Program-made: the position numbers and the translations under genes
Part shown: positions 1 through 47,981 of the stretch, piece by piece
Layout: each line of letters opens with the position of its first letter
Numbering within the stretch: position 1 is the first letter of the stretch
Source: Streptomyces durocortorensis
Lineage (GTDB): Bacteria > Actinomycetota > Actinomycetes > Streptomycetales > Streptomycetaceae
Direction of reading: 5' to 3'
NCBI RefSeq assembly: GCF_016901035.1
Contig: NZ_JAFEUF010000028.1
Location: 1 to 47,981, forward strand
Length of the DNA: 47,981 bases
The notes under the pieces: model-generated
Database searches by the model: none
What the model saw: the letters and a program-made list of their open reading frames with translations, nothing else
What the model was told of the DNA's origin: nothing

Positions 1-100
1 CCCGGCTCCCCCCCGCCCGGCCGGGCCGGGCGGCGCGGGGGGGGGGGGCCGGGGCCCCCCGGCCGGGGGGGGGGGGGGGGCTCGGGGGGGGCCTCGCGCC
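1..100. other. Low-complexity contig edge, probable sequencing artefact
   Basis: The first ~100 bases are almost only G and C, with G runs of up to about 17. This exceeds even Streptomyces composition and resembles poly-G calls at read or contig ends. Sequence from about 100 onward reads as normal coding DNA on the minus strand. Peptide sequence derived from this stretch should not be trusted. Confidence 0.6.
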
Positions 101-323
101 GGGAGGGGCGGGGCTTGCGTGCGGCCTCGCGCCGGGCGTCCCTCCGGGCGCGGCGGGGGGCGTCGGTCTCGTCGGCCGGGGCCGCCGTCCCGTACGGCGC
201 GTCCGGTGCGGAGCCGGCGGGCGCGGGCACGGCGTAGGGGCCCAGCGCCTCGGCGGGCGTACCGCACCCGGCGCAGGCCAGGGCTCCGTTGAGATGGCGT
301 CGGCACGGGTGGCAGTAATCCAT
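1..323 (-). CDS. Zinc-ribbon hypothetical protein, 3' end missing
   Basis: Reading leftward from an ATG at 323, the product opens with a CxxC pair (CHPC at residues 4-7), a run RRHLNGALACAGC, and a second CxxC (CAGC, residues 17-20). This is the pattern of a small N-terminal zinc ribbon. It is followed by a Pro/Ala-rich linker and an Arg-rich basic stretch (RRARRDARREAARK). I recognise the family as a conserved Streptomyces hypothetical that normally continues into a basic segment and probably a membrane helix; that part is lost in the low-quality contig edge. No function is assigned. It points away from the next gene, so 324-447 is a divergent intergenic region. Confidence 0.6.
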   Translation of the reverse strand, partial: MDYCHPCRRHLNGALACAGCGTPAEALGPYAVPAPAGSAPDAPYGTAAPADETDAPRRARRDARREAARKPRPSRREAPPEPPPPPRPGGPGPPPPRRPARPGGGEP

Positions 324-447
324 GGCGCCCGCAGATTAGGCGGGCGCGGAACAGCCGGGGAAGCCGCCCAGGTGAGGATTGTGTGAGGAAGCCCGGATTC
401 CGGTGACGGCCGGTCCGATACGCCTGACACGCGGGAGGATGGGCCAC

Positions 448-1017
448 ATGAGCACTCCCGCCCCCTTCGGCCCGCTCCAGTTCCAGCTCGTCCTGCTGCG
501 CCGGATGGCCGATTTCCAGCCGGACCTGGTCGAGGAGGCCCGGCACGAACTGAGCGCCTCCCTCGCCGACATGCGGGAGGCCAACCGCCGCTGGCAGGCC
601 ATGGTGCGGGCGCCCCGGGGACGCGGATCGCTGCGGCGCTACCGCTCGGTCCTCGGCGAACCGGAGCTGATCCTGCCGCGCCGGGTCGGGGACCTGGAGT
701 GCGAGGCGCTTCTGTGGCCGGTGCCGCTCTGGCCCGACCTGCGGTTCGAGGTGATGGCCGGGCCCGGCGGCGCCGTCTGGAACGAGTGGCTGGTCCGGGC
801 CCCGGGCGCGGCGGGCCCGGAGCTCACCTCCGTTACGGATCTGCTCCCCTGGTCGTGCACCGTGGACGAGGCGGCCCGCGCCTTTCCGCCGGCCCGGCCG
901 ATGGAGGGCAGCGCCCCGACCCGGTGGGCGCTGGCCGTCACCGACCCCACGTCCGGCCGTGAGCGGGTGGCCGAGTTCACCTGGGGCCTGTTCCAACGGC
1001 TGCTGCAGGACGTGTGA
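448..1017 (+). CDS. Conserved hypothetical protein, 189 aa
   Basis: The chosen start is the ATG at 448, with GGGAGG at 433-438 at good spacing. In-frame starts at 379 and 439 lie upstream; 439 would sit directly against that ribosome site. The N-terminal third is helical and charged (FQLVLLRRMADFQPDLVEEARHE). The remainder is mixed and rich in Trp and Pro, without a signal peptide or membrane helix. No catalytic motif is recognisable, so the protein is cytosolic and of unknown function. It lies about 135 bp upstream of the MreB-like gene on the same strand, so co-transcription is possible but not shown. Confidence 0.65.
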   Translation: MSTPAPFGPLQFQLVLLRRMADFQPDLVEEARHELSASLADMREANRRWQAMVRAPRGRGSLRRYRSVLGEPELILPRRVGDLECEALLWPVPLWPDLRFEVMAGPGGAVWNEWLVRAPGAAGPELTSVTDLLPWSCTVDEAARAFPPARPMEGSAPTRWALAVTDPTSGRERVAEFTWGLFQRLLQDV

Positions 1018-1152
1018 GCTGAGAGCCCGTCAGCTCCTCCTCCCCTTCCGGCGCATCTCAACGCGCGCGACGGGCCGGACAGCGCGACCATGCAAGGAGA
1101 GACCGGCCGCCAGCCGGTGCCCCCTTTCATCCGCGCGCTCGGGAGAATCGCC

Positions 1153-2190
1153 GTGACCGTCAGCCTTGAGCAGTTGCAGCGTTGCCATGTCGCCGTCGAC
1201 CTCGGGGCCGCGAGGACCCGGGTTTACGTGAAGGGGCTCGGGCTCGTCGTCGACGAACCGAGCGTCGCCGCCGTCAACACCCGTACCGGCTCCCTCATCG
1301 CCGTCGGCGCCCTCGCCGAGCAGATGACCGGCCGCACCCCCGAGTACATCCGGGTGGCCCGCCCGGTCTCCGGCGGGACCGTCGTCGACATCGAGATGGC
1401 CCAGCGGATGCTGCGTCATCTGCTGGGCGACAAGCTCCGCCGCCAGTTGCGCCGCAAGCCCCGGCTGCGTGCCGCCGCCTGCACCCCGCACGAGGCCGAT
1501 CCGCTGGCACAGCGCGCGACGGTGGAGACCCTCGTCGGGCTCGGCGCCCGCCGGGTCGAGCTGGTGGACACCCTGATCGCGGCCGCCGTGGGCTGCGGGC
1601 TGCCGGTCGAGCAGCCGACCGCCACCATGATCATGGCGTGCGGGGCCGCCACCACCCAGATCGCGGTGCTCTCGCTCGGCTCGATCGTCACCGCCGTCCG
1701 GATCCCGGTGGGCGGCAACGCGATCGACGAGGCGATCATCCAGCACCTGCGCCAGCACCACGAGCTGCTGCTGCCGAGCCAGTCGGTGCGCCCGCTCCAG
1801 CTGGCGCTGCACGGCAACGGCCTCCAGCTCACCGGCCCCGCCCTCACCGACATCCACGGCCGCGACGTGGCGACCGGCCTGGCCCGCACGGTGCAGGTCG
1901 ACACCGCCGCCGTACGGCAGGCCATCAACACCCCGCTCACCGCGGTGCTGGACGGGGTCGGCAAGGTGCTCCGCGACTGCCCGCCGGACCTGGTGGCCGA
2001 CCTCGCGGACCGCGGGATCATGATGGTGGGCGGCACGGCGCTGCTCCCGGGCCTGGACCAGATGCTGCGGGACGCGACGGGGATGCCGGTGCACATCGCG
2101 GAGCGGCCCGACGTCTGCTCGGTGCTCGGCCTGGGCGCGATGCTGGACGGCAAGATCCAGCCGATGGTCCTGAACCCGCTGGCGGGGTGA
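1153..2190 (+). CDS. mbl: Divergent MreB/Mbl-like actin-fold protein
   Basis: The product is an actin/Hsp70-fold protein of 345 aa, the usual MreB length. The GTG at 1153 follows GGGAG at 1141-1145; the upstream ATG at 1090 would add 21 unmatched residues. The phosphate-1 motif is recognisable (VAVDLGAARTRVYVKG, near residue 13), as is the adenosine motif (GGTALLPGLDQML, near residue 292). The phosphate-2 loop is altered: MreB has a D-x-GGGTT-D/E pattern, while here it reads MACGAATTQIAVLSL. The Asp is missing and the acidic residue after TT is Gln, so ATP hydrolysis is doubtful. In Streptomyces such proteins belong to the MreB-like group linked to spore-wall work rather than to vegetative rod shape. 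The stop codon overlaps the next start (GTGA), suggesting translational coupling to the kinase. Confidence 0.85.
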   Translation: MTVSLEQLQRCHVAVDLGAARTRVYVKGLGLVVDEPSVAAVNTRTGSLIAVGALAEQMTGRTPEYIRVARPVSGGTVVDIEMAQRMLRHLLGDKLRRQLRRKPRLRAAACTPHEADPLAQRATVETLVGLGARRVELVDTLIAAAVGCGLPVEQPTATMIMACGAATTQIAVLSLGSIVTAVRIPVGGNAIDEAIIQHLRQHHELLLPSQSVRPLQLALHGNGLQLTGPALTDIHGRDVATGLARTVQVDTAAVRQAINTPLTAVLDGVGKVLRDCPPDLVADLADRGIMMVGGTALLPGLDQMLRDATGMPVHIAERPDVCSVLGLGAMLDGKIQPMVLNPLAG

Positions 2191-3803
2191 GCGCGTCGGC
2201 GCGGATGAAGGAGCCTGTGGAGTCCGGCCCGGCCGCGTCCGAGCCCGCCGAGTCCGGTCCGGGCGTCGGGCGGCTGCCGATGCTCCTGGAGGCGGTCCTC
2301 AACGTCGGCAGCGACCTGGAGCTGGGCTCCACCCTCCAGCAGATCGTGGAGACCGCCGCCGCCCTCACCGGGGCGCGCCACGGTGCGCTCGGGGTGCTGG
2401 ACCCGGACCGGGACCGGATCGAGGCGCTGTACACCGCCGGGATGACGGAGGCGGAGCGGCAGCACCTCGACCTCTTCCCGGAGCTCTTTCCGGAGCTCTT
2501 TCCGGACCTGCTCCCGGACCTCCTTCCGGACGGCTCCGTCGAAGGGCCGACCGCGTTGACCCGGCCCGGTCCCCCGGCGGACCGCCCGCCGGTGCGGAAC
2601 TCCCTCCGGGCGCCGATCGTGGTGCACACCGAGGTCTTCGGCCACCTCTGCCTCGGCGGAAAGCGGCCGGGGCCGTTCACCGACACGGACGTGGCCCTGC
2701 TGCGGGTCCTGGCCGCCCAGGCGGGCATCGCGATCGGCAACGCCCGGCTGTACGGGACGGCCCGGCAGCGCGAGCGCTGGATCGCGGGCGCGGCGGCCGT
2801 CACCACGGCCCTGCTGACCGGCACCGATGCGGCCGACGCGCTGATGACGGTGGCCGAGCAGGCCCGGGTGCTGGCGGGCGCGTCGGCGGGGGTGATCCTC
2901 CAGCCGACGGAGGAGGGCGGCATGGAGATCGTCACCGCCTCCACGACCGACGATCCCGCGGGCATCGTCGGCACGGTGATCGAGCCCGGTTCCGCGGTGC
3001 TGGTGCAGTTGCTCGGCGGCGAACCGGTCTTCATCGACGACTCGGCCACCGATCCCCGGATGACCACCGGCGTACGCTCCCGCTTCGGGCCCAGCATGAT
3101 GCTGCCGCTGCAGAGCGGCGGGCGGCTCATCGGCACCCTCGCTCTGCCCCGGAAGCGCGGCGAGCGCCCGTACACGGACGTGGACCGGCTGCTGGCCACC
3201 CAGTTCGCCTCGCAAGCGGCCCTGGCCCTGGTGCTGGCGGACGCGCAGGCCGACCGGGAGCAGCTCGCGGTGTACGAGGACCGCGACCGGATCGCCCGTG
3301 ACCTGCACGATCTGGTGGTCCAGCGGCTCTTCGCCACCGAGATGATGCTGGAATCGACCCGGCGACGCGCCACGTCGGAGGAGGAGAGCGGGGTGCTGCT
3401 GGGGCGGGCCGTGGACGAGCTGGACTCGACCATCCAGGAGGTCCGCACCGCCATCTTCGCCCTCCAGCAGCCGCCCGCCGCGGCCCCGAGCACCTTCCGG
3501 GGCCGGGTGCTGCGGGAGACCGGGGGCGCGGCGGCCCTGCTGGGCTTCCCGCCGTCGGTGCAGTTCACCGGGGCGGTGGACGCGCTGGTGGGCGAGGAGC
3601 CGGGCCGGGAGCTGCTGGCCGCCCTGCGCGAGGCGCTGGCCGCCGCGCACCGCAGGGCCGGGGTGTCGGCCCACGAGGTGGAGGTGGACGCCACGGTCCG
3701 GCTGCCGGACGGACGCAGCGGGGTGCGGCTGGTGGTCGCCGACGACGGGCGCGGTGAGGACGGCGGCCGGCCGACGACGGTCACCTGGCAGGCCCCGATC
3801 TGA
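2187..3803 (+). CDS. GAF-GAF sensor histidine kinase with degenerate ATPase domain
   Basis: The protein has 538 aa from the GTG at 2187, which overlaps the mbl stop; an ATG at 2205 is an alternative. A Ser/Pro/Glu-rich head leads into two GAF domains (about residues 30-190 and 200-355) and then a HisKA_3 dimerisation helix with DRIARDLHDLVVQ, whose His is about residue 374. This is the DevS/NarX-type kinase layout, and there is no membrane segment. The C-terminal ATPase part is short and odd: the expected N-box Asn is absent (LREALAAAHRRAG) and the chain ends soon after the G1 box (VVADDGRG), without a G2 box. It may be unable to bind ATP alone. No response regulator is adjacent, so this is an orphan kinase. 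The first GAF domain contains five tandem 4-residue repeats. Confidence 0.85.
   Translation: MSASARMKEPVESGPAASEPAESGPGVGRLPMLLEAVLNVGSDLELGSTLQQIVETAAALTGARHGALGVLDPDRDRIEALYTAGMTEAERQHLDLFPELFPELFPDLLPDLLPDGSVEGPTALTRPGPPADRPPVRNSLRAPIVVHTEVFGHLCLGGKRPGPFTDTDVALLRVLAAQAGIAIGNARLYGTARQRERWIAGAAAVTTALLTGTDAADALMTVAEQARVLAGASAGVILQPTEEGGMEIVTASTTDDPAGIVGTVIEPGSAVLVQLLGGEPVFIDDSATDPRMTTGVRSRFGPSMMLPLQSGGRLIGTLALPRKRGERPYTDVDRLLATQFASQAALALVLADAQADREQLAVYEDRDRIARDLHDLVVQRLFATEMMLESTRRRATSEEESGVLLGRAVDELDSTIQEVRTAIFALQQPPAAAPSTFRGRVLRETGGAAALLGFPPSVQFTGAVDALVGEEPGRELLAALREALAAAHRRAGVSAHEVEVDATVRLPDGRSGVRLVVADDGRGEDGGRPTTVTWQAPI
2469..2528 (+). repeat. Five 12-bp tandem repeats inside the first GAF domain
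   Basis: Five consecutive 12-bp units of the form GAsCTsyTyCCG, two of them identical (GAGCTCTTTCCG), encode (D/E)L(F/L)P five times in frame. Because the unit length is a multiple of three, copy number can change without breaking the kinase. They fall in a probable surface loop. Confidence 0.9.
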
Positions 3804-3827
3804 TCCCGGGCCCGCCCCCGCCCGCTC

Positions 3828-4259
3828 TCAGTGCTTCGGGGCCGCCCGCAGCGCGATCCGGGTGTTGGAGTGGGCGATGCCCGCCTCCCGTTTCAGCCGG
3901 CGCAGCAGGGTGTCCAGCGCCGCGGGGTCGGCCGCGGTGGCCCGCAGGAGGTAGTCGTGGCCGCCGGTCACGTGCACCACCTCCGTGATCCCGGGCAGCA
4001 TCAGCACCGAGCGTTCGAACTCCTCGTTCGTCGTGTCGAGGCGCAGCGTCACATCGATGAAGACGACCAGGCCCGAACGGGTGTCGGCGGCCGGGTCGAC
4101 GATGACGGTGAAGCCCCGGATGACCCCGTCGCGGCGCATCCGGCGGACCCGGTCGCCCGCCGCGTTGGCGCTGAGCCCCACGCGTACGCCCAGATCCCGG
4201 TACGAGATCCGGGCGTCCTCCTGGAGAATGCCGAGGATTTCCCTGTCCAGCCGATCCAT
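3828..4259 (-). CDS. Lrp/AsnC family transcriptional regulator
   Basis: The 143-aa product has the usual family length when started at the ATG at 4259 (MDRLDREIL); longer upstream reading is unlike the family. Residues 1-60 form the winged helix-turn-helix (LDREILGILQEDARISYRDLGVRVGLSANAAGDRVRRM). Residues 65-140 form the RAM/AsnC ligand-binding and oligomerisation domain, including GITEVVHVTGGHDYLLRA. Such proteins bind amino acids or related small molecules and form dimers to octamers. The gene is divergent from the NarK-type transporter with a 118-bp gap, so that transporter and itself are the natural targets (inference). Its 3' end meets the kinase gene tail to tail with 24 bp between. 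Confidence 0.9.
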   Translation of the reverse strand: MDRLDREILGILQEDARISYRDLGVRVGLSANAAGDRVRRMRRDGVIRGFTVIVDPAADTRSGLVVFIDVTLRLDTTNEEFERSVLMLPGITEVVHVTGGHDYLLRATAADPAALDTLLRRLKREAGIAHSNTRIALRAAPKH

Positions 4260-4363
4260 ACGGCGATTGTCCCAGCTTGTGACGATATTGGCTGAGGAAG
4301 CCCGGGGACGGACCGTAGTCGCCCGGTCGGCGCAGCCCGACGGGCCGTGCGATGTCCCGCGCC

Positions 4364-4395
4364 CTTGACTTGCTGGTGTGGACACCTCTGTCAAG
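4364..4395. promoter_or_regulatory. Nested inverted repeat across the transporter start codon
   Basis: An outer pair, CTTGAC (4364-4369) and GTCAAG (4390-4395), encloses an inner pair, GGTGT (4376-4380) and ACACC (4382-4386 region). The whole lies on the GTG start at 4378. As DNA it could be an operator, for example for the divergent Lrp-type regulator; as RNA it would hide the start codon in a hairpin. No Shine-Dalgarno sequence is visible. Confidence 0.5.
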
Positions 4396-5601
4396 CAGTC
4401 CCCCGAGCCGCCCGCACCGGCGGCAGCGGCGCCGTCCCCGGCCGCGTACCGCAATCTCGTCCTGGCGACGGTCGGCTTCGCGCTGACCTTCTGGGCGTGG
4501 AATCTGATCGCGCCGATGTCCGGGGACTACAAGGACCGGCTGGGGCTCAGCTCGTTCCAGCAGTCGTTCCTGGTGGCCGTGCCGGTGCTGGTCGGGTCGC
4601 TCGGCCGGATCCCGGTGGGGGCGCTGACGGACAAGTACGGCGCGAAGCTGATGTTCCCGCTGGTCTCGGCGCTGACGATCGTGCCCGTACTGCTGCTGAT
4701 CCCGGCGAAGAACTCGTACGGCGCGATGCTCGCGGTCGGGTTTCTGCTCGGGCTCGGCGGGACGACGTTCGCGATCGGCGTTCCGCTGGTCAACGCGTGG
4801 TTCCCACCGCACAAACGGGGCTTCGCGCTGGGTGTGTTCGGCATGGGCATGGGCGGGGTGGCGCTGTCGGGGTACTTCACCCCGCGGATCGCCAAGCACG
4901 GCGACAATCTGCCGTTCCTGGTGGTCGCGGGGGCGCTGGTGGTGTTCGCGCTGGTGGCCGCCGTGCTGGTGACCGACCACCCCGGCCGGAAGATCCCCAC
5001 GGACACCCTGGCGCACCGGCTCGGCGAGGCCGGGAAGCTGCGGGTGACCTGGGAGCTGTCGGCGCTGTACGCGATCGGCTTCGGCGGCATCGTGGCGTTC
5101 GGGGTCTATCTGCCGACGTATCTGAAGACCTGGTACGAGATGTCGCCGACCGAGGCGGGCACCAAGGCGGCCGGGTTCGCCCTGGTCACGGTGGTCTTCC
5201 GGCCGGTCGGCGGCTGGCTCTCGGACCGGATCCACCCGGCGATGGTGACGTCGGTGGCGCTGCTCCTGGCCGCGCTGATGGCGATCGTGCAGGCCTTCGA
5301 GCCGCCGCTGAACCCGGTCGGCACGATCGCGCTGCTGGCCATGGCGGCCGGGCTCGGCACCGCCAGCGGCAGTGTGTTCGCCCTGGTCTCGCAGGTGACG
5401 CCGCAGCCGAAGGTGGGCAGTGTGACGGGCATCGTCGGGGCGATGGGCGGGCTCGGCGGGTTCGTGCCGCCGCTGGTGATGGGCGCGATCTACAGCGCCA
5501 AGGACTCCTACGCGATCGGCTTCATGCTGCTGTCCGATCTGGCGCTGGCGGGGTGTGTGTACGCGTACGGGCGGATGCGGACCGTCCAGCGCGACGAGTG
5601 A
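4378..5601 (+). CDS. NarK/OFA-type major facilitator transporter
   Basis: This is a 407-aa inner-membrane MFS protein with about 12 hydrophobic helices after an Ala/Pro-rich 27-residue tail. The MFS loop 2-3 signature is visible as GRIPVGALTDKYGAK, and the Gly-rich helices (GFLLGLGGTTFAIGVPLVNAW; GMGMGGVAL) resemble the NarK nitrate/nitrite family and the related oxalate:formate group. The GTG at 4378 is the only possible start because an in-frame stop lies at 4366. No ribosome site is seen. Substrate is uncertain: nitrate/nitrite by resemblance, but no nitrate reductase genes are nearby, and the adjacent Lrp regulator would fit an amino-acid-linked anion equally well. Confidence 0.8.
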   Translation: MDTSVKQSPEPPAPAAAAPSPAAYRNLVLATVGFALTFWAWNLIAPMSGDYKDRLGLSSFQQSFLVAVPVLVGSLGRIPVGALTDKYGAKLMFPLVSALTIVPVLLLIPAKNSYGAMLAVGFLLGLGGTTFAIGVPLVNAWFPPHKRGFALGVFGMGMGGVALSGYFTPRIAKHGDNLPFLVVAGALVVFALVAAVLVTDHPGRKIPTDTLAHRLGEAGKLRVTWELSALYAIGFGGIVAFGVYLPTYLKTWYEMSPTEAGTKAAGFALVTVVFRPVGGWLSDRIHPAMVTSVALLLAALMAIVQAFEPPLNPVGTIALLAMAAGLGTASGSVFALVSQVTPQPKVGSVTGIVGAMGGLGGFVPPLVMGAIYSAKDSYAIGFMLLSDLALAGCVYAYGRMRTVQRDE

Positions 5602-5618
5602 GCCCCACCTGGGTGTGA

Positions 5619-5652
5619 GAACGGCCGCGTTCCCCCCGGCACGCGCCCGTTC
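5619..5652. terminator. Hairpin between convergent genes
   Basis: GAACGGCCGCG (5619-5629) pairs with CGCGCCCGTTC (5642-5652), an 11-bp stem with one mismatch and a 12-base loop. It sits in the 60-bp gap between the transporter and the GH99 gene, which converge. It could end both transcripts; no U-tract is present, as is usual in this genus. Confidence 0.55.
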
Positions 5653-5661
5653 GTGTACGAG

Positions 5662-7854
5662 CTACCGGCGCTGCCGGAGCAGTTGTTCGAACCGGTCGGC
5701 CCAGTACGCGGTCCGGTCCAGGTAGGCCGTCTCGGCGGCCTCGCCGGTCGTGCCGTAGGCCCCCTCGAAGGTCTCGTAACCGTGGCCCGGGGGCGGGGTG
5801 GAGGAGGCGGGTTCGATGGAGCTGCCCTCGTGCCACTCGTTGAACGAGGTGACGGAGACCCACGTGGGGTCGCCGCCGATGGCCGGGTCGAGGGCGTTGT
5901 TCCACTCCAGGTCGTACGAGGCGCCGCCCTCGCGGCCGAGGGTGGGGGTGGTGTTGCCGGGGACGGCCCGGTCGTCGATGAAGCCGGGGGCGACCGAGGG
6001 GGCCCAGACGAGACCGTTGGCCTTGGCGTAGTCGCCCGCGTTCTTCCAGCCGGGGGCGGTGGCGCCGGCGATGCCGTCGTAGGTGTAGATCCCGCCGAAG
6101 TGGTCGACCTTGGAGGTGTCGGTGGTCTGGGCGAGGACGATGGCGGTGTCCTTGACGGCGTCGAGGGCCGACCAGTCCTGGATCTTCAGGCTCTCGAAGA
6201 TGTAGTAGGCGTTGCGGTCGCCGTTGGCCGCGTCCCGGTAGAACGCGGGGTGGTCGCCGAACTTCCCTTCCAGATAGGCGATGTCGTCGACGACGGACGC
6301 GGCGGTGCGGCCGCCGTACGGTTCGATGTGCCAGGCGACCTCGATGCCGTGGCGGGCGGCGGCGTCCATCACGTCACCGGCGAGGCCGTCCTCGTAACCC
6401 CCTTGTCCCCACCAGCTGTAGACGATGACGCCCGCGCCGGACCGCTTCACCCACTCCATGTGCTGGTCGACCGCCCCGGCGATGTCCCCGGAGTCGTACG
6501 GGCCGAGCTTCGGGTAGAGGTCGGCGCCGATGGCATCGGGCGGGGTGTGGCCGCCCTGCTGCCAGTGCCGCCAGTCGCCTGCCGGGCCCTCGGGGGTGCC
6601 GTACCACGGGTAGTAGAAGAGGTGGACGTTGGACGAGCCCTCGTCCTCGGTGGCCGGGGCGCGGGTGAGGGTGAAGCGGTCGACGTCGAAGAGCGCGCCC
6701 GCTCCCCCGGTGAAGCCCAGGAACAGCGGGCCCGTCCCGGCGCTCAGGGTGGTGGTGACCTCGGTGAAGGTCTCCCAGCCGCCGGTCGGGACGACGTCCG
6801 CCGAACCGAGGAGCGGGCCGGTGGCCGAGCCGGAGCGGACCTCGATCGTGCCGCCCGCGCCGGCCGAGGAGACGGTCGCGGTGAAGGCGGTGGCCCCGGC
6901 GGTGTCGAGGGAGGAGTAGCCCGCCCAGTCGCCGTCGTCGATGTAGCCGAGGGTGGCTCCGCCGCTCGCCGAACCATGGGCGGCGCTCTGGACGCCGGAG
7001 GAGGAGGTGTACGCCTCCGCCTCCGCGCTGTCGCCGCCCGGGTCCGGGCCACCCGGGTCACCGGCGGAGCAGTCCGCCTCGACGGCTCCGGCCGCGTACT
7101 GGACCCCGCCTAGCAGGAGTTGACGGAAGTCCGGGTCGGCGAAGGACTCGATGGTGTGGCCGAGCCCGGTGTAGAAGGAGCGCCCCTCCTGCTGTTCGTG
7201 GCACCACGTGATGGGGTGGTCGCCGCCCATCTCGCCGCCGCTGTAGCTGGATTCGTCCAGGGACTGGAGGACGTGGACGCTGTCGCGGGGGTTGGAGCGG
7301 TAGTTGTACCACTCGTCGGTCCGCGTCCAGGTGTCGTCCAGGTGGGCGGTCGCCGGGTGGACGTGGTCCTCGGTGGTGAGGCGGGCCTCCTGGATCGCGG
7401 GGTGGCTCTGGAACCACGCCCCGACCAGGTCCTCGTACTCCGGCCAGTCGTATTCGGTGTCGGCCGCCGCGTGTACGCCGACGAAGCCGCCGCCCCCGTC
7501 GACGTACCCCTTCAGGGCGCTCTGCTGGGTGTCGTTCAGGACGTCGCCGGTGGTGGAGAGGAAGACGACGGCCTCGTAGTCGGCGAGGTTCGCCGGGGTG
7601 AAGGCGGTCGCGTCCTCGGTCGCAGTGACGGTGAAGTCGTTGGCGGCACCCAGTTGTTCGAGGGCGGTGATGCCCGCCGGGATGGAGTCGTGGCGGAATC
7701 CGGCGGTCTTGGAGAAGACCAGGACCTGGTACGGGTCGGCGGCTGCCGCGCTCTGGACGCCGGGGCTCAGGAAGGCGGCCCCGAGGGCGAGAGCGACGGC
7801 GCAGGCGAGGCGGCGACGGATACGGGTACGAGGACGGGTACGGGTTCGTCTCAT
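5662..7854 (-). CDS. Secreted ThuA-CBM6-GH99 fusion glycoside hydrolase
   Basis: A 730-aa secreted protein. An Arg-rich N-terminus and hydrophobic core (ACAVALALGAAFLS) ending near residue 39 form a Sec signal peptide. Residues ~42-262 match the ThuA (trehalose-utilisation-like) fold, with VLVFSKTAGFRHDSI and GFVGVHAAADTEYDW. Residues ~275-405 are a CBM6-like sugar-binding module (GYIDDGDWAGYSS ... LFDVDRFTLTR). Residues ~415-730 are a GH99 domain: FYYPWYGTPEG, HIEPYGGR, and the active-site pair in NEWHEGSSIEP (Glu about 673 and 676, spaced as in endo-alpha-mannosidases). It likely acts on alpha-mannans or related glycans outside the cell. It overlaps the upstream dehydrogenase by ATGA, so the two are co-translated. 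Fusion of ThuA with GH99 is unusual. Confidence 0.85.
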   Translation of the reverse strand: MRRTRTRPRTRIRRRLACAVALALGAAFLSPGVQSAAAADPYQVLVFSKTAGFRHDSIPAGITALEQLGAANDFTVTATEDATAFTPANLADYEAVVFLSTTGDVLNDTQQSALKGYVDGGGGFVGVHAAADTEYDWPEYEDLVGAWFQSHPAIQEARLTTEDHVHPATAHLDDTWTRTDEWYNYRSNPRDSVHVLQSLDESSYSGGEMGGDHPITWCHEQQEGRSFYTGLGHTIESFADPDFRQLLLGGVQYAAGAVEADCSAGDPGGPDPGGDSAEAEAYTSSSGVQSAAHGSASGGATLGYIDDGDWAGYSSLDTAGATAFTATVSSAGAGGTIEVRSGSATGPLLGSADVVPTGGWETFTEVTTTLSAGTGPLFLGFTGGAGALFDVDRFTLTRAPATEDEGSSNVHLFYYPWYGTPEGPAGDWRHWQQGGHTPPDAIGADLYPKLGPYDSGDIAGAVDQHMEWVKRSGAGVIVYSWWGQGGYEDGLAGDVMDAAARHGIEVAWHIEPYGGRTAASVVDDIAYLEGKFGDHPAFYRDAANGDRNAYYIFESLKIQDWSALDAVKDTAIVLAQTTDTSKVDHFGGIYTYDGIAGATAPGWKNAGDYAKANGLVWAPSVAPGFIDDRAVPGNTTPTLGREGGASYDLEWNNALDPAIGGDPTWVSVTSFNEWHEGSSIEPASSTPPPGHGYETFEGAYGTTGEAAETAYLDRTAYWADRFEQLLRQRR

Positions 7855-10340
7855 CGGTCGTTCACCTGTGCTCCCTGGGTGCTGAAGGTGAAGGCGTCCA
7901 GGTCGAAGAGGCTGCCCTGGCCCGTCGGGCCCTTGAAGACGAAGAACAACTCCGTTGACCCGGAAGGGGCGTTGTTCACGTCCGCCGTGACGTCCACATA
8001 GTTCTCCCAGCCGCCGGTCGGGGCGACGGTGAGCGTGGAGAGCAGCGTGCCGGTGGCGGAGCCGGCCCGTACCTCCAGGGTGCCGCCCGCGCCGCCCGAG
8101 GCGACCCGGGCCGTGATGGAGGTGGCGTTGGACAGGACGTACGGCTCGAAGGAGACCCAGTCGCCGTCGTCGGTGTAGCCCACGCTCGCGCCGCCCTCGG
8201 CCGGGCCGTGCGGGGCGACCTCGATGCCGTTCTGGGCGGCGAAGTGCTCGCCCTGGCGGTGGCGGGGCTGGAGGATCGAGTCGCTGTGCGTGGTGAGCCC
8301 GCCCGCGTCGGTGTACTCGGCGTCGAAGACCCCGTAGATGTTGGCGGCACTGTCGTGCTCCCCGTCGACGGGGACGTCGATGGTGCCGGAGCAGCCGTTC
8401 TTCGAGGTGATCTGGTGGCGGTGGCTGTCGTGGCCGAGGAGGTAGGTGACCTTCACCTTGGAGCAGTCGACCGTGCCGTCCTCGGGGTCGCTGACGCTCA
8501 CGGTGAAGGGGACGGAGTCGCCGAAGGAGAAGAGGCTGCCGTCGGCCGGGGTGGTGAGGGTGACCGTGGGTGCGGTGTTGCCCACCGTCACGACCAGGCT
8601 CGCGGTGCCGGTGAGACCTTCGGGGTCGGTGACGGTCAACGTCGGGTTGAAGGTCCCGGCGGTGGTGTAGGTGTGGCTGGGGTTGGCGTCGGTGGAGGTG
8701 GCTCCGTCGCCGAAGTCCCAGGCGTAGCTGAGGTTTCCGCCCTCGGGGTCGGCGCTGCCCGCCGAGGAGAAGGAGACGGCGAGCGGGGTGGGTCCGGAGG
8801 TCGTGTCTGCGGCGGCCTTGGCGACCGGGGAGCGGTTGCTGCCCGCGAGGTACTCGACGCGGTAGAGCGCCTGGTTGTTCGCGCCGGTGCCGTAGTCGAG
8901 GACGTAGAGCGCACCGTCAGGTCCGAAGGCGGAGTCCATCACCTGGGTGCCGGTCCACGGGAAGGTGTCGATGGTCCCGGGTGATCCGTCGGCCTTGACC
9001 TCGACCGGCTTGATCCACTTGCGGCCGTACTCGGTGGCGAAGAAGCGGCCGTCGAGGGAGGCGGGGAACTTCACGGCGGAGTCGAGGTCCGCGTCGAAGT
9101 TGTACACGGGCCCGGCCATCGGGGACTCGGAGCCGCCGCCGAACTCCGGCGGGGAGCCCGCGTCACCGGCGTACCGGATCCAGGCGGGCTGGGCGGGCGG
9201 CAGGGTGGCGAGGCCGGTGTTGCGGAAGGAGTCGTTGGCGGGGCCGGAGGCGCAGTCGTACTTCGCGCCGGACGGGCCGCTGGGGAAGGTGTACTCGCCG
9301 TACGTCTCGGTGGGCGTGTTGGTGCCCGTGCAGTAGGGCCAGCCGAAGTTGCCGGGCTCGGTGACCCGGTTGAACTCGACCTGGCCGCTGGGGCCCCGGT
9401 TCGGGTCGGTGGTTCCGGCGTCGGGGCCGTAGTCGCCGATGTAGACGGCTCCGGTCGACTTGTCGACGGACATCCGGAAGGGGTTGCGGAAGCCCATCGC
9501 GTAGATCTCGGGGCGGGTGTTCGCGGTGCCGGGGGCGAAGAGGTTGCCCGCCGGGACGGTGTAGCCGCCATCGGCCGTGGGCTTGATGCGGAGCAGCTTG
9601 CCGCGCAGGTCGTTGGTGTTGCCGGAGGAGCGCTGGGCGTCGAACTGCGGGTTGCGGTCGGTGCGTTCGTCGATGGGCGCATAGCCGGCCGACTCGAAGG
9701 GGTTGGTGTCGTCGCCGGTGGTGAGGTAGAGGTTCCCGGCCGCGTCGAAGTCGATGTCACCGCCGACGTGGCAGCACTGGCCCCGGTCGCTCTCGACCTC
9801 CAGGACGACCTTCTCGCCGGCCGTGTCGAGCGTGCCGTCGGCCTTGAGGACGAAGCGGGAGAGGTTGAGGTGGCCCTTCCACGGTGCGAAGTCGGCGGCC
9901 GAGCCGGTGGTGGGGGCGTCGCCGGGCGGGGTGTCCAGGAGCGGCGAGTAGTAGAGGTAGACGTAGCGGTTCGTCGAGAAACCCGGGTCGACGGCGATGC
10001 CCTGGAGCCCCTCTTCGTCGTGGGTGTAGACGTCGAGCTTGCCCGCCGTCTTCGTGGAGCCGGCGGCGTCGGTGAGCCGCACCGTGCCGTCGCGGGCGGT
10101 GTGCAGCACGGACCGGTCGGGCAGCACGGCGAGCGACATGGCCTCGCCCAGTTCGGCCGCTCCGAGGGCGAGTTGGACCTGCTGGTAGTCGGCGGCGGGG
10201 ATGTCGGCCGCGATACGCGGGGCGCGCGCCTCGGGGTCGGCGGCGAGGGCCGGTCCTGCGGCGGGGACGGCGAGCGTGGCCGCGAGGAGTGCGGCGAGGG
10301 CGGTGGCGTATCTGGACCACCGCGGGGGTGCGGGTGACAT
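7851..10340 (-). CDS. Secreted PQQ-type sugar dehydrogenase with PKD and CBM6
   Basis: The product has 829 aa from the ATG at 10340, preceded by AGGAAGG. A signal peptide (YATALAALLAATLAVPAAGPALA) ends near residue 33. Residues ~45-505 are a six-bladed glucose/sorbosone dehydrogenase propeller, with EGLQGIAVDPGF, CCHVGGDIDFDAAGNLYLTTGD, FRNPFRMSVD and FGWPYC. A PKD domain (~510-590, YAWDFGDGATSTDANPSHTY), an Ig-like stretch and a C-terminal CBM6 module follow. The family oxidises aldose sugars using PQQ, in the envelope or outside the cell; PQQ genes are not in this window. The CBM6 resembles that of the downstream GH99 protein, suggesting the pair targets the same polysaccharide. Confidence 0.85.
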   Translation of the reverse strand: MSPAPPRWSRYATALAALLAATLAVPAAGPALAADPEARAPRIAADIPAADYQQVQLALGAAELGEAMSLAVLPDRSVLHTARDGTVRLTDAAGSTKTAGKLDVYTHDEEGLQGIAVDPGFSTNRYVYLYYSPLLDTPPGDAPTTGSAADFAPWKGHLNLSRFVLKADGTLDTAGEKVVLEVESDRGQCCHVGGDIDFDAAGNLYLTTGDDTNPFESAGYAPIDERTDRNPQFDAQRSSGNTNDLRGKLLRIKPTADGGYTVPAGNLFAPGTANTRPEIYAMGFRNPFRMSVDKSTGAVYIGDYGPDAGTTDPNRGPSGQVEFNRVTEPGNFGWPYCTGTNTPTETYGEYTFPSGPSGAKYDCASGPANDSFRNTGLATLPPAQPAWIRYAGDAGSPPEFGGGSESPMAGPVYNFDADLDSAVKFPASLDGRFFATEYGRKWIKPVEVKADGSPGTIDTFPWTGTQVMDSAFGPDGALYVLDYGTGANNQALYRVEYLAGSNRSPVAKAAADTTSGPTPLAVSFSSAGSADPEGGNLSYAWDFGDGATSTDANPSHTYTTAGTFNPTLTVTDPEGLTGTASLVVTVGNTAPTVTLTTPADGSLFSFGDSVPFTVSVSDPEDGTVDCSKVKVTYLLGHDSHRHQITSKNGCSGTIDVPVDGEHDSAANIYGVFDAEYTDAGGLTTHSDSILQPRHRQGEHFAAQNGIEVAPHGPAEGGASVGYTDDGDWVSFEPYVLSNATSITARVASGGAGGTLEVRAGSATGTLLSTLTVAPTGGWENYVDVTADVNNAPSGSTELFFVFKGPTGQGSLFDLDAFTFSTQGAQVNDR

Positions 10341-10453
10341 GGTCGGGTGGTTCCTTCCTGACGGTACGTGGGGTCTGTCAGGCAAGGCGCTGTCGCGCTT
10401 TGCGACGTGCAGGGGGGAGCCTCGGACGCTCGGGTGCGGGCGGGATTTTCCCT

Positions 10454-10467
10454 GGAGAGAGCGCTCC
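10454..10467. promoter_or_regulatory. Probable LacI-family operator upstream of the glycan operon
   Basis: GAGCGCTC (10459-10466) is a perfect 8-bp palindrome inside GGAGAGAGCGCTCC. It resembles the GGGAGCGCTCCC sites bound by LacI-family sugar repressors such as CebR in Streptomyces. It lies about 115 bp upstream of the dehydrogenase start and just downstream of the proposed promoter, where a repressor would block transcription. The cognate regulator is not identified. Confidence 0.55.
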
Positions 10468-10494
10468 AACTCGCTTACTGGGCAAGCTTTTTGC

Positions 10495-10523
10495 ATGCTG
10501 GCAACGCAAAATTAATTTGTCAA
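10495..10523 (-). promoter_or_regulatory. Candidate promoter of the dehydrogenase-GH99 operon
   Basis: On the minus strand a consensus -35 TTGACA (10518-10523) is followed after 17 bp by CAGCAT (10495-10500). The region is AT-rich compared with everything around it, as promoters are in this genus. The LacI-type palindrome lies 30-40 bp downstream. Nothing else was recognised in the 328-bp gap 10341-10668 apart from the matB -10 box. Confidence 0.45.
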
Positions 10524-10655
10524 TGCCGTGTCGAAATTGCGGTTCGATGCTCCGTGCAGCCATGTGGCGGACGGGGTCGGCCCTCCGAAAGCCCGACCTG
10601 GGGTGACGCTGCCCTCATCGGTCTCCGGGTCCGAGCGAGGCCGCCGCCGACGCCC

Positions 10656-10661
10656 TAGGCT
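10656..10661 (+). promoter_or_regulatory. -10 box for a leaderless matB transcript
   Basis: TAGGCT matches the actinobacterial -10 pattern TANNNT and ends 7 bases before the GTG at 10669. There is no Shine-Dalgarno sequence, the usual picture for leaderless mRNAs that begin at the start codon. Confidence 0.5.
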
Positions 10662-10668
10662 TCCCGGC

Positions 10669-12162
10669 GTGACCGATCTTCTTCCCGCGCTCCAGTCCCC
10701 CGCCGGCCCGGCGGCCTCCCGGGAGGCCGTCCGCTTCGGTGACCTCTCCCTGACCTACGGCGAGCTGGCCGCCGCCTCCATCGCTCTCGCCGCCCGGATC
10801 GCGGACGCGGGCCGGGTCGCCGTCCGGGCCACCGCGACGCCGGAGACGGTGATCGCGGTGGTGGCGGCGCTGCGGGCCGGAGTGCCGGCCGTGCCGCTCA
10901 ACCCGCGTACCGGAGAGCGGGAGCTGGCGCACATCCTGGCCGACAGCGAGCCCACGGCCGTGCTGGCCGGCCCGGAGGACACACTGCCGCCCGCACTGGA
11001 GAAGCTGCGGCGCGTGACGGTGGACGCGCGGGCGGGCGCGACCGATGAGGTGGGCGAGGCGCGCCCCGCCGTCCACGACGTCGGCGAGACCGGCCCCGAG
11101 GCCCCCGCCCTGATCGTCTACACCTCCGGCACCACCGGCCCGCCCAAGGGGGCCGTCCTGCCCCGCCGGGCCGTCGCCGCGTCCCTGGACGCGCTGGAGG
11201 ACGCCTGGGGGTGGACCGGCGACGACGTCCTGGTCCACGCACTGCCGCTGTTCCATGTCCACGGGCTGATCCTGGGCGTCCTCGGCCCGCTGCGGCGCGG
11301 CGGCTCCGTACGCCACCTGGGGAAGTTCTCGGTCGAGGGCGTGGCCCGTGAGCTGGGGTCCGGGGGCACGATGCTGTTCGGCGTACCGACGATGTACCAC
11401 CGGCTGGCGGAGGTGCTGGACGGACCGGCGGGTACCGCCGAACGGGACGCGCTGGCGGCTTCGTTGAGCGGGGCACGGCTGCTGGTCTCCGGCTCGGCGG
11501 CGCTGCCCGTGCACGACCACGAGCGCATCGCGGCGGCGACCGGGCGGCGGGTCATCGAGCGGTACGGCATGACGGAGACCCTGATGAACACGGGGATCCG
11601 GGCGGACGGCGTCCCGCGCCCCGGCACGGTGGGCCCGCCGCTCGCCGGCGTGGAGCTGCGCCTCGCGGAGGACGACGGCGCGGTGCTCGACGAGCCCGGG
11701 GCGATCGGCGAGATCCAGGTACGCGGCCCGAACCTGTTCACCGGCTACCTCAACCGGCCCGACGCCACCGCCGCCGCGCACACGGCGGACGGCTGGTTCC
11801 GCACGGGCGACGTCGGCACGGTGGACGCGGACGGATACGTCACCATCGTCGGGCGCAAGGCCACCGACCTGATCAAGAGCGGCGGCTACAAGATCGGCGC
11901 GGGCGAGATCGAGAACGTCCTGCTCGCGCACCCCGGGGTCCGGGAAGTGGCCGTGACCGGCGAGGAGGATCCGGACCTCGGCGAACGGGTCGTGGCCTGG
12001 GTCGTCGCCTCGGACCCCGACTCTCCGCCCTCCCCCGAAGAGTTGGCGGACCGGGTCTCGGCCGAACTCGCCCCGCACAAGCGCCCGCGCACCGTGCGCT
12101 ATCTGGACGCCCTGCCCCGCAACGACCTGGGCAAGATCATGAAGAGGTCGCTCCGTGCCTGA
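10669..12162 (+). CDS. matB: Malonyl-CoA / methylmalonyl-CoA synthetase
   Basis: A cytosolic adenylate-forming enzyme of 497 aa that joins malonate or methylmalonate to CoA with ATP. All family motifs are present: YTSGTTGPPKGAVLP (P-loop), PLFHVHGLILG, VIERYGMTETLMNTG, GWFRTGDVGTVDADGYV and GRKATDLIKSGGYKIG. The C-terminal catalytic Lys is in RNDLGKIMKRSL. The sequence follows the known S. coelicolor MatB closely from memory, including the short hinge and C-terminus. The GTG at 10669 is chosen because it matches the MatB N-terminus; the upstream ATG at 10528 adds a 47-residue unrelated head. The next gene starts inside the matB end (8-bp overlap GTGCCTGA), so both are coupled. Confidence 0.92.
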   Translation: MTDLLPALQSPAGPAASREAVRFGDLSLTYGELAAASIALAARIADAGRVAVRATATPETVIAVVAALRAGVPAVPLNPRTGERELAHILADSEPTAVLAGPEDTLPPALEKLRRVTVDARAGATDEVGEARPAVHDVGETGPEAPALIVYTSGTTGPPKGAVLPRRAVAASLDALEDAWGWTGDDVLVHALPLFHVHGLILGVLGPLRRGGSVRHLGKFSVEGVARELGSGGTMLFGVPTMYHRLAEVLDGPAGTAERDALAASLSGARLLVSGSAALPVHDHERIAAATGRRVIERYGMTETLMNTGIRADGVPRPGTVGPPLAGVELRLAEDDGAVLDEPGAIGEIQVRGPNLFTGYLNRPDATAAAHTADGWFRTGDVGTVDADGYVTIVGRKATDLIKSGGYKIGAGEIENVLLAHPGVREVAVTGEEDPDLGERVVAWVVASDPDSPPSPEELADRVSAELAPHKRPRTVRYLDALPRNDLGKIMKRSLRA

Positions 12163-13522
12163 GGAGACCCCCGCCCGGGCGACGGCCCGCGAGATGATCG
12201 CCCTGCTCACCGGCGCGGCGGGCTTCACCGAGCACCGGCCGCCGCCGAGCCCCCTGCCGCCGGACGGACCGCTCGGCTGGGCGGGGTACGACGCGGCCCG
12301 GGAACGTGCCTCGACGCGGACCGGCGAGGAAGAGTCCGTGGTGTACGGCACCGGGGTCGTCGGCGACCGCGCATGCGTGCTGCTCTCCTTCGAGTTCGGC
12401 TTCCTGGGCGGCTCGTTGGGCCGGCAGACGGGAGACCGGCTGGCGGCCGCGTACGAGCTGGCCCGCACCCGCCGCCTTCCGCTGCTCGCGCTCGTCGCCA
12501 CGGGCGGCAGCCGGATGCAGGAGGGCATGGTCGCGCTCACCCAGCTCCAGCGGGTGGCCGCCGCCTCCACCCGGCTGCGCGCGGCCGGGCTCCCGCAGAT
12601 CGCCGTGGTCCGCGACCCGACGACCGGCGGCGGCTGGGCCACGGTGGGGGCGGGCGCGGACGTGGTGCTGGCGCTGCCGGGCGCGCAGGTGGGCTTCGCC
12701 GGTTCCCGGGTACGGCCGCCGGATGCCGACCCGTACGCGTACAGCGCCGAGGGGCAGTTGGCGGCGGGCCAGGTGGACGCGGTCGTCCCGCACGAGGAGC
12801 TGGCCGCCACGCTGACGCACTGGCTGACCGCGCTCGGCCCGCACGAGGATCTGCCCGCCGCGCCGGTGCCGCGCGCGCTGTCGGCCGCCGGAGCCGAGTC
12901 GGCGGCCCCGCTTCCGGAGACCGGCCGGGAGGCGGTGGCGCGGGCCCGGGATCCGCGGCGGCCGCGCGCCGAGGCGTACCTGGCCGACTACCTCGCCGTA
13001 CGGCTCCCCCTCCGCGGGGACCGCTCCGGTGGCACGGACCCGGGGCTGCTGTGCGGCTTCGGGCTGCGCCCGGACGGCGGGCCGGTGGCGTACGTCGCGC
13101 AGTGCGGGACCGCGACCCGCCCGGCCGGATACCGTACGGCGGCCCGGACGATCCGGCTCGCGGACCGGCTCGGCGTCCCGGTCCTCACCCTCGTCGACAC
13201 CCCGGGCGCGGCCAACGACGCCGAGGCGGAGCGGGCCGGGGCGGGCGCGGCCATCGCGGACACCTTCGCGGCGATCGCGGCGGCCCACGTCCCGGTGACG
13301 ACGCTGGTGATCGGCGAGGGCGGCTCGGGCGGGGCGCTGGCGCTCGCGGCCCCGGGCAACACCCATGTCACCGTGGACAGTTACTTCTCGGTCATCGCAC
13401 CCGAACTGGCCGCCGCGATCCTCAAGCGGCCGCCCTCGGAGACCGGGGCCACCGCCGACCAGCTGCGGCTGCGCCCGCAGGACCTCGTGGACCTGGGCTT
13501 CGCCCGCTCGATCGTCGGGTGA
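12155..13522 (+). CDS. Fused acyl-CoA carboxyltransferase (AccD/AccA-like)
   Basis: The 455-aa protein has two crotonase-fold carboxyltransferase halves. The N-terminal half carries FEFGFLGGSLGRQTGDRL, ATGGSRMQEGM and the oxyanion-type DPTTGGGWAT. The C-terminal half carries PVLTLVDTPGAANDAEAERAG and IGEGGSGGALALA. This is a beta-alpha arrangement in one chain. The zinc finger typical of bacterial AccD is not present, and no biotin carrier or biotin carboxylase gene is nearby, so it would need a shared AccA2-type subunit from elsewhere. The 8-bp overlap with matB suggests both feed or balance the malonyl-CoA pool; direction (carboxylation or decarboxylation) cannot be told from sequence. Confidence 0.82.
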   Translation: MPEETPARATAREMIALLTGAAGFTEHRPPPSPLPPDGPLGWAGYDAARERASTRTGEEESVVYGTGVVGDRACVLLSFEFGFLGGSLGRQTGDRLAAAYELARTRRLPLLALVATGGSRMQEGMVALTQLQRVAAASTRLRAAGLPQIAVVRDPTTGGGWATVGAGADVVLALPGAQVGFAGSRVRPPDADPYAYSAEGQLAAGQVDAVVPHEELAATLTHWLTALGPHEDLPAAPVPRALSAAGAESAAPLPETGREAVARARDPRRPRAEAYLADYLAVRLPLRGDRSGGTDPGLLCGFGLRPDGGPVAYVAQCGTATRPAGYRTAARTIRLADRLGVPVLTLVDTPGAANDAEAERAGAGAAIADTFAAIAAAHVPVTTLVIGEGGSGGALALAAPGNTHVTVDSYFSVIAPELAAAILKRPPSETGATADQLRLRPQDLVDLGFARSIVG

Positions 13523-13550
13523 ACCGGAGGCGCGTGGTCACGGCCGCGGG

Positions 13551-14816
13551 TCACGGCTGCGGGTCGCGGGCGTCGTAGCGGGCGAAGGCGCGCCACTTCA
13601 GCGCGAGCAGGGCCACGCCCGTCACGCACAGGACGCCGCCGCCGGTGACGGCGACGGCGGGCGAGGCGAGGTCGGCGACGGAACCGGCCAGGAAGTCGCC
13701 GAGGCGGGGGCCGCCCGCCACGACGACGATGAAGACGCCCTGGAGCCGACCGCGCATCTCGTCGGGCACGGCCGCCTGGAGCATGGTGTTGCGGAAGACC
13801 ATGGAGACGGTGTCGGCGCAGCCGGCGAGGGCCAGGAAGACCAGCCCCAGCCAGAGGTTGCGGGTGAGTCCGAAGACCGCGATCGCGGTGCCCCAGGAGC
13901 CGACGGCCAGCAGGATCGCCAGACCGTGCCGCCGGATCCGGCCGAGCCAGCCGGAGAACACCCCGCCGAGCAGGGCGCCCAGGGCCGGGGCGGCGACGAG
14001 CATGCCGGTGGTCCGCGCGTCGCCCCCGTACCAGAGGACGGCGACGACCGGGAAGAGGGCGCGGGGGTGGGCGAGGACCATCGCGCACAGGTCGGTGAAG
14101 AAGGTCATCCGCAGGTTGGGCCGGGTGCCGAGGAACCGCAGCCCGTCCAGGACGGAGGCCCGCTTGCCCGCCTCGCCGGCCTTCCGGTCGGGCAGCATCG
14201 ACGGCATCCGCCACATCGCGTACAGGGAGGCGGTGAAGCAGACGGCGTCCACGGTGTACGCGGCGCGGTAGCCCCACCAGCCGACGATCAGGCCGCCGAG
14301 CATCGGCCCGACGAGCGTGCCCGTCGTGCTGGTCATGGTGGTCAACGCGTTGGCGGCGGGCAGTTGTTCGGCCGGGAGGAGCCGGGCGATCATCGAGGAG
14401 CGGGCCGGTGCGTTGAGGGCGAAGCAGACGGCCTGGAGGGCGACGACCGTGTACAGCAGCCCGACCTGCTCGATACCGGCGACGGTCGCCGCCACCAGGG
14501 CGAGGGAGAGCACGAAGGACCCGGTGGCGCTGAAGAGTCCGAGCTTGCGCCGGTCGACGGTGTCGGCGACGGCCCCGCCGTAGAGCCCGAAGACGACGAG
14601 CGGCACCAGCGAGCAGAACCCGATGAGCCCCACGGAGAACGCGGACCCGGTGATGTCGTAGACCTGGAGCGAGACCGCCAACGCCGTCATGCCCTGGCCG
14701 ATCCAGGAGACGGTGTTCCCGAACCAGAGCCGCCGGTAGTCGGGCGAGGTCCGCAGGGGTGTGAGGTCGGCGAGTATATGGGTGCGTCGTGCACGCGGTT
14801 CGGCTGATTCGGTCAC
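13551..14816 (-). CDS. MFS exporter, EntS/MFS_3 type
   Basis: A 421-aa inner-membrane protein with about 12 helices. The opening LRTSPDYRRLWFGNTVSWIGQGMTALAVSLQVYDITGS is characteristic of the EntS/MFS_3 group, which exports siderophores, macrolides and other small molecules. The loop 2-3 motif is visible as GGAVADTVDRRKL. The start is a GTG at 14816. It converges with the carboxyltransferase gene (27-bp gap) and diverges from the LacI gene across 195 bp in which I see no clear operator. There is no biosynthetic gene nearby to name the substrate; a general drug-efflux role is the default. Confidence 0.82.
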   Translation of the reverse strand: MTESAEPRARRTHILADLTPLRTSPDYRRLWFGNTVSWIGQGMTALAVSLQVYDITGSAFSVGLIGFCSLVPLVVFGLYGGAVADTVDRRKLGLFSATGSFVLSLALVAATVAGIEQVGLLYTVVALQAVCFALNAPARSSMIARLLPAEQLPAANALTTMTSTTGTLVGPMLGGLIVGWWGYRAAYTVDAVCFTASLYAMWRMPSMLPDRKAGEAGKRASVLDGLRFLGTRPNLRMTFFTDLCAMVLAHPRALFPVVAVLWYGGDARTTGMLVAAPALGALLGGVFSGWLGRIRRHGLAILLAVGSWGTAIAVFGLTRNLWLGLVFLALAGCADTVSMVFRNTMLQAAVPDEMRGRLQGVFIVVVAGGPRLGDFLAGSVADLASPAVAVTGGGVLCVTGVALLALKWRAFARYDARDPQP

Positions 14817-15011
14817 AGGGGATGGTAGCCGCGCCCGCCGCGCGACCGTCTGCCGCCTGTGTGCGGCCTCGGGGCGGGCGGCGGCATCGGGGCGCGCGGA
14901 GGCCCCGGGGCACGTAGAGGCTCGTGGGGGTCACAGGGGAGCGCGGCCCCCGGGGAGGACGGTGGGCGAAGATGGGGTGCCCCGTCCTCGGCCCGCAAGG
15001 AGTGACTCTCG

Positions 15012-16055
15012 ATGCGAACCTCCGGTTCCGGCTCGCGTCCACCGACGATCGCCGATGTCGCGCGGCTCGCCGAGGTTTCGCGTACGACGGTCTCCCACGC
15101 CCTCAACGGGATCGGCAAGGTCGATCCGCGGACCAGGGAACGCATCAAGCAGGTCGCCGCCGAGCTCGGATACCGGCCCAATCTGCGGGCCCAGCGGCTG
15201 CGCCGGGGAGAGGCGAAGGCCATCGCGCTCGCCTCGTCGATGCCGTTCGCGGTGGCCGGGGGGCCGTCGCGGCTCGGGTTCTACATGGAGATCGCCGCGG
15301 CCGCCGCGGAGAGCGCGTTGCTGCACGGCTACGCGCTGGTGCTCGTACCGCCCGTGCAGTCGGGGTCCGCGCTGTACTCCGTCGACATCGACGGGGCCAT
15401 CGTCGTCGAGCCGGACGTGGACGACGCCGCCGCGGCGCAGTTGAGGGAGCGGGGCCTGCCGTACGTGGCGCTCGGGCGGCCGGTGTCGCCGGACGACACG
15501 TCGCCGTACGTCGACCTGCGCGGCGGCCCGGTCGCGGAACTGCTGTTCGCGCATCTGCGCGAGCAGGGCGCACGGCGGCCCGCGCTGATCGTCGGCTCCG
15601 GGTCACGCCACTCGTCGGTCGACGCGCTCGCCGCGTACGAGCGGGTCGCCGAGCGGTACGGCTGGGAGCCCGTCGTGGCGAGCGCACCGGAGACGGGCGG
15701 CGAGCAGGCCGGGTACGAGAGCTGTGCCGCCCTGCTGGCCGAGCATCCCGGGACCGACGCGGTCTGCGCGCTGGTGGACGCGTTCGCGGTGGGCGCGGTG
15801 CGGGCGATCCGGGACAGCGGGCGGTCCGTACCGGGCGACGTCATGGTCGTCACCCGGTACGACGGGCTGCGGGCGCGCACCTGCGAGCCGCCGCTGACCG
15901 CCGTGGACCTTCATCTGGACCGTGCGGCGGCCGCCGCGGTGGAACTGCTGCTCGGCCGGCTGCGCGGCGAGGGCGCCGGCGCCGAGGTGGCGACGGCGCC
16001 CTCGCCGCAGGTCGTTGCGCGTGCCTCGTCGCTCCGGATCACAGCCCGAGCATGA
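15012..16055 (+). CDS. LacI-family transcriptional regulator
   Basis: The 347-aa product starts at an ATG with AAGGAG at 14997-15002. Residues ~11-60 are a standard LacI helix-turn-helix and hinge helix (TIADVARLAEVSRTTVSHALN; RPNLRAQRLRRGE). The rest is a periplasmic-binding-protein-like effector domain with DIDGAIVVEP and DAVCALVDAFAVGAVRAI. Its 3' end overlaps the TauE gene on the other strand by 17 bp. LacI operators have an AAnCGnTT core, and exactly such a core forms the centre of the perfect palindrome at 19800-19817 before the purine permease. This regulator is therefore a candidate for purine-cluster control (inference). Confidence 0.88.
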   Translation: MRTSGSGSRPPTIADVARLAEVSRTTVSHALNGIGKVDPRTRERIKQVAAELGYRPNLRAQRLRRGEAKAIALASSMPFAVAGGPSRLGFYMEIAAAAAESALLHGYALVLVPPVQSGSALYSVDIDGAIVVEPDVDDAAAAQLRERGLPYVALGRPVSPDDTSPYVDLRGGPVAELLFAHLREQGARRPALIVGSGSRHSSVDALAAYERVAERYGWEPVVASAPETGGEQAGYESCAALLAEHPGTDAVCALVDAFAVGAVRAIRDSGRSVPGDVMVVTRYDGLRARTCEPPLTAVDLHLDRAAAAAVELLLGRLRGEGAGAEVATAPSPQVVARASSLRITARA

Positions 16056-16749
16056 GCACCAGGCCGGAGACCAGGGCGAAGACGAGCACGCACAGGCGCA
16101 TGCGGCGCGCGTCCAGCCGGTGGTGCACCAGCCGGCTCAGCCACGCGCCCGCGGCGATCACCGGCAGCAGCGCCACCGCGAGACCCAGGTGTCCGGGCTC
16201 ACCCTCACCGGTCCCGAACAGCAGGCCCAGCGAGGCCACTTCGCCGACGAGGAAGCAGGAGGCGACGGTCGAGCGCAGTTCGGCCGGCGGCCGGTGCTGG
16301 TAGACGAGCGCGAGCGGGGGGCCGCCGACGCCGGTCGCGGTCTCCGTCAGTCCGGTCACCACGCCCGCCCCGAGATACGCCGCCCGGCCGGGGGTGAAGG
16401 CGGGGGCGACCAGGCTCACGACCGCCGCCAGTACGGTCGCGATGCCGACGAACAGGCCGATGCTGCGGTCCGGGATCAGCCAGAGCAGCGCGAGCCCGGC
16501 GGGGGTGGCGGCCAGCCGGGCCCCGGTGATCCAGCCCGCGCCGCGCAGGTCGATCGAGGCCCGTTCGCGCCAGGCGACGTACAGGTTGAGCGGGATCATG
16601 GCCGCCAGGACGAACACCGGGAGCAGACCGGGGTCGAGCATCCCGGCCACGGGCGCGACGATCAGGGCGAAGCCCAGGCCGCTGCTGCCCTGGACGAACG
16701 CGGCGACGGCCACCGTGACGGCGAGGACCACGAGTGCTTCCGTACTCAC
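16039..16749 (-). CDS. TauE/SafE family membrane permease
   Basis: A 236-aa inner-membrane protein with about eight helices. The repeated TauE/SafE signature is visible: FVQGSSGLGFALIVAPV near the start and GLTETATGVGGPPLALVYQ in the second half. The family exports or exchanges sulfite, sulfonate-derived and organic anions. The GTG at 16749 overlaps the stop of the amidohydrolase (GTGA), placing it third in an operon after the NCS2 permease and the deaminase. An anionic purine breakdown product is a possible cargo, but this rests on context only. Confidence 0.82.
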   Translation of the reverse strand: MSTEALVVLAVTVAVAAFVQGSSGLGFALIVAPVAGMLDPGLLPVFVLAAMIPLNLYVAWRERASIDLRGAGWITGARLAATPAGLALLWLIPDRSIGLFVGIATVLAAVVSLVAPAFTPGRAAYLGAGVVTGLTETATGVGGPPLALVYQHRPPAELRSTVASCFLVGEVASLGLLFGTGEGEPGHLGLAVALLPVIAAGAWLSRLVHHRLDARRMRLCVLVFALVSGLVLMLGL

Positions 16750-18227
16750 TGTGCGGTGCTCCCCCGCCGTGCCGCCGTGGACGTGGGGTGTACGCGGGTG
16801 ATGGGGGCTCTTTCGACGGCGGCCCGGGCCCGTTCTGCCGCGTGCCGCACGAAGGCGGGGCCGTCCCAGTCGGTGGGGGCGCCCTGCCACAGGCGCAGGC
16901 GCCCGGCGACGAACACGGCGGTGATCTGGTCGCGGTTGCCTCGGCGTACCAGCTCCCACGGCACGTCCCAGGAGAGCGCGAGTTCGGGGGTGGTGAGGTC
17001 GACGAGGAGGAAGTCGGCGGCCAGCCCCTCGGCGACCCTGCCGGTGCGCGCACCGAGGCCGACCGCGTCGGCGCCGCCGGCGGTGGCGTGTTCGAGCCAG
17101 GTCCAGCCGGCGCCGCACGACGAGTCCCCGGTGGCGAGCCCGTAGGCGATCCGCTGGGCGAACTCGGCCGCGTCCGCCAGCCGGAACCCGTCACCGCGGG
17201 TGCCGTCCGTGCCGAGCCCGAAGCGGATGCCGCGCTCGGCCATGGCGGTGGCCGGGGCGACGGCGTTGCCCTTCCAGGCGCTGGCGACCGGGTTGTAGCT
17301 GACGGCGGTCCCGGTGTCGGCGAGCAGGGTCAGTTCGCGGGGGGTGAGCAACGTGGCGTGCGCGGCGAGCAGTTGAGGGCCGAGCGCGCCGATCCTGTGG
17401 AGGTGTTCGAGCGGGCGCAGTCCGTGACGTACGAGGGAGCGCTCGACCCCCGCCAGGTGCTCGTTGACGTGGATCTGCACGATCGCCCCGGCCTCCGCGG
17501 CGAGACGGGCGGTGCGCCGCAGGGTCGCCGAGGTGGCCGCTTCGGGGATCGAGACGGCGAGGGAGGGGTGGATCAGCGGATCGCCGCCGTAGCGGGCGAG
17601 GTGCTTCTCGGCGTTCTCCAGGACGGCGGTGGTGGTCGTGGAGCCCTCGGCGGCGGTGCTCGCGGAGTTCTCGGCGGCGGGTGCGGCAGCGGGGTCGGCT
17701 GCGGATTCGGCGGTCGCGGTCGTGGCGTCGCCGGTGACGTCGTTGCAGACGAGGCCGAGTACGCAGCGGATTCCGGCGTCACGGGCGGCCGACGCGACGA
17801 CGTCGACGTCCACATCGGCGCGCGTACCGGCGTCGGTGACGGTGGTGAAGCCGCCGCGCAGGGCCTCCAACGCCGCCAGTTTGGCCGCGACATAGGCCGA
17901 TTCCTCGTCCAGTGCTCCTTCCAGCGGAACCCAGACCCTGCGGAAGATCTCCGAGGGCTCACCGAAGGCGAGCGCGGAGCCGAAGCTCTGGGTCAGATGG
18001 TGGTGGGCGTCGACGAAGCCGGGCATCAGGAGATGGCCGGGCAGCGTGACCGCGTCGAGCTGCGGGTGCGTACGCGTCAGCTCCTCGGCAGGCCCGACGG
18101 CCCGGAAGGAGCCGTCGGCGACGACGACCGCGTATCCGTCGACGGCCCCTTCCGGCAGCAGCACGGCATCGGGTACGAGGAGGAGCGGGCCCGAGGAGTC
18201 GAGGAGGTCGCGGGTGAGCTGGTTCAT
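16746..18227 (-). CDS. Amidohydrolase, guanine/8-oxoguanine deaminase type
   Basis: The 493-aa cytosolic metallo-hydrolase belongs to the ATZ/TRZ/guanine deaminase branch. Metal ligands are visible: GFVDAHHHLTQ (HxH), QIHVNEH, a later His in LLAAHATL, and Asp in FGLGTDGTRGDG. Position between an NCS2 purine permease and divergent xdhABC suggests it produces xanthine from guanine or uric acid from 8-oxoguanine; sequence alone does not separate these. A ~35-residue Ala/Thr/Ser/Glu-rich insert near residues 165-200 is unusual for the family and probably an exposed loop. The ATG start overlaps the permease stop (ATGA). Confidence 0.82.
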   Translation of the reverse strand: MNQLTRDLLDSSGPLLLVPDAVLLPEGAVDGYAVVVADGSFRAVGPAEELTRTHPQLDAVTLPGHLLMPGFVDAHHHLTQSFGSALAFGEPSEIFRRVWVPLEGALDEESAYVAAKLAALEALRGGFTTVTDAGTRADVDVDVVASAARDAGIRCVLGLVCNDVTGDATTATAESAADPAAAPAAENSASTAAEGSTTTTAVLENAEKHLARYGGDPLIHPSLAVSIPEAATSATLRRTARLAAEAGAIVQIHVNEHLAGVERSLVRHGLRPLEHLHRIGALGPQLLAAHATLLTPRELTLLADTGTAVSYNPVASAWKGNAVAPATAMAERGIRFGLGTDGTRGDGFRLADAAEFAQRIAYGLATGDSSCGAGWTWLEHATAGGADAVGLGARTGRVAEGLAADFLLVDLTTPELALSWDVPWELVRRGNRDQITAVFVAGRLRLWQGAPTDWDGPAFVRHAAERARAAVERAPITRVHPTSTAARRGSTAQ

Positions 18228-19759
18228 CGGTCGCTTTCCGTACGTGAGGTGGTCAGCCGGGCGGCGATGCGCGGCCTGACGTGGTGGAACAGGATGTTGA
18301 GCACGGCGGCGACGAACGCGCCCACGGCGACGCCGCTTTCGAGGAGGATGCGGACGTTCGGCGGGAAGCCCGCGTACACGCCGGGGATGAGGATCGGCAG
18401 CAGGCCCAGCGCCAGGGCGACGGCGCAGATGAACGTGGCGGTGTGCCGGTCGAGGTCGGAACGGCCGAGCATCTGCACGCCCAGCACGGTGATCACCGCG
18501 AAGACGACCATGGCCGTGCCGCCGACCACGGCGGACGGGACGACGCTGATCGCGCGGGTCACCGGCGCGAGGAACCCGATGACGATGAGGACCACACCGG
18601 CGGCGGCCGTGACGTACCGGCTGCGGACGCCGGTGACCCGGACGATCCCGATGTTCTCGCCGCTGGTCACCATCAGCGGCAGTCCGAAGAACCCGCCGAA
18701 GAGGGAGGTCAGCGCATCGCCGCGGACGGTCTTGGGGACGTCGGTGCGGGTGTCGATCTCCTTGCCGACGGCCTCGGCGTTGATCACCGTCTGGCCGGTG
18801 GCCTCCGCCATGGAGGCGAGGCTGTAGAGCATCAGCGGCAGCGCGGCGATCAGGCTGAACTGGGGTGAGCCGAACGGCATCAGCTCCGGCACGCTGAACA
18901 GACCGCCCTCGGCGGCACGGCCGAGGTCGATGCTGCCGAGGAAACCGGCCAGCACGGTGCCGGCCACCAGCCCGAGCATGACGGCGAGTTGCCGCAGGAT
19001 GCCGGTGAACAGCAGATAGAAGACGACGGTGAAGCCGATCGTCGCCATGCCGAGCGCGAGGTTCGTCGGATCCGCGAAACCGGGCTCGCCGGGCCGGCCG
19101 GTGACGAGGACCGCGCCGACCTTCACCAGGTTGACCCCGACGATGACGATCATGGTGCCGATGACCAGGGCCGGGAAGAACCTGAGCAGCCGCGAGAAGA
19201 CCGGCAGGACGACGAAGTAGAAGCCCGCGGTGAGGATGACGGCGCCGGTGGCGGTGCGCAGACCGTGCTGCTCGGCGATGGCGATGAACAGGATGAGCGG
19301 CGCGCCGCCGGGCAGCATGACGAACGGCAGCCGGGGGCCGAACTTCCACGGCCCCAGCGACTGGATCAGCGACCCGACGCCGGAGAGCACGAACGCCGCG
19401 GAGAGCAGATTGATGGTCAGGCCGGCGTCCAGCCGGAGGGTGGCGCTCATCAGGAAGATCGCCGAGATGGGGGTGGCGGCCATGACGAGGACGTGCTGGA
19501 TCCCGAAGAGGACGATCCGCCCGAGGGGGCGCGACTCGTCGACGGGGTGCACGGCTGGGGTGCCGTGCGGGGCGTGGCGTGCGGTGCCGTGCTCGGTGGC
19601 GTGCTCGGCTTCGCGCTCGGTGCCGTACGCGGCGCCTTGCTCGGCGTCGTGCGGGACCGGCTTCGGCGTCGGTGGTGGTTGGTGTTCGGCTCCGGGTGCC
19701 GACTGGCGATGACTGGACACGTCGGTACTCCCATTCGGGCGTGAGGAACGCTCGGACAT
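18224..19759 (-). CDS. NCS2 nucleobase permease (xanthine/urate type)
   Basis: A 511-aa inner-membrane nucleobase:cation symporter. A hydrophilic ~70-residue tail rich in His, Glu and Pro precedes about 14 hydrophobic segments. The NAT/NCS2 signature is present as SGENIGIVRVTGV. Helix 8 carries the substrate-site segment SMAEATGQTVIN, with the conserved acidic residue. The adjacent deaminase and xanthine dehydrogenase genes favour a purine (xanthine, guanine or urate) rather than uracil. It is first in the operon permease-deaminase-TauE. The start ATG lies about 40 bp from the palindrome at 19800-19817, so repression there would close the whole operon. Confidence 0.87.
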   Translation of the reverse strand: MSERSSRPNGSTDVSSHRQSAPGAEHQPPPTPKPVPHDAEQGAAYGTEREAEHATEHGTARHAPHGTPAVHPVDESRPLGRIVLFGIQHVLVMAATPISAIFLMSATLRLDAGLTINLLSAAFVLSGVGSLIQSLGPWKFGPRLPFVMLPGGAPLILFIAIAEQHGLRTATGAVILTAGFYFVVLPVFSRLLRFFPALVIGTMIVIVGVNLVKVGAVLVTGRPGEPGFADPTNLALGMATIGFTVVFYLLFTGILRQLAVMLGLVAGTVLAGFLGSIDLGRAAEGGLFSVPELMPFGSPQFSLIAALPLMLYSLASMAEATGQTVINAEAVGKEIDTRTDVPKTVRGDALTSLFGGFFGLPLMVTSGENIGIVRVTGVRSRYVTAAAGVVLIVIGFLAPVTRAISVVPSAVVGGTAMVVFAVITVLGVQMLGRSDLDRHTATFICAVALALGLLPILIPGVYAGFPPNVRILLESGVAVGAFVAAVLNILFHHVRPRIAARLTTSRTESDR

Positions 19760-19799
19760 CAGCCGCGATCCAGCCCCGAACGGAGGGCCAAAGCGAGGT

Positions 19800-19817
19800 G
19801 GCCAAATCGATTTGGCC
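19800..19817. promoter_or_regulatory. 18-bp perfect palindrome, LacI-type operator
   Basis: GGCCAAATCGATTTGGCC equals its own reverse complement. Its core AAATCGATTT fits the LacI/GalR AAnCGnTT pattern. A related imperfect element (GGCCAAAGCGAGG) begins at 19786. It lies 41 bp upstream of the NCS2 permease start and about 190 bp from the xdh promoter. Confidence 0.7.
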
Positions 19818-19952
19818 GTCAGTATGGGGAGGCTCCGCGAGCATCGTCAAGAGCTGTGAACTCGGAGCGCCGGGCCCTCGCCGACCGAACGGCAGCCGTG
19901 CGGCGGCAGGGGCGCGAAAGACGACGGGGCGACGGCGGTCGTGGAAACAGCT

Positions 19953-19994
19953 CTCACGGGCCTCGGCACAAGCAGCCCTCACGGGCCTCGGCAC
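19953..19994 (+). repeat. 17-bp direct repeat in the purine intergenic region
   Basis: CTCACGGGCCTCGGCAC occurs at 19953-19969 and again at 19978-19994, with a 25-bp period and 8 bases between. The second copy ends 11 bases before the -35 box of the xdh promoter, the position expected for activator binding. It could also be a chance local duplication. Confidence 0.6.
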
Positions 19995-20005
19995 CGGGCG
20001 GCCCC

Positions 20006-20034
20006 TTGACCTCCCTGGGGGCAGCAACTAATTT
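20006..20034 (+). promoter_or_regulatory. Promoter of the leader ORF and xdh operon
   Basis: TTGACC (20006-20011) and TAATTT (20029-20034) are separated by exactly 17 bp, a strong housekeeping-sigma match for this genus. The first start codon downstream is the small ORF at 20080. Confidence 0.65.
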
Positions 20035-20079
20035 GCCGTAGACGCCGACCCACAGCCCTCGAAAGGAGGCGACCAGCCG

Positions 20080-20157
20080 ATGTTCACCTACTCCGACCTC
20101 GGTCGCCTCGCCGAGTGCACCGCCTGGGTTCCGGGGCGTATCGCGCACGGCTGCTGA
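20080..20157 (+). CDS. Small ORF (25 aa) with strong ribosome site
   Basis: AAAGGAGG at 20062-20069 is a near-perfect Shine-Dalgarno sequence, better than that of most genes here, 10 bases before an ATG. The reading frame gives MFTYSDLGRLAECTAWVPG and ends after 25 codons with Cys as last residue. It lies about 45 bp downstream of a good promoter and 205 bp before xdhA. It resembles no known peptide I can name. It may be a leader peptide controlling xdhABC, a small protein in its own right, or the remains of a longer gene. The 205 bp to xdhA include a pyrimidine-rich stretch (about 20205-20275). Confidence 0.5.
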   Translation: MFTYSDLGRLAECTAWVPGRIAHGC

Positions 20158-20362
20158 ACGCGCCCCTCCGCCCGTGCCCTTCCGCGGCACCTTCGGCTAC
20201 CTCGTTCTCCCCTTTTCCCTTCACCTTTTCGCGGTGCCCGCTGTCGCGCGCCGTTTCGCGCCCGCCCGCTCCTCCTCCGTGGGTGCGTACGAATCCAGAG
20301 AGCTGTCCGACATTGACGAAGACGATGAACCGACCGACCGCGCACCGGAACGGGGGCCTGTC

Positions 20363-21840
20363 GTGACGGCGCCGCGCATCACGGTCAACGGGACCGAAAC
20401 ACCGATCTCACCGGCCGCGCCCCACACCACGGTGCTGGACTTCCTGCGCGAGCGTGGCCTCACCGGAACCAAGGAGGGCTGCGCCGAGGGCGAGTGCGGC
20501 GCGTGCGCCGTCCTGGTCGCCCGACCCGGGGCGAACGAGCCCACCGACTGGGTGGCGGTCAACGCCTGCCTGCTGCCGGCCGCGGCGCTCGACGGACAGG
20601 AAGTGGTCACCTCCGAGGGGCTCGCCACCGCCGGCGCGGCCGGCTCACCGGGCACGCTGCACCCGGTGCAGGAGGAGATGGCGGTCCGGGGCGGCTCCCA
20701 ATGCGGTTACTGCACACCGGGGTTCGTCTGCAGCATGGCCGCCGAGTTCTACCGGCCCGACCGCTGCGCGCACGCGGACCCGGCCGAGGGCACCGACCCG
20801 GCCGAGAGCGCCGACCCGGAGCACGGACCGAACGGCTTCGATCTGCACGCGCTGAGCGGAAACCTGTGCCGCTGCACCGGATACCGCCCCATCCGCGACG
20901 CCGCGTTCGCCGTTGGCGCGCCCGCCGACGAGGACCCGCTCGCGCAGCGTCGTGAGCAGTCCCCGCCCGTTCCGGTCGCCACCGAGTACGTCCGGGACGG
21001 CAGCGCGTTCCTGCGGAGGAACACCCTGGGCGAGACCTTGCGGTTGCTGCGCGAGCGGCCCGACGCGGTGGTGGTCGCCGGTTCGACCGACTGGGGCGTG
21101 GAGGTGAACATCCGCGCCCGCCGGGCGGATTGCGTGATCGCCGTCGACCGGCTGGACGAACTGCGGGAGCTGCGCGTCGGATCCGACTCCGTCGAGATCG
21201 GGGCGGCGCTGACGCTCACCGAGATCGAACGCCGCCTCGACGGCCAAGTCCCGCTGCTGGCACAGCTGTTCCCGCAGTTCGCGTCGCGGCTCATCCGCAA
21301 CGGTGCGACGCTCGGGGGCAATCTGGGGACCGGTTCCCCCATCGGCGACAGCCCGCCGGTCCTGCTCGCCCTGGAGGCGTCGGTGGTGCTCGCCGACGCC
21401 GACGGTGAACGCACGGTGCCCCTCGCGGACTACTTCACCGGTTACCGGCAGAGCGTGCGCCGTCCCGGCGAGCTGATCCGCGCGGTACGCGTCCCGCTGC
21501 CGCTGTCGCCGGTCGTGGCCTTCCACAAGATCGCCAAGCGGCGCTTCGACGACATCTCCAGCGTGGCGGTCGCCTTCGCGCTCGATGTCGAGGACGGGAT
21601 CGTCCGGAAGGCCCGTATCGGACTGGGCGGTGTGGCCGCCACCCCGATCCGTGCCCTCTCCACCGAGGAGGCCCTGGAGGGCAGGGCGTGGACGGCGGAG
21701 ACCGTCGACGCCGCGGCGCGGGTACTGCGGGCGGAGGGCACGCCGCTGAACGACCAGCGTGCCAGCGCCGCGTACCGCTCCGCGATGCTGGGCCAGAGCC
21801 TGCTGAAGCTGTACGCGCAGACCACCGAGGCGGTTTCGTC

Positions 21841-21844
<4 letters not shown>
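20363..21844 (+). CDS. xdhA: Xanthine dehydrogenase, 2Fe-2S and FAD subunit
   Basis: A 493-aa electron-transfer subunit. Residues ~5-85 are a plant-type ferredoxin domain with GCAEGECGACAVLV. Residues ~95-175 are the second 2Fe-2S domain, with CGYCTPGF and CRCTGYRP. Residues ~205-375 bind FAD (VVVAGSTDWGVEVNIR, and GGNLGTGSPIGDSPP), followed by the CO-dehydrogenase flavoprotein C-terminal domain. It takes electrons from the Mo centre of XdhB and passes them to NAD+. The GTG at 20363 matches the expected N-terminus; longer upstream reading is low-complexity. A 13-codon overlapping ORF starting at 20327 ends in the GTGA of this start, which may give coupling. Its stop overlaps the xdhB start (ATGA). 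Confidence 0.92.
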
Positions 21845-24334
<2,490 letters not shown>

Positions 24335-24342
<8 letters not shown>

Positions 24343-25171
24343 CATGACCTGGTTCGCCGCGGTCGCGCGGCTGCGAGCACGCCGGGAGGCCGGCGTGCTG
24401 GTGACCGTCGCGACCGTGCGCGGCCACGCCCCTCGTGACCCCGGCGCGAAGCTCGTCGTGGGGCGGAGCGAGACATGGGGCTCGATCGGTGGCGGCAACG
24501 TCGAGGCGGTCACCATCGACCGGGCCCGAGAACTGATCGCAGCGTCCGCGGCCGGACCGGAGCTGATGGATTTCGCCCTGAACGACAAGGTGACCAACCG
24601 GCACGGCGTCCAGTGCTGCGGCGGCACGGTCTCGGTGCTGCTCGAACCGCTGCCGGTGGTACGGGCGGTGGCGATCTTCGGCGTCGGACACGTCGGAATG
24701 GAACTGGCACGCGTCCTGGCACGCCAGAACCTCGACCTCCATCTGATCGACAGCCGCTCGGACCTCCTCACCGAGGAACGGCTCGCCGTCCTCGGGGACG
24801 CGGTGGCGGGGGTGCACGTCCACCACACTCCGCTGCTGCCGGAAGAGGTCCTGGAGCAGTTGCCGCGCGGCACCCACATCCTGATCATGACCCACGATCA
24901 CGCCGAGGACGCCGCGCTGTGCGACGCCGCCCTGCGGACGGCCCACCTGGGTTCCATCGGGCTGATCGGCTCGGCGGCCAAGTGGAGACGCTTCCGCAAA
25001 CGCCTCCTCACGGAGGGCGGCCACGACGAGGCCGCCATCGACCGGATCAAGACCCCGATCGGACTGGCCGACATCACCGGCAAGGACCCCGCGACCATCG
25101 CCGTGAGCGTCGCGGCCGATCTGCTGCTTGCCTTCGAGGCGGAGGGCGTCGACGAGGGCGCGCGACGGTGA
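24335..25171 (+). CDS. xdhC: XdhC, molybdenum cofactor insertion chaperone
   Basis: The 278-aa protein binds and inserts the sulfurated Mo cofactor into XdhB and is not part of the mature enzyme. The XdhC/CoxI N-terminal domain (VLVTVATVRGHAPRDPGAKLVV, SIGGGNVEAV, GVQCCGGTVSVLLEPL) is followed by a Rossmann-type domain (AIFGVGHVGMELARVL, IGLIGSAAKWRRFRKRL). The GTG at 24335 lies inside the xdhB end; an ATG at 24344 is an alternative. It is the last gene of the xdh operon, and the backbone seems to end just after it. Confidence 0.9.
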
Positions 25172-25228
25172 CGATCTGGCGGAGGCCGGCATCGGCGAGA
25201 AGTCACCCGGCCGATGCCCCATGCCGGC

Positions 25229-25991
25229 TCATGGGTGTCCAGCTGCCCCGTCACGGTCCCGCAGCATGTCCGCGAGGTGGTGGGCGACCGCCCTGCCCAG
25301 TTCGGTGGCGGAGGCGTCCTCACCGCCCCGTACCCCCAGTCGCTCCGCCAGATCCGTCAGGTGCAGATCGACCGCCGTCTCCACGAGCGTGGCAAGCAGA
25401 CTCGCGGCGTCGCGGGCGCGGGCGACGGCCGTGACGAGCACGGCGGCTCCGGCCAGCGCGCTGGGCCACCACAGCACCGCCAGTGCCGCGTACAGCAGCG
25501 CCCAACCGGCCAGGCGTGCGGCGGAGTCGTACGCCTGGCGGGCGCTGATGACGTCGGCGCGCAGTGTTTCGGGCAGCAGGGCCCAGAGTCGTGGCCAGGT
25601 CGGCTCCAGGTCGAGCCCGTAGCGGCCGTACACCCGCACCGCGGCTCCGTGGAAGGCGTCCCCGATCCGGGTCGGACGCTCAGGTTTTCGCGTCTTCCGC
25701 CGCCGCGCCGCATACCGGGCGTAGGCCGACGACAAGCGCCTGCCCCGGCTCCGGTCTGCGTCGGCCCGTCCGATGGTGTGTCGTGCCCGCACGTCCCCGC
25801 GCAGCTGGTTGCGAAGGCGCCACCGCACCACCCAGGCGAGCGGCGGTCCGGCCGTGGCCCACAACCCCAGAACCGGCAGCTACCAGGGCGGAAACGGCGA
25901 CACGTCGGGCGAAGCCACCCGGGATGCCATAGCCCGCGCCGGCGGCGGCCAGTGGATCACCTGGGCGTGCACCACGCGGTAGCCCACGCAT
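25229..25991 (-). pseudogene. Membrane protein gene with a probable frameshift
   Basis: The 3' part (25229-25864, up to 211 aa) opens with hydrophobic LWATAGPPLAWVVRWR and has a second hydrophobic pair near residues 115-150 (LAGWALLYAALAVLWWPSALAGAAVLVTAV). Directly upstream this frame has a stop at 25880-25882. The neighbouring frame, from an ATG at 25991, ends in another hydrophobic run (RRVAVSALVA) at the same point. Joining the two at about 25880 gives one continuous membrane helix, so a single-base indel is the simplest reading. It could be a true mutation or an assembly error. No function is recognised. It converges with xdhC. Confidence 0.5.
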
Positions 25992-26078
25992 GCGCCCCGC
26001 TCCTGTGTGCGGATCGGCTGCGGAGCCTTCCTCGACGCACCGTCGATCTCACCCTGCCGGCACGAGCCCTCTGCCCGG

Positions 26079-27134
26079 TCAGGAGACGTCTGCCCGCCAG
26101 CCGGTGAGGTCGCCCTCGTCCGCGTCCTCGAAGCCGACAGCGACCGGCGCATCGCCGTCCGCCAACAGGTGGATGGTGCACTGCGTCAACGTGCCACCGG
26201 GCGGAACCATGCCGCCGGTCCCACCGGCCGGACAGGCAGCGACTTCCACTTCGCCGAAGACGTAGGCCGGGGCGCCTCCGATCTGCTGAGCGCCCTCGGT
26301 GAGCACACGGACGCTGCTGGCCTGGCCGGGAAAGAGGTCGGTCTTCCCGGTATTGCGGTAGGAGATCGTCACGTAGTACGGGGTGCGGTCCCGCTGATCG
26401 TCGTCGAGTTCGGCACCGGCGAGATCAGCCACGCTGCCCTTACGCACGGACTGAAGAGTGGCGGGCAGTTCGATGACACCTCCCTGCTCCTCGCCGGCGT
26501 CCCACCGGACGGCGATCGTGTCACCCTGGGCCGCCATCTCTTTCGAGGCCGCGGCGAGGCCACCGTCGACCGGCCAGGTGGCGACCTGGTCGGCCGGGCT
26601 GATGAACCCGCCCCCGGAGGTGTGCGTCACGGCCAAGGCGCCAATGCCCTTCGGCACCATGTACGTCGCACAGGTGGTGTACGAGTCACCGGGTGCCAGC
26701 GTGTCCGGCGCGGAGTCCTCGCAGGACGACGGGCCGCTGGTGGTGACCGGTGTTCCGCGCGTCCAGTCGGTGCCGGTCAGGGTGAGGTTGCGGAAGGCCT
26801 CGTAGGCGTAGGGGATCTTCTTCTTGCCCGTGTTGCTGACCTCGAAAGTGAGGTAGTGGGGGATCTTTCCCTTCAGCTCACCGTCCAGCCGCACACCGTC
26901 AAGGTCGTCCTCCGATGCGCGGACGAGGCTCTTGACCTTCAGCCGAATCTCGTACGTCTTCCCGCCGAGGGCTGTATGGACGACCTCCCGGGCCCCGGTC
27001 TTCACCGGCAGCTCCGTGCCGGAAGCCGGGCTCCCCACCGACTCCGCCAAGCCTTGTACGCCTGCGCAGCCGACGAGCAGGGCTATGCCTGTCGCTCCCA
27101 CGGCGGTCATCTTGAAGTGCCTGATCAGGCGCAC
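26079..27134 (-). CDS. Lipoprotein with two duplicated beta-domains
   Basis: A 351-aa protein (GTG at 27134; ATG at 27110 also possible) with a lipobox GIALLVGC: Cys about residue 23 would be lipidated and anchor it outside the membrane. The mature part holds two similar halves. One has KIPHYLTFEVSNTGKKKIPY and the other RTPYYVTISYRNTGKTDLF; each is followed by a Gly/Pro-rich segment with two Cys that probably form a disulfide (SSCEDSAP...TTC; ACPAG...QCT). This resembles DUF4352-like immunoglobulin-fold lipoproteins of actinobacteria. A ligand is unknown. The gene lies at the left end of the mosaic segment without an obvious operon partner. Confidence 0.75.
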   Translation of the reverse strand: MRLIRHFKMTAVGATGIALLVGCAGVQGLAESVGSPASGTELPVKTGAREVVHTALGGKTYEIRLKVKSLVRASEDDLDGVRLDGELKGKIPHYLTFEVSNTGKKKIPYAYEAFRNLTLTGTDWTRGTPVTTSGPSSCEDSAPDTLAPGDSYTTCATYMVPKGIGALAVTHTSGGGFISPADQVATWPVDGGLAAASKEMAAQGDTIAVRWDAGEEQGGVIELPATLQSVRKGSVADLAGAELDDDQRDRTPYYVTISYRNTGKTDLFPGQASSVRVLTEGAQQIGGAPAYVFGEVEVAACPAGGTGGMVPPGGTLTQCTIHLLADGDAPVAVGFEDADEGDLTGWRADVS

Positions 27135-27486
27135 GGCTTCCCCCTGTTACGCAATATTCTGCTGTCTCCTGTCGCGTGGCACACGATAAACGGTCGCCGG
27201 ACGCCGGTATGCGGCCGACCAGGCCGAAGAGCCGAAGAGCCCCGGGGCAACCAGCACCGAGCCGGGGATGTCGAGTTCGGCGCGTTGAGCCGCACGGGGC
27301 TGACGTTCCATCAGCAACAAGTCGTCACAAGGCCAGTTGGCGTACTCGGTCAGCGCGCCGCCGAGCAGATCACGGAGCGCGCCGCCGCCCGCGACGGCAC
27401 CGAAGATCGAGAGGGCCCGGCCCGTTCCTTGAGGTCGGTGAAGATGGCCGTCAGAAGGGGACAGGGCCGCCGGGGACAGAAGGGGA
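27135..27486. other. 352-bp gap without a recognised gene
   Basis: Open frames cross this stretch, but none has a recognisable domain or a convincing ribosome site. A short direct repeat (GCCGAAGA / GCCGAAGA at about 27222-27240) is the only local structure seen. It may hold decayed coding sequence, in line with the broken genes on its right. Confidence 0.5.
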
Positions 27487-27840
27487 TCACTCCGCGAGTC
27501 GGATCCGGATGCCCACCGTTCGATGTCCGGACCCCTTAAGCCGGCTGCCCAGCAAGCCGACCCGCGCGACGAGACCGTACTTGCGCTTCATCAGGTCGAG
27601 GTAGTGGACGGTGTCCTGGTCGGCGGGCAACTCGGCGACACCCGGCACAGGATCCCCCTTCGGAGTCCCCCGCCAGTCGCAGGGGGCGACGGTGACCCGG
27701 CCGCTGTTGCGGATCCGTTTGACCTTGCCGGCGTCGGCTGCGCTCCACACGGCCAGGCAGTCCCCGTCCTTCATCACCCACACCGGAGTGGGCACCGCCC
27801 GCCCGTCCCGGCGGAACGTCGTGAGAAGTAGGGCCGGTGT
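27487..27840 (-). pseudogene. PPOX/F420-dependent oxidoreductase, 5' end lost at IS remnant
   Basis: The frame encodes a flavin/F420-binding split-barrel protein: LLLTTFRRDGRAVPTPVWVM, then CLAVWSAADAGKVKRIRNSGRV, then TVHYLDLMKRKYGLVARVGLL. These are the usual PPOX-class segments in order. The family normally has 10-15 more residues and an ATG before LLLTTFRRDG. Here no in-frame ATG exists and the coding match stops at about 27840, exactly where the transposase remnant on the other strand begins. The GTG at 27795 leaves 102 aa without the first beta-strand. Insertion by the IS element is the likely cause. Confidence 0.7.
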
Positions 27841-28443
27841 CGGTGGGACAGGGAATGCTGGTGCCCATGGAAGACCCAGAGCAGCAGGACAGTGACGACG
27901 TAGAGCCGGACGACGCCTGGGCCTTGGACGGAACGTGGGAGGGAATCCTCACTGCGGTCCTTGCAGCCGCCGACGAGGGCAACGACATCGGCTGGACGGT
28001 ATCTGTGGACTCCACCGTCCGCCGGGCCCACCAGCACACAGCGGGAGCACGAAAAAGGGGGCGCCAGATCGGGCTGAGCCTGACGATCACGGGCTCGGAC
28101 GTTCCCGCGGCGGCCTGAGCACAAGGTGCGTCTTGCTAGCGACAGCCACGCTCGTCCGTTCCCGTTCCCGTCCCGTGCGATCCGGAGCCATCTCCGTCGG
28201 CGCGGGATCCGTGCCGCCATTCCCCAACCGTCCGACCAGGTAGGTCACCGACGGCGACGCGGTCGTGTGGGAAGCCCGCCTGCCACCTTCGACGCCGAGG
28301 CGTACAAGCGGCGCAATGCTGTCGCGCGATGCATCGCCCGGCTCAGGCAGTGGCGTGGTCTCGCAATGAGAACGGACAAGCTGGCCACTGTCTACCTGGC
28401 CGCACTCCATCTTGCTGCCATTCTCATCTGGGCCAGGCGATAG
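27837..28443 (+). mobile_element. IS5-family transposase remnant
   Basis: Three pieces of one transposase follow in order. Frame 1 (27837-28118) has LDGTWEGIL and VSVDSTVRRAHQHTAGARKRG, the region of the first catalytic Asp. Another frame has EPDDHGLGRSRGGLST. The last frame (about 28170-28443) has SRAIRSHLRRRGIRAAIPQP, then EAYKRRNAVARCIARLRQWRGLA, and the C-terminus LAAILIWARR. The central part with the second Asp and much of the N-terminus are missing. It therefore carries at least one frameshift and a deletion and cannot move on its own. Terminal repeats were not found. Confidence 0.8.
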
Positions 28444-28830
28444 ACCTCTGTCTCACCGATGGTCATCCGGCGCGCACTCGGGTCACGTGAGGTCCATGAC
28501 GGGGACCTTCAGCGAGTTCCCGTATGTGAGCCGGTCGTGGGCGCACGGCATTAAGGCCGGGCGCGGAGAGGGAAGGTCTCGCCGCCGGGCGGGGAGGCTC
28601 TGCGGTCAGACCAACAGAGGGGAAAGGGGTCGTTCAAGAGGTCCGGCCGTGGCGAATGGATCGCCACATCCGCGCCACACCCACTCTGCTTCGGGCGACA
28701 GTTAGCAGTGCAAGCCCTCACCACGTGTTCCTGTGCCACTGGACCAGCTCGACATCACCTGGAACAGTTCGAGCGACGCCAGCTGTTCGGTACCGGTCTA
28801 CAACACCCCATAGAGTGAGACCGGGGGCGA
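28444..28830. other. 387-bp gap between IS remnant and SUKH gene
   Basis: No gene or domain is recognised. An in-frame upstream extension of the SUKH reading frame crosses part of it but has no coding signature. A tandem pair of GAGACCGGGGGC (28817-28828, 28829-28840) leads into the hairpin that follows. Confidence 0.5.
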
Positions 28831-28868
28831 GACCGGGGGCGTGTCGTATATCTGATACGCCCCCGGTC
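28831..28868 (+). terminator. Strong hairpin directly before the SUKH gene
   Basis: GACCGGGGGCGT (28831-28842) and ACGCCCCCGGTC (28857-28868) form a perfect 12-bp stem with a 14-base AT-rich loop. It ends 27 bases before the ATG at 28896. It may terminate read-through from the left or act as a 5' UTR attenuator of the SUKH gene. Confidence 0.55.
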
Positions 28869-28895
28869 CAAGCCTTCAATCGGAATGTGAAGAGA

Positions 28896-29414
28896 ATGTG
28901 GATCGAGCGAATCACTGAGGCTACACACTGGGAGCCGCTTCGGCTCGACATTCCCTGGAAAAGCATCGAAGAAGATCTTGGTACTCAACTTCCCGAAGAT
29001 TACAAGAAGCTTGCCGAGACGTTCGGCAAGGGCGAATTCTCGGAGTTCTTGCGTGTTTTCACCGTCGATGCCACGAGGCAGTTCGACCTGGTCAGGATCT
29101 GGAAGAAGTATCTCGAGGGCGGCCCGGAGAGCGGCCCAGATCCCGCCTTCAAGCCCTACCGGATGTACCGGCCAGGTCGGCGCGGCCTCATTCCCTGGGC
29201 GTTCGGTGAGATGAAGTGCAGCTACTTCTGGCTAGCGTCCGCGGATGAGGATCCGGCGAGCTGGCCCATTGCCACACAGGGAGATCCGTATCCCTGGCAC
29301 GAAGTGAACATGTCCACTTCCGAGTTCGTCTGTCGAGTGCTGACCGATCCCGATTTCGAGCCGTTCTCGATCGCGAGGCCGTTTCCGCAGCCTGACTTCT
29401 ATCCGATGGACTGA
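28896..29414 (+). CDS. SMI1/KNR4 (SUKH) family protein, immunity-like
   Basis: The 172-aa cytosolic protein contains the SUKH opening WKSIEEDLGTQLPEDYKKLAETFGKGEF and the later aromatic, acidic C-terminal part (YFWLASADEDPASWPI; YPWHEVNMSTSEFVCRVL) typical of the superfamily. In bacteria many SUKH proteins neutralise polymorphic or contact-dependent toxins. The ATG at 28896 is used because upstream sequence lacks the fold. Base composition is visibly lower in GC than its neighbours, suggesting transfer. It stands alone between two IS5-family remnants, without a toxin gene in sight, so it looks like an orphan immunity gene. Confidence 0.75.
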   Translation: MWIERITEATHWEPLRLDIPWKSIEEDLGTQLPEDYKKLAETFGKGEFSEFLRVFTVDATRQFDLVRIWKKYLEGGPESGPDPAFKPYRMYRPGRRGLIPWAFGEMKCSYFWLASADEDPASWPIATQGDPYPWHEVNMSTSEFVCRVLTDPDFEPFSIARPFPQPDFYPMD

Positions 29415-29423
29415 AAAGTCATC

Positions 29424-29524
29424 TCATTTGGCGAGTCTGTGGTAGCAGATGAGTGTGCAGGCGATGCTGGTGAAGGCCAGGAAGTGATCGGCCTTGCGTT
29501 CGTATTTTAGCTCTGCCCAGCGCG
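29424..29524 (-). mobile_element. C-terminal fragment of a second IS5-type transposase
   Basis: Read on the minus strand, this stretch gives RWAELKYERKADHFLAFTSI followed by ACTLICYHRLAK and a stop at 29424-29426. That is the familiar C-terminus of a Streptomyces IS5-family (IS1647-like) transposase. Only about 33 codons remain, and the left edge (GAAAAGTCATCTC) probably contains the old element end. It is of a different subgroup from the remnant at 27837-28443. Confidence 0.7.
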
Positions 29525-29525
29525 C

Positions 29526-29795
29526 CTACTCGAGGTCTATGGCCGAGTCCGCCGAGGACTCACGGCCCATCGCCTCGGACGGCGTGGCCTTGATGCTGCC
29601 CGGAGCCCAGCCAAGGACTCCCTCGAAGCTTCGGGCAACAATCGGGGTGGGCAGGTCCCCACGGTCGCCTTCGAAGGTCCTGAAGGTCGCCTCACTCAGC
29701 CAGGTGCGGCGCGCGAGTTCACATTCCGAGATGCCTTCGGCCTCACGTAACTCGATGGGGGCTCTCGCCAGCCGCACAGATTCCTCTCGGCTCAT
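29526..29795 (-). CDS. Small helix-turn-helix protein, possibly truncated
   Basis: The 89-aa product contains a XRE-like HTH: LREAEGISECELARRTWLSEATFRTFEGDRG, followed by VARSFEGVLGWAPGSIKAT, the usual end of a Cro/CI-type domain. The final residues after that are nondescript, and the stop lies only a few bases from the transposase fragment at 29524, so the original C-terminus may have been replaced by the insertion. No antitoxin partner gene is adjacent. Ribosome site is weak. Confidence 0.55.
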   Translation of the reverse strand: MSREESVRLARAPIELREAEGISECELARRTWLSEATFRTFEGDRGDLPTPIVARSFEGVLGWAPGSIKATPSEAMGRESSADSAIDLE

Positions 29796-29974
29796 GACCG
29801 CAGTGTGTCGCAGAGCCCAGGCTGGGACAGCCTGCTGACTTTTTCGCCCTCACCATGCAACCGGCGATCGTCACCAGCCCTGACCTGCACGCCAATCCCA
29901 TGACAGAGTCAGATATCAGACAACGAATCGCATACCGCCCTCTGAGACCGTGACCCGACTCGGGCGATCACCGA

Positions 29975-30349
29975 CTACTGCTCGACCTGCATGCGACGGA
30001 CCAAACGACCCTCGAACTCGTACACATGACGGACCTCCTCTCGAGCAAGAACGGAACCGCCCGGGTCGCGAGCCACCAGTCTGACCACGACTTCGATCCG
30101 GCCGTCGCCCCGTTCCCGAAACTGCACAGGCGTGAGAGACAGCCGAAGCTGAGCCCACTGGCGAATCCAGTAGTCGCGGACCGACGCCCGTCCTTCGAGG
30201 TGCCCGCCTTCCCAGCCGTTGGGCCACTGGACATCGGCAGTCATGGCCGCGAGGACCCGATCGATCTCGCGGGCGTTGAACGCCTCGTACAGCTCGCGGA
30301 GCTCCCGCGATCGGGCGGACGTCGACGGCCTGTCGTCACTGTGGAGCAC
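29975..30349 (-). CDS. NTF2-like (SnoaL/ketosteroid isomerase-fold) protein
   Basis: The 124-aa protein, from a GTG at 30349 with AGGA just upstream, has the NTF2-like cone fold pattern: LRELYEAFNAREIDRVLAAMTADVQW, GREASVRDYW-like GRASVRDYWIRQWAQL, and the C-terminal strands VVVRLVARDPGGSVLAREEV and VYEFEGRLVRRMQV. Members act as isomerases, cyclases or small-ligand binders; specificity cannot be told. It is the last gene of the long minus-strand block that begins at 36912, separated from the SDR gene by about 90 bp. Confidence 0.75.
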   Translation of the reverse strand: MLHSDDRPSTSARSRELRELYEAFNAREIDRVLAAMTADVQWPNGWEGGHLEGRASVRDYWIRQWAQLRLSLTPVQFRERGDGRIEVVVRLVARDPGGSVLAREEVRHVYEFEGRLVRRMQVEQ

Positions 30350-30438
30350 TGAATCATCCTCTCGCCAGAACGCGCGTGCTGCGCTGGTGCTGCGGGCTCG
30401 ACGTCGCCGACCTTCGCGATCGTCAGCGGCCGAGCGGG

Positions 30439-30969
30439 TCACAGTCCACCAGCCGCTCGGATGCTGGCTCCGGTGACATAGCTGGCCTCGGAGCCGAGCA
30501 GCCAGACGATGGCCGGAGCGATCTCGTCGGGCTCTCCGGCTCGGCCCAACGGGATACGTGCGGCAGCGCGCCCGGCGCGGTCCGGATCCCCGGCATCGGC
30601 GTGGATCCTCGTGTGCACCGTGCCCGGCGCCACGGCATTGACCCGGATCCCTTGATCGGCGACCTCCTTGGCGAGTCCCACGGTCATCGCTTCGACCCCG
30701 GCCTTGGCTGCGGCGTAGTGGACGTAGTCGTGTGCCGTCACGTCGCCGGCCACGGCGACGGCTCTCACGCCGTGGTCCTGTGCTGCTGCGGCTGCCCTCT
30801 CGGCGGCAGCGCGGTCGTCGCGGTAGCCGACGATCAAGTCGTGTCCTGCACGCGCCAGGTGCGCGACGGTGGCGGCGCCGATCCCTCGCGCCCCGCCTGT
30901 GACGATCGTGAGCGGACGGACTGCCGGTGGCACGGGTCGTCCCGCGGGTCGGCTTCGTGTGTCACTCAT
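30439..30969 (-). CDS. Short-chain dehydrogenase with internal deletion
   Basis: The product has only 176 aa, against about 245-250 for classical SDR enzymes. The cofactor motif VTGGARGIGAATVAHLARAG is intact, as are the C-terminal parts: HYAAAKAGVEAMTVGLAKEV (YxxxK), IRVNAVAPGTVHT and ASYVTGASI. After AVAGDVTAHD the sequence jumps directly to YVHYAAAK. The ~70 residues in between, which carry NNAG and the catalytic Ser, are missing in frame. Catalysis is therefore very unlikely. It is a decayed gene, or possibly a deletion in assembly. The ATG at 30969 overlaps the ABC gene stop by 8 bp. Confidence 0.75.
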   Translation of the reverse strand: MSDTRSRPAGRPVPPAVRPLTIVTGGARGIGAATVAHLARAGHDLIVGYRDDRAAAERAAAAAQDHGVRAVAVAGDVTAHDYVHYAAAKAGVEAMTVGLAKEVADQGIRVNAVAPGTVHTRIHADAGDPDRAGRAAARIPLGRAGEPDEIAPAIVWLLGSEASYVTGASIRAAGGL

Positions 30970-32734
30970 GGTTGTCAGTCCCCTCGTGGCTGGTGTCTGC
31001 ACTCCAGGTTTCCCAGAGGGCTGCGTAGGAGGTCGCGGTGGTGACGAGGTGGTCGTGGTGGCCGAGCTCGGTGATGCGGCCCCCTTCCATGATGGCGATG
31101 CGGTCAGCGTCTCGGGCTGTCTGGAGTCGGTGGGCCACGGCGATGATGGTGCGGCCCTGGATGGTGGCGGCGAGGGCTAGTTCGGTGCGGCGAGCGGTCG
31201 TCGGGTCCAGCAGGGCGGTGGCCTCGTCGAGGACGAGGGTGTGGGGATTGGCGAGCAGGACTCGGGCGAGCGCGACGTGCTGGGCCTGGGCGCCGCCGAG
31301 CCGATGGGTGCCGAGGTCGGTGTCGAGCCCGTCGGGGAGGTCGTCGAACCAGTCTGCGCCGAGGACGTCGAGGGCCTCGAGGAGCTCGGCGTCGGTGGCG
31401 TGAGGTGCCGCGATGGTGAGGTTGTCGCGCAGCGGGTCGGCGAACACGTGGTGCTCCTGGGTCACCAGGACGATGTGCTGGCGAAGCTGCTCGGGTGCGA
31501 GGTCGGCGACGTCCGCACCGCCCACGGTGACCCTCCCTGATCGGGGACGGTCGATGCCGGCGATGAGGCGACCCAGGGTGGTCTTGCCTGCTCCCGACGT
31601 CCCCACGACGGCGAGACGCTCGCCGGCCCGGACGTCGAGGTCGACACCGTGGAGGACGTCGGCCCCGTCGTAGGCGTAGCGGACGTCGGTGACGACGATG
31701 TCCTGGTCGGTGGGGACGGCCGTGACGCCCTCGGCGCTGCGTCGTGGCGGTTCCGCTGACGAGGCGAGGCCCTCGATGCGGGCGAACGAGGCGGCGCTGC
31801 TCTGCAAAGTCTCCACCCAGATCAGGATCGTGTCGATCGGGGTGGTGAGCTGGCGCAGGTAGAGGACGACCGCGACGACGGTGCCGAGGCTGAGCCGGTG
31901 GTCGAGGTAGAGCAGGCCGCCCACGCCGAACGCGGCGCCGACGGCAAGAGCGGTGGAGGCGTCGATGGTCGAAAAGAACACGCTCCGCAGGCGAAGGGTG
32001 CGCAGCTGGGCGGCTGTCGCGGCAGCGATCGCGGACGAGCAGTCGGCGGCCCGCCGCTCCTGCAGGCCGAGCGCTTCCACCGTCCGGGCGCCGGCGGCGG
32101 TGCCGGCCAGGACGTCGGCGACCTCGGCATGCGCGGCTGCCTGGGCCAGATAGGCCGACCGGGCGCGGCGCAGGTACCAGCGCAGGACCACGGGGATGGC
32201 GACGAGTGCGACCAGTCCGACGGCGCCCAGCACGGGGGAGAGCAGGACGACGGCGACGATGATGATCAGCGCCTGGGCAAGGGCGAACACCATCTCTGGC
32301 GCGGCGTCGCGCAGAGCGAACGACACCAGGCCGGCGTCGGTCGTGGCACGTGAGGTCAGGTCGCCGGTGCCGGCCCCTTCGACTGCTCGTGCAGGGATCC
32401 GCATGAGCCGGTCGGCCAGCTGCTCGCGCAGTCGGGCGGCGGTCCGTTCGCCGAACCGGTAGCCCAGGCGGCGGGCCTGGTGCCCGATCAGGAGCTGCGC
32501 GGCCGCGGCAAGCACCACGAGGAGGCCCAACCGGTCGATGGTCGCGACGCCGGCCCCGGCCTGCACCTCGTTGACGATCTGCCCGAGCAGCCACGGCCCG
32601 ACCAGACCTGCGCCCGCCGCCGCGCAGTTGGCGAGGAGCACGGCGATGAATGCTGCGCGGTCGGAGCGGATGAGCCGCCACGCAGCACGGCGGACCTCGC
32701 CGGGCTCTGCCACCGGCAACGGCTGCGCGCTCAT
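30962..32734 (-). CDS. ABC exporter half, intact Walker motifs, altered signature
   Basis: A 590-aa half-transporter: a six-helix exporter membrane domain (about residues 20-310) and a C-terminal ATPase (about 345-580). The ATPase has Walker A GTSGAGKTT, Q-loop VTQEHHVF, Walker B with catalytic Glu (TLVLDEATALLD, Glu about 504), and H-loop His (AVAHRL, about 535). The signature motif is changed from LSGGQ to LGGAQAQHV (about 479-483). Its partner, encoded just upstream with an ATGA overlap, has the opposite pattern, so they should form a heterodimer with one working ATP site. Substrate unknown; the adjacent TetR and hydrolase genes suggest a toxic small molecule. Confidence 0.87.
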   Translation of the reverse strand: MSAQPLPVAEPGEVRRAAWRLIRSDRAAFIAVLLANCAAAGAGLVGPWLLGQIVNEVQAGAGVATIDRLGLLVVLAAAAQLLIGHQARRLGYRFGERTAARLREQLADRLMRIPARAVEGAGTGDLTSRATTDAGLVSFALRDAAPEMVFALAQALIIIVAVVLLSPVLGAVGLVALVAIPVVLRWYLRRARSAYLAQAAAHAEVADVLAGTAAGARTVEALGLQERRAADCSSAIAAATAAQLRTLRLRSVFFSTIDASTALAVGAAFGVGGLLYLDHRLSLGTVVAVVLYLRQLTTPIDTILIWVETLQSSAASFARIEGLASSAEPPRRSAEGVTAVPTDQDIVVTDVRYAYDGADVLHGVDLDVRAGERLAVVGTSGAGKTTLGRLIAGIDRPRSGRVTVGGADVADLAPEQLRQHIVLVTQEHHVFADPLRDNLTIAAPHATDAELLEALDVLGADWFDDLPDGLDTDLGTHRLGGAQAQHVALARVLLANPHTLVLDEATALLDPTTARRTELALAATIQGRTIIAVAHRLQTARDADRIAIMEGGRITELGHHDHLVTTATSYAALWETWSADTSHEGTDNHE

Positions 32735-35052
32735 GCCTGGATCTCGGGGTCGTGGGCGCTGGTGACCGGTCGTCCGCGGTGGACCAGAGCGGCGTAGGCG
32801 GGGTTGGCCAGCAAGGCGGTGTGGGTGCCGCTTGCGACCACCCGGCCGTCGGCGAGCAGGTGCACCACGTCGGCTCCTTGCAGCACGAGCGCGGACGTCG
32901 AGGTGACCAATGTGGTCTTGCCGCGACGGTGGTGGGTGAGGCGGTCGACGACGGTGGCCTCCGTGGCAGCGTCGAGCGCCGAGGTCGGGTCCACCGCGAG
33001 CAGGACGGTCGGGTCGGCGATCGTCGCCCGAGCGAGCCGGACGCGTTGGCGTTGACCGCCGGAGAGGTTCCGTCCCCCGGAGTCGATCCTCGACCCCAGG
33101 CCCTCGGGCAGGCCCCGCACCACGTCGTCGGCGGCGGCGGTGTGCAGCGCGTCCAGGATCGCAGCCTCACCGAGGTCGGCGACGTCGAGGCGACCGGCCA
33201 CCACCTGGGCCAGGGACCCGGCGAACAGGGCGGCGTCGTTGTCGGCCACCAGCACCTGCTTGTGCAGCTGGGCGGGATCGAGCTCGGAGGTCGGCTGCCC
33301 GGCCCAGGTGGCACCTGGGCGGAAGCCGCCGAGCCGGTCGACGAGGGCCACGGCGTCGGAGTACTGGGCGGTGGCGACCGCAGCGAACGTCCCCGGTGCG
33401 ATCCGCAGCCCGGAGGCCTCGTCGATCAGGTCTCCACGCCCCGGGGGCACCGCCGAGCCGGTGCTGTCGGGGCGCACGTCAAGGAAGTCGGTCACCCGAC
33501 GTGCGGCCACGAGAGCCTGGCTGAGATCGAGCGCGCCCTCGATGAAGGAGGCCACCGGCACCGCCAGCACCGCGGCGTAGCCGGCGACCGCGACCAGTTC
33601 GCCCACCGTGATGCTGCCCTCGACCGCGAGCCGGGCGGCCAGCCACACCACCACTGCGGAGAACAGTGTCGGCAGCCCCAGACCGGCTGCCTGGATCACG
33701 CTCGTGACGCGGCCGACCCGATAGCCGTGCTGCAGCAGCCGCTGTGACTCGGCGCGGAAACGGTCGGCGTAGACCGCTTTTCCGCCCAAGCCGTTCAGGA
33801 CGCCCAGCCCCGCGACGATGTCCACGATGCGACCCGTCACTCGGCTCTGCTGCTCGCGATACGGCGTACCGACCGTCCGGAGCCGGCGCGTCGCCGGGCC
33901 CACGACCAGGGCCAGGACCGGAACCCCCGCCAGCACGACCACAGCCAGTAGCACGGAGATCCGCAACAGCAGCACCGCGATCACCACGTAGGCGAGCACC
34001 GCACCGACTCCCGGCCCGGTCGCAGTGAGGCTGCGCCCGATCGTCCACGCGTCCCCACCTCCGATGGCCACGACCTCCCCGGTGAGCGCGCGACGCGCCA
34101 TCGTGTCTCCCAGACGGATGCCGTGGGCGTTCACCTCTGACACCGTCCGCAGCGCCGCATCCATGCGCACCCGGGTCATGGTGCGATGCCGCCAGATGCT
34201 CAGGCCCGCCAGGACGCCCCCGACCAGGAGCAGGACAGCCGTCCACCCCAGCACCACGTTCTGCTGGCTCTTCGCGAGGCTGTCGATCGCACGGGACAGC
34301 ACGTACGGCGGTAGGGCGAGCCCCATCATCCAGGCGCTGCCGAGCACCGCTCCGAGCGTGACCCGGCCGCGCTGCCGGGACACGAGCCACGCCAAGTACG
34401 ACCACGGCCCACGGGTGTGGGGGCGCCGCGGCGGCACGGTGCTCCGGCGCATGTGTCGGCGTCCCCATGCCTTGCCCGTCCGGACCACGACGACCAGCAG
34501 CACGGCGAGAAGTGCGGCGGAGGTCGCCGGGACGAGGTCCAGAGGCAGCGTGTAGCTCATCACGACCCGAGCCGCAGCATCGATGAGGAAGGCCAGTCCG
34601 AAGCCCCAGGTCATGCCCCGCATCGCTCGCCGAAAGGTCTCGCTCGTCTCCCAGGACCGGTGCCAGTCCTCGGCCGGCGCCGGGGGCATGAAACCGACGG
34701 TCGCCGTGAAGACGAGCGGTCGTGCCCGCAGCAGCGACAGCAGGACCCAAACTCCGACGAAGCCGGTCAGATAGCTCTCGCGGGCCATCAGGAGCCGCGA
34801 GTCGGCAGTCATGAGGCCGATCGCAGTCCCGACGGTGATGAGCCCGAGAACGAAGAGGCTCGCCCCGGGGACGCGCCGCCGAAGGACCAGGCCGGCGCTC
34901 AGGCGGAGCATGGGCAGGGCGGCCCCGGTGAGGAGCGCTGTCCAGACGGATGCGCCCAGTGCGCGGAGCACGTAGTAGGACGCGAGCGGGACGACGAGGT
35001 CGATGAGGAGGAAGCCGGTGAAGGCGGCCGGACCGCTTCTCGGGGCCCTCAT
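32731..35052 (-). CDS. VC0807-domain/ABC exporter fusion with degenerate ATPase
   Basis: The 773-aa protein is longer than a normal half-exporter. Residues ~1-205 form a separate membrane domain resembling VC0807-family proteins (LLIDLVVPLASYYVLRALG; TADSRLLMARESYLTGFVGV; DWHRSWETSETFRRAMR). Residues ~220-515 are an ABC exporter membrane domain and ~530-765 an ATPase. The P-loop is lost (FAAVATAQYSDAVALVD), the catalytic Glu is Pro (AVDPTSALD, about 689) and the H-loop His is gone (LVTSTSAL). Yet the signature LSGGQRQRVRLARA (about 663) is perfect. It would supply the signature to its partner's Walker motifs. The start ATG overlaps the TetR gene stop (ATGA). Confidence 0.85.
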   Translation of the reverse strand: MRAPRSGPAAFTGFLLIDLVVPLASYYVLRALGASVWTALLTGAALPMLRLSAGLVLRRRVPGASLFVLGLITVGTAIGLMTADSRLLMARESYLTGFVGVWVLLSLLRARPLVFTATVGFMPPAPAEDWHRSWETSETFRRAMRGMTWGFGLAFLIDAAARVVMSYTLPLDLVPATSAALLAVLLVVVVRTGKAWGRRHMRRSTVPPRRPHTRGPWSYLAWLVSRQRGRVTLGAVLGSAWMMGLALPPYVLSRAIDSLAKSQQNVVLGWTAVLLLVGGVLAGLSIWRHRTMTRVRMDAALRTVSEVNAHGIRLGDTMARRALTGEVVAIGGGDAWTIGRSLTATGPGVGAVLAYVVIAVLLLRISVLLAVVVLAGVPVLALVVGPATRRLRTVGTPYREQQSRVTGRIVDIVAGLGVLNGLGGKAVYADRFRAESQRLLQHGYRVGRVTSVIQAAGLGLPTLFSAVVVWLAARLAVEGSITVGELVAVAGYAAVLAVPVASFIEGALDLSQALVAARRVTDFLDVRPDSTGSAVPPGRGDLIDEASGLRIAPGTFAAVATAQYSDAVALVDRLGGFRPGATWAGQPTSELDPAQLHKQVLVADNDAALFAGSLAQVVAGRLDVADLGEAAILDALHTAAADDVVRGLPEGLGSRIDSGGRNLSGGQRQRVRLARATIADPTVLLAVDPTSALDAATEATVVDRLTHHRRGKTTLVTSTSALVLQGADVVHLLADGRVVASGTHTALLANPAYAALVHRGRPVTSAHDPEIQA

Positions 35053-35658
35053 CGTGGCTCCGTGGCCTGCAGTGCACGTCGGACGATGGTGACCAGGTGC
35101 TCGGCGTGGCCTCGTGGGTCAGCCGTCGGGTCGCAGGCGGCGCGGGCCGCGGCGGCGTCGATCGACGCCCGCATCGTCATGGCCAGCACCCCGGCGTCCA
35201 CATCCGCGGCCTCACCCGTCGCCTGCCCTCGCTCGATCAGCTCTCGCAGGTGGGCACTCAGGGGATCCTCGCCTCCCGGGGGGCCGTCCGCAGGTCGCAT
35301 GTTCGCCGCCACCTCCATGACTGCGCGCACGTGCCTCGGATGGTCGGCGACGAAAGTGAGGTTGCTCCTGATGCAGGTCGCGAGCTCGCCGATCACCGAG
35401 TCGCTGTCGCCCGTCACCTGGCCGATCTGCCACCCGGCCTCGCGGTAGAGGGAGGTCACCACCTCGCTCAACAAGTCCTCCTCGGTAGGGAAGTGGCAGG
35501 TCACCACTCCGTTGCTGACGCCTGCGCGGCAGGCAACCTCGGCGACGGACGTGCCTGCGCAGCACGTCCACCGCGCAGTCGACCAGCTCGGCTTTCCGGG
35601 CCAAGCCGCCGGGCGACGGGGTGGGTGAAGGTGTCGTACGCAGGTGCGAATCTGACAC
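35049..35658 (-). pseudogene. TetR-family regulator with frameshift in the HTH region
   Basis: From a GTG at 35658 the frame gives LARKAELVDCAVDVLR, the first helix of a TetR domain, and then loses sense. The frame used from 35507 onward gives, when read back upstream, GTSVAEVACRAGVSNGVVTCHF and then PTEEDLLSEVV, the rest of a perfect TetR DNA-binding domain. The two join at about 35550-35562, so one base has been gained or lost. The remainder is a TetR ligand-binding domain of about 140 aa. If real, no full-length repressor is made and the downstream ABC genes would be deregulated; a sequencing error is possible. It lies 25 bp downstream of the DUF1330 gene. Confidence 0.7.
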
Positions 35659-35683
35659 CGCCGTCCTTACGGGGGCGACGACC

Positions 35684-36031
35684 TCAGCGCGATGCCGGGG
35701 CGTTCCGGATGGCCTGCGCGGTGGCGCTCGGGTCGTAGTCCTGGGGAACGCCGCCGACGAGGATGATGTCGCCCTGGATGTGCCGGGAGCGAAGGGGTGC
35801 GATCTCCCGGTAGGCGGGAGAGTCCCACCAGTCCCTGGCCTCGTTGATCCCGGGAAAGCCGATCACCACGACGTGTCCGGCCCACGCGCCCTCCTTCACC
35901 TCCGGTGGCGTGCCGTGCACGAGGAAGCGACCCCCGAAGGGCTCGAACGTGCCGGCGATCCGCTCCATGTACTCGGCGACGTCCGGGTGCGGCTCGGCGT
36001 CGCGCAGATGGGCGATGGCGTAGGCAGTCAC
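35684..36031 (-). CDS. DUF1330 family protein
   Basis: The 115-aa cytosolic protein has a dimeric ferredoxin-like fold by family resemblance: YAIAHLRDAEPHPDVAEYMERI, GGRFLVHGTPPEV, WAGHVVVIGFPG and ARDWWDSPAYREIAPLR. That last segment is the hallmark of DUF1330. Function in the family is not established. The GTG at 36031 overlaps the stop of the dienelactone hydrolase (GTGA), so the two are co-translated and may act on the same compound. Confidence 0.8.
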   Translation of the reverse strand: MTAYAIAHLRDAEPHPDVAEYMERIAGTFEPFGGRFLVHGTPPEVKEGAWAGHVVVIGFPGINEARDWWDSPAYREIAPLRSRHIQGDIILVGGVPQDYDPSATAQAIRNAPASR

Positions 36032-36912
36032 AGAAGGTTCCTATCTGGAGAGGGCCGGTTCGCGTGAGCGTCAGTCGAGCGGTCTGAGTCGGCGTGGCCG
36101 TGAAGCCGTTGGACAAGGAAGTCGAGGATCTCGTCGCGTGCCGTGGCGGTCGGTTCGCCCTCGCGATCGACGAGGTGAACAGTGACCACGCTGTGGGGAT
36201 AGGGAACGTGAGCAGCGAAGAACGGCGGTGCATCACGATTCGCGGCAGTGTCGGGGAGTTCGCGGCTGACGAAGGAGTCACCCAAGGCTTGCGCGTAGGC
36301 ATCGAAGCGTGCCCTGGTGCAGACCTTGTCACCCTCGAATCGGTAGGCCAGGACGGTGAGATCGTCACGGTCGAGACGTTCCTTCACGGCGGTGAGCTCG
36401 GCGTCGCTGATCTCCAGGACACCCGGCTCATCCAACGGCAGGGACGGCTGGCAGGCCACCGGCGCGACGACGGCGCTCTCGAGCATCATGGTGATGGCGA
36501 AGTTGCCGGTGAAGCACATCCCGACCGCGCCCACACCCGTCCCCCCGCACTCACGGTGCGCCGAGCGAGCGAGGGCCATCAACCACGTCGTGATGGGGCT
36601 CGACTCGCCACCGCCGAGTGCGCGGAACTCCTTCGAGACGCAGAGACGACGAAACACCTGTGCCCCGCTGTCGGCGTCACCGAGGGCGCCGTCGGTGCCG
36701 AAGAGGGAAGGCAGGTAGACCGTCATGCCACGATCGCGGACCCATCGGGCGAAACGAGCGACGTGTGGGCTGATGCCGGGCATCTCGTGCATCACGATCA
36801 CACCGGGACCGTCACCGCTGACATACACGCGACGCACCTGACCGAGGAGCGAGATGGACCGCACGGTGAAGTCGGCGAGGTCGTCGTCTTGGGTCACGTC
36901 GTGATCCGCCAT
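36028..36912 (-). CDS. Dienelactone hydrolase family protein
   Basis: The 294-aa cytosolic alpha/beta hydrolase matches carboxymethylenebutenolidase-like enzymes: VIVMHEMPGISPHVARFARWV, the nucleophile elbow GMCFTGNFAI with Cys, an acidic site in YRFEGDKVC and a late His in YPHSVVTVH. It should cleave a lactone or ester. About 40 C-terminal residues rich in Asp, Arg and His exceed the usual length. It is the first gene of the minus-strand block that continues through DUF1330, TetR, the ABC pair and the SDR. The GlxA-type regulator starts divergently, with a 113-bp gap, and is the likely local controller. Confidence 0.82.
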   Translation of the reverse strand: MADHDVTQDDDLADFTVRSISLLGQVRRVYVSGDGPGVIVMHEMPGISPHVARFARWVRDRGMTVYLPSLFGTDGALGDADSGAQVFRRLCVSKEFRALGGGESSPITTWLMALARSAHRECGGTGVGAVGMCFTGNFAITMMLESAVVAPVACQPSLPLDEPGVLEISDAELTAVKERLDRDDLTVLAYRFEGDKVCTRARFDAYAQALGDSFVSRELPDTAANRDAPPFFAAHVPYPHSVVTVHLVDREGEPTATARDEILDFLVQRLHGHADSDRSTDAHANRPSPDRNLL

Positions 36913-37025
36913 GGAGGTCCCCCCGCGATGGATCGTCGCGGAGTGCGGCCGATCTGGTGACTACGATGGATCACTATGAAGTCCTTGAGGGAGCGAGACC
37001 GGCCACATTCCGGGCGGTTCGAGAC

Positions 37026-37964
37026 ATGACCTCGGTCCGCGTCCTGGATCTCGAGGGAGCGATGGCCACCTCCGTGGCCATCACGGTTGATGTCCTCGAC
37101 ACCGCGAACCGGCTGGCCCTCCGATCGGGACGGGCCAATCAGTTCGACGTCCAGCCCTGGGTCGCCAACGGCTATGGAGACGCAACGGATCCGGTGGATC
37201 TCGTGGTCGTCCCTGGTCTCGGGATGAGAAACACCCAAGAGGTTCGCAGCCGACTCGCAGCGCCCGATGCCAGAGCGGGGGCGCACTACTTGAAGGAAGC
37301 CGCCACAGCAGGTAGCGAGATCGCAGCCTCGTGCGCCGGAGTGTTCCTCCTCGCCGAAGCCGGCATCCTCGATCAGCGACGTGCGACTACCACCTGGTGG
37401 CTGGCGCCGCTGTTCGCCTGCAGGTACCCCGCAGTTCGGTTGACACCTGCTGATCTCGTCGTCACCGACGGCCCGGTGACAACCGCAGGGGCAGCCTTGG
37501 CGCACCTGGACCTGATGCTGACTCTCGTAGGGCGTCACGCTGGGGAGGCGCTCGCCCGGGAGTGCGCCAGGTACCTCGCGGTTGACCGTCGTCGGTCGCA
37601 GTCTCCCTACGTGATGCCCGAGACGATCGGGGGCGCCGACAGCGATGTCGCAATCGCGCGGTCGTGGGCGCTCCAACACCTCGACACAAGCATAGGGGTG
37701 AGGGACTTGGCCGCCGCCGCACACCTCAGTCCGCGCACCCTCACCCGCAGAATCAGCGAAGCCACAGGTATGTCACCTGCTCGATTCCTACGACGCCTGC
37801 GTGTCGAGCGAGCTGTCGAACTTCTACACAACACTGACCTCGCCGTCACCGGAGTCGCCCATGCGGTCGGGTACAGCGACCCGACGGCACTTCGACGGGC
37901 CATGAGCCAAGAACTCGGCATGAGCCCCCGGACAGTCCGCGGACAGCGCACCCGCGCCCACTGA
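37026..37964 (+). CDS. GlxA-type AraC regulator with DJ-1/PfpI domain
   Basis: The 312-aa product (ATG at 37026; a GTG at 36957 would add 23 residues absent from the family) has a DJ-1/PfpI-like N-terminal domain, residues ~1-165, with the Cys elbow AASCAGVFLLAEAGI and TWWLAPLF. The C-terminal ~100 residues are a double helix-turn-helix AraC domain (VRDLAAAAHLSPRTLTRRIS; VTGVAHAVGYSDPTALRRAM). GlxA-type proteins usually activate a neighbouring divergent operon in response to a small metabolite. That would be the dienelactone hydrolase block here. Confidence 0.85.
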   Translation: MTSVRVLDLEGAMATSVAITVDVLDTANRLALRSGRANQFDVQPWVANGYGDATDPVDLVVVPGLGMRNTQEVRSRLAAPDARAGAHYLKEAATAGSEIAASCAGVFLLAEAGILDQRRATTTWWLAPLFACRYPAVRLTPADLVVTDGPVTTAGAALAHLDLMLTLVGRHAGEALARECARYLAVDRRRSQSPYVMPETIGGADSDVAIARSWALQHLDTSIGVRDLAAAAHLSPRTLTRRISEATGMSPARFLRRLRVERAVELLHNTDLAVTGVAHAVGYSDPTALRRAMSQELGMSPRTVRGQRTRAH

Positions 37965-38030
37965 ATGACATCCGCGACCGGCGCGCCCCATCGCCTTGCA
38001 CGAGAGCGTCCGAAGGCCGTCGGCACTCGG

Positions 38031-38056
38031 CTCGGCCGAGGGTCCTTCAGCGGACC
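38031..38056 (+). terminator. Two adjacent small stems after the GlxA gene
   Basis: CTCGGCCGAG (38031-38040) is self-complementary and is followed at once by GGTCC (38041-38045) pairing with GGACC (38052-38056). They lie 65 bp after the regulator stop, in the gap before the convergent gene. A terminator role is plausible but weakly supported. Confidence 0.3.
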
Positions 38057-38118
38057 AGATGACCGGAGGGCGTCAGTCACCAGAGCAGGATCGTCATCCG
38101 CACGATCGGAGATGTCGC

Positions 38119-38673
38119 CTACGGCCGTCGCCCGAACGAGTCGAGCAGCCGGATCTGTGGTGACGCGTCAGCAGGCAGCGTTCCGCTCGGACCGGCACCA
38201 TACGCTCCGAAGGAAAGCATTTCGTCCAGGTGCGGCTCGACCGTGTTCAGCACGCCGAGAACAGTCTGCGGATCGAGGGTCTCGTCGAGACGCGCGGCAC
38301 GCAAGAGGTCCCACGCGTGCACTACCAGGTCGACGAGACGGAATCGCAAGTAGGCGGCGACGGGAACATTTCCGTTCGGGCCCGCGACCTGTTGCCCGGG
38401 CGATGTCGCGAAGAATGCCTGTGCTTGGCGCTGTGCGGACTCACTCACGTCAGCGACTGGGTCATCGCCGACCTGCTTGGCTGCGAGCATGGCGCGGGCC
38501 TCGCCGCGACCAACACCTGCCAGCAGAAGTGCGGTGAAGCGGTTCCCCACCACCACGTGCTCAATCAACTCGCGTGCCGAGATTCCCGACGGCGTCGGTT
38601 GCTCCGACGAGTCCGCGGGCAATTGGCGCACAACTCGTTCGAACTCTGCCGAAGCTGCCCTGATCAACTCCAT
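38119..38673 (-). CDS. TIGR03086-type DinB/maleylpyruvate isomerase-like protein
   Basis: The 184-aa protein has the mycothiol-dependent maleylpyruvate isomerase N-terminal fold (a four-helix DinB-like bundle). Characteristic pieces are SARELIEHVVVGNRFTALLL, with the first metal-ligand His, and RLVDLVVHAWDLLRAARLDE, with the second; the C-terminus ends in LLDSFGRRP as in TIGR03086 members. Such proteins are thought to handle mycothiol conjugates in detoxification. Upstream, TAGCCT (38681-38686) lies 7 bases before the ATG with no ribosome site, so the mRNA may be leaderless. Confidence 0.8.
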   Translation of the reverse strand: MELIRAASAEFERVVRQLPADSSEQPTPSGISARELIEHVVVGNRFTALLLAGVGRGEARAMLAAKQVGDDPVADVSESAQRQAQAFFATSPGQQVAGPNGNVPVAAYLRFRLVDLVVHAWDLLRAARLDETLDPQTVLGVLNTVEPHLDEMLSFGAYGAGPSGTLPADASPQIRLLDSFGRRP

Positions 38674-38680
38674 GTGCTAC

Positions 38681-38686
38681 AGGCTA
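38681..38686 (-). promoter_or_regulatory. -10 box for a leaderless transcript
   Basis: On the minus strand TAGCCT fits TANNNT and is separated by exactly 7 bases from the ATG at 38673. The spacing matches that seen before matB. Confidence 0.45.
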
Positions 38687-38901
38687 GCGGCACGAGCCGC
38701 TCGTCCGGGAGGCGACCAACCCGACTTGCCTGCATACCCCCGGCAAGGATTCGGCCGGTTCCACTCCACGAGCTGCGTCTCTCGAGGGAATCCCGTACTG
38801 GTCACGCTCCGGTGACTATCGGGCGCACGCTGAGCGTGCCACAACAGGATCGATCAACGGGACGCAGTTCCGTGGAGCCGTCGAGCAGCGCGATCGGTCG
38901 G

Positions 38902-39170
38902 TCAACGTCTCCGGAGTAGGTGGTGGACCGCCCCGCTGGGGCTGGGGACGACGTCGTGATGGAATCGGTCATCGAGCTCGTCCGGGGACTGCCAGAGCCT
39001 GGTGCTCGGACGAGCTCCAGGGGGAGACCGCTACGTACAGGGTGTCGACCGGATCCGCCTCGAGGAAGGCGCGGATGGTCCGCGCGCCCCCGCCGAGGTG
39101 GACGTCCCGACCGTCGGCTGCTGCCCGGGCCTGGGCCAGGGCTTTGTCGGGGTGTCGTCGACGACACACA
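38902..39170 (-). pseudogene. Decayed RibD-like/dihydrofolate reductase family gene, 3' part
   Basis: Pieces of one protein appear in order but in changing frames. VVDDTP is followed, in another frame, by DKALAQARAAADGRDVHLGG, GARTIRAFLEADPVDTLYVAVSP, and then, in the first frame again, by LWQSPDELDDRFHHDVVPSP and SGAVHHLLRRR before a stop at 38902-38904. This is the C-terminal half of an actinobacterial RibD C-terminal/DHFR-fold reductase. At least two indels are needed, and the N-terminal half is not found upstream. The gene is dead. Confidence 0.7.
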
Positions 39171-39727
39171 CAAGGTGAGACGAGCGCAACTCTCACCTCA
39201 GGCACCGTCTGTGATGTTGCGTAACACACTCCCGGACAGCACCCCTGCCCGCTCACGTGGGACTCCGCCGTCACCATCACTCACCGCCAGACGCCTTGTG
39301 CGCCCATAACCGACCGCCGCTCACTCGCAGAAGGAGCCGTCGGCCCCCGCCGCTCCCGGCTCAACCGGGAACCTCACCCAGGACCTTGCCCGGGCACCGC
39401 AGAACTGACGAGTTCGACTTCACGAGCCATCACACGGGCACTGCCCCTACAGCTCCGCTGCGCGTCGGCAGGCTGACCTGGCAAGCGCCAGTACCTCAGC
39501 GGGAAAGACCGCGCCGGAGATACCCCCCTCACCATCACAGGCGTGAGCGACCAGGATTCGCCGTTCAAGCGGCCGTGGGAGCACACCACGACGCTCCCAC
39601 GGACAGGACACCGGGAAAGTCCCAGGTCACAGCCACGTAAGACCTTTTACGCCTACCCCAAGCGCCACGTTCGCTGCACCTCCGTGCGGCGTTCGCTGCA
39701 CGGAAACCGCCGCCGAAGAACGCGTTT
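39171..39727. other. 557-bp gap without recognised gene
   Basis: Several open frames cross this region on the plus strand, but their products are Arg/Pro-rich shadows without domains or ribosome sites. The missing half of the RibD-like gene is not here. It lies between the mosaic segment and the tRNA genes, so it may contain the island border. Confidence 0.5.
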
Positions 39728-39755
39728 CCCCAGGCAAGAACGATTCTGCCTGGGG
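39728..39755 (-). terminator. Terminator of the CAU tRNA gene
   Basis: CCCCAGGCA (39728-39736) and TGCCTGGGG (39747-39755) make a perfect 9-bp stem with a 10-base loop, starting 9 bases after the tRNA 3' end on the minus strand. Confidence 0.75.
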
Positions 39756-39763
39756 ACGCTCGG

Positions 39764-39837
39764 TGGGGCGGGTGGGACTCGAACCCACGGCCGACGGATT
39801 ATGAGTCCGCTGCTCTAACCGGCTGAGCTACCGCCCC
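39764..39837 (-). tRNA. tRNA with anticodon CAU (elongator Met or Ile2)
   Basis: A 74-base cloverleaf: acceptor GGGGCGG/CCGCCCC, D stem GCTC/GAGC, anticodon stem GCGGA/TCCGT around loop CTCATAA, T stem GTGGG/CCCAC with loop TTCGAGT. The discriminator is A and CCA is not encoded (CCG follows). CAU occurs in both elongator tRNA-Met and the lysidine-modified tRNA-Ile2; the loop fits both, and I cannot decide from sequence alone. It is not the initiator, since that lacks a Watson-Crick first pair. Confidence 0.92.
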
Positions 39838-40039
39838 GTTTCGGCGTGGCGCGTACAAGTGTGCGCTCCGTCTGCCGCAGCATAGCCGGTCATACGATCT
39901 CTCGCTCCGGTTGGCCGGCTTCACCTGATCTTGAGGACGTCGCTGCGTGCTGCCCGGTTGCAGGGGAGATCCAGGAGACCCGAAAGAGTCGTTCCGGGGG
40001 CCGTCCGACGGGCCGGGAGAGGGCCGGGCCAGGTACGCG

Positions 40040-40065
40040 AAAGAGGACCCCGAGGGGTCCTCTTT
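40040..40065 (-). terminator. Terminator after the tRNA-Asn pair
   Basis: AAAGAGGACCCC (40040-40051) and GGGGTCCTCTTT (40054-40065) are perfectly complementary, a 12-bp stem closing on GA. On the minus strand the stem ends in CTCTTT and begins 7 bases after the tRNA-Asn 3' end. Confidence 0.85.
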
Positions 40066-40072
40066 CGTTCCG

Positions 40073-40145
40073 CTCCCCCGACTGGACTCGAACCAGTAAC
40101 CCTCCGGTTAACAGCCGAATGCTCTGCCAATTGAGCTACAGGGGA
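40073..40145 (-). tRNA. tRNA-Asn (GUU), copy 1
   Basis: A 73-base cloverleaf with acceptor TCCCCTG/CGGGGGA, anticodon loop CTGTTAA (anticodon GTT) and T loop TTCGAGT. Discriminator G; no encoded CCA. It differs from copy 2 only in the anticodon-stem/variable region (ATTCGG/CCGGAGG here). Confidence 0.93.
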
Positions 40146-40150
40146 TCGCG

Positions 40151-40223
40151 CTCCCCCGACTGGACTCGAACCAGTAACCTGCCGGTTAACAGCCGGCTGC
40201 TCTGCCAATTGAGCTACAGGGGA
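40151..40223 (-). tRNA. tRNA-Asn (GUU), copy 2
   Basis: A second 73-base tRNA-Asn, transcribed first, only 5 bases upstream of copy 1. Acceptor, D and T arms are identical to copy 1, while the anticodon arm reads AGCCGG/CCGGCAGG. One transcript with the shared terminator at 40040-40065 is likely. Confidence 0.93.
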
Positions 40224-40405
40224 TTGCTGCGTTGCTTCGAAATCGTACCTGCCTGGCGGCTGCCGGGCGGCGCGCGTTCGCTGCGACACATACATTAGCG
40301 CAAGCAGGGGGGTGCTCCGCCAATCGGTATCGCCCGGGGTGATCTCGGGTGCTCGCGGGTAGGCGGGCTGCACACGTCGCACCAAGCGTAGGAAGGGTGG
40401 CAGCC

Positions 40406-40711
40406 ATGCGGTACCGGCTCACGTTCATCGCCGGAGTGGCCCTCGGTTACGTGCTCGGCACGCGAGCCGGGCGCGAGCGTTACGAGCAGTTGAAGAAGTC
40501 GGCCCGGCAGTTCACGGAGAACCCCGCCGTGCGCAACGCAGCCGAGAGTGCCGCGCACAGCGGACGGGACATCGCCGGCAAGGCGTACCACTCGGTCAGC
40601 GACAAGGTCGGGGACAAGGTCCCCGCCTCCGTCGCCGAGCGCGTCCGGTCGCTGCGGGACCGCAGCAGCCAGAACGGCTTCGAGGACGACTGGGGGACGA
40701 CCAACACCTAG
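40406..40711 (+). CDS. YtxH-like small membrane-associated protein
   Basis: The 101-aa product starts at the ATG at 40406 after GGAAGG. A single N-terminal membrane segment (LTFIAGVALGYVLGTRAG) is followed by the YtxH pattern GRERYEQLKKSARQF and a long amphipathic helix region (NAAESAAHSGRDIAGKAYHSVSDK). This is a common, conserved actinobacterial protein beside tRNA genes. Role is unknown, perhaps envelope stress. It precedes the kinase gene by 60 bp on the same strand. Confidence 0.8.
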   Translation: MRYRLTFIAGVALGYVLGTRAGRERYEQLKKSARQFTENPAVRNAAESAAHSGRDIAGKAYHSVSDKVGDKVPASVAERVRSLRDRSSQNGFEDDWGTTNT

Positions 40712-40771
40712 CCGTCCCGCGAGGTGCGACGGGAGTTACGGGAAAGTCCGTCGGTGCGGCAGAATCTCCGT

Positions 40772-42223
40772 ATGGGCATAGTCGCGGGGCTGGACAGTTC
40801 GTCCACTTTCACTCACATCGTCGTCTGCGACACGGACTCGGGCGCCGTGCTCCGGGAGGGGTACGCCGCCCATCCGGTCGAGGCCAAGGCCGCCGAGGTC
40901 GATCCGCAGGTCTGGCTGCTCTCGCTCGGTGAGGCGGCCTCCGGCGGGCTGCTCGAAGGTGTGCAGGCCATCGGGGTCTCCGCGCAGCAGCACGGGCTCG
41001 TCCCGCTGGACCGGCAGGGCAATCTCGTACGCCCGGCCCTGCTCGGCAACGACCGGCGGGCGCAGGTCGCCGCGGCCGATCTCATCGACGGGCTCGGCGG
41101 GCGGCAGGCCTGGGCCGAGGCGGTCGGGGCCGTACCGCAGGCCGCGCAGCCCGTGACGAAGCTGCGCTGGCTGGCGCGGACCGAGCCGGAGAACGCCCAG
41201 CGGGTGGCCGCCGTGCTCCAGCCGCACGACTGGCTCGTGTGGCAGTTGCTGGGCCGGCCCGCCCGGCGGACCACGGACCGGGGCGCGGCCTCGGGTACGG
41301 GGTACTGGTCGGCCGGGTCCGCCTCCTACCGGCCCGATCTGGTGGAGCTGGCCCTCGGGCACTCCGCCGCGCTGCCCGAGGTGCTCGGGCCCTCCGACTC
41401 CGCCGGGACGACGCCCGAGGGGCTCCTGATCTCCGCCGGGACCGGCGAGACCATGGCCGCCGCCTTCGGGCTCGGGGTCGCCGTGGGCGACGCGGTGGTG
41501 TCTCTGGGGGCCTCCGGGTCCGTGATGGCGGTCCACCACGAGGCCCTCGCCGATCCGAGCGGGATGATCACCTCGTTCGCCGACGCCACCGGCATGCATC
41601 TGCCGGTCGTCCACCTCTCCAATGCCGTACGGGCGCTGCGCGGCACTGCCGAGATGCTGGGCGTGGACGGGCTGGAGGAGCTGTCCGCGCTCGCCCTGAA
41701 GTCCACCCCGGGAGCGTCGGGGTTGGTCCTGCTGCCCTATCTGGAAGGGGAGCGCACTCCTCAGCTTCCCCACACCGCCGGCACCCTCTGCGGGCTGCGG
41801 CGTGAGTCGATGAAGCCGGAGCATCTGGCGCGGGCCTCGTTCGAGGGCATGCTGTGCTCGCTCGCCGACGCCCTCGACGTGCTGCGCGGGCGGGGTGTCG
41901 AGGTGCGGCGGGTGTTCCTGCTGGGCGCGGCCGCCGAACTGCCCGCCGTGCAGGCGCTGGCCCCGGCGGTGTTCGGCACCCAGGTCGTGGTGCCGGAGCC
42001 AGCCCAGTACGCGGCGATCGGCGCGGCCCGGCAGGCGGCCTGGGCGCTCGGGGTCTCGCAGGGGGCCCTCGACCCGCGCACTCCCCCGGCCTGGCAGGGC
42101 GCCGCGGCCCAGGTGCTGGAGCCCGGCGACGAGCTGGCGGTGGGCGGTGCGGTGCGGCAGCAGTACGCGGCGACCCGGGACCAGATCCACCCCGGGGCCT
42201 TCGGCGGCCAGCACCCCGCGTAG
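40772..42223 (+). CDS. xylB: FGGY-family sugar kinase, xylulokinase type
   Basis: The 483-aa cytosolic kinase has the FGGY layout. The N-terminal phosphate motif is GLDSSSTFTHIVVCDTDSG, with VSAQQHGLVPLD and the substrate Asp region GNDRRAQ. The C-terminal half has SLGASGSVMAV, LLPYLEGERTPQLPHTAG and the adenosine motif FLLGAAAELPAVQAL. These fit xylulokinase best. The ATG at 40772 matches the family start; 40724 would add 16 odd residues. CAGAAT lies 6 bases before the ATG, so the transcript might be leaderless. No xylose isomerase or sugar transporter gene is adjacent. Confidence 0.82.
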   Translation: MGIVAGLDSSSTFTHIVVCDTDSGAVLREGYAAHPVEAKAAEVDPQVWLLSLGEAASGGLLEGVQAIGVSAQQHGLVPLDRQGNLVRPALLGNDRRAQVAAADLIDGLGGRQAWAEAVGAVPQAAQPVTKLRWLARTEPENAQRVAAVLQPHDWLVWQLLGRPARRTTDRGAASGTGYWSAGSASYRPDLVELALGHSAALPEVLGPSDSAGTTPEGLLISAGTGETMAAAFGLGVAVGDAVVSLGASGSVMAVHHEALADPSGMITSFADATGMHLPVVHLSNAVRALRGTAEMLGVDGLEELSALALKSTPGASGLVLLPYLEGERTPQLPHTAGTLCGLRRESMKPEHLARASFEGMLCSLADALDVLRGRGVEVRRVFLLGAAAELPAVQALAPAVFGTQVVVPEPAQYAAIGAARQAAWALGVSQGALDPRTPPAWQGAAAQVLEPGDELAVGGAVRQQYAATRDQIHPGAFGGQHPA

Positions 42224-42247
42224 GGCCTGCTTCTCTTCTCGGTCGGG

Positions 42248-42313
42248 GGCGCGCACCCCGGCGCAGTCCTCGCACCGCAGTGCGCCCGGCGTCCTTGCAC
42301 CGGGGTGCGCGCC
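42248..42313 (+). terminator. Long-range 14-bp perfect inverted repeat after xylB
   Basis: GGCGCGCACCCCGG (42248-42261) pairs exactly with CCGGGGTGCGCGCC (42300-42313). The 38 bases inside can form a second small stem (GCAC/GTGC) and contain a direct repeat of TCCTyGCACCG. It lies 25 bp after the kinase stop and 135 bp before the ABC gene. A terminator or an attenuator are both possible. Confidence 0.6.
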
Positions 42314-42448
42314 GCCGTGAGCCCGGGTGCGGGAGTCTCCCCCGCGCTCCAGGTTTGACCCGGGCTTGGGGAAAACGGTTCGCCCGTGACGTACGGCGTA
42401 CGCGAAACTAGGTCGGCCTCTGCCTGCCGCCGATTCCGAGAGACCCGC

Positions 42449-44182
42449 GTGCTCATAAAACTCCTGCGGGCCCATCTGGGCCCGTACAAGAAACCCATCG
42501 TGCTGCTGGTGCTCCTCCAGCTGCTCCAGACCTGCGCCACTCTGTATCTGCCCAGCCTGAACGCCGACATCATTGACAACGGTGTCGTGACGGGCGACAC
42601 CGGCTACATCCTGGAGTTCGGCGGTCTCATGATCGCCGTCAGTGTTCTCCAGGTGCTGTGCAATGTGGGGGCCGTCTACTACGGGGCGCGCACCGCCTCC
42701 GCCCTCGGGCGTGATGTGCGGGCCGCCGTCTTCGACCGGGTGCAGTCCTTCTCGGCCCGGGAGCTGGGGCGCTTCGGGGCGCCCTCGCTGATCACCCGGA
42801 CCACCAACGACGTCCAGCAGGTCCAGATGCTGGTGCTGCTGGCGTTCACCCTGATGGTGTCGGCCCCGATCATGTGCGTCGGCGGCATCATCATGGCGCT
42901 CGGCCTCGATGTGCCGCTCTCCGCCGTGCTCCTCGCGGTCGTGCCGGTGCTCGGGATCTCGGTCGGCCTCATCGTGCGCAGGATGGGGCCGCTGTTCCGC
43001 ACCATGCAGGAGCGGCTGGACGGCGTGAACCGGGTGCTGCGCGAACAGATCACCGGCAACCGGGTGATCCGGGCCTTCGTCCGGGACGGGTACGAGGAGG
43101 AGCGCTTCCGGGGCGCGAACACCGAGCTGACCGATGTGTCGGTGGCGACCGGGCGGCTGATGGCGCTGATGTTCCCGACCGTGATGACGGTGGTCAACCT
43201 GTCGTCGGTCGCGGTGGTGTGGTTCGGCGCGCACCGCATCGACAGCGGCGGGATGCAGATCGGTGCGCTGACCGCGTTCCTCGCGTATCTGATGCAGATC
43301 GTGATGGCCGTGATGATGGCCACCTTCATGTTCATGATGGTGCCGCGCGCCGAGGTGTGCGCCGAGCGCATCGAGGAGGTCCTCGGGACCGAGTCGAGTG
43401 TCGTGCCGCCCGTCGCGCCCGTCACCGAGCTGCGGCGGCACGGGCATCTGGAGGTGCGCGGGGCCGAGTTCCGGTATCCGGGTGCGGAGGAGCCGGTGCT
43501 GCGGGCCGTCGATCTGGTGGCCCGGCCCGGGGAGACCACCGCGGTCATCGGGTCGACGGGCAGCGGGAAGTCCACACTGCTCGGGCTCGTACCCCGGCTG
43601 TTCGACGTGACGGACGGCGAGGTGCTGGTCGACGGCGAGGACGTGCGGACGCTGGATCCGGCGCTGCTGGCGAAGACGGTCTCCCTGGTGCCGCAGAAGC
43701 CGTACCTCTTCTCGGGGACGGTGGCGACGAACCTGCGGTACGGGAATCCGGACGCCACCGACGAGGAGCTGTGGCACGCGCTGGAGGTGGCGCAGGCCAA
43801 GGGGTTCGTGGAGGGGCTGGAGCACGGGCTCGACGCGCCGATCGCGCAGGGCGGCACCAATGTGTCCGGTGGTCAGCGGCAGCGGCTAGCCATCGCGCGG
43901 ACGCTGGTGCAGCGGCCGGAGATCTATCTGTTCGACGACTCGTTCTCCGCGCTGGACTACGCGACCGACGCGGCGCTGCGGGCGGCGCTCGGCCGGGAGA
44001 CGGCCGGGGCGACCGTGGTGATCGTGGCGCAGCGGGTGTCCACCATCCGTGACGCGGACCGGATCCTGGTGCTGGACGAGGGCCGGCTCGTGGGGACCGG
44101 CACCCATCACGAGTTGATGGACGGCAATGAAACGTACCGGGAGATCGTGCTCTCCCAGCTGACGGAAGCGGAGGCCGCGTAA
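42449..44182 (+). CDS. ABC exporter half with degenerate catalytic site
   Basis: A 577-aa half-transporter starting at the GTG at 42449 (GAGAGA just upstream). Six membrane helices (about residues 15-300) are followed by an ATPase. Walker A (GSTGSGKST) and the signature VSGGQRQRLAIAR (about 472) are good. The Walker B Glu is Asp (YLFDDSFSALD, about 497) and the H-loop His is Gln (IVAQRVST, about 528). This is the pattern of the degenerate subunit in heterodimeric multidrug exporters such as BmrCD and TM287/288. The stop and next start overlap (TAATG), so it pairs with the next gene product. Confidence 0.88.
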   Translation: MLIKLLRAHLGPYKKPIVLLVLLQLLQTCATLYLPSLNADIIDNGVVTGDTGYILEFGGLMIAVSVLQVLCNVGAVYYGARTASALGRDVRAAVFDRVQSFSARELGRFGAPSLITRTTNDVQQVQMLVLLAFTLMVSAPIMCVGGIIMALGLDVPLSAVLLAVVPVLGISVGLIVRRMGPLFRTMQERLDGVNRVLREQITGNRVIRAFVRDGYEEERFRGANTELTDVSVATGRLMALMFPTVMTVVNLSSVAVVWFGAHRIDSGGMQIGALTAFLAYLMQIVMAVMMATFMFMMVPRAEVCAERIEEVLGTESSVVPPVAPVTELRRHGHLEVRGAEFRYPGAEEPVLRAVDLVARPGETTAVIGSTGSGKSTLLGLVPRLFDVTDGEVLVDGEDVRTLDPALLAKTVSLVPQKPYLFSGTVATNLRYGNPDATDEELWHALEVAQAKGFVEGLEHGLDAPIAQGGTNVSGGQRQRLAIARTLVQRPEIYLFDDSFSALDYATDAALRAALGRETAGATVVIVAQRVSTIRDADRILVLDEGRLVGTGTHHELMDGNETYREIVLSQLTEAEAA

Positions 44183-46110
44183 TGGCCGGTCCGGGCGGAC
44201 GGATGATGGCCGGGGGCGCACCCACCGACCGGTCGATGGACTTCAAGGGGTCGAGCAAGCGGCTGCTGAAGCGGTTCGGCCGGGAGAAGGCCTCGCTGTG
44301 GCTGATGCTGGGCGCGGTGGCGGTGAGTGTCGCGCTGTCGGTGGCCGGGCCGAAGATCCTCGGCATGGCGACCGATCTGATCTTCGCCGGTGTGGTCGGG
44401 CACGAGATGCCCGAGGGCACGACGAAGGCGCAGGCGATCGAGGGGCTGCGGGAGGACGGCCGGGGGTCGATGGCCGACATGCTGTCGGGCGTGGACTTCA
44501 CCCCGGGCGAGGGCATCGACTTCGGCGCGGTGGGGAACGTCCTGCTGCTGGCCCTGGCGGTCTATGTCGGGGCCGGGCTGCTGATGCTGGTGGCGACCCG
44601 TCTGTCGATCCGGGTGATCAACCGGATCGTGTTCCAGTTGCGCGAGGACCTGCAGACGAAGCTGGCGCGGCTGCCGCTGTCGTACTTCGACCGGGCCAAG
44701 CGCGGTGAGGTGCTGAGCCGGGCGACGAACGACATCGACAACATCTCGCAGACGCTCCAGCAGACGATGGGGCAGCTCATCAACTCCCTGCTGACGATCG
44801 TCGGCGTGCTGATCATGATGTTCTGGATCTCGCCGCTGCTGGCGCTGGTCGCGCTGGTGACGATCCCGCTGTCGGTGGTGGTGGCCACGCAGGTCGGCAA
44901 GCGGTCGCAGCCGCAGTTCGTGCAGCAGTGGCGGGTGACGGGCACGCTCAACGCCCATGTCGAGGAGATGTACACCGGGCACACCCTGGTGAAGGTCTTC
45001 GGCCGGCAGCAGGAGTCCGCGCGGGACTTCGCCGAGCAGAACGACGCGCTGTACGAGGCGGGCTTCAAGGCCCAGTTCGCCAGCGGGATCATGCAGCCGC
45101 TGATGATGTTCATCTCGAACCTCAACTACGTGCTGGTCGCCGTGGTCGGCGGGCTCCGGGTCGCCTCGGGTGCGCTGTCGATCGGGGACGTCCAGGCGTT
45201 CATCCAGTATTCGCGGCAGTTCTCGATGCCGCTGACGCAGGTCGCCTCGATGGCGAACCTGGTGCAGTCCGGCATCGCGTCGGCGGAGCGGGTCTTCGAG
45301 CTGCTGGACGCCGAGGAGCAGGACGCGGATCCGGAGCACGGGGAGCGGCCGGAGCGGATGGACGGACGGGTCTCGCTGGAGAAGGTGTCGTTCCGCTACG
45401 AGCCGGAGAAGCCGCTGATCGAGGATCTGTCGCTGAGCGTGGAGCCGGGGCAGACCGTCGCGATCGTCGGTCCGACCGGGGCGGGCAAGACGACGCTGGT
45501 CAATCTGCTGATGCGGTTCTACGAGGTGACCGGCGGGCGGATCGCGCTCGACGGGGTCGATGTGGCGAAGATGTCCCGGGACGACCTGCGGTCCTCGATC
45601 GGCATGGTGCTCCAGGACACCTGGCTGTTCGGCGGGACGATCGCGGAGAACATCGCGTACGGCGCTTCGCGCGAGGTCACCCGGGAGGAGATCGAGGAGG
45701 CGGCCCGGGCGGCGCATGCCGACCGGTTCATCCGGACGCTGCCCGACGGGTACGACTCGGTGATCGACGACGAGGGGACCGGTGTCAGCGCGGGCGAGAA
45801 GCAGCTGATCACCATCGCGCGGGCGTTCCTGTCCGACCCGGTGATCCTGGTGCTCGACGAGGCGACCAGCTCGGTGGACACCCGGACCGAGGTGCTGATC
45901 CAGAAGGCGATGGCGCGCCTGGCCCACGGGCGTACGTCGTTCGTGATCGCGCACCGGCTCTCCACGATCCGGGACGCGGACGTGATCCTGGTGATGGAGA
46001 ACGGGTCGATCGTCGAACAGGGCACACATGATGAGTTGTTGGCGGCCGGTGGCGCTTATGCACGGTTGTACGCCGCCCAGTTCGCGGAGGCGCTGGCCGA
46101 GGTGGACTGA
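44182..46110 (+). CDS. ABC exporter half, catalytic partner
   Basis: The 642-aa half-transporter has a hydrophilic N-terminal tail, an extended first extracellular loop (~50 residues with many acidic and Gly residues, about 75-115), six helices and an ATPase. Walker A GPTGAGKTT, Walker B ILVLDEATSSVD (Glu about 560) and H-loop IAHRLST (His about 591) are intact. The signature is altered to VSAGEKQLITIAR (about 535). With the VSGGQ of its partner it forms the working ATP site. It converges with the sigma factor gene, with a 15-bp gap. Multidrug or lipid export is the usual role; the substrate is unknown. Confidence 0.88.
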   Translation: MAGPGGRMMAGGAPTDRSMDFKGSSKRLLKRFGREKASLWLMLGAVAVSVALSVAGPKILGMATDLIFAGVVGHEMPEGTTKAQAIEGLREDGRGSMADMLSGVDFTPGEGIDFGAVGNVLLLALAVYVGAGLLMLVATRLSIRVINRIVFQLREDLQTKLARLPLSYFDRAKRGEVLSRATNDIDNISQTLQQTMGQLINSLLTIVGVLIMMFWISPLLALVALVTIPLSVVVATQVGKRSQPQFVQQWRVTGTLNAHVEEMYTGHTLVKVFGRQQESARDFAEQNDALYEAGFKAQFASGIMQPLMMFISNLNYVLVAVVGGLRVASGALSIGDVQAFIQYSRQFSMPLTQVASMANLVQSGIASAERVFELLDAEEQDADPEHGERPERMDGRVSLEKVSFRYEPEKPLIEDLSLSVEPGQTVAIVGPTGAGKTTLVNLLMRFYEVTGGRIALDGVDVAKMSRDDLRSSIGMVLQDTWLFGGTIAENIAYGASREVTREEIEEAARAAHADRFIRTLPDGYDSVIDDEGTGVSAGEKQLITIARAFLSDPVILVLDEATSSVDTRTEVLIQKAMARLAHGRTSFVIAHRLSTIRDADVILVMENGSIVEQGTHDELLAAGGAYARLYAAQFAEALAEVD

Positions 46111-46125
46111 TTCCCCTCGAGTGGA

Positions 46126-47319
46126 TCAGTCGAGATAGCCGCGGAGTTGGTCGGCGAAGGCGTGGTCCCGCAGCCTGCTGAGGGTCTTGGACTCGATCTG
46201 GCGGATGCGTTCGCGTGTCACGCCGAAGATCCGTCCTATCTCCTCCAGGGTGCGGGGCCGCCCGTCGTCCAGGCCGTACCGCAGTTGGACGACCTTGCGT
46301 TCGCGCTCGCCGAGGGTGGAGAGCACCGCCTCCAGGTGTTCGCGCAGCAGCAGGAAGGCGGCGGACTCGACGGGTGAGGTGGCGTCGCCGTCCTCGATGA
46401 GGTCGCCGAAGGAGACGTCGTCCTCCTCGCCGACGGGGGCGTGCAGCGAGACCGGCTCCTGGGCGAGGCGCAGGACTTCGGTGACCCGCTCGGGGGTCAG
46501 GTCCAGCTCGACGGCGATGTCCTGGGCGGTCGGTTCGACGCCGCGCTCCTGGAGGAGTCGGCGCTGGACACGCACCACGCGGTTGATCAGCTCCACGACA
46601 TGGACGGGGACGCGGATGGTGCGGGCCTGGTCGGCCAGGGCGCGGGACATCGCCTGGCGGATCCACCAGGTCGCGTACGTGGAGAACTTGTAGCCCCGGG
46701 CGTAGTCGAACTTCTCCACCGCCCGGATCAGGCCGAGGTTCCCCTCCTGGACCAGGTCGAGCATCGTCAGCCCGCGGCCCACGTACCGCTTGGCGACCGA
46801 GACGACGAGGCGGAGGTTGGCCTCGATCAGGCGGCGTTTGGCCGTGCGGCCCATCACCACCAGCCGGTCCAGGTCCCCGGCGAGGCGGGAGTCGAGGTCC
46901 GGGGTGCCCGAGAGGCGTTCCTCGGCGAAGAGGCCGGCCTCGACGCGGCGGGCGAGCTCGACCTCCTCGGCGGCGGTGAGCAGCGGGATGCGGCCGATCT
47001 CGCGCAGATACTGCCGGAACAGGTCGGAGGTGGGGCCGCCGGAGTCCGCCCGGTTCCGCGGCTCCGGGGGGTCGGGGAGGTGCGTCGCTTCCACCATGAC
47101 TGCCTCGGGTGGGTGTCCGGGCGGGCCTGCCGCGTTCTCCGGGTGGTGCAGGGCCCTGTGCTGCGCCCGGATGGCCGCGATGGGCTCGGTCGTGGTCGTC
47201 ACGGTCCGGGTCTGCACGGGGGCGACCTCCAGGTGATCGCTGCCGGATGACGGGGCGGAGGTCTGTCCGGCCCCGGGGGTGCTCCCCTGGGGACCGGCGT
47301 GCTCCGATGACTCAGACAT
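46126..47319 (-). CDS. hrdA: Principal-like sigma-70 factor (group 2), HrdA type
   Basis: The 397-aa RNA polymerase sigma subunit has a ~105-residue low-complexity head, then region 1.2 ([21 protein letters not shown]). Region 2 reads [53 protein letters not shown]. Regions 3 and 4.2 ([19 protein letters not shown]) are complete. Group 1 region 1.1 is absent, so it is a non-essential HrdA/C/D-type factor. HrdA is proposed because of its position beside dnaG and its overall match; HrdC and HrdD sequences known to me fit less well. The ATG at 47319 is used; the GTG at 47352 and an ATG at 47097 are alternatives. Confidence 0.85.
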
Positions 47320-47453
47320 TCCCCAGTGTGGGGTACGGCACACGGCTGTCACGAGGGGCGTGCGGGGACTTTTTGGTTCCGGTCCGTCACCGGGCGACTA
47401 CCGGCCGGGCGGGAGCGGGTGCCTCGGAGCGCGGTCACCGGCCCCGGGCGGGC

Positions 47454-47928
47454 TCAGAGCGCGGCGGCGCCGTGGGCGCGCAGGGACTGGGCGTACTGCT
47501 GGAGCACCCAGACCTCGTTCTGCGCGGCGGCCAGGTCCTGGGGGGCGACGTTGCTGCCGAGGCGGGCGAGGCTGCCCTGTACGTCGTTGATGCGGCGGTC
47601 GACGGCGCGAAGCCTGACGTGGACGAGGTGCATGCCCGCGTAGGTCTCGTCGATGGACTTGCCGCGGAAGACCTCGACGGCCAGCTCGGTGACGAGGTTG
47701 CGGACGGTGTTGTCGGGGGCGGCGTCCAGGACCGCGCCCAGATACGCCCGGTCGTCGGTGAGGCCCTGCTCGGCGCCGCCCGCCTCCTCGATGCACCGGC
47801 GCACGGCGGCGTAGGGCGGGGCGGTGAACTCGTCCACGCCGTACGCGTCGAAGGCCGGGGAGACCAGGGCGGGCTTCTGGAGGGCGAGCTTGAGCAGCTC
47901 GCGCTCGGTGCGGTGGGCGGGGTTGCGG
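47454..47928 (-). CDS. dnaG: DNA primase, C-terminal part (5' end beyond contig)
   Basis: About 158 codons of the DnaG C-terminal helicase-binding domain are present: NPAHRTERELLKLALQKPALVSP, FTAPPYAAVRRCIEEAGG and VRLRAVDRRINDVQGSLARL. The catalytic TOPRIM and zinc domains lie outside the window. An apparent ATG near 47945 falls in adapter-like sequence and is not the real start. The gene is transcribed toward the sigma factor gene, with 134 bp between, the arrangement seen around dnaG-hrdA in Streptomyces. Confidence 0.85.
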
Positions 47929-47981
47929 CTGACAATTATACACAACTACTAGACCACGAGACACGCACACATAGACAGATA
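47929..47981. other. Adapter-like contig end
   Basis: From CTG at 47929 the sequence turns AT-rich and aligns without gaps to the Nextera (Tn5 mosaic end plus read-2) adapter: CTGACAATTATACACA here against CTGTCTCTTATACACA in the adapter, and later CCACGAGAC identical (47954-47962). The last ~19 bases would be index sequence. Agreement is imperfect (several substitutions), but base composition and ordered matches make genomic origin unlikely. Confidence 0.8.

Follow-up and report, generated by a model that had tools for sequence, protein, structure and literature searches.

A heterodimeric ABC exporter of Actinomycetota with one putative working ATP site and a later VC0807-domain fusion

Heterodimeric ABC exporters such as TM287/288, BmrCD and TmrAB have one degenerate ATP site each and carry a P-loop in both of their halves. 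The window analysed here, a 47,981-nucleotide stretch of DNA from Streptomyces durocortorensis (contig NZ_JAFEUF010000028.1), encodes an exporter pair in which one half has no P-loop and is fused to an N-terminal domain of the VC0807 family. The locus raises the question of how such a pair could work, whether the loss is peculiar to this copy and how it relates to the fusion. Judging from motifs, relatives and column conservation, we consider it likely that the pair is a heterodimeric exporter with one working ATP site and a two-step history, in which the P-loop was lost and the fusion came later. Unless a plus sign is given, coordinates below are window positions on the minus strand.

Motif complement of the two subunits

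Subunit A (773 aa; 32731..35052) and subunit B (590 aa; 30962..32734) are adjacent ORFs overlapping by 4 bp, each encoding an ABC transmembrane region and an NBD. B, the catalytic exporter half, is matched along its length by PF00664 and PF00005. A joins a VC0807-family domain (NF041646) to a degenerate exporter half (ABC_membrane, ABC_tran). Its ABC transmembrane region comprises residues 247-499 (33556..34314; PF00664, E 1.4e-15), and the search of its C-terminal part suggested in an earlier note on this DNA did recover ABC_tran, from profile position 46 onward, leaving the P-loop part of the profile without a counterpart.

The motifs of A were read from an alignment with five exporters that keep the P-loop. 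At residues 561-568 (33349..33372), TAQYSDAV replaces G-x-x-G-x-G-K-[ST], gap-free and at the right length. The Q-loop Gln has become Asn and the H-loop His Thr; counting back from the D-loop, the Walker B Asp is replaced by Val and the catalytic Glu by Asp. The D-loop and the LSGGQ signature (residues 663-667, 33052..33066) are intact, the signature also by column conservation. This alignment confirms the missing P-loop, the missing H-loop His and the perfect LSGGQ that the earlier note had described, and corrects one of its details: the Pro said to replace the catalytic Glu was placed one residue off, and is the ordinary Pro of D-E-P-T-S-A-L-D. For B, the description of intact Walker A, Walker B and His with LGGAQ in place of LSGGQ was likewise borne out by alignment, the P-loop GTSGAGKT (residues 378-385, 31580..31603) and the degenerate signature (residues 479-483, 31286..31300) being supported by motif reading and column conservation, and Q, DE and H being present.

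By motif reading, one complete composite ATP site is available, made of the P-loop, Q, DE and H of B and the LSGGQ and D-loop of A, and the two motif sets support the proposal that exactly one full site could form. B would supply the cis motifs for ATP binding and hydrolysis (P-loop, Q, Walker B, His) and A the trans-acting ones (LSGGQ, D-loop), the putative active site consisting of the catalytic core of B closed by the signature of A. The opposite site would be unable to hold ATP normally, so that the NBD contact there would be held by protein and not by nucleotide.

A structure model of full-length A, computed from an alignment of 57 chosen rows with eight near-duplicate A rows excluded, was mostly confident over the exporter part and retained the NBD fold (NBD pLDDT mostly >90); its VC0807 part was poorly predicted (block pLDDT ~43-72). 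Searched with this model, Foldseek returned MsRv1273c/72c in its first rows (25% identity), with TM287/288, BmrCD and TmrAB also among the matches.

P-loop loss among relatives and the eroded site

Relatives of A were found in 132 of 199 genomes of the window's genus (E 1e-60 or better; window's genome counted), in 130 of 294 genomes of the family of Nocardioides sp. Root140 (1e-80; the count includes genome G445, matched by its VC0807 part alone) and in 23 of 396 genomes of a phylum sample (1e-45; ten in the window's genus, window's genome counted). The Nocardioides genus and family samples are the groups of the genome carrying the Root140 copy (L015). Motifs were tabulated for the window and 63 loci: L009, L014, L015 and 60 stretches selected within the window's genus and the Nocardioides family.

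The P-loop is absent from 64/64 A rows, all retrieved by similarity to a P-loop-less query, and the signature reads SGGQ in 63 of these and SGGR in one. The earlier note had allowed that relatives with an intact P-loop would reduce the window's copy to a simple mutant; none occurs among the 64 rows, and a mutation confined to the window is ruled out. Outside the genus, all 13 A frames of the phylum sample, with identity down to 31%, have SGGQ and no P-loop, most of their partner frames ending before the signature. A wider count, in which overlapping loci may repeat some genes, found G....GK[ST] in 0 of 123 A frames (last 330 residues searched) and the D-loop Asp in 118/118 frames with readable motifs.

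Partner frames follow the same division. Of the 123 A frames, 118 are immediately followed by a B frame; the other five have no partner within the locus DNA covered. The B set of the wider count also took in neighbouring exporters (20 ISAGQ, 2 LSGGQ), so its B counts were left unused and pairing was assessed on strict A-then-B pairs. SGG is absent from all 71 partners whose signature can be read, which answers the earlier question of whether P-loop loss always pairs with signature loss in the partner, and the P-loop is kept in 114 of 115 partners with readable columns. The exception, L089, shows no P-loop and has no signature columns either, and could be truncated or misaligned.

A quick midpoint-rooted tree (SH-aLRT only) has one branch that sets off 28 A rows and another that sets off 20 B rows, each with a support of 100, and a single change of P-loop state. 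Two B rows of the 64-row motif table and the tree, those of L094 and L104, come from a neighbouring exporter pair; they were excluded from the conservation analysis and their pairing was redone in the strict count. L114 has no B row in the table. Read from these alignments, the P-loop loss is ancestral to an Actinomycetota subfamily, and the simplest reading would be a single loss, long before the fusion, coupled to signature loss in the partner. Beyond the Actinomycetota, the phylum of Agrilactobacillus gave five matches (256-267 bits) in 199 genomes, the matched frame having a P-loop and LSGGQ in 5/5, and five other non-actinobacterial genomes reached at best 256 bits. A search of 148 genomes of a second such phylum (that of G880) gave no match, a result that carries little weight since it had no positive control.

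Conservation was evaluated column by column on 29 A and 20 B rows less than 75% identical to one another. The NBD columns of A average 0.63; those of its signature (SGGQ, QR) and D-loop reach 0.97-1.0, and those where the P-loop would lie 0.28-0.76. For B, the values are 1.0 at Q, His and the glycines and Lys of the P-loop, 0.95-1.0 at Walker B DE and 0.35-0.65 at the LSGG place. Such a split by site is expected if one composite site alone matters. Around the eroded site, A has a conserved S-P-L at the H-loop place (0.97-1.0), R-L after the P-loop place (0.97-1.0) and 0.83 at the Walker B Glu place, and the B residues just past the lost signature (Q483-Q486) score 0.90-1.0. These columns imply that the eroded site is constrained for something, and on this pattern it probably retains a constrained structural role.

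One such role would be that of a glued contact: the site might still bind ATP, or some other nucleotide, by contacts that need no P-loop, the nucleotide serving as structural glue. The conserved columns around the lost site speak for this, as do the motif remnants of A: among the 118 readable frames, the catalytic place holds Glu in 100 and Glu or Asp in all 118, and Walker B DE is intact in 18. It would also agree with a review of degenerate sites (PMC7756269), which in its available portion infers that ATP left unhydrolysed in them acts as a hinge and keeps the closed NBD dimer stable, and calls the functional advantage of such a site unclear. The eroded site, however, has lost P-loop, Q and His on the side of A and LSGG on that of B, and its P-loop columns drift without reaching a new motif, a poor fit with the statement in the same portion of PMC7756269 that degenerate-site sequences have not deviated among orthologues. 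On balance we regard a nucleotide glue here as unlikely. Our preferred reading of one working site can be carried further, to an Actinomycetota-wide exporter clade that would bind one nucleotide per heterodimer and use the second site as a nucleotide-free protein hinge, with the VC0807 domain feeding or gating the fused form; we advance this fuller picture tentatively, at somewhat under an even chance.

The VC0807 fusion and its cassette

The N-terminal domain of A was identified by NF041646 (NCBIfam VC0807), which matches residues 15-190 (34483..35010) with 126 bits in the protein (E 1e-36) and 131 bits in the genome, against a curated cut-off of 65 bits. The earlier assignment of some 205 N-terminal residues to VC0807 thus stands for residues 15-190 through NCBIfam, and fails for Pfam-A, which has no match on this stretch up to E 0.1. 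Among 39 aligned VC0807 members, DUF3159 matches 13 and PF04279 (IspA/YciB) gives weak matches in four (best E 0.0045) and none in the window's domain. Modelled alone with AlphaFold2, the domain is all-helical, with eight helices and a mean pLDDT of 87.9; by our reading of the model, about six helices would be long enough to span the membrane, and charge together with the exporter core that follows suggests that both ends are cytoplasmic. Searches with this model returned 117 Foldseek matches with E-values of up to 10, none of them reaching 0.001, and a best VIA-align Z of 8.4, a range common for helical models in which no family is excluded.

The survey of fusion frequency proposed in the earlier note yielded four records: the window, S. 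anulatus JCM 4721 (L014; fused A 96% identical), Nocardioides sp. Root140 (L015; 91%) and a 456-kb linear plasmid of S. clavifer (L215; 96.8%). The copies in genomes G115 and G199 sit at the place of L014 and are probably the same assembly as S. anulatus JCM 4721. A search of 72,556 plasmids gave 17 matching records, of which S. clavifer alone covers the whole query. Further candidates were rejected: no ABC part was seen in the long frames at L206 or L208, and of eight Nocardioides-genus loci a single one, L228 (the Root140 copy already counted), has both profiles in one frame.

The fusion lies within a cassette of about 8.8 kb common to Streptomyces and Nocardioides, the shared DNA covering window positions 29937-38732 against S. 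clavifer, 29942-38676 against Root140 and 28170-38945 against S. anulatus. Upstream of A are a TetR regulator (35049..35640, upper end approximate, from alignment with relatives) and, in the same operon, a DUF1330 protein (35684..36031; PF07045, E 2.4e-23) and a dienelactone-hydrolase-family protein (36028..36912; PF01738, E 2.6e-8; L215 counterpart annotated likewise). A divergent AraC/DJ-1-type regulator (36957..37964, +; PF12833, PF01965) comes next, and a TIGR03086/mycothiol maleylpyruvate isomerase-like protein (38119..38673) closes the cassette on this side; downstream of B lie an SDR oxidoreductase (30439..31002; PF13561 in two stretches) and, at the opposite cassette end, a SnoaL-like (NTF2-type) protein (29975..30442; PF12680, E 9.4e-10). 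The S. clavifer operon runs dienelactone hydrolase, DUF1330, TetR, A, B, SDR, SnoaL-like, and its locus also has the divergent AraC-type gene and the TIGR03086 protein. No exact repeats of at least 13 bases were found between the cassette ends within the zones compared. The cassette was evidently transferred between Nocardioides and Streptomyces, in either direction, and from its gene content we would guess that the pump serves small-molecule export or detoxification.

The window's cassette is damaged in two places: its TetR frame, intact in S. clavifer, is disrupted by a gap of 14 bp when aligned with relatives, and its SDR gene is about 260 bp shorter internally, as breaks in the alignment show. 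Such damage could mean that the 773-aa protein is itself a decaying pseudogene and the exporter non-working. Both exporter frames are nevertheless intact, with dN/dS between window and Root140 of 0.20 for the whole of A and 0.26 for B, and the signature and D-loop of A are nearly invariant over the family, which makes decay highly improbable. The 773-aa length is kept in all four fusion records and, with the dN/dS of 0.20, indicates that the frame is not a product of chance.

A link between the fusion and the P-loop loss finds no support: unfused relatives are P-loop-less too, which makes the loss the older event and the fusion later and rare. In genome G445, a VC0807 gene of its own (204 aa, 74-75% identical) follows an intact TetR gene, and the 16-kb locus gave no match to the exporter halves. 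A related TetR gene (40 bits or more) occurs at six of seven other VC0807 loci of the Nocardioides genus, at one of eight Streptomyces loci, at none of 26 in the phylum sample and at none of 60 unfused A/B loci. Under the simplest reading of these neighbourhoods, a TetR-VC0807 unit joined an existing A-B pair by fusion. The P-loop would have been lost first, ancestrally, in the Actinomycetota subfamily; at a later step, the TetR-linked VC0807 gene would have fused in frame ahead of A, yielding a TMD0-like module of about six predicted helices in an operon with the hydrolase, the SDR and the SnoaL-like protein.

Whether the domain does anything in its new setting is a separate matter. It may act as a gate or as a substrate-specific accessory, as the earlier note proposed; a functionless passenger, produced when recombination put the exporter behind a TetR-controlled promoter, would also be compatible with a one-site exporter. 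Unfused TetR-VC0807 pairs do exist (6 of 59 genomes in the Nocardioides genus sample), and unfused A proteins form a separate family without the VC0807 domain. The linker, residues 197-215, appears unconstrained against Nocardioides (dN/dS 1.2, over 19 codons, for the window, and 2.1; 0.40 between two Streptomyces), and the VC0807 domain itself reaches 0.55 between two Streptomyces, on few changes. Against Nocardioides, on the other hand, the domain shows dN/dS of 0.20 for the window and 0.18 for S. anulatus, values similar to those elsewhere in the protein (window versus Root140: TMD 0.12, NBD 0.26), and it is kept in all four fusion records. We hold the passenger explanation possible but doubtful, and describe the fusion as a recent, mobile elaboration of the exporter whose function is uncertain.

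Significance and comparison with known systems

The main interest of the A-B family lies in its conserved one-site engine. As a natural family that has no P-loop at the second site, it would make the need for a second ATP testable without engineered mutants, and it challenges the view of degenerate-site ATP as glue or hinge; if our reading is true, that glue is dispensable. The fusion, for its part, would provide a first functional context for the uncharacterised VC0807 family. With most subscription journals outside the search, we found no literature naming VC0807, and among the matches listed no title or abstract start described a bacterial exporter family without Walker A. The phrase 'lacks the Walker A' is present in literature on ABCB5, in the portion available.

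An extra N-terminal membrane domain, TMD0, is carried by MRP1 and TAP. The N-terminal extension of HMT-1, as far as the accessible text describes it, likewise places extra membrane helices ahead of the ABC core, as in fused A. The likeness of fused A to TMD0 and HMT-1 is one of position ahead of the ABC core, its extra module being a VC0807-family domain; in that family (NF041646), which is near DUF3159, the other members examined have no ABC part.

Among exporters with asymmetric sites, mycobacterial MsRv1273c/72c (PDB 9iqg, 8wcx) is likewise a heterodimer with one consensus and one degenerate site. According to the available part of its description (PMC12038006), it binds ATP at both sites and its degenerate half keeps the Walker A that A of the window has lost; a VC0807 domain, part of fused A, is not mentioned there. 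The review PMC7756269, which treats TM287/288 and TmrAB among other exporters, ranks Pdr5 in its available portion among the strongest deviations, with Walker A Lys to Cys, Walker B Glu to Asn, His to Tyr and the signature LNVEQ, and gives Walker A Lys to Arg for ABCG5/G8. Pdr5, on that description, resembles the A-B pair in being altered in all motifs of one site; it is, however, a eukaryotic (yeast) protein with the NBD before the TMD, in which single Walker A residues are changed, whereas in A the whole P-loop consensus is gone. The earlier suggestion that P-loop loss goes further than the known asymmetry is sustained by comparison with MsRv1273c/72c, Pdr5 and ABCG5/G8, as far as the available portions of PMC12038006 and PMC7756269 describe them: the P-loop, usual in heterodimeric exporters with a degenerate site, is absent from A of the window and of its relatives.

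The TetR and SDR genes of the cassette

The window's version of the cassette TetR gene (35049-35640) carries a frameshift caused by a gap of 14 bp relative to related copies; S. anulatus, Nocardioides sp. Root140 and G445, a genome in which a free-standing VC0807 gene follows TetR, have an open frame. The SDR gene of the window (30439-31002) also lacks an internal stretch of approximately 260 bp with respect to S. anulatus, Root140 and the plasmid-borne copy of S. clavifer.

VC0807 genes and A/B pairs outside the fusion

Among the VC0807 genes of the genus Nocardioides (loci L230-L235), a related TetR gene is present within the same locus in six of seven cases. At locus L107 of genome G137, a VC0807-like gene (~35% identical; minus-strand frame 4335-5403) adjoins, on the opposite strand, an unfused A/B pair, in which A carries no VC0807 part. 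The window's own genome (C585, locus L009) encodes another A/B pair, unfused and 50% identical, composed of an A subunit devoid of a P-loop and a B subunit with LEAAQ.

Purine-related genes and a second exporter pair in the window

Genes for purine permease and xanthine-dehydrogenase-like products lie at 16039-25171, and portions of this region are similar to plasmid records from Streptomyces, Tsukamurella and Deinococcus. A second exporter pair is located at 42386-46110 (L006, L007), in which one half presents SGGQ, with Walker B of the DD type and His replaced by Gln, and the other presents SAGE with DE and His intact; a P-loop is present in each half, and the asymmetry of this pair is of the ordinary kind.
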